Source: Lentinus brumalis (taxonomy: Eukaryota > Basidiomycota > Agaricomycetes > Polyporales > Polyporaceae). From it: a DNA stretch of 64,000 nucleotides. Position numbers and translations under genes: made by a program. Below, in pieces: positions 1-64,000 of this stretch; within the stretch, counting starts at the first letter, position 1, and every line of letters begins with the position of its first letter. The stretch is from positions 1-64,000 of the forward strand of contig MARA01000076.1 of assembly GCA_001792895.1 (NCBI GenBank), given 5' to 3'. The notes under the pieces were generated by a model. That model searched no databases, was not told where the DNA came from, and saw only the letters and a list, made by a program, of their open reading frames with translations.

Positions 1-19
1 ATAATGAAGGCCTTCCACT

Positions 20-1063
20 TCAGGCAGCATCGGGATTCCAACCCTCTGCAACCCTTTCCAATTGATCATTGTAGATACACCACTTAGCCCAGTCAATTGT
101 CGCGCAATGCATCCTATACCCCTGAGCCGCTTCTAAAGCCGTCTTCAACGCTCCTCGTTCAACCTGCAGGTATGCCAAGTGACGCGAGCTGTACTGATTC
201 AACAGCGCAGCGCTTTCCAGCACATGAGCCTGCATCGCTTCTCTATAAGCCGATGAAGATGAATCGGGCTCGGAGGCACGGGGACGAGGGGAGATGAACG
301 ATCCGGTGCCACTGGCAGGTGCTGCGGGAGTAATCCAGCGCCCGGACGTATTGTAGGTGGGGGCTGGGTTGCGAGGGCTGGTGAGCTGGGAGTCAGCGTG
401 CGGTGGGAGCACCTGGGACGAACGGGGGAATGCGGGCGAATGCGCCTGATCGGGCGATCGGGCCTCGTCGGGCGAACGGGCTTGATCGGGCGAACGGGCT
501 TGATCGGGCGAATGTGCGTGGTCGGGCGAATGTGCGTGGTCATGCGGAGCTCGTGGCGTCGGGGTGCTACCAGATACCAGCCGTGGGCTTTCAGCAAGCG
601 GGCGAGCTTCGTTCATCGGGCTGATTGTCCCTCCACGGATGGGAGAGAGAGGCGACGGGGAGCTGGGGACGTCCTCCTCCATTGAGATAGGGTGCCACAG
701 AGGTGAAATATCGGGGCGGGGAGGAGTTGCCACAGTAGTAATGGGAGAAAGCGGCCCCTCGTCGGAAATCAACATTGACCCATAATAGGCGATATTGCCA
801 TGCGGTCGTCCCAGACCCATCCGCATCTGGCGAGCCAAGCGTGAACGGACTGGGACAGGACCGTGCTGCAGCAAGAAGCTGTTCAGAACATTCCATGAAT
901 TCAGGTACAGGGTATACTCACCCGAAGATTCCTCCTGCGCGTCGATGCTTGCCATACGAGCATCACCCGATTCGTCCAGGGCGAGACCGAGTGGTGAAAG
1001 AGAACGGGTTTCTGCAGAGGGGCGTGCACGAGACAGCCTCGGCTTTTTCGATCGTCTGGCCAT
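20..1063 (-). CDS. Hypothetical protein with (A/H)xSPD tandem repeats
   Basis: An open frame of 347 codons starts MARRSKKPRL and ends at 20. The N-terminus is basic. The middle third is a run of SPD-centred repeats (DHAHSPD, DQARSPD) encoded by an 18-bp minisatellite. The C-terminal 80 residues are helical and Leu/Ala-rich. A GTGAGT near 915 followed by ...GAACAG could be a 43-nt intron, so the frame may be split there. It is divergently transcribed from the Zn2Cys6 gene across a 412-bp spacer. The family is not recognised. The SP-rich middle suggests a nuclear or scaffold protein, but that is only inference. Confidence 0.5.
   Translation of the reverse strand: MARRSKKPRLSRARPSAETRSLSPLGLALDESGDARMASIDAQEESSGEYTLYLNSWNVLNSFLLQHGPVPVRSRLARQMRMGLGRPHGNIAYYGSMLISDEGPLSPITTVATPPRPDISPLWHPISMEEDVPSSPSPLSPIRGGTISPMNEARPLAESPRLVSGSTPTPRAPHDHAHSPDHAHSPDQARSPDQARSPDEARSPDQAHSPAFPRSSQVLPPHADSQLTSPRNPAPTYNTSGRWITPAAPASGTGSFISPRPRASEPDSSSSAYREAMQAHVLESAALLNQYSSRHLAYLQVERGALKTALEAAQGYRMHCATIDWAKWCIYNDQLERVAEGWNPDAA
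447..530. repeat. 18-bp minisatellite containing TCGGGCGA
   Basis: TCGGGCGA occurs at 450, 468, 486, 504 and 522, exactly 18 bp apart, each with a variable half unit (AACGGGCT or AATGTGCG). It encodes the SPD repeats of the minus-strand gene. Confidence 0.9.
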
Positions 1064-1475
1064 GCGCCCGGTGTGCCGCTAATAGGATTGATGTGAGTAT
1101 TCAGGACGGCACTGGTGTGCTCACTCGCAGGAACTTACCGGGGATCAATGGGCTCCCAGTTCTCCAACTTGGGGATGAGAACACAGCGACTGTGGAAGAG
1201 CTATGTCGCAACTAGCAGAGCTGGGTACGAGGCCGGCGGAGATGTGAGACAATACCGGGAGCCGTGTGGAGACGAGTCGATCGTGGTCGACGAGTGAGGA
1301 TGCAGTGGGTACAACCCACCCGAACACAGGACCACGTGATGGTGAACTCAGACGTCGGGCGACATGCGCTGGCGCCCGAGCGGCTTGACTTGCTCATTCC
1401 TTGTTCGCTCATCGCTCTCTCGACTCTTGAGAACTCTCTGCCGTCTGACTAGCTTTATTATTGCTTCGCTTTGAT
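1064..1475. promoter_or_regulatory. Divergent intergenic spacer
   Basis: This 412-bp region separates two divergent genes and so should carry both promoters. It contains one TCGGGCGA (1355). No clear TATA box is seen. A pyrimidine/AT stretch (about 1440-1470) precedes the plus-strand start. Confidence 0.4.
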
Positions 1476-4233
1476 ATGTCAACGCCGCCAACCATGGACA
1501 TCAAGACCCTCCTCACCAAAATCCGGGAAGCAACGGATCTAATTCAGTCGGGCTGGCTGGCTCGACCTCCCATAGGGCACCCCCGTCGTTTGACGTGGCA
1601 GCGCTGCTGCCGCGAAGAGATTCGGAAGCTCAAGGAGCTTATGCGCGCCGTCAAGGAACCTCTCCCCGTCCCACCCCTCGTCCTTGCCCTGCTCGTGGAG
1701 CACGCTCGGGCGGTCTCGGCCAACGAAAAGGACTACAACTACGAGGCCCTGAACCCGGACAACTCGATTGACAAGGCGGGCGCGTACTTTACGAGGGATG
1801 ACACGTACAAGGTTCGGGTGAAGAAAAGCGGATGGTGGACGGACTTAGGTGCGTGGAACACAGCTGTGCTACCGATTCCGTCGCTAACCACGGATCCTCT
1901 ACTCATGAAGGAGGAAACCCGAAGCCGTGTGCAGCTGCTACGGATGGGCGTCGGGCGAATGAAGAAGACCCGTCCGCCGTCCGCAAGGACAATCATGCGC
2001 CCGGATCCCGCAAAGCCGCCCCCAGCGAGCGCGAAGCCGGTTCGGCTGCCTCAGAGCGCAAGCCAGTACTCTCCGCCAACCAAACGGACAGTCGCAGGAC
2101 AACCCGGGCGCGGGCTCGCGCTCAAGCAGAACCAGAAGCCGCCCTCCCGCCCGACATGCACGCGCCACCTGCAGCTCAGCGACCTACCCCCAAACCTGCT
2201 CCTCGTACCCAATCCAAGGCACCTCCAGAGAGCTCTGCCGCTGGCTCGAGGGATGTCTCGCTCACCCCCTCACCTGCGGCGCAAGACGAGGGGGTCTGGG
2301 ACCCTGCGTCCAAGCAGATTGCTGACGCGTGGTTGATCTCGGTGCGTCAACATAATTTTGGTTGTGTATGCTAATGCTCACGCAACTTTATGAAGCCCAA
2401 GAAGTGCAAGAAATGCCATGCGGCAGGTCATACGTGCCGCGTGAACCTGGTCCATGGCGTCGCATGCAACCGATGCACAAACTCGAGCGTCGGTTGCAGC
2501 TTTGCCGCCAAGCAGCCCCCGAGCGGCCCCAAGTGGACGTATGATCAGCGACGCTGGATCCTGGTTCATTGGGCCCGGAACGCGCAGGCTAATACGTCCT
2601 ACCCATCGGAGGTGCCTGCAAAGTTCCCTCTTGACTTCGCACCACCAGCTTGGTTCGTCGATGAGCTGCAGGCAGCCCGTGGCAAGGACACAGAGACCAC
2701 GAAGAAGCGAAGCAAACGCCCTCGAGCTGATTCTCCCGTTGGGCAGAAGCGTCGCCCCGTCGTCGCGCCGACCACGGACTCGGGCGAAGACAGTTCGAGC
2801 GTGAAGGCGGCCACCCCGGTCAGGCGCAAGCGGTCGAAGCGGTCAAAGAGCAAATCAATCAACGTCCACCTCGACAGCGATGATGGAGATGTTGAGGACC
2901 GCGGCAGCGACGATGACAGGGTGGAAGGCCTGGCTGACCTTCGCCCGATAAAGCGTGCTCGGACCGACTCTCGGGCGAGCAGTGCAGTGCCGCATTCGCG
3001 GGGTGAGTCCGATCCATTCGAGGAGATGTAGGATATTGACTGACTGACTAGTACGATGGAAACAATTACGCAACATAGAGCACATGCTGCGCGACGGCCC
3101 GGCTACCTCGGCGGCATCCATCACACGGCACATCACTACAGGGCTCTCGAGTGCCGCCGAAGAGTATGCACCCGACTTCGACCACCTGCTGGAGCCCATG
3201 GTTGGGCATCACCCGCACTCCTTCGTCCCTCCCTTGGCCCGCCCCACCCCATCGTTTGCGGCATCAGTCCAACCAGCGCTGGTCCTCAATTGGTCAACAG
3301 AATCAACGTGAACAACGCAGCGTTTGAGTCTGGGCTGGCGGCTCTGTGGGAGGCGGTTCGTCGCCAGCAGTTTGCGCATGCCAGCTTCCAGGAGGAGGCC
3401 CGCCGGGAGCTTATGGAGCTGAAGAGTTCGCTTTCCGCGGCTTCCTTGGCTTCGGTTTCAGTCGCTCATGAGCGCGACACCCTTCGTCAAGAATCGGACG
3501 AGAAGGCGGCCGAGATCAAACGGCTCCGATCCCAAGTCCTAGCCCTGCAGGCCCGCCTGGACGCTGCAAATGTTCCCGGCCCCACTCCTTTTGCCATGGC
3601 GGACGTGGCACATGCGGGGGCCGCGCAGCTTGTCCCGGTGGATGCCCCCAAGCCTACTGCCCTCGCACTCGCGCCACTGCTGCTGGCCAGGGATTACCCG
3701 GATCTCCACGGCGCGAAATGCAGCGCGGATGCAGCGCCATACGACCATGTGGTCGTCCCCGTATCTCATCCCTCCCAGGCCGTGGATGACCCCGCCGCTA
3801 CACTGCTCATGGAGGATGAGGATCAAGCAGGCTGTCCGCCCAGCAGAGCGGCGTCCCATGGAGATCAGTCACCGTCGGGCGATCAAGACGAGCCGATGCC
3901 CGACAGCGAGGAGAATCCACCGGCAGTCGAATCGACCACGGTGTTGTACGGGGCCTCGGGCGCATCTCGGTCCCGGATGCCATGCGTAATACCAGCTCAC
4001 CTCCGATATCCTCCAGGCCATCGTCGCCGTGCCTTCTGCCCGCGCAATGTGACGGGTTCCGTGAGCTCTCGGCATACGCGTCGTCGACCGAGAGCACGAA
4101 GTCAGTGCGTGGCTTACGCGCACTGTCGCGAGAGCCGCACAGCGACACCGCCGCGGGCGAAGAGCCGATTGCATTGATGGAGACGACGGGCGAACAGCCA
4201 GCCACTGAGGAGGGCGAGTTGGTGGAGACATAG
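1476..4233 (+). CDS. Zn(II)2Cys6-cluster protein with coiled coil
   Basis: Start ATG 1476 (MSTPPTMDIK). The clear exons are 1476-1848, 1911-2341, 2396-3002 and 3052 onward. The introns are GTGCGT..AG (62 nt), GTGCGT..AG (54 nt) and GTGAGT..CTGACTAG (49 nt). Exon 3 opens with C-x2-C-x6-C-x9-C-x2-C-x6-C (CKKCHAAGHTC then CNRCTNSSVGC), matching the fungal binuclear zinc cluster that binds DNA. Lys/Arg-rich nuclear-localisation-like and acidic tracts follow. A heptad-rich segment (about 3300-3570) looks like a coiled coil. The frame changes near 3170-3310 and again near 3960. A GTATGC..CATCAG intron of about 100 nt would fix the first change; the second is unresolved. A middle-homology region typical of full-length Zn2Cys6 activators is not seen. 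It is probably a sequence-specific DNA-binding protein. Confidence 0.6.
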
Positions 4234-4768
4234 AGAGCCGGCAGTAGCACACGGACTCCGGGTTGTGTCCCCGCATATAGTGTATATGTTGTGTACCGCA
4301 ATAGCATTCATTGGTGACGGCTTGCGTCGTAAAATGCTGCATCTGTGTCAGGTCCGCCCGCCAGTGCTTCGCCCGCCAATGCTTCGCCCGAAGGCCATTC
4401 TCCCGAACGTCCTCCGCCCGATGGACACCCGCCCGATAGACACCCGCCCGAGAGGCACGACCGCCCGAAAAGCACACATCGGACGTATTCTGTTCCAACC
4501 GCTTCCCGCAGGTGCCATTCAGACCAATCAATAGTCATTCAGGTCAGGGAAATACACAGAGACTAAGGACAGGATGCGAGAGGGAGGGCTGCGGATACAG
4601 GGCAAGGAACATAGTAATCATAGGTAGTAGAGGCGGCCGCATGCTGCGACCAGGAGCTGCTTAGTTCGTATGCGGATCGGGCGAATATCATAACTAGACT
4701 GTGTGACGACCGTACAGCGGGGTATATCGACGTAAGAGGTCGGCACACATACCTCGGGCCTTCCGCGC
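4234..4768. other. Convergent intergenic region with GGGCGA-type motifs
   Basis: This stretch lies between the ends of two convergent genes. It holds a run of CGCCCGA/CGCCCGC motifs at 4350-4470 in irregular 15-18 bp spacing, including TCGCCCGA at 4384, and another TCGGGCGA at 4676. Open frames across it are low-complexity Pro/His/Arg and have no supporting codon pattern. No gene is called. Confidence 0.5.
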
Positions 4769-7700
4769 CTACTTCTTACGTGACGACCTTCGCAGCACCC
4801 GGGCGGGCGGGGAATCAATGACTTGGGGTACGGCCTCCGCCTCCTCCTCGTCTTCATGCTCTGGTTGGGGTGGCCGACCTGACCGGCGGCCTCGGGGTGT
4901 CTGCGCGGGGGTGGAATTGCGTGTGGAAGGGACGGGGAGCTCGACGTAACACCGGGGGAGCGCATGAGAGGGGTTGCGAGCGGAGGCCTGGGTGCGAGTT
5001 GACCCGACGTTCCCCGTCACCGCCATCTCTACCTCGTCCGCGGAGGTTGTTGCGCGAGCAGCCAGGGCCTTGCCTTTCCCTGGGTTCCGCCCCCCGAACT
5101 TGCCCGCTCGAATGCCCGGCGGAGCGCCTCGCTTCCCCATGATGCGAGCCTCCTTACGGCTGAGAGGCACTGTTGACGCAGACCCGTGAGCAACGCGTGG
5201 GCCGGTGGACTTCGCTGCGGACCCGGCTGGGATCCCAGGGTGCTGGGAGGTGCTGCAGAGAGGAAGAATTAGCTCGGCTGCGTCGCGCAGGAGCGACTGC
5301 GAGGCGCGTAGGTATTCTGGTCCCCCGCCTGGGATATCGTCGTGGCTGTCCGGTTCGATGTCGTTCGCGGTATAGATGTCCCGCAATGCCAGCCCGACGA
5401 TCAGGGTCCACTGCTGGACGTCCGAGGCTGACGACGTAGGCGTAGGTGCATTGTCGGAGACCCACTCCATGACCGAGCCCCAACGCTCCCTCGTTGCGTG
5501 GAAATGGCTGGGAATTCCCCAACAATCAGAGTCCCAATTCGCCCAGCGGCTGACCTTCGGGTCGCGCAGGTGCGAACGACGACGAAGCTACACGCTATGA
5601 ATGAGCATCACATATCAAAAAAAAAAAGGGGGTTAGCTCACCATGTGTCGCCAGGACGTCAAGTAGTCCCGGTACGATGCTTCGCCGGAGAGTGACCACA
5701 GGTAAGGAATTATCCGTTCCGGGTCACTCTCGACCCAGCTGGGAGGATTCCCGGTAGCAGAGACCAGGATCACTTGCCGAGGAGGGATACGACCGGTCCC
5801 AAGGCCATGACGCCCGACCGGGGCATCATCCCAGGGGCCGGGGATGTGAGGCAGGGGATCAGGTCCGGGCGTGTCCTCGGGCATTGGCTCGGGCGAGTGG
5901 TCGGGCAGAGACCCGGGCGGATTGCCACCGGCCGCTTTCTTCACGGGCCTCGGCTTCGGCTTGGGCTTCTTCGGGCCAACGGTCGGCTTCGGCTTGCTTG
6001 GGCCAGCGGTCGGCTTGCCGTGGGCATCGAGCCCGTTGTTGGGTGCGGTAGGAGACACGTCAGGGTCAGAGACGTTGAGGTCGAAGGTCTCCTCATCGGG
6101 GCTGTCAGGCGATTGGTTGCGCAGCTTCTCGTCGATGTCCTCGCCCGCTTCGGACCCCGCTCCTGAAGACTTCGCAGACGCCGAGTCATCAGCTGCCTTC
6201 GCCCTGCCCTTCCCCTTGTCCTTGGGAGCCGCGTTGTCCTTGACATTGCTGGGATCTTGCTGGCGGGCGTGTCTCCCCTTGGACTTGGTCCTCTTCTTCT
6301 TCCGACCCTGCGCCTTGGCCGCCCCGTCGTCCTCCGCGGTCGAACCCCCCTCGTCGGTGCCGGTGCCGTCCTCACTGCGCTTGTTCAGACCGAACGCGCC
6401 GGGAGGTGGGGCGCGCTTCGTCCGTGCGGCGTGACCCTTGCGCTTCGCCTCAGCGATATGCTTCGGGCGCGGAGGCTTCCCGTACGCAGCCTTGAGTCGT
6501 TCGCCCGCATCCTCGCCCTTCCCAACTCGCTTCCACCAGTGCGTCCAATGGAACCGCTCATCGGAGGTCTCCGCCGACGTCTGCAGGTCGAGAATGTGCT
6601 GCCACAGCTCCTTGACGCAGCCGACCGCCATGCGCATCGGGTTCTGGAAAACGAGTTCTTCCGGTAAGGCGTCGGGCGGAAGATAACGGGCGGTGTCCTT
6701 GGCCACAGCCTTCCAGGCGACAGGTTCGTCCTTGATACCGGACGCAGCTTCTGCTGTGAGGGTCAGACGGTATACGCACAGGTAGCAATATCGGGACGCA
6801 CCCCAATGCAACGAGAAGTAAGTGTGCAGGACGACACTCAGCACCTTGCCGTACCGGAATAGGTCCATCGAAGGCAGGACGGGCGTACCGTCCGGAAAGA
6901 ATGTGAACTCGTGGGGAGGGAGTGTTGGTCGTGGGGCGTCCGGGTCGTTGTCGTGCTCGTCAGGGTGGAAGCACGCATGGCAGTACTCCTGCCAAGTGCG
7001 TTTCGGGTTCTTGACTCGCCACTGCTCGAACGTCGGGACCTGTCGGTTCCCAGCGTGCCAGATCATGCTCACATCGTGTCTGAAAGAGCCGTAGTGTCAG
7101 CTCGAGCGAGTACGTGGTACGGCATAGTGAACACGCACACCCCGTGGACCATGTCCTCCTTCTTGTCGAGGACGCAGAACTCGATCCGCGCCATGGCTCC
7201 GCACTGGTCGTTGACCCAGAGAACGATGGCCTGAATCCAGTCGGCCAGTCGTTTCTCGGCGATTCTAGACGAGCGATGAGGTCAGATATAAGGCGGTTGA
7301 GCATAGGCAGCAACTCACAGGGCGCGCAGCTCGGGGTCGGGCCCGTTCTCAATCCACTGCTCGGCCTTTTCATCGTACGCCGCCTGGTCGTCGTCGCTCA
7401 GTTCGTTCCAGAGCTCGGATCGGGCGATGTTCAGGGCGGCGATTGGAACCTTGCCCGCCTCGACGAGCTCTGCCTTGCGGAGAAGGATTGCCTGGTCCTC
7501 CTCGAGGTTGAAGACGTCCCGTCCTGTCCAGAGACACTTGAGTGCCTTCGGGAGGCGAGAGTCCTTGTTGCCGGAATGGTTGGAGAGCCACAGGGTGAGT
7601 TTCTGAAGAGTGTGGGTGAGCGTTGTTGCTCGCGCGTAGTTGCAATGTACGTTGAACTCAGCACTTACGCCTCTCAGATATCCGCGAGCCCAGGGGTTTT

Positions 7701-7884
7701 TCGGAGGCAGCTGGCGGCCCTCGAGGAACTCGGTGATGAGCGACTCCTTCAGGGCCGACTTCTCCTTTTTCGACTTCTTGGGCCAGGTCTCGGTGACACC
7801 ACGGAGTCGGTCTATCTCGCGCGGATGGAGGGCGATTTCTGAGTCGTCGGTACCGTCGAAGTCGGGAGGAATAGGAACAGCCAT
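4769..7884 (-). CDS. 966-aa protein with HMG-box-like segment
   Basis: A five-exon model closes exactly: 7884-7669, 7602-7319, 7264-7121, 7079-5642 and 5587-4769 (2901 nt). The introns are 66, 54, 41 and 54 nt, the 41-nt one being the weakest. The N-terminus is MAVPIPPDFDG. Residues around 120-165 (AALNIARSELWNELSDDDQ, then AAYDEKAEQW) look like the second half of an HMG box. A Trp/Cys-rich globular part follows, with YCHACFHPDEH and RYCYLCVYRL. The C-terminal 500 residues are Lys/Pro/Asp-rich and disordered, with KPKP repeats, ending in RRSSRKK. HMG-like proteins have been reported near fungal TET and KDZ genes. Its location beside a TET/JBP-like gene, divergently transcribed, suggests a chromatin or DNA-binding role. 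Confidence 0.7.
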
Positions 7885-8352
7885 GTGTGGCGAGGAGCGA
7901 TGTGATAACACTTTGAGTTGAGTAGTAGCACTGAGTAGTACACGATGTGGACTAAGCGGGGACAAAGCTCGCGGCGCAGACGTGTATATATAGCATCGAT
8001 GCCAGAATCAATTATTGTGACAATCTATGTAGTCGTCCATGTCGAGGATATTGACATCAATGCGTCGCAGTGTAGCCGGGATAACCTCGCGGTGTCCTCG
8101 AGCGTTCGTGATCGCCTTTGGACCTCCTTTGGAGCAGCACGGAAATCTACGAGGGCGCAAACCTTCGACAGTAAGTTTAATCACCACATAGTTCGGGGAG
8201 AGCACTTACGCTGTAGGAATGACCAGAACGGAACAGCATGTACTTGGCATGAGGAGGCCACGAGGTGCGCGCTATGCAGCATGCGGCGCGCCTGCGATTT
8301 GTACGTCTTCGAACCTCCTTCGTAACTTGTTCCCTGCGATCTGCGTCTCTCC
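7885..8352. promoter_or_regulatory. Divergent spacer with possible extra 5' exons
   Basis: This lies between the 966-aa gene and the TET/JBP-like gene. It contains plausible coding from about 8038 or 7999 to 8325, split by a GTAAGT intron (8173 to about 8215-8225). The downstream part reads CTWHEEATRCALC and then a further Cys, a possible zinc knuckle. It could be the N-terminal exons of the dioxygenase or a separate small gene. No splice combination I tried joined it in frame to the ATG at 8353. Confidence 0.35.
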
Positions 8353-9658
8353 ATGGCGCCAGACCCGCTGCACTCGACCTCGTCACACTGGGACTTCGTT
8401 GACGAGGTCTCAGAACGCTTGGTCCTGCTCTTCCATTCTGTGCGTGCTGGCGAGAAGGCATGGATGGCTTCCCAGCGTCTGTCAAATGGCCGCCAGAATG
8501 CGTGGTCTGCGCAGCTGGACCAGGACCTCATACGAGCTGCAAAGGTGCTAGCTTCTGCATGGAGCTTTAGAGGTAAGTACGTTTTCTAATTACCCACTGC
8601 ACAACACCCACCAGAATCAGTCCCATTGGACTGGGATGCAGACGCCTTGTGCGCATTCATGTCGAAGAAGCCGCGAGGGCTCAATATGGAATACGAAGAC
8701 TCCCTTCTTGAGAGTTTTCCGCCCTTTTGCGGCGTGGAGAGCGTCCTGTCCAACGACATCCCCATTCTCATGCGACCTGGGATTATCATCGATAATACTG
8801 GCAAGGTACTCGCCTGGGCCCTTCCACAGATTCTTTCTGAGACTCGGCAGGTGTGTGTTAATACGTATACCATGCAACAATTAAGCTTACATTGATGTGC
8901 AGCACGATATACTCAAAGCGACAACCTGCCTGAAGCATGAGCTACACACCGTAGGGAATCTTCCCGAGGCAGGCGCGAACCCCCTACTCCGGTGGCGTGT
9001 GGCCCCAACGTTCTATCACCCAGGTCAGCAGTGGCCGCCGGAAACTGGCTAGCTACTCCTGGAGGGTATGCGCTCGGACACAAGGTTGGTACACCCCGGC
9101 ATCTGCACGATCGTCGACCCACTGAATGGCGTATAGAGCTCACGCTTCGCGCCTTGTCCAAGTCGCACTCTCCGATCCCCTGCGGGCCAGGAATGGGGTC
9201 GAAGGATGAAAGAATCCGGCGCCCTTCTAAGTGCGATTCTTCGGGTCGTCCACCCGGCGATGTACGATGCAGGAAAGATGTCGCTGTCCCGTATCTCCGC
9301 CGACCCTTCCATCGCCGCAGCCCTGGATACGTGGCCTACCGTCTTCAATCACGTTCAGATCATCAGCAATCGTGCAACACCATTTCATCGTGACACCAGC
9401 GGCGCACCGCCGTGGTATGACATGCTCATGACGCTTGGGGCGTACCGTCGCGCTGAGCTCGTCTTGAGGAACCTTGGCATCCAGATAGGGTACAAGCCGG
9501 GCACGATCTCGCCCATATGCAGCCTCATCCTTCATCATGGGGTAGGCAAGGTTCGCGGGGACAGACTTTGCTACTCATGGTACATGTCTGAAGCCGTACA
9601 TCGCAACTTCGACATCCCTGATATATCCTACATGCGCGCTGACTACTACCCAAACTAG
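8353..9658 (+). CDS. TET/JBP-like 2-oxoglutarate/Fe(II) dioxygenase
   Basis: Model: exons 8353-8572, 8615-8850, 8903-8998, 9053-9130 and 9191-9658, giving 365 aa. The last exon carries the expected double-stranded beta-helix signature: FNHVQIISNRATPFHRD, then LTLGAYRRAELVL, LILHHGVGKV and GDRLCYSWY. This gives an H276-x-D278 iron motif, a distal His at 325/326 and Arg335 for 2-oxoglutarate. By family this would oxidise 5-methylcytosine in DNA, in the nucleus. TET/JBP genes are expanded in basidiomycetes and linked to KDZ transposons; here a KDZ gene starts 200 bp downstream on the same strand. The fourth intron (8999-9052) has a weak GTGGCC donor. If it is not spliced, an in-frame TAG at 9050 would make the gene broken. 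N-terminal exons may be missing. Confidence 0.7.
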
Positions 9659-9857
9659 AGCACACAATGTAAACGGGAATGGAATCATACCTATTGCATA
9701 TACGTTTACCTCTCGCTACCGGCCGACGGCGCGTTTCCTCGATGCACGGACGTGAACCAGTGAGTGCCGGGTGCCTCTCTATGCGGTACATAAGGACTCT
9801 GCGGCGATGGGCTACAGTGCACTCGATCATCAAGGCTCCGGCCGCCAGGGTACAGCA

Positions 9858-12800
9858 ATGACTGGCTCGCGTATTCGTCTATCCACCTACAGCTCAGCGG
9901 CAGAGAGAGAAATTGTCACGGTGAAAACCCGCCGGGGCCCTCGGGCGATCCTACGACCGGCACGACCGCGCAAAACCCACCCGAGCGATGCCGCCCCGCC
10001 CCGCATCCAGCCCGTAGGTTTCAATAGACCCAACGGCTCAACGCTCCCGATGGACGACCTTGCTGGCACCCAGTTCACATTCACGGCTGGAACTCCGGTG
10101 AAAGCGCGCATGGTGAGTGTTCCAGCATGATGTCGCCGTCGCTCCTATCCCTCAGCATCGGGGTGCCTCGCAGCGACCCAACGATTATCAGCGTGAGTGG
10201 ATGCGCAGCCAGCGGGATGTCTATCTCCGCGAGCTGTACGACATGGAGGCGGGCGCCGACAAGGCAATATGTCGGTGTGGCAAGGCTGCCTTATGGCGAT
10301 GCCTTGGGTGCATCGGAAGTTTGCCAATATGTGCTCAGTGTCTCCGCGATTCTCATCGCTTACTCCCCTTCCATCGGGTTGAGTTCTGGGCGGGGACGTT
10401 CTGGAGAGCAGCATGGCTGCGTACCGTCGACGTGCAGGTCCATTTGGGTCATGGTGGCGCTCCTTGTTCATATCTCAGAGACGTCTCCAGCCACCCGCCC
10501 GGGAGCGAACGCACCACTACAACCGCGGCGACATCGACAAACACCGACCCCATACCCCAACGTTTTGCGGACCCCGGACGACCCATCATTCCCCTCCCGA
10601 CCCACCTCCCACTTCCTCGTGTATCCCTTCAAACAAGGCCACGACTCCGTCGGACACAGAGCGCCCCGCAGCTGTCTCCATGGTTCTCGAATCAGACATG
10701 GGTAAGAGCTGTGGCTAGACCAAGGGAACTACCATTCACACTGTGTTCTAGCCGCAAGCCTCTACCACGAGCACACAAGGGGACACCGACCGCCCGAAGC
10801 GGGCGAAGCAGTCGCCCGAAGGCAATCCGCCCGACGGTCTGCGCCCGCTCGCACCGCGCGTTCGCCCGGAGGGAACCCCGGCCGAACTCGCAAGCGCACG
10901 AGTACCGCACTCGGGCACTCCTCGCCCGTTCAAGCGCACGGCAGCCGAGGCGGACCTAGACCAATTGGAGCAAGAAGAGAGCGCACACGAGCCATCGCCA
11001 GACCTGAGAACAGCAGACGATGAAGAGGAAGAAGTCGACGAAGTCGCGGAAGACGAAGACGACATTGTCGAACCCACCCGATTTGACGTTGAGGCTGATG
11101 ACGCATCTGACATGCCGCGGGTAGGGGAGGAGGTGCTCGAGCCCTTCCAGACGCGGAGCGCACCGGAGTATCGCAAGCCCCGGCATGGATCGACCCTGAT
11201 GATGGTAATAGTTGATACGAGCGGTGTTCATGAGCTTCCAGTTGTGTTCTGCGGCTGCCCCAATGCGCCCACCCGCGACATTCAGCTGCTGCGCATGGGA
11301 CTCTACCCTGCGACGTCGCGCCGCCCACAGACAGCATTCACATTCCGGCTCCTCGACGACCACCTGCTCACGAATAAAGAATGCAAGATTCCTGCACTCT
11401 CGTATTACAGCCGGCTTCGGCGGATAACCAGCGAGACCTTCCCCCACATGGTGCCGGTGAGTTCCATTCAGGTTAGTGCAACCACCCGACACCACTTACG
11501 TTCGACGCCCTCAGGATCGTTACCGCGATCTTCTACGTGTCTCAAGACAGTGGAGGAATCTGCGAGCCCGTAGGCAGGCGGGAATTGGGTACCCCGGAGT
11601 CCCTGCACCTGGCCCAGGCACATTTGCTATCAGATGCCCGGCATGCCCGTGGCCGGGCATCAACATGCGTCCAGGATGGGAGACTGACGCCGACAGGTGA
11701 TATCCGGGCGGACACCAACGAACTAGCAGAGCGGTATTGATGGCTGCTTTTACAGGTGGGCTCACGCGGCATCGATAATCATGGACGGTAACTTCGGGGC
11801 TCAACACATGAAGATGAAGAACCCCGAGGACGATGTTCGCTTTGCAGATGGGCACGGATACATGGTTACTGACGACCCGTACAAGGAGCACCTTACGACT
11901 GCCTGCAAGCCGAAGCGGCAGGTAATGTATTCCAGCATTGATACTCAAGGATCCTCACTGACGTGCATCCCTGCAGAAACTCGAATGCAACGAGCACCGT
12001 GCGGTCATCGGTGCGGCATCCGGGCGAGCACCGCTCGAGGCCACCGGCATTGGTGCTGCCTGCTGCAGTCGGCACGGGTTCTTCTATCCCCACTGTGTCG
12101 TCGACTTTCAGAAGGGTGAACAGTGAGTCAGGGAGCAAGGCACCCAATCTCACCCGACTGACGCACGCTCTTGCAGGCAGAAGAACATGGACTACTGTCT
12201 ATATCAAGTAACCGTCTTCTTGCACGGTATTCTGCTCCTTCTGGTCCTATACGATGTCTGGTGCTACTATTACAAACATCTCCTCTGGCGATTCGACCAA
12301 AGCCCGGCACTCTCGCTCCCTCCTAATCTCACAATCACTGGGGGCATCGGCCAGTTCCATGTCCATGCCCATCGCGCGGAGTGTTACCCTAGATTCTCAC
12401 CCGTCTTTATCCCGGGTGCAGGGCAGCTGTTGATTGAGTTCATTGAGCCCTTGTGGATAGAGACCAACGAGGTCGCCGGGAGCACGCGCGGGATGTCCAC
12501 GGCCCATCGTCAAGAGTTTCTGGACGACCACATGAACGACTCTAATTGGTATAAGATGACACGCCTCGGTCAGTATGGCGATATATGATTTACACGCCCG
12601 CCTCTGAACCCTCGTTTAGCTGTGGCGCTCTCCCGAAAGTGGGTCACGGCATGCACCAAGGTTGGACCCGCTATAGACGCCTTCGACGACCTCACCAAGA
12701 ATACACCGCAGGACAAGGTCACTGTATGGACGCAGGCCGCTGAAAGTGCTGCCCTTGAACGGCACAACGACTACGACGTCATGGCTATCTATGACGTGCA

Positions 12801-14151
12801 GAGCGCGAAACGTATGTCGCACAATTTCATCCACCCGAACCATCTCTGATGCGGTTACTTGCTTGACCGACCGCAGTTCCAACGCTGCAGCAAATACAGC
12901 TGGAGCTCGTCCAAGCGGAGAACACACGGCACGGGGCGCAAATGGGCGTTGCTGCGTGGATTGTGTCCGGCCTCAAGCTCGAGGAGTCGAAGTAAGTGGT
13001 TCAGACTAGTGCGAGGCGTTATCCGGCGTTGACGGAACCCCAGGCTCGGACTTGCTGCAAAGGCCCGGTCAGTGCTACCCTCGAGCCCCGTAGCCGACAG
13101 GCTCGCGCTAGAGCAAATGCGGAGCAAGCTGTTCAAGGATATCGAACGGTTCCACAAGCAGTCTCGGGCGTTTCTGACCGCAAACGCCCTGAGCGCATTC
13201 TTCAACATCACCAGGGACGCATCAACGCTCGGCTCTGAGTGGGATGAGCATATACTACCTCGCGAGGACAACCCAGATGGCGACGATGTTCCAGTCGTGC
13301 CGGAGCGAGCGAGACTCTTCCTCCCATCCACCCTTGGCGCTCGGGCCTGTCGGACCTCTGGGATAAGCAAGCTGCTCGAAGCTGAGCGGCAGTTGCGCGT
13401 CGGGCAGATGAACGATGCTCTACATGCCGTTCGGGTCGGTATCGGCTACAAGTCCTTTCTCTACCGGACGTCTGTGCGTACCGCCAACTCCCAGACGAAG
13501 AAACTCCGCAGCTTTGATGACGTCCAGACCGCTGATGCTGGAATTCTTTCGAACGCGCGGGTGTACGAGACGGCGCGCGCCTCGCTCCTGCAACTCTACG
13601 ATCTGTCCGACCCCGAAGACGCTGAGGAGCTAGAGCGTACGACCGGCCGGTTTCGCCCGTTGCTACGTAGCGATTTAACGGTCAACACAGCGATCATCGA
13701 AAGTACCACTCGTGGCCTCAGCAATCTGCACCTGCCGTGGTTTTGGTACCTAGATGGTGGGTCAACTGCTACCGACGGATCTTGGACCGACGAAAGTAAG
13801 AATGAGTTGTCGTTGTCTCGTGGGGCTTTCATATTTGACCTTACTGCTGCAGTGTACAGGGTGGTATGGCTTCGAGGATACGCAAGAAAACTGCGATGGG
13901 AAGAGGAGGTGGTCCTCGTCTATCTAGAAATGCTCCGGATGGAAGAGGCTCTGGAGCGCACTACACAGGTCTGGGAGAACCGAGGAAGGGGCGATGTAGA
14001 CGCAGGGTATGCGTCGTGGGCTGAACGGCAGGCGCACCTCTGGAGGTCTTTGCGCTCGCACGCAGCCGGACTATTCAAGCGCATGCGGGCTTCGCATCAC
14101 CCTCAATGCACATCTGCCATCATATCCCGCAACATCCCCGAGTTGTCTTAA
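9858..14151 (+). CDS. KDZ-family transposase with CxC2 cysteine cluster
   Basis: An eleven-exon model closes exactly: 9858-10112, 10156-10701, 10752-11456, 11515-11696, 11756-11921, 11977-12122, 12177-12568, 12620-12811, 12877-12991, 13044-13795 and 13853-14151. It encodes 1249 aa. Around residues 120-165 is the CxC2-like cluster (CRCGKAALWRCLGC, PICAQCLRDSH). HELPVVFCGCPNAP follows. The catalytic core shows MDGNF (Asp near 572), LYDVWCYY (Asp near 692) and NEVAGSTRGMS (Glu near 765), the expected D-D-E triad of Kyakuja-Dileera-Zisupton transposases. The C-terminal helical part contains EAERQLRVGQMNDALH, also typical. Disordered acidic sequence lies at 10.9-11.15 kb. It appears intact and would cut and move a large DNA transposon. 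Terminal repeats were not identified. Confidence 0.9.
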
Positions 14152-14411
14152 GCACGCATACCCACCCGCTTTAAAGGGGTACAATATGTAACATATGCCA
14201 CCCAATATCACGCAGACCGTTTCGCTCTGTCGACAGAAAGCAGAGAACTGGCCGCGCGGCGTTGGCATCGGGCGAGCCAAGATTCGCCCGACTGGGCGGT
14301 ACGGTCGGCCGAGATCGTCGCTGCCCGATGCATGTCAGCTGATATGGGCCGCTGCCGGAGGCCGCGCGTCACTTGAGCCTTCCGCTCTCTCTGTTTGCCT
14401 ATTCCCAGATC

Positions 14412-15594
14412 ATGCACAAACCCGCTGCATTGGAACTGCGCTACACCGCCCACCGGATTGCAGAGGCTCTCCGGCACTACCCCGAAGATGCGGACGAGAC
14501 GATGCAGGCTCGATGGGAGCATGGACTGGCGCGGGAGATGGTGAGTTACTCCCCCTACCCAACGGCTTCTGCGCCGACGATTGATCTATATACTAGTGGA
14601 CCGTGACGGGTGCCATGGGAATAATGGTCGTGCATTCCCTCAGCAGGCCGGATGAGGCCTCAACCGATGACATCCCGTCCCTTTTCCACCGCCTTCTCCC
14701 GCAGATCGAATGGGATGGCATGAAGATCAACATCGATATGTCGACGCTCGACCGCGCTGCCATCATTGCCGCTTCAGACACATCGTATGAGTTCTCCGAA
14801 GGCTCCGAAGGGTGTTTCACTGGCTTTGAGTGGTGGACGTGGCCCTCCCTTTCCGGCGACACCCACGACTTTCCATACTGGTGGAGGTCGCCCACACGTT
14901 GCGTGGTGAGTCACAATTTACTTCAGGCGTTTTGCTGCGTTCTCGCTTGACATCAGCAACGGTGCTCCAGCGGCGGCCCATGCAAGTCTATGGCATGGAT
15001 GCAATCCCAGCGTGTACGCACGCTGAAGAGATAGCCGCCATCTGCCGCAACCAAATCGACTTCACGAACGACGAAATTGATCGAGAGAGAGTGACTCGGG
15101 CCCATCTTGAGCAGGTCCTCGGTCACGGGCTGAACACGATCATGCAGGATGCAGGCACTCAGGACACCGGGTCACATATCACGGAGAAGTCCGTGCGCTT
15201 TGCGTCAATGCCAGAGGGCGACGAGAGTGTCAGGGGTGTCCGGACCCAGCCGGACGTCCAGCCGCAACGTTCAGGTGGTAGCTCAGTGGACGCGGATGAT
15301 CATCGGTCATCAGGCGGATCTTCGGGCGAACAGTCGGACGAGCGGTCGGGCAAGGAGCAGTCAAGCAACACGAGGTCGGGCGGACGGTCGGGCGGACGGA
15401 CGGGCGGACGGGCAGGCGGACGGGCGGGCGGACGGGCGGGCGGACGGGCGGGCGGACGGTCGGGCGAGACATTGGGCGAGACATCGGGCGGCGGACGTTC
15501 GGGTCATGCCCCGGGAGAGGAGGGGCCCAGGGGCGGCGTGGCAAGCGCAAAGTTACGGGGCAGCCCTGAAACCGTTCTTCTGTGCTGTACGTAG
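14412..15594 (+). CDS. Hypothetical 353-aa protein with Gly/Arg/Ser repeat tail
   Basis: Exons 14412-14540, 14597-14905 and 14971-15594 are all in phase 0 (introns 56 and 65 nt). The first part starts MHKPAALELRYTAHRI and is helical. The middle is Trp-rich (GFEWWTWPSL, FPYWWRSPTRC). A helical stretch (QIDFTNDEIDRERVTRAHLE) precedes a tail of GGRSGGR/GGRAGGR units encoded by a 12-bp repeat. It follows the KDZ gene by 260 bp on the same strand, so it may be cargo of the same element. The family is not recognised. The RGG-like tail might bind nucleic acid. Confidence 0.6.
15377..15470. repeat. 12-bp GGGCGGACGGGC minisatellite
   Basis: About eight head-to-tail 12-bp units lie inside the 3' exon of the 353-aa gene. 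The array is flanked by TCGGGCGA at 15322 and 15460. Confidence 0.85.
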
Positions 15595-15849
15595 TATCAG
15601 TCAGTGAGTGTCCTGTTATTCCATATCAGATTGTGTTGTTGGACCCATTTGGAGTGAATATCTCTATTATGTGCTCTCATCATGCTCGCCCAACTGTCAT
15701 AGACATCAGAAATCTGCATGGTCAGCTCTGAAACCACAATGCTTGGTACAAGGTAGACATAGATATAGCCTACTTGCAGTAGATAGTACCATCAAGGCTC
15801 AACTATATGGACCACTGGAGTAGGTTATACTAAGTACTCGCAAGTGTGG

Positions 15850-18000
15850 TCTGAAGAATGTAAGCAATACACTACTCAGGGGACGGTGACATGGACCACC
15901 TCTCCATTATATACATAAGCCTGACATGAACAGGGAAACTGTATAGTCATTATTATGAAGGGAACAGGTTCGGCCACAATGTACAGAGCCATGGCATGAA
16001 CAGGCTATCACCTATGGCTATCAGTGTGACATGAACGGGATATGTGAGCAGGTCATTATAGTACCTCGAACAAGACATCACTCAGACGCTGTCTTGGTGT
16101 GGTGAACGGGGCCCTGATGTCGCCAAGAGACGTGATGTGAACGGACTATACCATATGCTCATTCTGGAGACAGGAACAAGCGAGGTGGCATGGCTTTTGG
16201 AGTGTCACGAACGGGACACACAGCATGGTCATTCCAGTGACATGAACAGGAACGGCAATATAGGCATCTGCCCATAATGATAAGTGCATTCCCGCTGCTC
16301 ACACACACCATTACCTATTGTGGAGTTGCAACCTAGAGTTGAGCCAGGAAGTACCAACATTGTTGAAATCAGGACTTCCTGCTGATATGAGCCCTGCTAC
16401 TAAGGGACATGGGGTGCATATATTGAGAGGGGCCTGTTATTATGCCACCAGCTAGGGAGAAGACGAACATGTACGCATGCAGTTTGTGCTCTGGTTGTGC
16501 GAACAAGATATTTATGTAGTCACTGTGATTAAGGGAACAGAGGCCTCCACATTGCCCACAGACATGGCATGTACGGGCCATGCTCTATAGTCACGAGCAT
16601 GACTCGAACAGGATATATTGCTTAATCATTGAAGTGACTCGAACAGAGCACCACCTAGAGGCAGCATCAGTGAGGGGAACGGTGCATGATATATAGCCAT
16701 TCTAGTAACCTGAACACAGAGGTACCCAATATCTAGTATGGTGGAAGGAACGAGGCACACTGAGTTAGCACAAATGTAATATGATCAAGGCGTGGTATAG
16801 CTATTATAGTGAGTTGATCAGAAAGAGGCTGAATTCCCAGGTGTGTTGCCCGAACGGAGATACATGTGGTGGTCATTCAGGAGGATCGAACGGAGGTCCT
16901 ACGATCAACACTGCAGTGATATGAACAGAGATCACTTGGATTTTGCTGGAAGCCACCAGAGGCAAACAGTGTTGGTAAGGACATGAGCAGTAAATTCTAG
17001 GACTTTACTGAAAGTTGCCATCATTGAGATGTCTTCACAAGAGCCGTATGATAAGGACCCAAGCATCACTCATAGATGTGGAGTGAACAGTAGATATAAT
17101 TCAGGACGACAGTGATCTGAACAAAGCATACATGATTATCCCATGGTGCTGCTCGGAACAAGAACCTCATTGTTGTCACTGCAGTTATGTGAACAGACCG
17201 TCACTTGTGCCATTACACTGATGTGAACGGAACACATCACATTCATGACAATTGTGATGTGAACAGAGCCCATCGCTGTAATCACTTATGTGCTGTGAAC
17301 GGAACACATTGCTGTAAACACTATTGTAATGCGAACGGGTTTCCCAAGGATGCTCACGGAGGTGGAAGGATCAGCTCCGATCACATTGGGCAGATTGGTG
17401 ATGTGAACGGGAACACCACCCGGAGGGGCATCTTTGCAGGATGCCTTCATCGAGAGCACAACATAACTCATAACAAGTGTGATCATCGCTGTAATCACTT
17501 ATGTGCTGTGAACGGAACACATTGCTGTAAACACTATTGTAATGCGAACGGGTTTCCCAAGGATGCTCACGGAGGTGGAAGGATCAGCTCCGATCACATT
17601 GGGCAGATTGGTGATGTGAACGGGAACACCACCCGGAGGGGCATCTTTGCAGGATGCCTGCATTGAGAGCACACATAACAGTGGTCATCTCCGGGTACAA
17701 ACACTAGGAATAGGAACAGATAACAGTTTGCACATGCATTACGTTGTGTGTTGCAGTACAGTACTCTGAACACCCCGTATATATGAGCACTACAGTGCTG
17801 CGTACACATGACCAGAGGTCATCACTGGGGCCATGCGAACAGCTACCAAGAAGGATCCCCTGAATGTGACATGAACAGGTCATGAAATATGAGAACTACA
17901 CTGATATGATCACTACAACATTGTACCCATACCAGTGAGGTGAACATACACAATGTAGTTCACACTCTGGTGATGTGAACGGCCAAGATACTTACCTATG
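15850..18000. repeat. Degenerate satellite with ATGAACRGG core
   Basis: Across roughly 2 kb a core resembling (G)TG(A)CATGAACRGG recurs about every 40-60 bp, always in the same orientation. Examples lie near 15924, 15990, 16027, 16132, 16240, 17221, 17250, 17405 and 17870. Spacer sequence is poorly conserved, so this looks like an old tandem array. The stretch 15600-15850 before it is unremarkable. No gene is supported. Confidence 0.65.
17271..17680. repeat. Tandem duplication, 213-bp unit
   Basis: CATCGCTGTAATCACTTATG begins at 17271 and again at 17484. The two copies are almost identical to about 17675. The unit length is 3 x 71, so one plus-strand frame stays open across both (17205-17666, 153 codons). 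Its composition (Cys/His/Asn/Gly) and lack of introns or context make coding doubtful. Confidence 0.9.
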
Positions 18001-18287
18001 CCAGCAACAACAAGCAGGCCACAGCAGATTGAAAATAGCAAACAGCTAAGCCGTTCCAATCCTGAGACGTCCTTGCACCAGCTCACAAAGGCACAAATGA
18101 TTCGTGTAGCTGTGTGTTGTCTTGACTGGTCCAGCCTCAATGATAAATACCTCCGAGTTCTATGCTCAAGTTATAAGAGATGATGGTACACCACCCTAGC
18201 AGCGGGCTTGTGCATGCTCCTTTTCATATGGTCGCAGGAGGAGCATTACAAGATAACCAACTCTGATCCGGACTCAGGGCCGAATCA

Positions 18288-18784
18288 CACAGTGCAGCAC
18301 TCACCGGCCAAGGCTCGCTATTCTGGTAGGTGGGAGACTGGCTGGCTATAGGCTGGACAACTGCCAGCAAGCAAGCTCTGCTCGGATGTCTCTCAAGCTG
18401 GACACTTACCCCAAGTCCGAAGGCTGGGGCCAAGCTATTAGGATGACAATATCATTGCACCAACCTATTGGCCATCTAAAGGCTGAGCTCGATGACACTA
18501 GGTAGTTGCCGCCTACCACAGGTGGGCTGACCTACACAGTGCAGCACTCACCGGCCAAGGCTCGCTATTCTGGTAGGTGGGAGACTGGCTGGCTATAGGC
18601 TGGACAACTGCCAGCAAGCAAGCTCTGCTCGGATGTCTCTCAAGCTGGACACTTACCCCAAGTCCGAAGGCTGGGGCCAAGCTATTATGATGACAATATC
18701 ATTGCACCAACCTATTGGCCATCTAAAGGCTGAGCTCGATGACACTAGGTAGTTGCTATCTACCACAGGTAGGCTGACCTACAC
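18288..18784. repeat. Tandem duplication, 247-bp unit
   Basis: The segment starting CACAGTGCAGCACTCACCGG occurs at 18288 and 18535. The copies differ at only a few bases (for example near 18440/18688 and in the last 40 bp), so the duplication is recent. Confidence 0.92.
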
Positions 18785-19580
18785 TGGTATGATCCAGCTC
18801 TGTACAGGCAGGGGAGCGCAAGATGAACCTCACTAAAGAGTCCAGGAGGCACTCCCCATAGCCCAGTATATACCATGCTCATAGATGATCCTACATCAGT
18901 AGCGCCCCAGGGGTGCCCTGCAGTCAAGGATCATGGATACCCATGTGTGGGATCTATGCCGTTCATGTCACCACCATATATATAGTAGACTCTGTGTTCA
19001 GGCCACTAAGATGCTGTGATGTGGTATTCTTGTTCACTGTACATTTATGAGAGGATCAGGATGGCTGAACAGGTTTGTTTCAGTCACCTTGGAGGAGATT
19101 AGTCAGTCTGTATGGGATACTATCATGGGGTAGTATACTGAGTGGGTTGTATATCCGTGGGCAAGGCTGACCCCGGCGTTCTTCCGATCTAACTTTTGCT
19201 TTCCTGTACGTGCGCTGGCAGCTCACTACTGACGTGAATTCTTGACTGATCAAACCCATCAGTTCATGGCGTACTTGTTCATTGGCCTCTGCGCTGGAGG
19301 CCTGGCTATCATCCTGGGCATGGACATCGCTGAGAGGCCGGTGAAACTCAGATACATGTGAAGGTGTGCCGCGGAGGCTTCGCAGAGGAAGGCGCATCGA
19401 GCGATCGCGAGCATTGTCCTCGAGCGTCGTCAAGCGTCGTTGAGCGTCTGCGAGTGTCTGCGAGCAGTGGCGATGACTCGCTAGCGACGGCGAGCGTGCA
19501 TCGGACTTGGAGCAAGCTCAATGTATGATCACATATAGGTGTATGATGATAGAGCAGTCACAGGATGTACATCACTTGTC
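18785..19580. other. Region without a convincing gene
   Basis: The only sizeable open frame is 19080-19433 on the minus strand (117 codons, Arg/Ser-rich, starting MTTLEDNARDRSM). It has no recognisable domain and may be a chance frame or an exon fragment. At 19425-19500 there is a short run of imperfect GCGTCGT/GCGTCTGCGA repeats. Confidence 0.4.
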
Positions 19581-20707
19581 CTAAAGCATATCATGGAGGA
19601 AGGCATCTGAAGCCCTCTCAAGCTCCTCGAATCCATCCCTCGCCTCTGCGACGACGTCAGCAAGATCGTCCCAGTCTAAAGCAAGGAGGGCACGAAGAGA
19701 CTCGTCGATCAGGTCTTCGAGGGATCGCGGCTCCGCGACTTGCGTGAGAAGCTCGCCCAGAAAGCCGTGCGGGAACTCCTCGTCGCTGTCGACGAAGGTG
19801 GTGGCTTCCTCGTCGCTATTCTCGTACACCGTCACCTCGGAGTCAGAGAGGAAGATGGACTCCTCGTCCCCGGCTCCTCCGGAGGCCTGATGCTCAACGG
19901 CGTCGCCTGTCACCCATCGGGCGGTTCCAGAGCCACTGCGGTTGTCCGCGGCCGCAGACAACGGGGATACATCTCCCACAAGGAAGTCCCAAGGATCCTA
20001 GGCTTGTGAATGATGCCGAGATCGGCCAGCTGGTCCGTATCGGGCACCGGGCTTGCAAGGATAGGAGGCGACGACAAAATACGGTCACAGCACCCTTCGA
20101 AGTCTGCCATAGCGTACTCATCGGAGAAGATCAAGGTCAAGCCCCGGCTTTGAGCCTTATAGGTGATGACAGCATTCGTCTGTCGAGGGAGTGAGTGGGT
20201 ACACGTGATGCGTAGTAAACATAACAACGCACCCATCGAAAGTAAGTCGCGTCATACCAAAACTTGCCGAAGTCCAGAGCTAGGATGTCGCCGTGCTCAG
20301 TCCCCGTTATGACCATGCATACTAGACAAGCGACAGACTCGTCAGCGAAGGCGCGACCACACGAGTCCAATGTTCGTACCTGCACCGTCTGAGTTGCTGA
20401 GCAGAAAGAGCTTCGCATCAGTGTGGCTAAGCTCGTCCATGGTATTATCACCACGCCATGCGAGCGAGTTCACATGGTGAACCTCGAATCTGCGCAGGGT
20501 CAGATTAGACGTCAGGATTGTACGATACTGGGTATTGTGCGGACTTACTCTAACTTCCACTGCATGATGAGACTGTATGCGTGCGACCACGACGGAGGAT
20601 GAAGAGAGGGAAGTAGGAGCGACAGCTCGATGATCCACCCACGAAGTCGCAGTGGAGGTCGAAGGCCATTCGCATACTCCGAACAAAGTGCTTTTCGCGA
20701 GCTTCAT
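19581..20707 (-). CDS. Hypothetical acidic-tail protein
   Basis: The 3' exons are well supported: 20489-20380, 20321-20233, 20179-19980 and 19935-19581. The introns are 20322-20379, 20180-20232 and 19936-19979, all GT-AG. The upstream intron 20490-20548 and the start are less certain. Segments read HHVNSLAWRGDNTMDELS, HGDILALDFGKFWYDATYF and TYKAQSRGLTLIFSDEYAM. The C-terminus is strongly acidic (DSDEEFPHGF, LALDWDDLADVV). It is the only minus-strand gene between 15 and 38 kb. The family is not recognised. Confidence 0.5.
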
Positions 20708-21095
20708 GATTGTTTGAGACCTGAGAGGTAACCATCATTCGAACGCGTAGAGGAAACCGGGCAGATCGCTTGGTCGATTTCTAACGCGCCAGGGCTGACG
20801 CGCTGACGGTCGATGCCAATCTGTAGGAGCCGCGGAGGAGTCCGTGGTGGTAAGTACTCATGTCTCAGCCTTTGAGCGCGCGTCCGAGTCGGGCGCTATA
20901 TCGGACCGTCATCGTGATGCACCTTCTTTGTTAACGCCGACGGTTGGTTCACCGTTCACCTACGAACTCTTTGATTGATGACTTTGCTTGCGGAATTGCC
21001 TCCTTTATCCTGCAGGATCGTGATTACTCGACATGCACTAATCTCGAAGACTGTCAGTGGTTCGTGTCTCACCCTCTCCCCCCATTTCGACTGCC
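20708..21095. other. Divergent intergenic spacer
   Basis: Spacer between the acidic-tail gene (minus) and the run of plus-strand genes. Nothing beyond promoter-length AT/CT variation is seen. Confidence 0.35.
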
Positions 21096-21786
21096 ATGGC
21101 GTGGTGAGTGAGGACAATATTCTCGGGCTGCAAATTGACTGACCGAAGTTGGCCTCTAGCGGTTACCCCAACGTCCTGCTCTTTACGAAGGCCACACTCT
21201 CGGAGAATCGTCGAGACAACCTACCTGCGTATGAATCCGAGGCCGTTGAGCTCATCATCGCGGAACTCGTGCCCGGAACTTGTGAGTATTGAGCAGTTGC
21301 AAACCTGTCACATGCCACGGACTTACATCTGTCTCATCAGACGGCGTCATCATTCGTAAGGGAGGCGCTGACCCGGCCGCCATCCACTCGGTCGTCGTCG
21401 ACCAACATATGACGACCGAGTTGCATACGAAGATTGGTGCACACGAGGTGATTCTCGTGACCGTTGACCGTCGATTTCGATGCTCATCTACGCGCAGAGA
21501 TGCCTGAGTGTAGACCTCGAGATATTCAATCCCGAGGTTGGTGCCTGCATCGTGCAGTGCCACTTGGAAATTCCCCGGGAGAATGACTGGCTCGATTGCC
21601 TGCGTCTCATTACCGAAGCCAAGTCGCAGCTTGCGAAGCTCGCGAAGCGGATTCATGACAACCTCACTCTTGCCGGGCTTGAGCAATACGAGTCTGAGTC
21701 TCAGGGTAAGTCTGCAGACCGTCAGTCAATCACCTACCGTGCTGATGCACACATGTACTACTATAGGGGAGGACGAGCCTATGTGA
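21096..21786 (+). CDS. Hypothetical 154-aa protein
   Basis: Five exons: 21096-21103 (only 8 nt), 21160-21281, 21341-21447, 21498-21705 and 21767-21786 (465 nt in total). Every intron is GT-AG, 50-61 nt. The protein begins MACGYPNVLLFTKATLSENR and ends in an acidic SESQGEDEPM tail. A compact beta/alpha domain is likely (LIIAELVPGTYGVIIRKGG, VVDQHMTTELHTKIGAHE). The helical C-terminus holds AKSQLAKLAKRIHDNL. It is the first gene of the one-directional run. No family is recognised. Confidence 0.6.
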
Positions 21787-22069
21787 CATTGCGGCGTAAC
21801 GGGTACTCATACCATTCACAAATAGAGTCATGTGTTGTTCCTCATTGTCAATCCAGTCATCGTTCTGAGTTCCACCCGATCAGCTGTCATCGCATATCGC
21901 AGGTGCACCGAAATATCACCACGCGAGGCACTTGGTCCCGTCCTTATCTTTACATAACGTCTCGCATCGTGGCACTCGTGCACGGCACGCCTCTATGAGG
22001 ATGCTCTTGGCGTAAGCTTCAAGGTCTCTCGTCGCCTCGTCGCTCCTTATCCGCCGCTCAACATTCAGC

Positions 22070-22565
22070 ATGGCCTCAACATTGGTTGGCGAGCCTGTCA
22101 TTGTTGAAGGTGATTAAGACATATGCTCGCCAGAATTTTCCTGACTTCGACAGGTTCGGACGGCAGTACTGGAGGTCACGCCGGAGTGACCGTGGATGTC
22201 CCTTTGCAATGTTCGTATCTCACAATGCTTCCTCTCAACCTGCGTTGACGTCTCGCAGACATCACCGACTTGCATGGAGAATTGGGTCGTCTGAAGGAGA
22301 TCATCACGAGAAAAGATGTCGAAATCACCAAGCTTATAGAGCTCAATGCTCTTAACAGTAGCATATGGCACTTTTACGCCCGTCAAGCTCACGAATGGGA
22401 AGCGATAATGCGGCCTTACCTTGATGCCGATGCTTGCAAGGCGACGTTTCCGTTGTCGCACCACACATGTGGTCAATCAAACCGCTGCCAATGGTATGTG
22501 ATCTGCGCTTAACGTGTCATGTCAACACTGAATGACTCGGGTGTAACAGCCGTTGTTCAGCATAA
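22070..22565 (+). CDS. Hypothetical 115-aa protein, helical with Cys-rich end
   Basis: Exons 22070-22109, 22154-22210, 22259-22493 and 22550-22565 sum to 348 nt. The protein starts MASTLVGEPVIVEGSDG. It has a coiled-coil-like helix (LHGELGRLKEIITRKDVEI) and an aromatic helix (SIWHFYARQAHEWEAIM). It ends CGQSNRCQCRCSA, which could bind metal. It lies 283 bp after the 154-aa gene. No family is recognised. Confidence 0.55.
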
Positions 22566-22840
22566 CGGGTCCTCCGCGTACATCACTCTGTTCTGCTCGT
22601 CTTCGATCGTCTTTGCTTTTGGTCGCTATTGTTCGCTATTGTTCGCGCATCGACTTGCACTCGTCGTCTCGCACTCTCTTCCTTTGGTTCCTTTTGCTCT
22701 CATTTGCGAAACTTTACTTCAAAGTCCGGTATACCGCAGGCCGTGCCGGTGCCGCATGTTCTGTATTTACTGCTATAATTGAATTCAAGACGTGCACCTC
22801 TCCTCCTCTGTCCCTCGCAGTCTAACAAATTTGGCCACTT

Positions 22841-24086
22841 ATGCCGGGCCCTACGGAGCATCGGACGAAGGTATGCTCTTCACGTGTTGTGTGACATGAT
22901 GACTTACACGGCGCATCCAACCATATCCAGCTCCCTTTCGACAGTCTCCGCACGCTGCTGTGGCACCTTGTCGATGTGGTGGGAACCACTCTGAAACTCC
23001 TGAAATTGCCGCTCTCGCTATTCCTCGCTCTTCTGGCTATCATCCTCATGGGAGTCTGTGCCGTGAACACGGTTCGCGATACCGTTCAAGAAGGCATCCG
23101 AGGCACAGGCCTCTGCCACATTCCCGCCGTTGCCCGGCTCTCCTGGTGCGACTCAGCGCCGATAGTCGTAGCCGAGCAGCAGTCCCTGGAGCGGGCCGAC
23201 TATCCCAACCTGGTCCGAATTCAAGACGTCGCTCTTGACCATTTGATGGCCCAATCCGCCGGCGGGACCGCGATCGCGCTCAACGTCAAGCACGCCGAGC
23301 TTGCTGTGAAGGACTTGGTCGTGATCGTACGGGCGAGCAACCTGACTATGAAGGTGGTACTCGCCGAAGCGCTCGAGAACTTCGCTTCGGACGCACACAC
23401 GGCTGGACGAGGTCTCCAGAGACTTTCAGCCAAGATGCGCGTGGCGTTGGACGGGTACGCAATCTTGTGTTTTACTGCTCGATGTCTCTGACCTGGGTCG
23501 TAGTATCGCGTCGTTCAACTCGCATGCGTTGCGGGCCATTTCCGCGGCACAGGGGAAAAGCGCCACAGAGATTGACACGACTTTACGCCGCACATTTCAG
23601 GCTTCGATGAATGGGTTTTCTTCTCACATAACCCGCGTCATCGCTGAAGCCACGATCGTAATGGCAGACCTGGATCGACTGGAAGATCGTCTCTTTGACA
23701 TTCGCTCACTCTGGATTACCGAAGCGTTCGCTACCGACATAGAGCTGGACGATCTTCTTTGGAAAATTTGGACCATCCTCGGTGGGAACCAGGAAAGGTT
23801 GCGCGACCTTCGTCACCGTGCATCCGTCCTGAGGGAAGTAGAGGAGTATCGAGCGGTTGCCTTGGCGTACGTCTCTGCGGCAGCGCAAACCTTATTGGGA
23901 CTTGAAGCCGAGCTCTCAGAGCTCAGGGACAGGCTTACCAGGTTAGCAGTCGATGAGCAGGATATGCCTCTTGAGGTTCATCTCGCCAGCATCGAGCGTA
24001 GTGTACACCGAATGGAGGCCGCGACCAAGTCACGCCATCATGTGACGAGCTCCCTTGAGGCGTCTCCAGTTCATCCATACCAATAG
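22841..24086 (+). CDS. Membrane-anchored coiled-coil protein, 378 aa
   Basis: Exons 22841-22870, 22931-23454 and 23504-24086 (1137 nt). After a short N-terminus the segment LKLPLSLFLALLAIILMGV is a clear transmembrane helix (about residues 30-55). The remaining roughly 300 residues are helical with heptads, for example LEAELSELRDRLTRLAV and LEDRLFDIRSLWITEAF. Proteins with one N-terminal membrane helix and a long coil are common lineage-specific products in Agaricomycetes (from memory). It precedes a Trp-rich-domain membrane protein gene by 250 bp. Confidence 0.7.
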
Positions 24087-24338
24087 CTTCTTCCTCGTCT
24101 TCCTCCTCGCCCATTATCTCTCTCATTCATTCTCCCTATCCGCTGCTACATTGTAAATTATGTGAATTGTGCAATCAAAGTCCTCTACGCTGGCGATCCC
24201 TCCTGCAACATAGCCCGTGACGCAAGTAGATCTTCAAACTCCTTTGTCTCCTCGTGGCAGCTGAGCGTACAAAATGGCTACCTACTGCGTTTCTCACTCA
24301 TCCCTCGTCCGCATACATCCGCCACTCAACGCTGAATC

Positions 24339-26257
24339 ATGCCGCTCAATCTGGACACCCTCACGGAGATCCTCTCCCCCGAGCTGCTGGAACAGCTCGC
24401 CGCGCCCTTGGCGGCCATCATAGTCTTCACCTGGCTCTATTCTCGTCGCCGCTCCGACGCCACCCCGGTCGCGGTACTCAAGTTGGTGTTGCCTTTGTCA
24501 GTCGTGCCGAGAGGTGAGTTGTCAATTCCTACCTTCCGTTGGTCCTCTTACTGACGGATCCGTCACCAGCGAGCTCAGTTACGCTGACCCTCCCGAACCC
24601 AAGGACAGTCAGGAAGACGAGAACGTTAACGAGCTGCAATCCCAGCAAGACTCGGCACCCGCGCCTTTGTTCCCTGCCAATGTCGGCTTCCCTCAACCTG
24701 CTGCCTCCCAGTTTGCGCCTGCCAGTGGCCCGTTCGGTGGGTCGGCCCAATTCGCCCCTGGGTTCGGTGTCAACGCGCAGTTTGGCGCCCCTGGGTTCAG
24801 TGCACCTGCGCAGTTCAGTACGCTCCCGCAGTTCGGTGCGCCGCCCAGTTTGCGCCTGGGATCGGTGTTCAGCAGTTCGGCGCACCAGGCTTCAGTGCAC
24901 CCTCTCAGTTCGGTGCCCCCTCTCAGTTCGGTGCGCCCGCTCAGTTCGGTGCACCCGCTCAGTTCGGTGCGCCCGCTCAGTTCGGTGCACGCGCTCAGTT
25001 CGGTGCGCCCGCTCAGTTCGGTGCACCCGCTCAGTTCGGTGCGCCCGCTCAGTTCGGTGCGCCCGCTCAGTTCGGTGCGCCCGCTCAGTTCGGTGCGCCC
25101 GCTCAGTTCGGTGCGCCTGCTCAGTTCGGTGCTCCTGGCTTCCCGCCTCCGGCTCCTTCTGTGTCCAACTCCGGCGCACGCAACACGGTCCAGAAGGAGA
25201 TGTCTCAAGACACCAAGTGGAACAAGTACCGCGAGAGCGACACGTGCATCTCTGACTCCACAGACGGTCGCGCTTTCTCTGCGCACCTCCCTGCCGGAGC
25301 CGCCTCTCCCACTATCTTGACGGACACTCGTGCCAAGACGCATGTGCAGCCTTCTGATCGAGGAGGCAAAGCGCGTGTGGCTGAGCAGGATGACGTGAAG
25401 ACTGAGCCTTTGTCGAGTGACGACGAGCTCCACTTCTCTGCTCTCCTCCCCATGAAGAAAGCATCTGTTTCCAAACGCTCCTCGTCTGTGTCGGCTACAA
25501 GGTCGAGCGCATCGTACACTACGAGGTCGAGCGCGTCGTCGTCGTCCATGTCTATGTCAGCCACACCGACACCTACTTCTGTGCGCCATCGGCCGCGCGC
25601 TCCCACCCCCGCCCCTTGGAATACCAATCCTACTACTACCTCAAGCTCGCATGGTGTATCCTCCGCGGCGTCCACGCCGAGCCGGTTCATAGCTCCGCCC
25701 GACCTGTCGAGGTTGCCGGTGTCTGAGGTATGTGGCCGGTGTCAAGCACATTGTCACTGATCTGACGGCAACACAGGTTGTGCGCAGGTATTCCCGGAAC
25801 CTCTCAGACCGCCCCGCCAAGAGGAACATGCCGAACGGCCAGAGACTCATCACCGGTTGGTTCGAAGGGGCGTCGGAACGCCTCTATACCCACCCGCCTG
25901 ACATTCGCGCTCACCCGGAGCTTGAAGTCGGCGATGTCTTCATGAATCGCACAGGTACGAAGCACCGCGTCTGGATGTGGGCCAGGAAGAACGCTCGCAC
26001 TTTAGAGTGGCTCCAGATTCACTGGGGGTATATCCGATATGACGGTCTCCGGTTTACCTTGACCGAGGTGAACCTCAGGCCTTCCTGGGTGTCGGAGAAG
26101 CGCTACCAAGAGCGCGAGAGAGAGAGTAGGACACTCCTCTTTTCTGTGTCTGTTTTGCACATTACTGATTGTACTTGCTTCTGCAGTAGCGAGATCTGGA
26201 ACGAGGTCGCCGATCAAGGAAGAGACTAGTGAGGAGGAAGACGGGAGTGAGGATTGA
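24339..26257 (+). CDS. TM / QFGAPA-repeat / Trp-rich-domain protein, probably frameshifted
   Basis: The N-terminus (MPLNLDTLTEILSPELLEQ) leads into the membrane segment LAAPLAAIIVFTWLY. An intron starts with GTGAGT at 24514; no acceptor I tried gives the right downstream frame. A Gln/Phe/Gly/Ala/Pro-rich part follows, with 18-bp QFGAPA units from 24906 to 25140. Near 24840 the coding frame shifts: one C seems missing in GCGCCGCCCAG relative to the repeat unit. Coding then continues through Ser/Thr-rich sequence. Introns at 25728-25776 and from 26129 lead to an acidic end (SEEEDGSED, stop 26255-26257). The C-terminal domain (about 25850-26110: HPPDIRAHPELEVGDVFMN, then HWGYIRYDGLRFTLTEVN, RPSWV) is shared with the genes at 28.3 and 29.4 kb. 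Confidence 0.6.
24906..25140. repeat. 18-bp CAGTTCGGTGCGCCCGCT minisatellite
   Basis: About 13 near-perfect tandem units encode QFGAPA in the true frame. All three forward frames stay open across the array. Confidence 0.92.
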
Positions 26258-26308
26258 ACGTGAGCGGAGGGTGTCAGCGCAGGATCGAACAGGATCGGAG
26301 CATCGAAC

Positions 26309-26448
26309 GTGAGCGGACGTGAGTGGACGTGAGCGGACGTGAGTGGACGTGAGCGGACGTGAGTGGACGTGAGCGGACGTGAGTGGACGTGAGCGGACGT
26401 GAGTGGACGTGAGCGGACGTGAGTGGACGTGAGTGGACGTGAGCGGAT
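26309..26448. repeat. 10-bp GTGAGYGGAC tandem array
   Basis: Fourteen units of GTGAGCGGAC alternate with GTGAGTGGAC, starting about 50 bp after the stop of the preceding gene. Period-20 alternation is kept over most of the array. Every T-type unit is a perfect GTGAGT splice-donor hexamer. Confidence 0.93.
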
Positions 26449-26823
26449 ATGTGGGGGTGGAAGCATAGTCGTGCTGTACTTGTAGCTGCTTGAAGTTTTG
26501 AACGGTCCAAGAACTGTCAGTATTATTTTGCGTAACAATATCGCCCCGACGATTCTAGTTGAGTAAGTACGTACTGGAGGGCGAACTAAAGCGGATCAAG
26601 AGACGCGGGCGTCCCGGCGACATTGCTTTCCGGGCGTCTTCCCCGTCTTTCTTTGCCTCCTCCTTTGCTCCTCCTTCTTTGTGCTGCCCCTTAAACTTTG
26701 ACATACTGCCGACTCATGGCCGGCTACGTGCTGTTATCGTCATGCGTAATGCCGACAAAGCGCATTATGGTGGTTGGCAGTCTCGCCGTCATCCACTCGT
26801 ATCCGTCTACGCACTAGTACGCC
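26449..26823. other. Intergenic region
   Basis: AT-rich then pyrimidine-rich sequence before the next ATG. The CT-rich tract at 26640-26700 resembles basidiomycete core promoters. No gene is seen. Confidence 0.4.
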
Positions 26824-28116
26824 ATGACACCCGACGCCGCGATCTCCGCGGTTCATTCTTTGGAGTCTCAGGTTCTTGAATCTGCACAGGCTGCGAAGGC
26901 CCGCATCAACAGGTACGCCTCGACGCCTCTGTCGTGTCACGAGTGGTGCTCAAGCGTAACTATACCAGTGCGTTGGACTTCAATCACACGGAGATCACAG
27001 TCGAGTCGCTCCCGGATCTGGTCGCACAGCATTATACGGATCGGAATGCAGAGTACAGGCGCATGGCAGCTGCTACTATTCGGCAGGAGGCGAGCTACTT
27101 TAGACATCACCGAGACCGATCGGAGAGCGTCCTCTTGGAAGAGGTAGACGTATTGTATAAGGACGTTAAAACGGCGTATGAGACGGTGTGTTGTCTATCC
27201 TATGGTTCTCGCACAATACCCACACTTCTAGCAGCTGGCCGGTCTGTACGGCAGATGGGAAGGCTCCATCCCAGCGGAGATTCGCAAACATCTCGAGACG
27301 CGTCTCGGCGTATTTGAGCGCTCGCTGCCTAACCTGCAGGCATTCAAGAGTATCGTGCAAGCCTTCTTCCGTAACTACCGCGACCCTTTACTTCTCTTCG
27401 GCTTATCAAAGGTGCAGTGATCAGTACATCGTCGTCTCTGAATGATATGCCCATGTCCTCGAACTTTCGATTTTGTAGCAACAGTTAAATGCTGCCACAG
27501 TGTCGCTGTCGTATCGGCCGAACTTGACTCCCGCTATCCGGGCAGCAGAGCCCCATGTCGAAATTCTACGCTCGTCTTGCCTTGTGTACGACCAGGCGTT
27601 ACTTCGTACTCCGGAAGTACTGAAGGAGGCCACTGCGTTGTTCCTCTCATGCGCCATAGACAACCAGGTTCCACGGGAACTGTACGACTCCGCCGTGATG
27701 GAGCTGCACACTATTCAAGAGGATGTAGACGTCGCCGCTCTTGAATCCGTTCTAGCCCTCGATGATATCAAGGTTAGCGGTGTTCGCTGTCTCTTCAGAC
27801 TACTAACTAACTGAAATTCGCGCAGATGTTGTCCAATGAAGTTGAGACTCCTGTGACTCTGCAGTCATCAAGGTCATTTCTGGATGGCCGTGCAGTCTCA
27901 GTGGACCAGGTCCTTCGCGCGCGTACACAATTCATAGCATTGCTTGGGTGCCTAGATGGATGCCATAAGGTGCGCTATACATGCTTCCTTTACGCACTAT
28001 ATTCACCAAATTCTGTACAGGATGCGAGGACGTTGCACAAGGAAAGTTCAGTTTTGCAGGCCGCCATCGGGCGTATTGTACGTTACCGCCCGTCCGCGAC
28101 CCATGGAGGCTCGTGA
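26824..28116 (+). CDS. Hypothetical helical protein, 339 aa
   Basis: Six exons close exactly: 26824-26912, 26969-27185, 27232-27411, 27479-27772, 27826-27969 and 28021-28116. Introns are 46-67 nt, and the fourth shows the branch ACTAAC. The protein begins MTPDAAISAVHSLESQVL and is mostly alpha-helical (LLEEVDVLYKDVKTAYET, ELYDSAVMELHTIQEDVD). No membrane segment or known motif is seen. It sits between two Trp-rich-domain genes. Confidence 0.65.
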
Positions 28117-28271
28117 TCGAGGACGCATCATTACAGTATTCTACTCTCAGTTCTTGTATGTGCGAACGCTTAATGTTAAGTTTGGGATCTCTTTGCGTGC
28201 ACGCTGAACGTCCTTTGTCATTCGCCGCACACTAATACCGTCGACGCGTAGGTGGCTTCCCCCACTGACCC

Positions 28272-29068
28272 ATGTTCTCCTTCGAATTTTTCCTCATACT
28301 CCTCGTTGCTAGTTACGTGGTCTTCGTCAGTCCTTGGCGAGCCAGACGTCCTATCGCTCGCCGCCGCCGTGTACGACCGGCTGCTCTACCCGCTGGACGC
28401 GGTGGTGCGCCACCTCAAGTCATCGCCACTCGCGTTGTCCGTCACAGCACGTCTTCTGATCTGGAAATTCTTGGACTGCCTCAGTAAGCAGCTGATAGGA
28501 GTATTGAATCCTATAGCTCACTGATCCGTATATCCCTAGGGCTTCGTTTGGTCTGGACCGTCACCCCGCGGGTTCCAAGGATGGGGCAGGCGTCCCATAC
28601 TACGCCACCCTGGAGGACTCCCCCATCCGCTACAGAGAGCGCACGGTGAAACCCAGACCAAAGGCCGGTGCGGAGCAGCCAGAAGTCAAGACGTACTACT
28701 GGGAGCCCGAGAACCTGGGTCTCGCTCTCATTCGTACCCCGCCCAACCTCACTCATGAGCCGAAGCTGGCCCTTGGCGACATCTTCTACTATCAGATGTT
28801 GACGCGATACCAGCTCTTCCTCTGGATGTCGGATGAGTCCGGTGAGCCTCTTTGGGTGGCAGTCCGGTACGGGTATCAGCGTGAGGACGGGCGTCGACTC
28901 CTCGTCACACGCGTTCAACGGAAGCCGGGATGGGTGCTGCCGTCTCGCTGGGGGCAGTTAAGCCACGGTAAGGATGTCCCGACGTATGTGTCATCGTTAC
29001 CCACACTCACAGTATTCGTACCTACAGAGATGCGACTCCTCGACGCATACGGGGAGGTGCCGTCATAA
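28272..29068 (+). CDS. TM / Trp-rich-domain protein, 226 aa
   Basis: Exons 28272-28483, 28540-28967 and 29028-29068 (681 nt). The third intron is 60 nt, so retention would also keep the frame. The N-terminal membrane segment FEFFLILLVASYVVFV is followed by an Arg-rich stretch. The C-terminal domain begins VKTYYWEPENLG, then TPPNLTHEPKLALGDIF, LFLWMSDESGEPLW, YGYQREDGRRLL and RKPGW. It is the shortest and cleanest member of the three-gene family because it lacks a low-complexity middle. The Arg block just after the TM suggests that the C-terminus is cytosolic. Confidence 0.68.
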
Positions 29069-29381
29069 ACTGCATGGTCGTTCGACAGCGACCCATACAA
29101 CAGCCGCGTACCCTTTCCTTGATTCATAGTCCCTTAGATTACAAATATGTTGCTCGAGTCTCTTCTGCCAGTTGTCTTATATATTCCCTCCAAGATTCAC
29201 TGCGGCTAGTGTTGACTGTGTGATGTCACTGCCGGTCCAGATGCGGACGAGGCAGCAAGTGGCATGGGCGCCTAATGCCACAAAGCACCTCGACAATGGT
29301 CCTTCAAGCTTCAAGTTACAAGAACTACCTTCCTGCTGCAGGGTGGCCACGCAGCCACCCATGCTTCCTACTCTTGCTGCG
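29069..29381. other. Intergenic region
   Basis: 313 bp without a supported gene. An open frame runs through into the next gene, but its own start region is not protein-like. Confidence 0.35.
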
Positions 29382-30807
29382 ATGTCGGGCGAAATGGGTT
29401 CTCTCGGAGTTCAGATCGTCGTCGTCGCCGCCATCTGTACAGCTGGTCTCTGCATATATGCCGTCCGGACCTCGTGGATCGCTCGCAAAACTACTCCGAA
29501 GGTGCGCAGGACGCATACAGTGGCGTACACCTACTCCGCGACCGCGACTGCGCAACCTACCCACCCAACCTACCTCGTCTTTCCGGCTCCTCCTCTGCCT
29601 CGCCGTAACGCTGCGATACCGACCATTCTGAGGAACTTCGTAGGGGAGTTGACAAACATGGGATACAGGTACGAATTATCTGCGACCGAGGCAATCGATA
29701 TACTTATTTCTACGATAGGCCTGCCAGTGTCGAGGCTGAACGCTCAGGTGCCCACCTGGGTGCTCGGCCGCAGCCCACCGCCATCGCGCGTTCTGTGTCC
29801 CTCAGGGGCCGCCAGCTTCGTATCCAGCCGGTTCCCTCAGATGGCCGGTCCGCTTGCGCGGGATCGCATACGCTTGCCTCACCTCTCGTGACAAACATTC
29901 CGAACGCACACAGTTCCAGTCCCGTTGCAGGTCCCTCTCGTCGGTTGCCCTCCCAGAGGCTCGCTCGCTCCCGTTCCGTTCCACTCCACTCAGATCCAGT
30001 CAAGACGCCTCGAACGCAGGTCACCAAGCTTCTGTTGAAGAGGTCAGCGATGCGCAAGTGGGCGACACGTTCTCCGATACATCCTCGTTGTCCGATCTGC
30101 CTTCCGATTTCGAAAGCGAACAGGGCGAACAGGACGAACAGGACGAACAGGACGAACAGGACGAACAGGACGAACAGGGCGAACAAGGAGAACACGACGA
30201 ACACGACGAACAAGGAGAACACGACGAACACGACGAACACGGCGAGCAAGACGGGCATGACGGGCAAAGCGGGTTCGTAGCCTCAATGCGAAACATGGTT
30301 CTCCGGACTTTCTCGTCAGTGGACGTACGTCGTTAACTCTGCATCTCATTACTGCGTTAGATCACTCACCCTTAGCTCAGGCAGCCGATTACATCGAGCG
30401 TCAGGACCGGACTCAGTCCAGTTTGGAAGGGCCAGATAAGAACTTCAAGGTTTGGTGGTGGGAGACTAGGTCATCCACGCCCATCGAACACCCTCCGAAC
30501 CTGTCCCGCCGGCCCGATCTAGCGTTGGACGATTTATTCATCCATCACCTTCCCCGCCAAGAGAAGCAGATCTGGATATGGATTGCGGAGAACGGTGAGG
30601 GTCCTCGTTGGAAGCGTATCCTTGTCGGCTTCAGACGTCCATCCGACGGGCGTTACTTGACCTTCACGGAGGTTAGGGCAAAGCCTTCTTGGTTGATCAA
30701 GGGATGGTTCAAGACGCGCAAAGCTCAGAGTGAGTCCAATGCTACTGTACTTCTGCTTTCGCTCATGAACGCTCCTCTCGTCATCGGATCACCCAGACCG
30801 CTTGTAG
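29382..30807 (+). CDS. TM / acidic-repeat / Trp-rich-domain protein, frameshifted
   Basis: Exons 29382-29668, 29719-30324, 30381-30729 and 30797-30807. The N-terminus MSGEMGSLGVQIVVVAAICT contains the membrane helix. The middle is Ser/Pro/Arg-rich and then switches frame between about 29950 and 30010 into an acidic DEQ/DEH repeat. The exon sum (1253 nt) is not a multiple of three, consistent with a 1-nt indel. The C-terminal domain (WWWETRSS, HPPNLSRRPDLALDDLF, QIWIWIAENGEGPRW, DGRYLTFTEVRAKPSW) matches those of the genes at 24.3 and 28.3 kb. Confidence 0.6.
30118..30247. repeat. 9-bp GAACAGGAC / GAACACGAC minisatellite
   Basis: About 14 nine-base units encode a poly-(E/D)-Q-(D/G) then (E/D)-H-D acidic stretch in the preceding gene. 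Confidence 0.9.
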
Positions 30808-31179
30808 CTTCGCGGCGCTCTACTTTTTTCTAACTCTACTCCACTCCACTCCAGCTCTACTCCACTCCAATCTTACACGCCCTCTGCTTCATGACCCCTT
30901 GCACAGTACACCCGTTACTTCATTGATCTCCTCGTCGTCGTAGTACTTAGCTAGACTCTCTCTGTGCCGCATGCGTCCACGCGGCGCTCAGGCTCCGGTA
31001 GCCACTTAGATAATGATAATCAATTACCATATCAATTATTGCACACTGGCGCCTAGCTATGGTGCTCTTTCCCGTCTTTCCTATGTTCCCGACGTTTGTC
31101 TCGCGCAACACAACCGCCATGATGCTTCAGTGTGGCTTCGCGCATCGACTGCGTCGATTCTATCCCTCAACATCACATC
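30808..31179. other. Intergenic region
   Basis: 372 bp with CT-rich tracts (TACTCCACTCCACTCC near 30836) and AT-rich sequence near 31010-31040. No gene is seen. Confidence 0.4.
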
Positions 31180-32913
31180 ATGCCCTCCCCAACTGCTGCA
31201 GATAACCCTCGATCCGACGACTCTGGCAGTCCTAGCACTTTCACATCGACTCTTGAGAATGAGCGATGTTCTTCTGTATCTCTTGGCCATCTGCAGGGAG
31301 CGTTCTCCTCGGTGGGGTTTGAGCAGCTGCAGCGATTTCGGTAAGTGATATCTTTTCTGCTGTTCTGACCTCGTCTGAAGGTTCGCAGGACGCTAGATAT
31401 CTGCAATGTCGATCGCAGAATCTTAGAAAAGGAATTTGCGGTCGCTATTCGAGAGATGGAACATGTGGAGTCGGTCACAGCAGCACTGTCTCGGGCGCTG
31501 CTTGAGATCAAACGTACACAGGTGAGCTTGAAGCCAGTCGTACAGTTATTCACATTGGACGACTCATTCTTTTCCAGAACGCGCATGACACTCGGATGGT
31601 ATGGGTGGAGGAAGAATTGAAAAGTGTACGGGACGAGATCAGTAAGCTCCTGAGCCCCTTGAAGGCATCGTATGCTAAGGCTGAAGGTGAGAGTCGTCCG
31701 TCTGTCCACGCGTGGTTTTCATCGTCAACACTGGTGCACTCTCAGACAATTTGCGCAAGCAGAAGAAGGGTATAGAAGACTTCCAAGTCAACTGTGTCGA
31801 ACGCCTCGATTCGCTACAGATGTCGCTTGGGAAGGTTGAGTTCAATGTCGCCGCTTTGCAGACCAAGTGGGCGACGAATCGACAGTCACTAGACGAGATT
31901 GGTGAGCAGCTCGGTCCAACCCAAGCACTCGCGCACTCCCTTGCCGCCCGTCTACTGGAGATGGAAGAGTGCGAAGAGGGGATCTGGACCGTCTTGAAAG
32001 AAGTGCGTGAGGAGATGCACGAACTCTCACAAGTCCAGGAGACGCACAGTGGGGTCCACGGCGAGTATAGCTCTGGACAGGTGTCGCTTGCCGCGGAAGT
32101 GTCAGCTGCCCTTCCTTGTGGCGCGGAATTCGCGATGCCGCGGGCCCCCACGCGCGCAGATGATGGGTGGTATTACGATCGTAGTGATAGCCTCGACTCA
32201 TCGGTGAGTGCATGAACGCAGTCCATGGATGTTTACGTGACTCACAGCCATCTAGATGCCCAGCACAGACGTCGTCGGAGAAGTCAGCGACGAACCTTGC
32301 GCGTCCAGCGGGGGACCTAGGGGATCTGTCAAGGACGAAAGTGATGGCCTGCTGGAGCTCAGTGACGACCTAGGGGCGTTTAGTGACGAGTTCAAGGGAT
32401 CCGACGACGGACATGACCAGCCCAACTGCCCTGCGGAGCGGTCGACGCAGGGGCCGCAACAGCTGACCGAGGGAGGTGAGCTGGATGGTCATCTTCGCGG
32501 CGGTCGGGAGGGCACCTACCGCCCAACTTGAACTGATTTCCTTGCCCTTACCTGCCAGAACACGCCATGGTGCATGCTCAAGGTCTCGGCGATACTGCAC
32601 GAGTGAGTTGCGGACATCTCATTATAAGCTGCGTACTGACAGCCCGTAGGATGACATCACCAGGTTAATCCGAGCTCTCTTGAACCTGGACCTCGACGAA
32701 GGCCTGTACGCCGGCCTCGTCGAGAGCACGTGCAGCGCCATTCGGCTACTGGACGGCGTCCATATGTCTCTCCTGATTCTCGTTCTGGCAGTCGTTCTGG
32801 GTGTATGGGTACTTGCCCGTCGCGCTCGGACCCCAAGTATCAGCCTCATGGAAGAACCTCCACTTGCTGAGCACCCGGTATGGGAATGGGCTCTTCAACA
32901 CACGCAACCGTGA
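31180..32913 (+). CDS. Coiled-coil protein with C-terminal TM, 462 aa
   Basis: Seven exons close exactly: 31180-31340, 31389-31521, 31578-31686, 31746-32203, 32256-32475, 32559-32602 and 32650-32913. The first two thirds is a long coil (MVWVEEELKSVRDEISKL, LQMSLGKVEFNVAALQ, GIWTVLKEVREEMHELS). An acidic linker follows. The C-terminal membrane helix is MSLLILVLAVVLGVWVLA, followed by RRAR, so it is probably tail-anchored. Its topology mirrors the N-anchored coil protein at 22.8 kb. The family is not recognised. Confidence 0.7.
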
Positions 32914-33087
32914 TGGAACGTGACCGAGCGTGGGGGCGTCGGCGGCATATCCCTCTTCTGTACGTCTGGACACGTATGTTATCGATGGTCATCGGATCTG
33001 TGTCGCAATCAATGTTGTGCGCTGAGTGGCGTCCGTGCTGTTCACTCTTGCTCGTCTTCCCTCTGCTGCTCAGGCCTCAGGCCCATC

Positions 33088-36000
33088 ATGAGAACGAAAG
33101 TTCTCTGCACATGCTCGATATGCCGCCGCCGACTTTGTCTATACAACGAAGAAGAAACTCGCGGGCGATTGGTCGTTCCAAGAACAAGACGCAAGCACCT
33201 AGTGCGGGATCAATATCGAGACTTCAATCCTGAAGAAGTGGAGGAGGCGGTCTCGAGCACCGTACTGCTCACCGCATCTGCGCAACCTCTCTCGCGTCAG
33301 GGCTCCGGAACCTTACCTATACGGCGTCGAGACTCGCAGCGGGATCGGGTGGAAGAGGACATATCAGACGGAGACGATAACCCCGTAAGTTTCGTAATCC
33401 GTGGGTCAGAGAGCCTCGACTGACTTTCCCCGGATCTGTAGTCATCGGAGGATGTGGAGATGGGTATAGAGGACCGGCCATCACTAGCCAAGGTACGTAT
33501 GATCCTCCAGAGTCCTGAAGCCATTCAATAGCATCGCATTGATTGATCACAACAGGTGTCCGCGAGCTTCGTCGAGGCCAGCCAGTTCGCAACCGCAGTG
33601 AAGGTACGGTCACGGGTACTTGCGGACCTCACAAGTAACAAGGATCGCTTCTGTGCCGCGATTCCGAGGGACTTCGAGTTGACGTTTCCTGTTCGGCCAA
33701 CGACCCTTGCCGATCCCACTCCTGCAGAACCCAACGAAAGAGTGTTCATCACGATATACAGCTGGCTATGGGACAGTTGGAGATACGTTCAGGAGGAGCT
33801 TTCCCCATGAATCACTACGATATGGATCAGCGTCGTGTGGCGTTGCTGCGGGAGCTGCGGGAGGAGATCCTCCGGCTGGACCGGATGAAAGCGAGAGCTT
33901 GGAGCAAACTCGTCACAGAGCATCTCATACGTGCGCACGTCGGGCCAGATACAGGCGAAGGCCCGCTGGACTATAAAGCCGGTATGTGGAATTGATCTCG
34001 TACACGCTAGCTGCTCACGGGCCACTGCGTAGACCTCTCCTCTCGATGGAAGTACGCTCGAACCCTGGAGCATTTTGTTCTCGCTGCCTTCATCATGGTG
34101 TCGGTTCTCCATTCGCTCGCGGCTACGTCGCGCGCGAATAGTCAATACGTCCTGGCAACCGTCAGGGCCGTCTTGTTTGGCGCCTTCTTCTGGTGCAATC
34201 AGCAGCGAGGCCATCGCCCAGAACTCGCTCCTTTCCAGAGTGATCTGTTGAAAGACTTCCCGGCCGACGTCAGGACCGTAATCGATAGACTCGGCCTCGA
34301 ACCAAATATCATTCGACGCGCTTGCTGTCAAAGCTGCTTCGCCACGTATGCTCCCGACCCTTCCCGCCCTGACGATCCCTATCCTCACACCTGCTCATTC
34401 CGGGAGACCGACAAGCCTGTCTGCGGGGCCCCACTCGTCTACAAGCAGATGCATCCACCTCCCCGTCGAGGTGCTCCTCCGCGGGCCACCTACGAACCGC
34501 TCCTTGCCTTCCCCTACCGCTCTGTCCACTCATGGATTGGCGACATGGCAGCTCGGCCGGGGATTGTGGAGTTGTTGAAGGCCGCTTGGAAGGCTCCCCT
34601 TGGACGCTGGACGGACATCTTCCATGCGCCGGCATTTCGGACGTTCCTCGGACCCGACGGTAGGACGCCTTTCTCGCAGCAGCCCAACGCTGCAGCGCAC
34701 CTTGTCTTCAGCTTGTTTATCGATTGGTTCAATCCATTCGGCAACAAAAAGGCAGGGAAGTCTCACTCGATTGGCGCGATCTTCATGGTATGCATGAATT
34801 TACCCCCCGACATTCGGTACAAGCCCGAGAACGTCTGTCTAGTCGCTATCATACCAGGTCCAAAGGAGCCGGAAGTGCATCAACTGAACCATCTTCTCCG
34901 CCCTCTCATCGATGACCTCCTCGTCCTATGGCACCGTGGTGTCCTGTACACGCTGAACAAGAATACGCGACTCGTCGTCCGTGCTGCCATGATCCCCCTC
35001 GTATGCGACATCCCGGCGCTGCGCAAGGCTGCTGGCTTCGCCGGCCACATGGCTCACAACTTCTGTTCCTTCTGCAAGCTTCAGAAGAAGAATATCAATG
35101 AGCTTGACCGCTCGAAGTGGACGCGCTTGTGTTGGGAGGAACATCTCCGCATCGCTGCGCAGTGGCGGGACGCGCCGACCGAGGCTCTCCGCGACGTCAT
35201 CTTCAAGGCTCACGGCCTTCGGTGGAGCGAGCTGTTGCGTCTTCCTTACTGGGACCCTACTCAATTCGCCGTTGTCGACGCTATGCACAACCTTTTTCTA
35301 GGGGAGCTCCGTCATCACTGTCGAGACGTCTGGGGCATCGACGTCAAGGACAAGAGCAGTGACTCCACTAGTGTGACGCCGCACACGCCAGATCAGCAGC
35401 GCACGAACCTCATCCGCGTCTTCAACGCCATTCAGAATCGGTCCAAGAGTGGCGCGTTCAAGGCCGTACGCAAAGGCTATGTTGTCGCTGTTGCCGAGGT
35501 CAACGGGATCGTTCCCGCAGGAGGAACGTTCACAAAAGCAGCGTATGTGGGAGGGCTGATCAATTGGGTACTTCACGTTCGTATATACGCTGCGTGTGTT
35601 GCTTACTCACGAGTCCTCTAGGCCGCTTCGGGTGCTCATTTCGCCATCAATCTGCCACCTGTCCTCCAAGAGTCGACGGTCGAATTTCATGTCGCCAAAG
35701 GTCCTCACGACATTTCGAAGTACCGTGTCATCGACCAAGCTACAATCGAGCAGATCCGAGCCGATATCGCCGCCACCCATTTTCCGTCCTGGATGCAGCG
35801 TCCGCCAAAGAACTTCGGCAGTCCGTCTCACGGGAAGCTGAAAGCGGATCAGTGGAGGACAGTCTCCACGGTCAGCCTCGTAATTACCCTCTGCAGGTTA
35901 TGGGGCTCGGCGGAATCCTCAATCAAGAATCGATTGCTCCTCGATAACTTCGTCTCTCTCGTGTGCGCTGTCGATCTGGCGACCCGACGTTCCATGGATG

Positions 36001-37080
36001 AAGACCGCATCGAACGCTTCGATCGCTACATGCTGCGTTACTTACAGACACTGCGCGGCCTTTTCAACCACCAGCTCGTACCTAACCACCACCTATCACT
36101 ACATCTCAGAGAGTGTCTGTCACTCTTCGGACCCGTGCATGGCTGGTGGGCCTTCCCCTTCGAACGGTATAACGGTCTCCTGGCGAATCTCAACAAAAAT
36201 AATAAGTCGGGTGAGCGCTGGTTGTACTATACAATTCACGTTCTATGTCTCACTTGTTCGCAGACAAAATGCCCCTGACTTTCATGCGGTACTTTTATAT
36301 TGGGGCTTACCTACGCTGGCTAGTCGGCATGACCAGTTGGCCGCGCTTGGACGCATTCCGCGATATGATGAAGGCCTTCAAGGACGCTGTCATGAGTACC
36401 CGTTCTGCTAGTGGCGTGCATGCCTCTGATCTCATCCCCCTTCGTGAGGACGAAGACCAGGTATCCGGTGTTCCTGCGTACGATGAGAAGAAAGAGGAGA
36501 AGCTTCCGCGCGAGCTATACGATGCACTTCTCAGGCTTACTTCGTCGGTTACCACTCCCTTCGCGTCGGTGCACCACCCTGCTCCCGGGCGCACACCGAT
36601 CCTGCACGACCGCGTCAACTACATCGGGAGCCTCACCCGTGATAGTAATGTGAAGTTCGCGACCCGCAAGGCTGGTCTTCGTGACTCGTTCATCATCTTC
36701 CGGGACCCGTCGGACGACTTCGAGTATCTGCGTGCAGGTCAAATCTCGGAAATCTTCCTGCACGGACGCATGGCGCAAGGCGAGCTCGTTGTGGAACCCT
36801 ACCTCCTCGTTGATGAGTATAGGATGCTGGACGAAGACGCCGCCCGGTTCGACCCTTACCGGCAGTTCGAGGACCTTGGTACACGTTTGTTTTACAGCGA
36901 CTTCACTACCAAGCGGTTGGTTCGTTTTCATGACGTCAACTGTCATTTTGCCGCTCTATTCTGCAGAGTTCATGGCATCGATGAGGACTGTGTGGTCGTG
37001 CGCTCACTGTGTCGGGTAAGGTCAAGTTGAGACTTGGAGTGGCGTACACATGCTCACTCGCACATGCGCTTCAGGATTAA
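33088..37080 (+). CDS. Tnp2-family (CACTA/EnSpm-like) transposase
   Basis: The model is 33088-33384, 33442-33492, 33556-33786, 33831-33981, 34033-35567, 35622-36210, 36264-37015 and 37075-37080: 3612 nt, 1203 aa. The third intron (44 nt, GTTCAG donor) is the weak point. Without it the frame breaks near 33800. The N-terminus has a CTCSICRRRL zinc-like motif. The core shows the Tnp2 signature: HLVFSLFIDWFNPFGNKKA, then ICMNLPP-type sequence, IIPGPKEPEVHQLNHLLRPL and AVVDAMHNLFLGE. Further on, FGPVHGWWAFPFERYNG is also typical of fungal Tnp2 proteins. It appears full length and would mobilise a CACTA-like element. It ends the plus-strand gene run. Confidence 0.85.
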
Positions 37081-38040
37081 CATAGTTGTTTCCGCGCCGA
37101 CCTCGCCCACAGTTCACGCGCGTTGACGTCCGCACCGCTTTGCTCTACTATACCTCAAGCCCTCCACAATGTGATGCTCGTTTGGGCCTTCACGCCGCTC
37201 TCTCTCGACTTGACTCCGTTCCTGGTCGGCCTCGCTCTGCTCTCCGTGGACTCACTCTCCCTCGCGTTGCATCCCCCAGCCGCGCTTTGGCTCCACTATG
37301 CTGTAGAGCGCATGTAACAGGGCGAGTGCATCTCTTAATTTTTGATTTTTGAACAACCTGGTCCTGACGTCGAGCTTCAGTTAATCTCTCATTCGCGCCA
37401 GCGTTCTGGCCTCGTGTTCACTCGCCTCTCCCTTTCCTCCAATCCGCGCTCAGTCGCCTCCACTCCGCTCTCGGTCGTCGCAGCGGGTACGCTCCGCACC
37501 GTCGGCGCCGCTGCCCTCGAGCATTACTTCATTACCGCCCCGCCGTTCACGTCTCCCTTCCTCGATCTGTTTACTTGCCTCCACTTTGCGCTTGATTGCA
37601 TCTACTTCGCTCGAAGTCGCTTCCACTTCTCCTTCGATTGCCTCCGCTTCGCTCTCCGTCCGATCGTGTCGCAGTGCAGCACTCTGCATTGCACCGCTGC
37701 CGCATCAGTCTACATTACATCACTTCGCCACGCGCCGTTCCCGTTTGCGCCGTCCCGCTCTTCCCTCCCGTATAATGATTCTACAGGTCTTTACCCTCCC
37801 TCCGCTCCTATGCACTCTGCGCCATACGACTTCCCTTCCACAACACTTCTAGTAGGGACAAATGCCCTCACTTCGCATCCACCTGCTCTCCTCTCCTCTC
37901 ACACCGCGCGTCTCCCCGTCCCGTCCTCCCAGAGGAATAAACTACTTTCCTGTCACCGCTCCCTATACCTTCTGCTTCCCTCCGCAGCGCGAGTGTGCAG
38001 TTGTCATATATTTTGGTGCTAGCTGATCTTGTACCGCTCT
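37081..38040. other. Pyrimidine-rich non-coding region
   Basis: This stretch is strongly C/T-biased on the plus strand with repeated TCCACT/CTCGCT-like words. It follows the Tnp2 stop and may be the 3' part of that transposon. Open frames here are low-complexity and unsupported. Confidence 0.4.
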
Positions 38041-38509
38041 AGTTGAGCACATTTACGCGCTCACTCCGGCCGGTCTGAAATGTTAACTTTCGGCCCGGAG
38101 GATAAGCGACCGCGGGGCATCCTTGAACACGCCTTACGGCCGATCTAAAACGTGGCCGACAGGTTACCGTTTTGGCTCATTTTGGCCCGTCCGAAGGGAA
38201 TCCCTTCGGCCCGTCATCTTGCTTACCTGAGCAGACCGTCCGAAATAGGCCTGAAAGTGAGACCGCGCCTTTCGGACCGTCCGAAAACCGTCCAAAAGGC
38301 GTCCAAAAGGCGGCCGAAACCGGCCAGAAATCAGGCCACGTGGTGCCACCTAGCAGTCGCCTTTTATCTCGTCTCACAATGAAGCCGCGATCATACAATG
38401 TGGATGGGCCAAAATTGGCCGGTTATTTGGGCGCCAAGGAAACCGCGGGACGCCATTTGCCGGCCAATTTCAGCCCGACCGAAAAGCGGATATGCCTGCC
38501 GTGTGTCTG
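38041..38509. repeat. Cluster of CGTCCGAAA / TTCGGCCCG motifs
   Basis: Short words CCGTCCGAAA, GTCCAAAAGGC and GGCCGAAA and their reverse complements (TTCGGCCCG, TTTCGGAC) recur on both strands. Subterminal motif clusters of this kind are typical of CACTA and some other DNA transposons. It lies between the Tnp2 gene and the retrotransposon, so it could be the right end of the Tnp2 element. Confidence 0.5.
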
Positions 38510-38514
38510 CTGTG

Positions 38515-38882
38515 TGTTACGAACAGCCTCCCCGGTACTATTCATTTCCTTTCCCAGTCATCCTATTGTTCGATCACCATGATTCCCATGGTCCCTCTCA
38601 CGCTATTGTCTTCATCCATGATGTCTCTCACGCTATTGTCTTCTGACACTATTGTTCCCTCATGTATATAAGACCACCAGCGCTACCTGGGGACCCTCAG
38701 TTTCGACCTCTTGTCCCCAGGTAAGCCAAGCTGTACTTCGCTCTGTAGATACCTCTCTCAATACATCTTGTCCCCAGCCCTGATCGTCGAGCATTGCTCC
38801 GCTCTCGCTGCACAAGTGCTCGTCGACGCCCCTGCTCGTCTCGTGAGTCTTTCCTGATCCCCCTCGACGATCAGTCGTAACA
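38515..38882 (+). repeat. 5' LTR
   Basis: Begins TGTTACGAAC and ends CGTAACA. It contains a TATA box at 38665 and two copies of a CTCACGCTATTGTCTTC-type unit near 38597 and 38627. Identical to the 3' LTR except one C in the run near 38860. Confidence 0.95.
38665..38672 (+). promoter_or_regulatory. TATA box of the LTR promoter
   Basis: GTATATAAGACC lies in the middle of the LTR where the U3 promoter should be. The same motif is at about 44531 in the 3' LTR and is kept in the decayed copy near 52680. Confidence 0.7.
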
Positions 38883-39762
38883 TTAGGTCGAAACTTCAAC
38901 ACGAGCACTGGCGTACTCCCCCCTTCCCCACCCTCCACCGGTTGATTGCTGGTTCTATAACCACGCGCTCGGTGTTGAGCTGTATCTGTCGCTGTTGGTT
39001 CTACAACCTACGTGCGCGGTACTACCCTCCTGGACCCCCACCGCTGTCCAGTAAGACTCTGAGGTCCACTGACAGGCGAAGGTCAGGTGAACTCGTGTTC
39101 TACCTGACGTCGACCTCTACACACTGGATCAGCCCCGTCCCTCTTGTGCCCCCTACAACCACGCCTTTCATTCAAGTGCGGTAGAAGATCATCACTGGCG
39201 CGGCACTGATCAGTGGTACATCTGTGATCAGCAACCTTGTCCAGAGCGACTACCTACCTGGGCATCAGACGCAAGTCTGGACCGACTCCATATCTACGTC
39301 TATCCCACACCTGAACAGGAGGAGCAGATCCGCCAGCGACTGACACAACCGGTTGCTACTACTACTGCTAGTGGACGCCCCCTACGTGAGGCAGTCCGCC
39401 TTTCGTCCAGCAGACCAGGTACCCGCCCGCCGAGCCGTCTCCCTAGCCGCACCAACACCCCTCCCACTGAGTCCCCACTCGGTGGATCCCGGATCCCTCT
39501 CCCCACTGCGCTCGTCCTTGCCAGCGAGCGTCTGCAACGTCGAGCATCAGGATCCTTCAGTCCAGTTGCCACCACCTCGGTACTGCCCCCTCAGTCCCAG
39601 CCGGAGGGACGACAACCTGACATCGTCCTCAACTCCCCGCCTCGGACTTCCCCACCACCTCTTCCTCCACGGAATCCTTCACGGACGACTACCCCTAGTG
39701 CTCCGTCGCAAGGCTCCTCGCACCCCACCACACCACCACCCATCACCCCCACTCTCCCCACC

Positions 39763-40596
39763 ATGACGGCTCCTTTTGACGTCACCAAGCTCCTGCCGGT
39801 TCTACTGCCTCGAGAGTACGATGGCAAGAATGCTCAGGAAGGCCTCACCTTCATCAGCAGCGCCACAGCCTATCACGGAGTTGCCACCAGGGCAGGAGTA
39901 GGCGCGAACCTGATCTGGATGGTCGTCTTGAACCGCCTCACAGGCGATGCTGCAAGCTGGGCCGGGCCGCATATCATCACGGCAGCCACAACTACTCCTT
40001 GGGCGGATGTCGCTGCATTCGAAGATGCGTTCAAGGCCCACTTCTGCGCCGTAGATGACAAGGAGGCAGCCACTGCTGAGCTGGTCAAGCTTTGCAAGGC
40101 TTCGCACAGGCTTGGCACGGTCAAGGAGTACACTGCTGAGTTCAATGCGGTGGCTGCTCGGACTGGGTTCTCCGATGACGACAAGCGCGAGCGCTACCGT
40201 GAAGGACTCCCCTATCGCATCAAGGACGAGTTCGCCACCACTGCTCACGACATCTCTACCCTTGTCAAGATGCAGACGGTTGCCTTGCAGATGGACCAGC
40301 ACCTGGCACGACGGTCAGAGGAGCGACCTCGCACCGGGAAGTTCCCAAAACGCGGCGAGAAGGTAGCTGCGAATAAGGAACGTCCTCCTACCTCCGGTCC
40401 CACCGGTTGCTTCGTCTGCGGACGAAACGGTCACAGGGCCGCCCAATGCCCGGAGAGGAAAGGCGGTCAACGCGCCGCAGCCTCCTCATCATCCTCCACG
40501 ACGTCGGATGAGGTGGTCGCCCTTCAGTTGCAGCTCAAGGCACTGGAGGAGCGCATTGCCACGCTGACGACGATGAAGGAGAAGGAGGGTTTTTGA
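39763..40596 (+). CDS. gag: Gag polyprotein of chromovirus
   Basis: 277 aa starting MTAPFDVTKLLPVLLP. A retrotransposon Gag-type helical domain fills residues 1-170. A CCHC zinc knuckle, CFVCGRNGHRAAQC, lies near residues 215-228 and should bind RNA in the virus-like particle. It stops at TGA 40594-40596 directly after the slippery heptamer. A leader of 880 bp precedes it. Confidence 0.92.
   Translation: MTAPFDVTKLLPVLLPREYDGKNAQEGLTFISSATAYHGVATRAGVGANLIWMVVLNRLTGDAASWAGPHIITAATTTPWADVAAFEDAFKAHFCAVDDKEAATAELVKLCKASHRLGTVKEYTAEFNAVAARTGFSDDDKRERYREGLPYRIKDEFATTAHDISTLVKMQTVALQMDQHLARRSEERPRTGKFPKRGEKVAANKERPPTSGPTGCFVCGRNGHRAAQCPERKGGQRAAASSSSSTTSDEVVALQLQLKALEERIATLTTMKEKEGF
40587..40593 (+). 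other. -1 ribosomal frameshift site G GGT TTT
   Basis: The last seven bases before the Gag stop are GGGTTTT, read as G GGT TTT TGA in the Gag frame. This is a canonical X XXY YYZ he​ptamer. Slipping back one base reads GGG TTT TTG ATT and enters the Pol frame without a gap. Confidence 0.8.
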
Positions 40597-43500
40597 TTCG
40601 AGCTGCGCTAGATGCCGCGCGCGCACGCTCATGTACCAATAGTCGTTATGCTGTACTGGGATCGTCGTTTATTTATGAGCTCAATCATGATGGACAACAC
40701 TTCCACATCCCAGTACGACTGAGCGGCAAGCGGCGAGAGAAGGATGTGGTGGCCATGGTTGACAGTGGGGCCACTACAAAGTTTTTGCATCGACGGTTTG
40801 TGGAGGAGAACCGTGTTGCTACGCGGAAGCTAGCATCCCCCATCCGTTTATACAACATCGACGGTACAGAGAACCGCGATGGCACGATTGCAGAGGTAGC
40901 CGTGCTAGGGATGACGATCGGGGACCACCAGGAGCAGGTGGTGTTTATGGTGACAGACGTAGGTGACGAGGATGTGATCATCGGCCTTGACTGGCTGCGC
41001 GAGCACAATCCGGAGATTGACTGGGAACGTGGCTCGCTGCGCCTATCCCGCTGCCCTTCAACATGCCATGCTAGTAAGAAGGCACCGGAACCTGCTGCAA
41101 CTGTGACGCGTGATACGGAGGTCAGGCTCACGGCGCGTTCACGTTCAGATCGGGTCCGGAAGGCCAAGAAGATTGGCAGGGTGTGTGCAGCGGTGATGGT
41201 CGAAGAGGTGGAGGACATTAATGAGCCACCATTGCCGAATGAGGAGGAGTGGGATGGATCTGAGCAAACCCTTCTGGATGCCTGGATGGAGGGGCGCAGC
41301 CTACAAGGCGCTCCTCAACTCTTTGTCTCTGCGAGCCATACCTATTCCCAGGAGCTCGCGGAACAGGAGTACCAGAAACGGGGGCCAGCTCGTCCTATCG
41401 AACAACTGGTGCCGGAACACTACCATGAGTACCTTAGTGTGTTTTCAAAGGAGGCGTCAGAACGGTTGCCCAACCATCGCCCCTATGATCATGCTATCGA
41501 GCTGGTTCCCGATGCCAAGATGTTCCACTCCAAGGTGTACCCTCTATCCCCGAACGAGCAAGTCGAGCTTGATAAGTTTCTTGAAGAGAACCTGGCCAAG
41601 GGTTACATTCGTGAGTCGAAGTCACCGATGTCCTCCCCCTTCTTCTTCGTCAAAAAGAAGGATGGCAGTCTTCGCCCTGTGCAGGACTATCGGAGGCTGA
41701 ACGACATCACCATTAAGAACCGTTACCCGCTGCCGCTGGTTTCGGAACTGATGGATCGACTCAAGAAGGCCAAGTACTTCACGAAGCTCGACATTCGCTG
41801 GGGGTACAACAACGTTCGCATAAAGACAGGCGACGAGTGGAAAGCGGCCTTCGTGACCAACCGGGGACTCTATGAGCCCACAGTCATGTTCTTTGGTCTG
41901 GCCAACTCCCCCAGCACCTTCTCTGCATTCATGAACGACATCTTCAAGGACCTCATCGTTCTTGGCAAGGTCACCGTCTATCTCGACGACATCCTCATCT
42001 TTACGAATGACCTTGCTGAACATCGCACCCTTGTCCGAGAGGTCCTGAAGCGTCTGAAGGAGCATGACCTGTTCTGTAAACCAGAGAAGTGCGAATTCGA
42101 GCAGACCAAAGTGGAGTACCTCGGGATGTTCGTGTCCGAGAACCAGGTCGAGATGGACCCGGTGAAGGTCAAGGGCATCGCAGACTGGCCAGTTCCCCGC
42201 AATGTGTCAGACATCAGGAAGTTTCGCGGCTTTGCGAACTTCTATCGTCGCTTCATCCGGAACTTCAGCGCCATCTGCAAGCCTCTAGACAGGCTGACCG
42301 GCAATGTCCCTTGGCAATGGGGAGAGGAGGAGCAGCGGGCATTTGAGGAGCTGAAGCAGTGCTTCCTGACAAGTCCCGTACTCCGCATCTACGACCCGGA
42401 CCGTCCCACACGAGTGGAAGTCGACGCCTCTGGGTTTGCCACAGGAGCGGTGCTGTCGCAGGAGGGGGAGGATGGAAAGTGGCACCCGATCGCCTTCCAC
42501 TCCGAATCCATGAATGATGCTGAGCGCAACTACGAGATCTATGACAAAGAGATGCTCGCAATCATTCGTGCCCTCCAGGCGTGGCGCCACTACCTCGAAG
42601 GACTGCCCAGTACATTCGAGATTCAGTCAGATCACAAGAATCTTGAATACTGGCGTACGGCGCAGAACCTCACCAGACGGCAGGCTCGATGGGCTCTCTA
42701 CCTCTCTCGTTTTGACTTCGTCATCACACACAAACCGGGCACATCTAACGGTCGAGCAGATGCACTATCCCGTCGCCCTGACCACCAGCGAGATGACGCA
42801 GATGACAACCAAGGTCGCACGGTGCTACAGCCTAGTCACTTCCGCTCTCTGGCTGCTAGACGTGGACATCTGGCCCTTGTACCGGAGAAGTCACTTCTGC
42901 GTCGGATCCGAGAGTGTGGAGACCGCGAGAAAGAGGTGGCAGAGGCACTGCGCAAGGTGGAACAACTCGGGCCAGCACGGCTGCAGAATGATCTGGTGGA
43001 CTGGAACGTCGAGCAAGGTCTTCTCCTCTATCGAGGCAAGGTCTACGTCCCCAACGATCGCGCACTACGGGCAGATATTGTTCGCCTGCACCACGACCTA
43101 CCACCCGCTGGGCACCCAGGCCAGTGGAAGACCATTGAGCTAGTAAGCCGCAACTACTGGTGGCCGGGTATGACACAGTTCATCAAAAACTATGTTGAGA
43201 CCTGTGACACCTGTCGACGAGGCAAGCCAATCCATGGCAAACGGCACGGTCAGCTGCAGCCAAACGAGATCCCAGACGGCCCTGGTCAGGTTGTGACCTG
43301 TGACTTCATCACCGGCCTACCAGAGGTTGATGGGTACAACGCGCTGCAGCTCATTGCGGACCGGCATGCGAAGCTAGTGCATCTCATTCCATGTCGAGAC
43401 GAGATCGATGCCGAGGGTGCGGCGAACAACTTCATACGGGAGTATTTCCGCCTCCATGGACTACCACGAAAGATCATCTCCGACCGTGGCCCCCAGTTCG

Positions 43501-44348
43501 CCAGCAAGCTCTTCCGTGCCATTCTTAAGGGTCTCGGCATTGAGAGTGCACTGTCCACTGCGTACCACCCCCAGACCGACGGACAGTCAGAGAGGTGGAA
43601 CCAGGAGGTGGAAGCCTACTTGCGGATGTTCTGCTCACGCCGCCGAGACGACTGGGTGCAGTGGTTGCCCATTGCAGAGTTTGCGTTCAACTCTCATGTC
43701 CACTCCTCTACGGGGTATTCACCCTTCTACCTGCTCTATGGGTTCGAGCCACAGTTCCACATCCCAATGCTACCCACTGAGGTTCCTGCAGCGGACAGTC
43801 GTCGCGAGGAACTCCGACGGGCCCGGGAGGATGCGACTGCAGCCTTGACGCTCACTGCGGAACGCATGAAGGCACACTTTGACCAGCATGCTCGAGACGC
43901 TCCGGTCTTTGAGCCAGGTCAGAAGGTGTGGCTGGACACTCGCAACCTGCGAGTCACAGGAATGCCTCGGAAGTTGGTGGACAGGTATGCAGGTCCCTAT
44001 CCAGTGGTACGCCGAGTTGGCAACCTTGCCTATGAACTCCGTCTACCAAAAGACCTACCCATCCATCCAGTCTTCCATGTGTCGCTGCTGCTGCCGCACA
44101 AGCACAGCTCCCTGCCGGGCCGGCACCCACCAGAGCCTGCACCGATTGAAGTGGAAGGAGAAGAGGAGTACGAAGTTGAACGGGTGCTGGAGTCTCGCCG
44201 CTATGGACGAGGAAGGAAGCTCCAGTACCTCGTACGGTGGAAGGGATGGGGTCCCGAACACGACAGCTGGGAGCCTGCAGAAAACCTGACCCATGCTCCA
44301 CAGCGGGTTATGGAATTCTACGCGCAACACCCAACATCCCACCGTTAG
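40593..44348 (+). CDS. pol: Pol polyprotein of chromovirus (PR-RT-RH-IN-chromodomain)
   Basis: An intact 1251-codon frame in -1 phase relative to Gag. Domains in order: aspartic protease (VAMVDSGATTKF, near 55); reverse transcriptase with YLDDILIF near 462; RNase H (RVEVDASGFATGAVL, near 608); integrase zinc finger (HHDLPPAGHPG to ETCDTCRRGK, near 832-875); integrase core D-D-E (VTCDFITGLP, IISDRGPQFASKLF, HPQTDGQSERWNQEVEAYLR); and a C-terminal chromodomain (YEVERVLESRR, YLVRWKGWGPEHDSWEPAEN) near 1190-1232. The chromodomain would steer insertion to heterochromatin. No defects are seen. It is probably made only as a Gag-Pol fusion. Confidence 0.96.
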   Translation: MIRAALDAARARSCTNSRYAVLGSSFIYELNHDGQHFHIPVRLSGKRREKDVVAMVDSGATTKFLHRRFVEENRVATRKLASPIRLYNIDGTENRDGTIAEVAVLGMTIGDHQEQVVFMVTDVGDEDVIIGLDWLREHNPEIDWERGSLRLSRCPSTCHASKKAPEPAATVTRDTEVRLTARSRSDRVRKAKKIGRVCAAVMVEEVEDINEPPLPNEEEWDGSEQTLLDAWMEGRSLQGAPQLFVSASHTYSQELAEQEYQKRGPARPIEQLVPEHYHEYLSVFSKEASERLPNHRPYDHAIELVPDAKMFHSKVYPLSPNEQVELDKFLEENLAKGYIRESKSPMSSPFFFVKKKDGSLRPVQDYRRLNDITIKNRYPLPLVSELMDRLKKAKYFTKLDIRWGYNNVRIKTGDEWKAAFVTNRGLYEPTVMFFGLANSPSTFSAFMNDIFKDLIVLGKVTVYLDDILIFTNDLAEHRTLVREVLKRLKEHDLFCKPEKCEFEQTKVEYLGMFVSENQVEMDPVKVKGIADWPVPRNVSDIRKFRGFANFYRRFIRNFSAICKPLDRLTGNVPWQWGEEEQRAFEELKQCFLTSPVLRIYDPDRPTRVEVDASGFATGAVLSQEGEDGKWHPIAFHSESMNDAERNYEIYDKEMLAIIRALQAWRHYLEGLPSTFEIQSDHKNLEYWRTAQNLTRRQARWALYLSRFDFVITHKPGTSNGRADALSRRPDHQRDDADDNQGRTVLQPSHFRSLAARRGHLALVPEKSLLRRIRECGDREKEVAEALRKVEQLGPARLQNDLVDWNVEQGLLLYRGKVYVPNDRALRADIVRLHHDLPPAGHPGQWKTIELVSRNYWWPGMTQFIKNYVETCDTCRRGKPIHGKRHGQLQPNEIPDGPGQVVTCDFITGLPEVDGYNALQLIADRHAKLVHLIPCRDEIDAEGAANNFIREYFRLHGLPRKIISDRGPQFASKLFRAILKGLGIESALSTAYHPQTDGQSERWNQEVEAYLRMFCSRRRDDWVQWLPIAEFAFNSHVHSSTGYSPFYLLYGFEPQFHIPMLPTEVPAADSRREELRRAREDATAALTLTAERMKAHFDQHARDAPVFEPGQKVWLDTRNLRVTGMPRKLVDRYAGPYPVVRRVGNLAYELRLPKDLPIHPVFHVSLLLPHKHSSLPGRHPPEPAPIEVEGEEEYEVERVLESRRYGRGRKLQYLVRWKGWGPEHDSWEPAENLTHAPQRVMEFYAQHPTSHR

Positions 44349-44368
44349 GTCGTGCGGACACGACCCTT

Positions 44369-44377
44369 GGGAGGGGG
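44369..44377 (+). other. Polypurine tract
   Basis: GGGAGGGGG sits just before the 3' LTR, the expected position for the plus-strand primer. Confidence 0.8.
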
Positions 44378-44380
44378 TAC

Positions 44381-44747
44381 TGTTACGAACAGCCTCCCCG
44401 GTACTATTCATTTCCTTTCCCAGTCATCCTATTGTTCGATCACCATGATTCCCATGGTCCCTCTCACGCTATTGTCTTCATCCATGATGTCTCTCACGCT
44501 ATTGTCTTCTGACACTATTGTTCCCTCATGTATATAAGACCACCAGCGCTACCTGGGGACCCTCAGTTTCGACCTCTTGTCCCCAGGTAAGCCAAGCTGT
44601 ACTTCGCTCTGTAGATACCTCTCTCAATACATCTTGTCCCCAGCCCTGATCGTCGAGCATTGCTCCGCTCTCGCTGCACAAGTGCTCGTCGACGCCCCTG
44701 CTCGTCTCGTGAGTCTTTCCTGATCCCCTCGACGATCAGTCGTAACA
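44381..44747 (+). repeat. 3' LTR
   Basis: 367 bp, same ends as the 5' LTR, one C shorter near 44727. Followed directly by the target duplication CTGTG. Confidence 0.95.
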
Positions 44748-44752
44748 CTGTG

Positions 44753-46735
44753 CTGCCGCCTATGGGGTGAATCGTGAGATGCTAGAACCTAGAAAGGCTA
44801 GACGAGTCGTACCCAGCTTCTTGATTGCCTTCCGTCTGCGCAAGTCGCGGTATATCAACTTGGCGGCGGCGGCACCCGAATGATCTCCTTCGAGGGGAAT
44901 CAGATTGAGCGGACATTCCGTGAGAACCCAATCTGGGGTTATCCAGTATCCGATGAGCCCCGCGAATGCAAAGACACAATTCTTGCTTGTCCACAGATCA
45001 CTGGCCATGGCAATCTTGGAATCGAGTGTCTGTGAAACTGCATAAGTTCACTGGGACCGTTGCAGTGATACTGGAATAGGAAACGATGACGACGTACCTC
45101 CATTGTGTCGGTAATCTTCTCCTCGATAGTGTCGTGGAGAATGTCGAGATCACGGCATACCATCTTCCCGTTTGGTATGTTGATGCCCTTCCCTTTCAGC
45201 AATATGTACGTGAAGCAACCCGACATCCCGCGGCCCTCACCAAATGAGTAAGGTAGGTCATCCTCGATGACGCCCTTCACGAACACTTCACGAAAGCCGC
45301 GCTTTGTGACCTCCTTCACCGGCTCTCGATCCCTCGTTGTACAAAGTTCTGCAACACCAACTTCCCAGCAGTGTTCTTCACGGCGCCGCCGCTTGGAGAC
45401 CACACTGCTACCCCATTACCCTCAGTATCACCCTCGTTGACGACGCCCACTGCACTTCCCCGGCTTGCCTGTCAGCATGCGTTCCAGGCATCATACGTGC
45501 ACTCTGGCGGGATATTTTTGCAGGCGTTGAGATGCGAAATGAAATTGCTGGGGACGGCAGGTTTCGTCTCGCTCTTGAAGGCAGTGCAGCCCTTCGTGTG
45601 CGGTGAAGTACAGAATTTCCTGGTGGTTGGGTATTAGTAATATGTATGCCTGAAAAGATCGCAAACATACTCGCAGAACTCGCAATCCCATCTCCAGATT
45701 GGGTTACCATTGGTGATTGTCGCAGATGGCATGAAGTAGTTGAATGCCCATTCTGTCTTCAACAGAGCGCGACCCCGCTTGACTGTCATCTCCTCGATGT
45801 TGCTTGGATCGCCTGCATCAACGTCAATAACCTCGAAGTTATCGGTGTCATTTTCCTAGATGCAGACGGAAGATCAGCCGTTATGATTAGACATGGTCCA
45901 CCCAATTACATACATTGATCCGCCGCCGCTTTGTCGCTGTATCGCCGTTCCCACTGGCAGCTTTGCCCGTAGGCGTCTTCTTTTTCGACGCACCCTGCTA
46001 CTAATTAGTACCAACAGCGACACCAAGACTGATGTACACACCTTCTCTTTGGGAAGCGACCGTTCGAGTACTTGTTTGGCTATTGCTGCAAGGCGTCGTG
46101 TGGCGGCGTCATCTGTGGAATCCATGTTCAGTCGGGGAAGCACACATGGAGCAACGGATGAAGCTTACCGGGCTCCTTGCGCTTTGTGCTCAGTGCGACA
46201 GGTACGGCCTTGGACATGGCAGTGCGTAGGGCTGATGCAAGATCCACAGGGCTGCCAGGCGCACCACCGCGAAAGGCATGGACAACGCTGTCAATCAGAT
46301 GTCAGCATCACGGCTTAGGCAGCGCAGCTACTGATAGAACCTCACCTCTTGGCAATGAGCCTGTTGAGCCACTCCAGCTTGGCGGTCACAAGCATCAAGT
46401 TGTTGTTGTCCTCCATTGTTGGTTCGACAACGAATGGAACCAGGCATGAATGCAGGTACGAGAGGCCGTAGTCACCGCCACAGACGAGCTTCTCCAGTTC
46501 CTCATCAGGCACCTGGAATGTGCACACCCACGCCTTGTCAAGTGCGTAGTACACGCCTTCCGTTCGGTCGACTCGCAGGTTCCCAAAGTGGCGGGCAATA
46601 GGCCCATCTTGTGTTCCGAGTGGTGCTGATGCCGGGATGATAGAGATGAGAGACTTGAGGTTGCTGAGCGCGATCTGCACGCGCGCCTTCTGATCCTCTA
46701 TTGACGGAACTGGCAGCTGAGGACATGCTGAGAAG
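44753..46735 (-). pseudogene. hAT transposase, 5' part only
   Basis: Read on the minus strand. A leading segment (46680-46342) gives GVYYALDKAWVCTFQVPDEE. A BED-finger start follows (TVKRGRALLKTEWAFNYF, NPIWRWDCEFCEYV; 45920-45670). Then come FVKGVIEDDLPYSFGEGRGM, VCRDLDILHDTIEEKI and ASDLWTSKNCVFAF, the hallmark start of the hAT catalytic domain. The frame stops at 44760, next to the retrotransposon target site. An in-frame stop (WNAC*) near 45480 adds decay. The rest of the RNase H-like core and the dimerisation domain are missing, and no continuation was found left of the 5' LTR. Confidence 0.75.
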
Positions 46736-47768
46736 CTAAGTTGTCGCTAGTAGGACGACTCGGAGGCAGTGAGAGAAGTTCTACAGCGCCAACGGCCGTC
46801 TCCAAGGTGCCGGGGGCGCGGTGCCGTGAAGTGCCTGAGTCATGGCCGGCGGTAGTACTTATGATTACTTACGGAGGCGTATCATATTGTACGGCTATTC
46901 AATTGTACTCTAATGCCACCTAAGGCCGTGACCATAGATTATGGCCGGCCGAGTAAGTAATGTCTAATGCAATTAAATCCCAGATTATAATGCATTATAA
47001 GTGTATTACGATTGATGAGGAATGAAAAAATTGACCTTTATGGTCGAGATATGCCAATAGACGCTGGAACGGGAAACGATCCCCGTGGGAATAATATTTG
47101 GACTCAGCTTACAAGCACTAATGTTGTGGCTTATCATTACATCATCGCATGTAACAACAAATGCTTACTGCTCAGACGCTGGCATAGGGTTAGGGCTACC
47201 CAATTGAGTGCTGTCTTAATGCCCCATAAGCTCCAGTTACTTATGCAAGGATTACTCGCACTGTTACGCAAATTAAGCGCCCAAAATCCGATGAACCCGA
47301 AAGCTTGCGCAACTGAGCAGGCTGCACCGAAGGGTGCGACCAGGCCAGTAGCGCAGCCAGCTTATGTAAGCGCAAATAAGCGCTCGATATCTCCGAAAAC
47401 TCCGCAAATGACCACACTGATACTTCTAGTAACATAGCTCTGTAGATTGATGACAAACTTAGCTACAAATAAGATCAACAGTACTTACTGGCATTCTGTA
47501 GTTGGTAAAGCATTTTTGTATGACATTTTAAACATAGTAACAGGATGGATTGCAGGTCAGACTTGTGGATGACGCACACTATCTCACCTATGTGGCTGTG
47601 CTAACACTACTTACTGGCAATCTTTACTGGTAGAAGGAGTGTATATCACAAGTTATAAGCCAGCAGAATACTCTACTTATACAGAAACTTATCAATCGTC
47701 ATTTGCCAGAAGTGGCCCACTCCCACCCAAGTTCTTGTCCACCACTAGTCCTCGCCTCCTTGGGCCCC

Positions 47769-48474
47769 GTGACCTCCGCCGTGCTGAACGGTTGCTCAAG
47801 ACCGGTGATGTGCATGATGGTGCGGATGTCAGGCAAATTCTCTTCCCCCACGTAGGCGCATCCACTATCTGCTGCAACCTTGCAGAGTACGGTTCTCAGA
47901 CGGGTCCAAATACAATGTTGTTGGGTCAGACGGGAAGCAGTACTGCCGGAGGAGGGAGGGGGAGGAGTTTGAGGACCGGAACATTGAGAAGAGGGTGAAG
48001 CATGGAGGGGGGAGTGTGATGGTATGGGGATGCCTGATGCCAGATGGACCTGGTCGGCTCTGCTGTGTCAAAGGGAACATGGATGCCATCCAGTACTGCA
48101 AGATACTGGAGGAGGGCCTCCTGGGCACCCTTACCGACCATGGTGACTGCCAGTCTGACATCATCTTCCAGCAAGACAAGGATCCAAAACACAAGTCACG
48201 CCTTGCGACAATGTGGTTTGCAGAACACAACATCCGTGTTCTCCCCTGGATCCCCAACTCTCCTGACATGAACATCATTGAACATGTCTGGAAGCACCTC
48301 GACAACCGTGTACACGCTCGGAAGCATCTACCATCAAATACGGAGGAGCTGTGGGCTGCATTGAAGGAGGAGTGGGAGGCAATTGATGGTGACTTCATAC
48401 GCCGCCTGTATGAGTCGATGCCACACCGTGTTGCTACGCTGTGGAAGGCAAAGGGGTCCTATGTCAAGTACTGA
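47769..48474 (+). pseudogene. Tc1/mariner transposase, internally deleted
   Basis: A helix-turn-helix remnant (RRAERLLKTGDVHDG, DVRQILFPHVGASTI) lies at 47769-47880 in one frame. In another frame the catalytic domain runs from RFSDGSKYNVVGSDG (first Asp) through HGGGSVMVWGC, IFQQDKDPKHKS (second Asp) and PDMNIIEHVWKHLD (Glu). Exactly 34 residues separate the second Asp and the Glu, the DD34E pattern of Tc1. It ends at TGA 48472-48474. About 100 codons between the DNA-binding and catalytic parts are missing, so it is inactive. Confidence 0.85.
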
Positions 48475-48684
48475 GATAGCCTCATGTAAAGACCTTGGCA
48501 ATTCTTCATTGAACTGCTCTGAAATCAGTTTGACCCTTATGCATGCAACTCACATATACCGGGTTTTGCGATTTATTGTGTATTTACTAGCCAGCCAAAT
48601 GGCTGTTTCAACTGGATCTTTTACTATTAATGAGGGTACATAGTATGCATTACTATTCTAGAGTTACATGAAATTATCTGGAAA

Positions 48685-48750
48685 ATTCATGGCACTGCAG
48701 GCAGATTTTGGTCACTCAGGTACAGAGTGCAAGACTTTTGAGTGACACTG
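48685..48750. repeat. Right terminal repeat of the Tc1 element
   Basis: Read inward from 48750 the end is CAGTGTCACTCAAAAGTCTT and is followed by TA, the Tc1/mariner target dinucleotide. The matching left end was not found, consistent with truncation on that side. Confidence 0.6.
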
Positions 48751-49852
48751 TATGTACTGGATATACTACAGGGTCCACGGTGGAGGATAATCATAATCGA
48801 GAAGTTCTACTAGTAAGTAATCCCAATATGAAGGAGTATTATTGCATAGTATTGATATGGCGTACCATGTAATCATACCATTTTCGCCATGAAACTGCTA
48901 AACTATATTATCAACCTTATAGATATTGTGCTTGATTACCAAACCTTTGGTACTTATTAGTAATGGTTTATGTATGCTTATAATTTATGTGTCTGTCATC
49001 CGTAAGTCTGACATGCAATCCATCCTGTTTCTATGCTTATAATGTCATAAAATGATGTTCTATCAACTACAGGATGCCAGTAAGTACTGTTGATCATATT
49101 TCAATCTAAGTTTGTAATCAATCTACCAAGCTATATTAGTAGGAGTGTATGATGTGGGAGCTTTCAGAGTTATTGAGTGCTTATTTGCGCTGACATAAGC
49201 TGGGTGCACTGCTGGACTGAACGCGCCCTCTCATGCATCCAGCTCAGCATGCATGGGTTCGGATTTATTGGCTTTTGGTGGCTTATTTAGCATAATAAGT
49301 AGCAGTGATCAATGTTTGCATGAGTAATTGGTGCTTATTGAGCATCAAGATGGTGCTCAATGTAAGTCTTTTTGTTACATATGATGATGTAATTATAAGT
49401 CCCAAAATCAGTCCAAGCAATCAGAGTCTGAATAATGTTCCCACGGGAATTGATTTGCGTCATGGTATCTGGTGGCATATGCAGCATATAAAGGATGATT
49501 TACTTTGTTTCTCATCAATTGTAATGACCTCCACAACTTCCAGAGGGAGTCGACCACCTCCTCATTCCAGGATGGTATATGTCAAGCGGTCAAGCAGCCA
49601 AGTCTAGCTAACAGATTATGTGTTATAGAAAGGATTGAGGGTGATATGTCAACAACCTTGTAGCAATTTCCGACAGTCATTCTTCAAGTAGGAGGTCAAC
49701 ATCCAACTCATGTATCATATGCTATGTCAGGCATGAGCAGGGGCAGGGGCCATACGTGCATAATCAAGAAAGAGCCACACATGGGATGAGATTGAACATG
49801 GGCAACAATCAAATAGAAGCGCTGAGCGCAGACTTGTGTGGGTAAGCTTATA

Positions 49853-50120
49853 CTGTACCATTTCAAACAGTTCGGCACTGCCTGTGACCTGTGACAGGGT
49901 CAAACCGGTTCGACAATTCGGCACTACGGGCTCCTGCCCGTGACAGGGGCCCAAAATTCGGCACAATTGGGCGCGCGACAGCGCGCCGCTCCCGTGGACC
50001 GGTAAGTGCCGGAGGTGCAACTTCGACAATCCTGTTAGTGACGCGTGACAGACGCCGAAATTTCGTCAATTTCGGGCTTCTGTGACGCGTGACGTGCCCG
50101 AATAGATTGAAATGGTACAG
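49853..50120. mobile_element. MITE, 268 bp, TA target duplication
   Basis: Ends are CTGTACCATTTCAA and TTGAAATGGTACAG, perfect 14-bp inverted repeats, extended imperfectly (..TTCGGCAC / GTGCCCGAA..). TA flanks both sides. Inside are tandem GTGACAGG / GTGACGCGTGAC words. No open frame. A non-autonomous Tc1/mariner-type element. Confidence 0.8.
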
Positions 50121-52559
50121 TACTAGTTACTGCAGGTCATTGCCTACATACCTCTGTATATTTTTCTGGTTCTCTCATCCAGTTTCTGTACCAATGTAGA
50201 TTATCTATACATCCCATGCCACTCACATTGCTAATTTTGAGGCAGTCTTGCTGCTATACATCAGTTAGTCTTGAACACAGACCTTTTATGCACCTCTTAG
50301 GATCAACAGTCATTGCCTGGACTTGGCCAAGGGTTAAATCCACCACCTTTTGTATACCCGAAGAGATCCAATGAGTTTCTCACTGGACGACCACCCTAGA
50401 TTATGTACCCACCTCTACTGTTGGCAGACAGCATCTACAGTGCATTTGATTTGTATGCTCACCTCGCGTCTATCATCCAGGCTTCACCTGTTCTCAAGGC
50501 GGCTGCCTTTCCCACTCCATATAGTGCATTGTGGAACAGACTGACACCCCAATTTTAAGGCACTTGAAGGGGTAGCCACTCGCAACTTCGGTCTTTTGAC
50601 TGACACCTTTGTCCAACCGTTTCAACATCTAAGTGTCCAGCTGAAGCATCTTATGGCCGCTCACATGTTCCTATATCCCACTTCCACCATCAGTGTGTTG
50701 TTGGGCAAACCTGCAAGCAATTGTGGCACGTTCCTGTGACTTTCCATGATTATGAGACCTAAGTCTCCCTCCTGGAGGACTGTGTCTAAGGACCACTGCA
50801 CAACTTGCCAATCTGGACTCGAAGCCTTGCCATTATGCATGTCAAGCAAGAGATCTTCCCTGCTTGATCCCATCACCCTGTCACCGCATATGTGAGTTAT
50901 TTATTGCACTGACCTTTGGCTCTCTCACTGAGAAGCAATATGCACAGTGACCTGGGGCTCAGATGAGGCTCATTGGGAGTGCAGCAATTGGGAGTGCAGC
51001 AATTGCCCCATCTCATTCTCACCAACACCCATAAGAGGTGTAGCTGGCAGAGCATGAGGCTGCAGAGGCTGCCCCATGCACAAGTGCCCAAGCAGGGCAG
51101 CTGGTCCTCCCCCTGCAGGGCAACAGCACCAAACAGCTTCACAGACACCTACAGCAACAGCCTGCGCAGCATGGTGTCAGATTTGGCTCAGTAAGGTGCA
51201 ACTCAGTCTCCCACTCAAAGGCAACACCACCCCACTGCCTACCAGCCCCAGCCCCAGTTCTTTGTCTATCTAACTCCTTCCCAATGAGCACTGCATTTCC
51301 AGGTCCCTGGCCAGAGATTTCCACATGCAGCGCAGCAGAACATTAGTGCTCCTCCTTCCCACTAGCATCCCTCCCTCATGGTGTCCTGCATTCTAATATA
51401 CCCACACATGCCCCTCAGGTTCCGTTCTACATGCCACCCCATGACTCTGTGGGGCCCAAGAAATTATCAAACACAGTTCTACCCACCCGATGACACTGCC
51501 AAACCCTACCACCACATCCATGCTAATAGAGGCAGCATCTACTAAACGCAAGTTGCAGGTGAGTTTGTTCTGGCCATATTGGAAGATGGCAGTCTAAACT
51601 GGCCACTCAGGTTACACTTCCCAATGAGGCCACCACTGGAAACACTCCAGCAAGTCCATGGCATTGTGTGTGCTCTGACAACCAGGATCAGTGCTCATGG
51701 ACAGTGAGTATGGTCTCATGGTGGCATGTGAGCTACAACTAATATCTTTCTGGTATCAGGAGAGTGGATCTTCTGCCAAGGATGTGGCTGAGACGATGAG
51801 TTCTATGTGCTCATGTGTGTCTCTGATTTATAACAGGAACATTGCATGTCTGTTAGAGTATTAATGGGGTGGTGACAGCGGGCTCTCCCAGAACCTCTGC
51901 CGCTCTTTGAAGAGGTTCAGCACATTGCTGTACTCATGGAAATCACTGGATGTTCCACCATGTTTACATGATGGAACTCAATAGGAGCTGTTTTTTGCAG
52001 CCTGGAGATGATGACCTTCATGATGGATGCACACGTGAACATTGGGTGTACACTCTGCTCTGTAAGATTCTGAAGTATGATGAATCAACTTCTTGCTGTA
52101 GCCATGTACAGGTGTGGTGGTGGTGGTCCAGCCTATCCAGCTCCTGTCTCTATTTTCCCAGCAGATGGCCTAACTTCCCTGGAGGGGATAGTATAGAATA
52201 GACTAGTTGCTTTTTCTGAAGCATGAGGTGCTCAATGCTATTGTTCAGACAAAAATAATGTCCGCCCTGCGCTGAGTGATAATATTGCCTCATAATTCCA
52301 CAACATTGACGTATATGCATGAATCGTTTTGTGAGACTAATATACATGCTCAGCCTATATGGTGCAGTGAAGGAATGACAGCAATCGTAACAGTATTGCA
52401 TGAGTTATTGAAGTAACAAGAACATGACTGATTTTATGGGTAAGTGCACAGCGCGTAATGATTGTGGTATAGAATCCAGAAGATCAGGTAAAAACAAATG
52501 AACAGTTCAGTAAGGGGTATGTCTACCTTGAGCCTCTACAAGGGCCTGAACACAGTCAG
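50121..52559. other. Gene-free AT-rich region
   Basis: About 2.4 kb with many stops in all frames and a T/C/A-rich, CpG-poor texture unlike the GC-rich genic blocks. A 15-bp direct repeat (TTGGGAGTGCAGCAA) lies at 50969-51002. It is probably decayed repeat sequence. The shorter stretch 49527-49852 looks similar. Confidence 0.5.
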
Positions 52560-53505
52560 TGTTACAAACAGCCTCCCCGGTGCTACTCATTTCCTTTCCC
52601 AGTCATCCTATTGTTTGATCACCATGATTCCCACGGTCTCTCTCATGCTATTGTCTTCTGACACTGTTGTTCCCACATGTATATAAGACCACCAGAACTA
52701 CCTGGGGACCCTCAGTTTTGATCTCTTGTCCCCAGGTAAGCCAAGCTGTACTTCACTCTGTAGATACCTCTCTCAATACATCTTGTCCCCAGCCCTGATC
52801 ATCGACCATTGCTCTGCTCTTGCTGCACAAGTGCTTGTTGATGCCCCTGCTTGTCTCGTGAGTCTTCCCTGATCCCCCTCAATGATCAGTTGTAACATTA
52901 GGTCAAAACTTCAACACAAGCACTGGCATATTTTCCCCCTTCTCCACCCTCCATCAGTTGATTGCTGGTTCTATAACCATGCATCTGGTGTTGAGCTGTA
53001 TCTGTCGCTGTTAATTCTACAACCTGCGTGCTACCTACCTGGGCATCAGACACTAAAGTCTAGACCAATCTCCATATCTACCTCTACCCCACACCTGAAC
53101 AGGAGGAGCAGATCCACCAGAGACTAACACAACTGGTTGCTACTCCTACTGCTAGTGGACGTGAGGCAGTCCGCCTTTCAACCAGCAGACCTGGTACCCG
53201 CCCACCGAGCCCTCTCCCTAGCAGCATCAATACCCCTCCCACTGAGTCTCCACTTGGCGGATTCCAGATCCCTCTCCCCACTGTGCTTGTCCTTGCTAGG
53301 GAGCATCTGCAATGTCGAGCATCAGGATCCTTCAGTCCAGTTGCCACCACCTCCTCATTACCCCTCAATCCCAGCCGGAGGGACAACAACCTGACATGGT
53401 CCTCAATTCCCTGCCTCGGACTCTCCACCACCACTTCCTCTGCAGAATCCTTTGCGGATAACTACCCCTAGTGCTCCGTTGCAAGGCCCCTCACATCCCA
53501 CGAGT
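52560..53505 (+). mobile_element. Decayed 5' fragment of a sibling chromovirus
   Basis: An LTR copy (52560-52897, TGTTACAAACAG to TTGTAACA) lacks about 30 bp of the duplicated CTCACGCTATTG unit. It is followed by leader sequence matching 38883 to about 39740, with an internal deletion of roughly 190 bp near 53030. It ends before Gag. Differences from the intact element are mostly C-to-T or G-to-A at CpG sites. Confidence 0.85.
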
Positions 53506-53794
53506 GTGCTGTCTACGGTGCGTGTTACATAAGCTATACAGTTGTAACAGCCACAACCACAAAAGCACCAAAGAAAATCAACAAAGAGTGAAAATAAAAA
53601 TGCATGAAAAGTGTGGAGGTCAAGAGTTCAATCCCGGGAAATGGAAAACATAAAGAAGCGCCGATATATCGGAAAGGAAGAAAGGCAGCCGCTAGCGCTT
53701 TGGGGTGCTAGTAGGGTGCACTGCATGTGTCCTTGCGTGCAAGTATGGACTTGACGCCCTCACAGGAACCGGAGATAGAGCTCCGAGTTCAACA
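53506..53794 (-). repeat. Probable 3' LTR of the copia remnant
   Basis: On the minus strand, GGGGGAGTGTTGAACTC occurs just after the copia stop: a polypurine tract followed by a TGTTG-type LTR start at 53794. The far LTR end is not clear and no 5' partner was found. Confidence 0.45.
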
Positions 53795-53808
53795 CTCCCC
53801 CTGACCAG

Positions 53809-55800
53809 TCAAGTCCCCAATCCGAGCATGCTGCACATCTCGAGCACCTTCGGCTTGGCAAGTGACTTCGTAAGGATGTCAGCAGGCATGTCCGAGGTGC
53901 GCAGATGGACTATTTCGATGCAGCCCTTGGCTACTTCATCCCGGAGCCAGTAGAACCACAGATCAAGGTGCTTCATGCGGCCATGATGCTCGGGATTTTT
54001 TGCAACAGAGAGCGCAGAGAGGTTGTCGATCCTGAGCTTGGAGGCTGAGGAGACCTTGTACCCGAACTCCGTGAGCAGGTTGCAAAGCCAGAGGATCTCC
54101 TGCCCTGCAGAGACCGCTGCAACGAACTCCGCCTCCATGGTGGAGAGTGCAATGATGGACTGGAGATGACTCGACCAGCGCACCTGTGCCCATCTTGATG
54201 ACGTAGCCCGAGGTCGAGCGACCTGTGTCCGGGCAGCCAGCATGGTCCGCATCGGTGTACGAGGTGAAGAGCTCTGAATCTGACAATGGGGCGTACGTGA
54301 GCTTGTAGTCGAGCGTGCCCTTGATGTACCGGAAGAGGTGCTTGACCGCCTTCCAGTGCGTCATCCCGGGGTTCTGCGAGAAGCGAGCAAGGTAGCCAAC
54401 AGTGCGGATCATGTCCGGACGCGTTGCGACTGCCAGGTAGAAGAGCGAACCAACAGCTTGGCCGTACGGGATGTCCTGCATCTCCCGGGCCTCGGCAGGT
54501 GTCTTGGGGCTCATCTCCGCGCTGAGGCGGAGACCTGGGTCCATTGGAGTGCCGACTGGGTCGCAGCTCGAGAAGCCGGACCGCTCAAGGATGTTGAGCG
54601 CGTACAGCTTCTGCGAGATGGAGAGGCAACGCTTCGAGTGCTCGCGCTCAATCTTGACTCTGAGGAGCCAGGATGTCGGACCAAGGTCCCGGAGCTTGAA
54701 GTGCGCGCGCAGCTCATCATTGACCCGCTGGATATCGTCCTTGGACCTTGCTGCAATGGTGATGTCGTCAACAAAGACAGGGATGATGACACGCACTCCG
54801 TCTCGCAGGTAGACCCAGACACTGTGCTCGCAGACGAGCTGATCAAAGCCAAGCTTCGTCAGGACCTCGTGCAGCTTAGCGGCTGGCCTGCTTGAGGCCG
54901 TGGAGCAACTATGCAGCCGCCACACCCACTCGGGGGTCTTCTCCTCAAAGCCCTTGGGTTGCTTCATGTAGACCTCCTTGAGCTCGCCGTTGAGATAGGC
55001 AGAGGAGTTGTCCACGGACTCGAGTTCGAGGTCCTCCAGTGCAGCAATGGCGAGGATGGCTCGAATCGACGCCCACTTTGGAGTAGGGGCAAAAGGTTTC
55101 GTTGTAGTCGAAACCGGGGCGCTGCGAGAAGCCTTTCGTGACAAGGCGACCCTGATACTGCTCGATCGAGCCGTCAGCATTGCGCTTGACCCGGAAGACC
55201 CACCGAGAACCGATGGCCTTGCGTCCGGGAGGCAGCTGGACAAGCTGGAACGTGCCGTTCTCAACGAGGGACTGGATCTTGTCCTGTGCAGCCTTGAGCC
55301 ACCGCTCGCGCTCCTCCGGCTCGAGCCTCATGACCTCGGAGATGGACCGAGGCTCACCAAAGTGCTCCTGGCTCGCCTTGGACGCGTGCTCGACCACCGA
55401 CTCGAATGCGACAGCCAGAGCATCGTCGTATGAGAGGTGATCAACCAGCTTGTTGTCCGAGTAGTCATGCTCAATGCCAGCCATCATCACTTCGAGTGTG
55501 CACTGGAATGTGTCCTCGTGACCATCAGCTAGGAGGTCGAGTTCATCGTCTGATGCTGCAGGAGCAGGTGGAGAGGCTGGTGCACGATGCGCAGGGACAT
55601 GGGCAGGCTCGGGGTCGACTGGGGCAACCTCGAGAGGGTCCGGTGAAGGAGAGTTGCGCAGCGGAGTGGGTTCGCATTCCTCAGGCTCGGGTGTCGAGGC
55701 AGGGGATTGCGAGGTGATGTGGAGCCGCTGGGGACAAGATTGCGACGTTCAAGGGCACGGTCATTGAGCGAGCCTCGGAATCGCGTCGAGCGAGCAGGGA
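53809..55800 (-). pseudogene. Ty1/copia polyprotein remnant (RT-RNase H)
   Basis: The minus-strand frames spell the copia 3' half: a linker (LPARSTRFRGSLNDRALE), the reverse transcriptase start (RKAIGSRWVFRVKRNADGS, GFSQRPGFDYNETF), VDNSSAYLNGELKEVYMKQP, PVFVDDITIAARSKDDI, and RNase H (SIIALSTMEAEFVAAVSAG, MKHLDLWFYWLRDEV). At least three frameshifts occur (near 55090, 54870 and 54180). Gag, protease and integrase are absent. Confidence 0.88.
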
Positions 55801-55849
55801 GGTGCTTCCGAGCGAGTGCAGGATACGGTTTAAAACCACTGTGTGTGTC

Positions 55850-56060
55850 TGCTTTCTCGTGCATGGAGGGGCACGAGCTGGGGTACGGGTAACCCGGGCG
55901 GGTCACCGTACCTGCACCTGCCGGGGTACGGGTATGGGTTGCCGTCTGGGGACCCGCCCAAAACCTGTACCGGGTGTGCCGGACCCGTCGGCCTATACTG
56001 AACTCTGGTGGCATTCGAGCGCTGGACTTGCTTCGGGGCTACATGAGCCCATTGTACGGC
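55850..56060. repeat. hAT-type terminal region rich in GGGTACGGGT
   Basis: Imperfect inverted and direct copies of GGGTACGGGTAACCCGGG and TACCGGGTGTGCC lie 130-330 bp before the hAT start codon. Such GGGTACC-rich ends are common in hAT elements. The exact terminus and 8-bp target site were not resolved because copia sequence abuts it. Confidence 0.5.
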
Positions 56061-56184
56061 CCGTAAAAATGCAGATCTACATACGCTACATTACTCAGCA
56101 ACAAACTCTATTCACATTATTCCAGCGCGTGCAGATTTCTTCTTCGCATTCCCACTCCTCCTGCTGCGTCGCATCTCTCATCAC

Positions 56185-57710
56185 ATGGCACAAACACTGA
56201 CAAAAAAACGCCGAACCGCTGCAGCTACGCGCCGCAAGGCCCGCGCATCTACCCGAGAGAAGTCCGGTGAGAAGTCCAGCCAGATGCCGGCTAAGAAGTC
56301 CGACCCGAAGGCCATCGAGATCCACAATAGCGACTCTGAGTCTGATGCGACGCTCAGCCTTCACCGCCCAAGAGGTGCCGGGTCACAGTGCGCACAGAGG
56401 AGGAGGAAGCCGCCGAGCATCAGAGCGCTGGTGTGGTCGAGGAGGATGAAGTCGAGGAGGTCGAATTGATTCCGAGGCTGAGCTGGGTGCGTCGGGTGGA
56501 CTGCATGATTGATTTGATAACGAGGCTGACCGAATGTTACCATTGGGTATGAGCAGGGAAGGCGGTACCATGAGTTTAAGTGCATGGGTAAGCACTGCAA
56601 GTTGAAGAAGCCCATCCGACGCTTCCTCGACAAGGACGACACTGCGTCGACCGGGAATCTCCGCAAGCACGCAAAGAAATGCTCGGGGGAGGAAGCAGTT
56701 GCATGCGCGGATGAGGCGGAGCATGCCAATGAAGTGCACCGTACCATTGTGCGCGGGATCTTGCGTGATGGGACGATCACCATCCACTTTGCCCGAAAGA
56801 AAGGGCAGGTGACGTACTCGCACCGCCCGCACACGAAGGCTGAAACTAGGTGAGTCAATACACTATGGCATCGCGACCGGAGACTAACAGATGTTCTACC
56901 GCTGTTGCAGGACTGAGCTGGCACGGTGGTGTTGCGAGGCCCTCCGTCCATGGGCCGTTGTGCGCGATTGCGGCTTCCAGTGTGTCATGAAGACCGGACG
57001 CCCTAACTACTACATTCCCTCGCCATCCACAGTCTCGCGCGACGCAAAGGGCCTCTTCAGTGTTGCGCGCAACCGGATCACCGCCATGCTTCGAGACTAC
57101 GATGGTAGGTTGAGCTTCGCTACCGACGCTTGGACGTCGCCCAATCACCGCGCATTCGTCGCGGTCACGGTGCACCTGGAGGTCAAGGGTGAGCCGTTGT
57201 GTCTGCTGCTCGATGTGGTCGAAGTGCCAGAGGTGCGTACCCAGTTTGCCGCACATATCAGGCGCTTATTCATCTTCGTCGGCACCAGTCTCACAATGGG
57301 GTTAATCTTGCTGCGGCATTTGCCAAGATCCTGCAGGAGTTTGGGATTGAGCACAAGGTTAGTACAACATACTGAAAGGACGATTGAAAAGATACTCACC
57401 GTACTCAGCAGATCCTGAGCGTGACCTCCGACAATGCTAGCAACAACAATACAATGACCAATGAGCTCGCCGTCCTCCTTCCGGAGTACCAGGGCACGTT
57501 CGGGAGGACGTGGTGCTTCCTCCATAGCCTCAACCTTGTCGCGAAGGCCATCCTCAAACAGTTTGATGTCAAGAAGGTCGAGGACCCGGACGCGCTGGTC
57601 GACGACGATTGTTCGGGAGCTCGCAGAGTTGGCCAAGGAGCTCGAGCTTGAGGAGGCGGCAACTACAACCGAGCTTCGAGATGCCGAGGGCAAGGATTCT
57701 GCCGCCAATG
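56185..57710 (+). pseudogene. hAT transposase, C-terminus removed
   Basis: ATG 56185 (MAQTLTKKRRTAAATRRK). An acidic stretch switches frame near 56380. A BED zinc finger follows (YHEFKCMGKHCKLKKP, then GNLRKHAKKC). The catalytic part has GRPNYYIPSPSTVSRD, FATDAWTSPNHRAFVAV, VTSDNASNNNTMTNELA and TWCFLHSLNLVAKAIL, separated by introns at about 56850-56910, 57230-57290 and 57360-57410. After a Glu-rich linker the frame runs into the tip of the long-inverted-repeat element (57711) and stops. The hAT dimerisation domain is gone. Confidence 0.8.
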
Positions 57711-57870
57711 ACGATTACGATCGATGAGGAACGAAGAGGATCGTCCTTTATGGGCGACGATTCCAGCCAACTCATGTCACGACTACCCATGATCGTGGGA
57801 ATAAACTTCAATCTCCGATAGTAAGCAGTAAGAGCTTACATAAGCCAAGGTAAGAAACTTTGTTACCTTG
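57711..57870. repeat. Partial copy of the long-inverted-repeat element
   Basis: GATTACGATCGATGAGGAACGA, CCTTTATGGGCGA, GATCGTGGGAATAA and GCTTACATAAGCC align in order with the left arm at 47004-47330. It interrupts the hAT gene. Confidence 0.65.
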
Positions 57871-58073
57871 GGTGACCCTGACATGGGGTTAGGAGTGCAC
57901 AGCTTAGGGTTCAGTAAACGCTCACGAAGCGCTCGTTTGGCGGACCTGCATGAGTCCTCATTCCCCAGGTTGCTTCTGAACTGTTTGCAATTCTATACAT
58001 GCACTGTGATATGGTAGGTATAGTACAAAGTCATACAGGTAGGAATACAATGGTCCGTTATGCATGAATGTTG

Positions 58074-60779
58074 CTAAGCAGACCCAAAATGCTTGTTCAG
58101 AACAGGGACCGCAGCCTTCTCCACCGAGTTTGCGAGTCGACTGGTGTACTGGTTGAACTTCATTGACGACCGCCACCTGTCACCATTCCTGGGCATCTCG
58201 GTGCCATCCTGAATGGCCAGCATGCGCTGCTGGAACCAGTCTTCGTTCGAGGGGTTCCATATGCCCGTGTTGAACCCCGAGCTCTTCCAGACAGCGGGCT
58301 TGGGCCACCAGGACAAGTGTTCCACGGTCAGAGCGTCCTTGCCCCGTTCTGAAAAGTATCAGTTAGTACCAAAGTTATGTCATACAACATCGAACTTACC
58401 GCAATACCGCCAATACATGCCGCAGAGGATGTCCGCCTGCTGGTCGTTGATCCGGTTGTCAACGTACAGAGTCCCATCAGCTCCTGAGGGGAAGACGAGC
58501 ACGAGGCTGTCCTTGCCTCTGTCGAGTACTGGTCCCGCCACGCATAGCTCGACAGCACGGTGGTACAAGCCTTCGTCTGCTAGAAGCAGCTCTAACGTGA
58601 GTCGCCAGATCACGCCCCCGTAAGACAGAGCCCCGCGAATCTGCGGCTCCCGGAGCATGGATAGGCATCGCACACGGTATGCCAGGTAGTCCGATTTCTT
58701 CAGTACGAGCTTCTCCGCCTCTTTCCCATGTCGGTACATAACAGGGTTCCGGACAGTGGGGCGTTCTTGGGCTTCCGAAGGGAGTGGTATGGCACTGGCG
58801 GCGATCGCTTGGACAGTTTGGAAGGGTGCGCCATTGGTAATGCAACAAACAACAGCGCTAACGCTGGTGTCGAGGGCATGGTTGCGGAGCAGGAATAGCA
58901 GGACTCGTGGCGTCACGACTAGGACCCAGTCAGCGGGGTCGGGGTCTCGTAGGTATCGGACTTCGTAGACCTGCTGGTTGAGCACGTTGGTCCTGCTCTG
59001 CACCCGGACCTTTGACGTAACTGCTGGGGTGATGAGGAACTGAGGGGATGGGAAATGCATGTCCCAGCAATCTTGAGTCGCGGTACCGGTCTCGCTGTTG
59101 TTGTTCAACATATTCTTCACCCAAGCGGCCCAGACCCGGCGGACGGTGTTGTCGTCCGTGAAGTTTTCTGCAGTAGAGGCGGAGAATGCGAAGTACTTGT
59201 ACAGGTCCGGGGTGTTATACTGATCATAGTCGATGTCGGGGTCTTCGGGGTACATCGCCGTAGACGCGAGCAGTCCGTAGTGCTGGTAGATGTATTCCTC
59301 CGAGTTGAACTGTACTGCTGCCCGGAGCCGCGCGGGATCCTGCCTGGGGTAAATGTCGCGTTCAACCACTGAGTAGAGACTGTGGACGTCGGTGTCGTAG
59401 TCCGGGAGTATCTGCATCGGTTGCTGCTCGTACTCGGTGACGTTCGGGAGCACGTCGTGCATCGTTAGGTCCCATTCGTTGAACACAGAGTTGTAGTGTC
59501 GACCGTCTGCGGGGTATGTTGACCACAGACCAGCAACCGCTGCAGCGGGCAGCTCAACACGGTAGTCAAGGTCCCGCCAGTCGTAGAACTTGATGTCGGG
59601 AAAGACGTCCCGTACCTTCATCCAGACGTAGACGCGAACCCACTTGGGAGGCAGAGTCTTCTTTGACGCGGCCGTTTCGCGTCTGCGACGGGTCTCGGCC
59701 TGTTCCGGAGTCTCGTTCTGCAAGGCGTGCAACTTGAGCTTCGCCATGCGGTCCCGGAACTCAGGCCAAGATTCTCCTGGACGCTGGAATGGACCCGACG
59801 GCTTGGTCGCAAGCTGAGCCTCAATGCGCTCGTTGACCGGGAGCCATCGGCCCCGGCCGCGGCAGGACAAGTAGAAAATATGCTGTGCACCCTTGCGAGG
59901 CAGGTTTTTCGTGCAGATTTCGACGTCCATCTTGTACGGCACGAAGGGCCCGAGGACTGGGTACACCTTGATGAACTCGGACAGCATCTTCGGTTTGGTG
60001 CCCCACTCGACAAACGTGGGGCAGCCCGCCAGGCGGTAGAATGGGACATGTGACATCCAAGGGCAGTGTGCGGGCTGGATGACCACACCGACGCGCAGAC
60101 CGAGAGAGAAGTCTGTGATGGCAGAAGATTGCAGTGCCTCAATCCATGACGAAGGAATGCCCGACTGCTGCAACCGGACTACCCAGTGGGGGATTCCGCT
60201 TGTCAGATTCTTGTTCCACAGTGCAATGGCCATGGAGCAGCGCGCCGCGAGCACCAGCATCGCCGTCCATGAGAGGCGTATAGCTGTCGCCGCTCCGTGA
60301 AACTGGCCGTGAGCATCGCGGTATCTAAAACTGGAGGGCTCGGGCCACTTCTCCGCGCGATAGACCTCCTTGCCGGCGTTCGAAGAGTCCAATTCGAGCA
60401 GTGTGTTGCTGATGAGCATAAGACCCCGTTCGAGTTGCCACCAGGAGTGTCGGATGTCGTCGTGCATGCCCCAGCCGTTGGTGTAGCTGACGGGGTACAG
60501 CCAGCCGCAGTCTGGGCCAAGCCGTCCGAGCAGAGGGTCGTTCATCGGGATGTTGTGTAGCACGTACGGAATTTCAGGACAGGCGCTGTTCGCGTACTGC
60601 ATGTGCCGAAGTGCTTTGTCGGACATGTTGTTCGCGGGGTTGGTATGCACCTGCCGCGGGAGCTCGAACTGGTCAGGTACATTGACGGCGGAGTATAGGG
60701 TGCTTTCGCCCTGCCGGTTCGGGACAGTGAGGAACGCGTTAACGTCGGTACGCCTGCTTAGGTCAGTGTACTGTTTCAT
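58074..60779 (-). CDS. Unrecognised 884-aa protein
   Basis: Exon 60779-58400 and exon 58348-58074 join across a 51-nt intron (donor GTAAGT, acceptor TTTTCAG) to give 2655 nt. The start MKQYTDLSRRTDVNAF is the first ATG. Trp-rich globular sequence includes GPDCGWLYPVSYTNGWGMHD, HSWWQLERGLMLISN, HCPWMSHVPFYRLAGCPTF and KFYDWRDLDYRVELP. The C-terminus (HLSWWPKPAVWKSSGFNTG, NEDWFQQRMLAIQDG) is also Trp-rich. No transposase, kinase or other motif is recognised. It is one of the few undamaged genes in this mobile-element zone and is probably an Agaricomycete-specific family. Confidence 0.75.
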
Positions 60780-61560
60780 ATGAGGATGGTGTCACGCTCT
60801 GACTTACCAGGCCTCAGCATTGCTCATTTTGTTCTCGCTGTACAATGTCAGTAACAGAAAACCGGCTCTCATGTTGATAAGACGTACAGATTTGGACGAT
60901 TATCGAGGCGTCTGTTTGCTTTCTAGTTATGTGTCTCAGAATCCACGACGTAGGCAAAATCTTACCTGATGCGACGGGTACTTACTGCTGATCGTAGTTC
61001 TGCTGAACGAATGTGCAGGCGGAACTGTTTTGGCGCATGATCAGTCTCGACATTCTCGTTCTGCAATTCTATGTACATGTTCCAAACGAGATGATACGCG
61101 TACACACCAAGCCGCCGCACCACATCGTGTTTGACAAGCACGAATACACCATGTGTTTCTATGTGCGTTACTTACCTGATGGGACTTGTCTTGACGTGGT
61201 ATTCTCGTTGCAAAGTCTCCTGGCCTTGCTCATATTAGGGTCTTCCTGTACTTAGTTGTGTGTGGGGTCTCTTCTTCTGAACTTACCTGATCGGGATTGC
61301 TTGGGCGGGATTCCGTTGTCCAAGCTGGGATGCTATCATTACGCGCGGTTACTTACCTATTTTCTGTGCCTCCTCATCTGAACTTACCTTTCCGGGGTTG
61401 CTCACGCTCTTTACCTGCTGAGAAGTGTCGTCCTCAGCGTGGTCAGGTACCTTGTCGTTCTGAATTGCGGCTGTATTCGTTTACACATTGTATGTACTAC
61501 TATTATCCGGGACTTACGCAGATCGGGGTCTGGGTTTACGCGTGTGTGCGACGAGAATCG
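60780..61560. other. Region with repeated splice-donor-like motifs
   Basis: On the minus strand GGTAAGT occurs at least six times in about 650 bp, several times within CCCGATCAGGTAAGT or a close variant (forward ACTTACCTGATNGGG near 60963, 61170, 61285, 61350 and 61385). It may be 5' non-coding exons of the 884-aa gene or a decayed repeat. No open frame is supported. Confidence 0.45.
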
Positions 61561-61706
61561 AAGTCGAGAAGTGCCGGAGATGGTCGTAGCTGGATGGTGT
61601 TGACGGTGTCGAAGTCGTGTGCAGCGTCGGCGAGGTCGAGTATGGCGTTGGCGAGGTCGAGAGCGGTGTTGAGAAGGTCGAAGTCGAAGTCGGCGAGGTC
61701 GAGGAA

Positions 61707-61963
61707 GCGTCCGCTCGTAAAACGAGGCGGAGGCGGGGGGAGGGAGGGCTAGGACGTCCGAGGTTGGGAGCAAGAGAGGACGGCCCGGGATCCGACCTAT
61801 ATATGCCCACTGGGCGTCTAATCCCCCGCGTCGGCGTCTAAAGTCTCGCGCGGGAATTTGGGCACAGCCACAGCGTCTATGCATATCTCGGGGACTTCGG
61901 CCCATCCTCTCTTCCTCTCAACCACCAGCAACTCAGCCTCCGCCTCGTTTTACGAGCGGACGC
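61707..61963. repeat. Perfect 28-bp inverted repeat
   Basis: 61707-61734 is the exact reverse complement of 61936-61963. The 201-bp spacer contains a TATATATG motif near 61798. Similarity extends imperfectly outward. Both arms encode ASASFYERTL in outward-reading frames, so this looks like a head-to-head duplication around a promoter. Confidence 0.85.
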
Positions 61964-62564
61964 TTCGTCAAGACCTTTCGAAGACATCTCAAGACTCGCT
62001 ACAAACGTCCGAAGACCCCTCGTCGACGCTCGAACACCCCTGAACGACGCCTGAACGCTCGCCGCCGCTGCCTCAAGTCCTGTCATCCGCAATCCGACCG
62101 GTTTCGACCTTCCAGGGCCCAGCAAGGACGATGGGCAGCTCCGCGACTCTCCTCGACAACAATTCAAGCTCGGTGGACGACGTCTCAACATGCTCTGGCT
62201 ATGCAGGCCGCCGGCGCGACTCAAGGTATGTCCAGCACGATGCCAGGCCTGTGAGTAACATATACAGTCCGCTGACACGCGTTACAAGCCCTACGGAAGT
62301 CCGCGAGGTTCTTCAACGACTGGGAGACCCGCTGCAAGGTAAAATGAGTGATGCGCTGGTGATGTAGACTACAAGTCGTGCATATCAATGTAGCTCTTGC
62401 ATTCTGTAGGCTTTGTATCTAGGGATCGCCGCTCGCGAATTGCGTACTTGAAGACCTGGCCCGCGACACCAGAAGACTAATCTGTCACGATGGTGAGTAC
62501 GCCTCAGCACGGAGTAGCTCCTGCACGAGCTACATGCCTGTTGGTAAACAGCCTCCTCCGGTAC
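61964..62564. other. Region with a possible small gene
   Basis: ATG 62131 opens MGSSATLLDNNSSSVDDVST and meets a GTATGT donor at about 62226, so a short spliced gene is possible. Its continuation could not be fixed. Nothing else is supported here. Confidence 0.3.
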
Positions 62565-62880
62565 CCGCGCACAGGCTCGGACTCGCGCAGGCTCGGACGC
62601 GCACAGGCTCGGACATGCACAGGCTCGGACTCGTGCAGGCTCGGACACGCGCAGGCTTGGATTCGCGCAGGCTCGGACTTGCGCAGACTCGGACATGCGC
62701 AGACTCGGACGGGCAAAGGCTTGGACACGTGCGGCTCTGACATGCACAGGCTCGGACGCGCACACACGGCACAGACATGCACAACCTTGGACGCGCACCC
62801 GCTCGGACGCACACAGGCTTGGACCGGTGCAGCCTGCTCGGATGCACACAGGCTTGGATGTCTATACCAGGCTTGGACTT
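62565..62880. repeat. 17/18-bp GCGCAGGCTCGGACAC minisatellite
   Basis: About 17 imperfect units centred on CAGGCTCGGA. All three frames are open in places, giving low-complexity Arg/Ser/Leu peptides on both strands. Unit length wobbles, so it is unlikely to be coding. Confidence 0.85.
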
Positions 62881-63755
62881 GCGCTCAGACGCCTCGGGTC
62901 GGACACAGAAGATCGGAGATGCAGGCGTACACACACCCGCTGCTATCCGCTGAGAATAGATGGTATGTAGCTACATCCATAACGTATCTGTCCTGAGCTG
63001 AGGTATACTGATTCATTCAGGCAGACTCATTCATGCAGCTGTAAGTAAGCTCACGGTCTCAGTTGGAGTTTCGATTCCGTGCCGCGTCTGCGGTCCGGAT
63101 AGCCGAGAGGGTGATGGAAAATCGTTGCCGCTGGCTCGAAAATGACGTCTGGCAACGATTTTCCATCACCCTCTCCTTGGGCGTCTGTCGGGCGTCTTTG
63201 CTGGAGACGAATTCAGTAATACTTTGCCCCGGCTCTGCGGCTCTCAATATTCTCGGAATTTTGGGTAGCTTTCAGAGGCCGCAATTGAAGGGTCTCAATT
63301 CATGTTTTTTGAAGTATGTTAACACTGCTTACTATCAGACTATGCAGTCTCGTTTTTGCGCGCGAAGCATTGGGCCGGAAATGTCGCCTATCCTCCTCGG
63401 TTTGCCCCAATATTTGCAGGAAATACGGGGCCCCTCGCTGTATTCAGGAGTCTTGGCTCTTAGATTCAGGGCAGGTCTGTGGGTTGCGGGTCCTCCAGCC
63501 CTCCTCCGCTTTTCTCCTCCAATCCGCCCCCCAATCCCTCCTGCTGTCAACACATATACCACATCCTCCGCCATCAGTTCGTTCGTAACCTGCAAGCTAC
63601 TTCGTCGCCCGCGAGTCTGTGTTCCAGGTGAGTTCCCAGCCCGCTTTGCGCAAGGATCCATCCGCTTCCGACTCCGCAACGAGCCTTGCTTGTTGCTTTG
63701 TACGGCCGCTCGTGATGCAGTCCTCTGCTTACGCATCCGCTGCAGATATTGCACC
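62881..63755. other. Intergenic region with hairpin
   Basis: No supported gene. It contains the perfect hairpin at 63105-63175 and a CT-rich stretch (63490-63580) that may be the promoter of the last gene. Confidence 0.4.
63105..63175. repeat. Perfect 25-bp hairpin
   Basis: 63105-63129 (GAGAGGGTGATGGAAAATCG...) is the exact reverse complement of 63151-63175, with a 21-base loop. No T-tract follows. Confidence 0.92.
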
Positions 63756-64000
63756 ATGTCCTCGCCGCACGACTACGAGCACTTCAGCATGCCCGAGCTT
63801 TGCGAAGTCTCCCTCCCAGGTCGCCACCCTGGCTTCCCGCGGATGTACGAGCTCGAGGAGCATGTCCTCGCCCCTTCGACCATCAAGGATCGCGGCAGGA
63901 TCTTCGTGTACGTTCACGATACGTCTGAGGAGGGCAACCTGGACTACTACCGGTTCGCGAAGGAGTTGACCTTCCCGGACGGGACCGAGGATGCTGTGAC
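63756..64000 (+). CDS. Partial hypothetical protein, runs off the window
   Basis: ATG 63756 opens an uninterrupted frame of 81 codons to the last base: MSSPHDYEHFSMPELCEV, PGFPRMYELEEHVLAPS, GRIFVYVHDTSEEGNLDYY and so on. Balanced composition and strong codon bias for G/C third positions support coding. No stop or intron is seen before the edge. The family is not recognised. Confidence 0.6.
   Translation, partial: MSSPHDYEHFSMPELCEVSLPGRHPGFPRMYELEEHVLAPSTIKDRGRIFVYVHDTSEEGNLDYYRFAKELTFPDGTEDAV

Follow-up and report, generated by a model that had tools for sequence, protein, structure and literature searches.

The window, a stretch of Lentinus brumalis DNA read here at its full length, corresponds to positions 1 to 64,000 of contig C111 (71,125 bp) in a genome assembly of 53.4 Mb and 136 contigs. 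Near its start, a gene of the TET/JBP dioxygenase family and a gene for a KDZ transposase lie head to tail on the + strand, and both are parts of one mobile element whose right terminus falls within the window (Table 1). The coding parts of the two genes are separated by 199 bp, which agrees with the roughly 200 bp on the same strand given in the original prediction.

Table 1. Features of the mobile element at the start of the window
Feature	Position in window	Strand	Remarks
Mobile element, portion within window	1..19149	+	Collinear copies on C53, C115, and C83, 99.75-99.98% over compared pieces
Open frame A, possible gene	20..1078	-	352 aa, low complexity; DUF1388 repeat match below cut-off
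Gene-like stretch B	1449..3031	+	Two open frames; C65 DNA matches at 1665-1855 and 2401-2738
Gene C	4769..7884	-	Several exons, divergent from TET gene; C65 DNA matches
TET/JBP dioxygenase gene	8353..9658	+	Exons 8353-8572, 8615-8850, 8903-9084, and 9137-9658; frame-shifted in window copy
Catalytic exon of TET/JBP gene, open in window	9137..9658	+	Tet_JBP (Pfam PF12851) E 1.2e-14; HRDTSG...D, then H and R at CcTET core positions
KDZ transposase gene	9858..14151	+	11 exons, 1249 aa, open; CxC2 cysteine cluster in exon 3; KDZ domain at residues 569-790, exons 5-7
Gene-like stretch E, 3' of KDZ gene	14412..15047	+	Exon 14412-14540, open frame from 14597; C65 DNA matches
Right subterminal non-coding region	15600..19149	+	CpG observed/expected 0.40; 31 GAACRG on + vs 2 on -; 15 of 30 spacings 34-36 bp
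Right terminus TACTGAGTGGGTTG	19136..19149	+	Shared breakpoint; exact at six genomic places: C22, C65, C83 (two), C111, and C115
Target-site duplication TATATCC	19150..19156	+	Same 7 bp before left terminus on C115

The dioxygenase core that had been read from the letters alone is borne out, as the catalytic exon matches the Tet_JBP profile and carries the H-x-D...H...R residues. A PDB search with the 386-amino-acid protein of C83B, the one copy of the element in which this gene is open, returned below E 0.1 only entries for CcTET of Coprinopsis cinerea (8jkk, 2.3e-22; 7vpn and 7w5p, 2.7e-22). The iron triad HxD...H and the downstream R typical of such dioxygenase cores are both present in the alignments with CcTET. 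Counterparts of CcTET Gly331 and Asp337 (numbering per PMC12730594, placed by the CcTET alignment) are also present. The L. brumalis gene thus shares with CcTET the HRDTSG...D core, both of these residues, and the downstream H and R, but differs in lying inside a transposon with located ends and in having a broken frame in the window copy. Three protein relatives were found, the sole named one being from Polyporus arcularius, with 54% identity over 67% of the query.

The window copy does not contain a full TET reading frame. The in-frame TAG at 9050-9052 follows a one-base deletion within a C run near 9035; with one base missing relative to C83B, the frame shifts into the TAG and, as assembled, is broken before the catalytic exon. 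It had been proposed instead that the TAG is spliced out within an intron ending at 9136, which gave a 365-amino-acid model. We rejected that model, because such an intron would also remove 21 residues, GQQWPAGNWLATPGGYALGHK, that are coding in relatives. By-eye translation of the diverged relatives C65a and C65b showed the counterparts WPAGSWLATPGGYAMGHK and WPTGSWLATPGGYAVGHK, each then followed by a GT donor; further counterparts were found in the Polyporus arcularius protein (P0001) and a metagenome protein (P0002), and the stretch aligns partially with CcTET. The deletion near 9035 occurs in four of the five assembled copies of this near-identical subfamily (C111, C115A, C83A, and C53), the fifth being C83B. 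C115A and C83A share their right flank and the start of the next element at approximately 100%, so both contigs may represent a single stretch of DNA, and the independent observations of the deletion may be fewer than four.

The original prediction of an intact 11-exon KDZ gene was confirmed, the 1,249-amino-acid frame being open and its product matching the KDZ (E 1.4e-45), CxC2 (E 7.1e-24), and CxC1 (E 3.7e-07) profiles. This frame is also open in C83A and is shifted in C115A and C53. In C83B the TET gene is open and the KDZ gene is interrupted by an insertion; this copy contains two insertions, at the equivalents of window positions ~6661 and ~10254, that share their ends (TGATACG...CCTATCA). 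Among the five assembled copies of the subfamily, both genes were found open together in none. Most of the assembled copies have lost the TET frame.

Comparison with the two C65 relatives gave dN/dS ratios of 0.117 and 0.116 for TET (373 and 377 codons, with the open C83B gene as the reference) and of 0.076 and 0.093 for KDZ (1,184 and 1,085 codons), values that are rough because dS, at 1.6 for TET and 2.3 to 2.7 for KDZ, is near saturation. Both genes are nevertheless clearly under purifying selection. These ratios bear on whether the TET gene of this subfamily is a decaying passenger that no longer acts, the element moving without it or being helped from elsewhere. The same one-base deletion in four of five otherwise near-identical copies suggests that copies have spread with it, as such a reading would have it, but the TET ratio of approximately 0.12, the open frame of C83B, and the TET exon matches of both C65 relatives, in none of which a stop was found, argue against it. 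The deletion itself may be an error, since one-base gaps confined to a single copy, of which there are four in C53 (at 7549, 11592, 12340, and 14298) and one in C115A (at 11441), look like long-read assembly errors. On this evidence, we consider a passenger TET gene unlikely.

The original prediction had taken the two genes as one mobile unit. That both belong to a single element was upheld, but the element is larger than was drawn, measuring approximately 20 to 21 kb and containing further genes. Homology between copies spans the gene pair and continues out to the contig start and to window position 19149, which rules out a unit ending near 8353 and 14151. Window base 1 is a contig end, and comparison with the other copies showed that the left terminus, CACATAGCTCAGTA, lies 1.3 to 2.3 kb upstream of the equivalent of that base, so that the window misses only this first part. 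The left terminus was found at seven genomic places, including C43. The element begins with CA and ends with TG (CACATAGCTCAGTA...TACTGAGTGGGTTG), and when the 14-bp ends were compared by eye in inverted orientation, 9 of 14 positions matched, with the inner CTCAGTA exact.

The 7 bp that follow the right terminus in the window also precede the left terminus on C115, and these two contigs therefore appear to flank a single insertion from either side. A complete relative was found at C65:29508-49449 (19,942 bp), with approximately 70% identity in the TET and KDZ regions. Its left end is preceded by the 7 bp GGCTCCG; the right flank was predicted from the left and then found, with the sole genome match at C65:29501-29521. 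The near-identical subfamily shows three different sequences next to its left ends and three next to its right ends. For two of the latter, TACGACC and GACGGGC, no left partner was found across the assembly, and the left flanks GCGCGGT and ACCGCGC are reverse complements of each other. These flanks may reflect rearrangement or misassembly inside near-identical 20-kb repeats.

The association of TET/JBP genes with KDZ transposons, on which the original prediction drew, is already published (PMC12730594) and holds throughout this genome. A total of 29 Tet_JBP matches were found, at least 17 of which have a KDZ match on the same strand 2.3 to 3.2 kb downstream, in fixed order and orientation, in a count that took in 150 of the 159 KDZ matches. 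By chance, approximately 0.13% of random stranded points would have a same-strand KDZ match 2 to 3.5 kb downstream among the matches listed. Many of the 17 are near-identical, so that they represent roughly eight or nine diverged families. The TET gene of C83B has its KDZ match 17.9 kb away because of insertion, the TET match on C16 is at a contig end, and that on C97 has no KDZ match on its contig among the matches listed. The remaining nine TET matches are unpaired among the matches listed and differ in the sequence around the core. When C83B, C16, and C97 are added to the 17 paired matches (n = 20), the H-x-D...H...R residues and the Asp337 counterpart are present in all except the incomplete C35; in C97, T replaces Gly331. 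The linked copies expected elsewhere in the genome were thus found, both as near-identical copies and as the C65 relatives.

In seven families compared for both genes, the TET and KDZ protein distances are strongly correlated (Mantel r, 0.94; 4 of 5,040 permutations as high), as expected if the two genes are inherited together. Correlated divergence is one of several observations that make it very improbable that the genes are chance neighbors or that a segmental (subtelomeric) duplication spread both. Such an origin could explain why many copies lie near contig ends and why homology extends far past the gene pair, but it does not explain the exact common termini, the 7-bp duplications at two insertions, or the different flanks. 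Contig ends, moreover, are expected where an assembler meets near-identical 20-kb repeats, and the four placeable contig ends of the subfamily (the starts of C111, C53, and C83 and the end of C115) fall within the element. The termini and the 7-bp duplications rule out that the copies arose through subtelomeric duplication alone.

Besides the gene pair, the element contains gene C, two gene-like stretches, and a possible gene in open frame A, for which no match was found within the C65 relatives. Stretch B includes a cysteine-rich segment, CKKCHAAGHTC...CNRCTNSSVGC, which by eye is zinc-cluster-like; no Pfam family matched it above the cut-off. The N-terminal part of gene C is weakly HMG-box-like (HMG_box_2; E 0.03, below the cut-off), and searching the PDB with the N-terminal frame yielded little. 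An open reading frame of this gene, at 5633-7096, has six protein relatives with 43 to 90% identity. The dN/dS ratios of gene C against the two C65 relatives are 0.27 and 0.24, with one or two stops in the matched frames, which overrun exon ends. Those of stretch E, for which no Pfam family was matched, are 0.17 and 0.25.

Elements of this kind are known. Kyakuja transposons with a TET gene (TET+ Kyakuja) have been described from Agaricomycotina, Polyporales among them, and show 7-bp duplications and CA...TG ends (Kojima 2025; PMC12730594), and fungal TET/JBP genes near several transposase families had been reported earlier (PMC12730594, introduction). The L. brumalis element likewise combines a KDZ transposase gene and an AG-type TET/JBP gene with 7-bp duplications and CA...TG ends, and it very probably represents another family of the published TET+ Kyakuja, one whose limits are unusually well defined. 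Its probable placement in Kyakuja rests on the transposase domain, the ends, the duplication length, and the TET residues and type. Its size of approximately 20 to 21 kb, its additional conserved genes, and its dense arrays of subterminal motifs were not found in the main text of Kojima 2025; the details that are new relative to that text include the CpG-depleted 3.5-kb right end and the 31 same-strand GAACRG motifs within it. The imperfect 14-bp inverted match of its ends (9 of 14) may set it apart from the Laccaria Kyakuja families, which are stated to have no terminal inverted repeats (PMC12730594). A more distant comparison is KDZ1 of Cryptococcus neoformans, which according to the available part of its description (PMC12810828) is a recently active DNA transposon that also has a KDZ transposase with a cysteine-cluster domain. 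In contrast, KDZ1 is approximately 11 kb long with 241-bp terminal inverted repeats and 8-bp duplications, and that part of the source mentions no TET gene.

We therefore have at this locus what is very probably a DNA transposon of approximately 20 to 21 kb of the TET+ Kyakuja kind, moved by its KDZ transposase, whose TET enzyme most likely oxidizes 5-methylcytosine and may thereby lessen silencing. The transposase would cut and paste the whole unit between the CA...TG ends, as inferred from its family. By analogy with CcTET, the AG-type TET/JBP enzyme would most likely oxidize 5-methylcytosine in the DNA of the element, perhaps N6-methyladenine as well, and this oxidation could reduce silencing of the transposase gene and of the non-coding ends. 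Copies that have lost the TET frame, unless the loss is a sequencing error, would depend on TET made elsewhere in their nucleus, either by other copies or by other TET+ families. That the TET gene lifts silencing of the element, as the original prediction suggested, is plausible, and escape from silencing is also discussed by Kojima 2025 (PMC12730594).

The enzyme might instead be active as a modifier that marks the element through 5hmC, 5fC/5caC, or 6mA chemistry or protects it from deamination, rather than erasing silencing. In Coprinopsis, oxidized methylcytosines accompany 5mC across Kyakuja and other transposons, and CcTET also acts on 6mA (both as relayed by PMC12730594). In the part of PMC8889193 available to us, retrotransposons and DNA transposons alike show enrichment of 5hmC and 5fC, and a role in their silencing is indicated; in Laccaria and Coprinopsis, oxidized methylcytosines are tied there to the silencing of transposable elements and not to its relief. 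That link, as far as this part of the source goes, would fit a modifier at least as well. We regard a modifier role as rather improbable.

Because the ends are located, transposon-borne TET genes can be studied at a single site, where one can ask which of the element's bases carry methylation, whether they are acted on by the enzyme, and whether an open TET gene in one copy assists copies in which this gene is broken. The CpG-bearing motif arrays are a concrete candidate target, in parallel to the non-coding tandem repeats targeted by VANC in Arabidopsis. The available part of PMC10398659 describes the VANDAL/VANC system as a transposon-borne anti-silencing factor and rapidly diverging non-coding tandem repeats, and we compare the two systems only in how they would work. 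VANC proteins bind specific non-coding sequences; in that part of the source, no dioxygenase is involved, and no homology is claimed here.

The motif GAACRG is strongly enriched and oriented at both ends of the element. At the right end, the counts given in Table 1 compare with expectations of 1.7 on the + strand and 0.7 on the other strand. At the left end (sequence L077), the motif occurs 10 times on the opposite strand (0.7 expected), with a tandem array accounting for 8 of these, and once on the + strand, and in the 15.6 kb between the ends there are 15 and 8 (9.0 and 8.0 expected). Besides the 15 right-end spacings of 34 to 36 bp, 8 more of the 30 are at 70 to 72 or 104 to 106 bp, and the motif there has a looser flank, GTGAYRT. 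In the C65 relatives, the first 681 to 724 bp past the genes contain 0 and 1 motifs, which is chance level. In other superfamilies, oriented arrays of this kind near the ends are characteristic of the sites that a transposase binds. Our literature search found no paper combining KDZ, subterminal, and transposon, and in a word check the term "subterminal" was absent from the main text of PMC12730594.

The right end contains 16 GAACGG and 15 GAACAG motifs and no GAATGG, despite an equal richness in CA and TG; the dinucleotide ratios at 15.6 to 19.15 kb are 1.51 for CA and 1.49 for TG, and the genes of the element are near 1.0 for CpG. We considered whether the right-end hexamer has almost no decayed neighbors, an idea that is weakened by the GAACAA, GAACAC, GAACAT, and GATC variants among the flank-scored right-end sites. 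The oppositely oriented GAACGG/GAACAG arrays could be both landing sites of the transposase and a target of host methylation, with TET keeping the motif CpG unmethylated and the change from CpG to CpA at the right end being a tolerated escape, but we put this forward as a doubtful proposal. Three GAATGG motifs were found at the left end, and they count against the detail of the CpA escape.

As a proxy for protection by TET, CpG depletion gave no support, TET+ loci being not less depleted than KDZ loci without TET. The CpG ratio was 0.64 to 1.09 in 15 TET+ loci and 1.05 to 1.15 in 8 KDZ loci without TET, a comparison that is biased in that six pairs among the 15 come from one element or family each and the 8 are the best-scoring KDZ loci. 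CpG depletion similar to that of the right end was found at 47 to 54 kb in the window, in a stretch that includes part of a DDE_3 transposase and one of the copies of a long repeat, and the depletion may therefore mark methylated repeats across the genome generally.

Seven weaker TET/JBP-like genes of the genome (L028, L029, L030, L031, L033, L035 and L036), none of them paired with a KDZ gene, share the core NR(F/Y/W)S..HxD. These genes are a family of their own and are perhaps host genes.

Where two copies of the TET/JBP + KDZ element lie head to tail on contig C115, the second has the left flank (the bases just before the left terminus) ACCGCGC. Its reverse complement, GCGCGGT, is the left flank on contig C53. 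The two large insertions inside a single element copy on contig C83 have identical ends, TGATACG...CCTATCA, with apparent 4-bp duplications (CCGG and GCGC).

Mobile elements are abundant on the contig of the window, among them a Gypsy-type retrotransposon with a chromodomain at the integrase end. Two copies of a repeat, about 8.1 kb apart, are 92 to 93% identical and differ only by transitions in the 99-bp part compared; much of the DNA separating them is CpG depleted. The two copies are possibly the terminal repeats of a single element.

Transposon-related features in the window and on other contigs of the genome
Feature	Location	Strand
Transposase_21 (tnp2), transposon piece	window 34011-35621	
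Gypsy-type retrotransposon genes	window 39091-44348	
Gypsy-type gag	window 39091-40596	
Gypsy-type pol	window 40512-44348	
Repeat, first copy	window 44381-44728	
DDE_3 endonuclease, transposon piece	window 47818-48474	
Repeat, second copy	window 52560-52877	
RVT_2 (Copia-type), transposon piece	window 53963-55327	
Sequence (~311 bp) separating two head-to-tail element copies	L077 88-398 (C115)	
Stretch matching L077 88-398	near C83:14440-14754	
Large insertion (~12.8 kb) in an element copy	C83:22754-35561	
Large insertion (~15 kb) in the same copy	about C83:39170-54246	
Additional left terminus of this element type	C43:773272-773285	-
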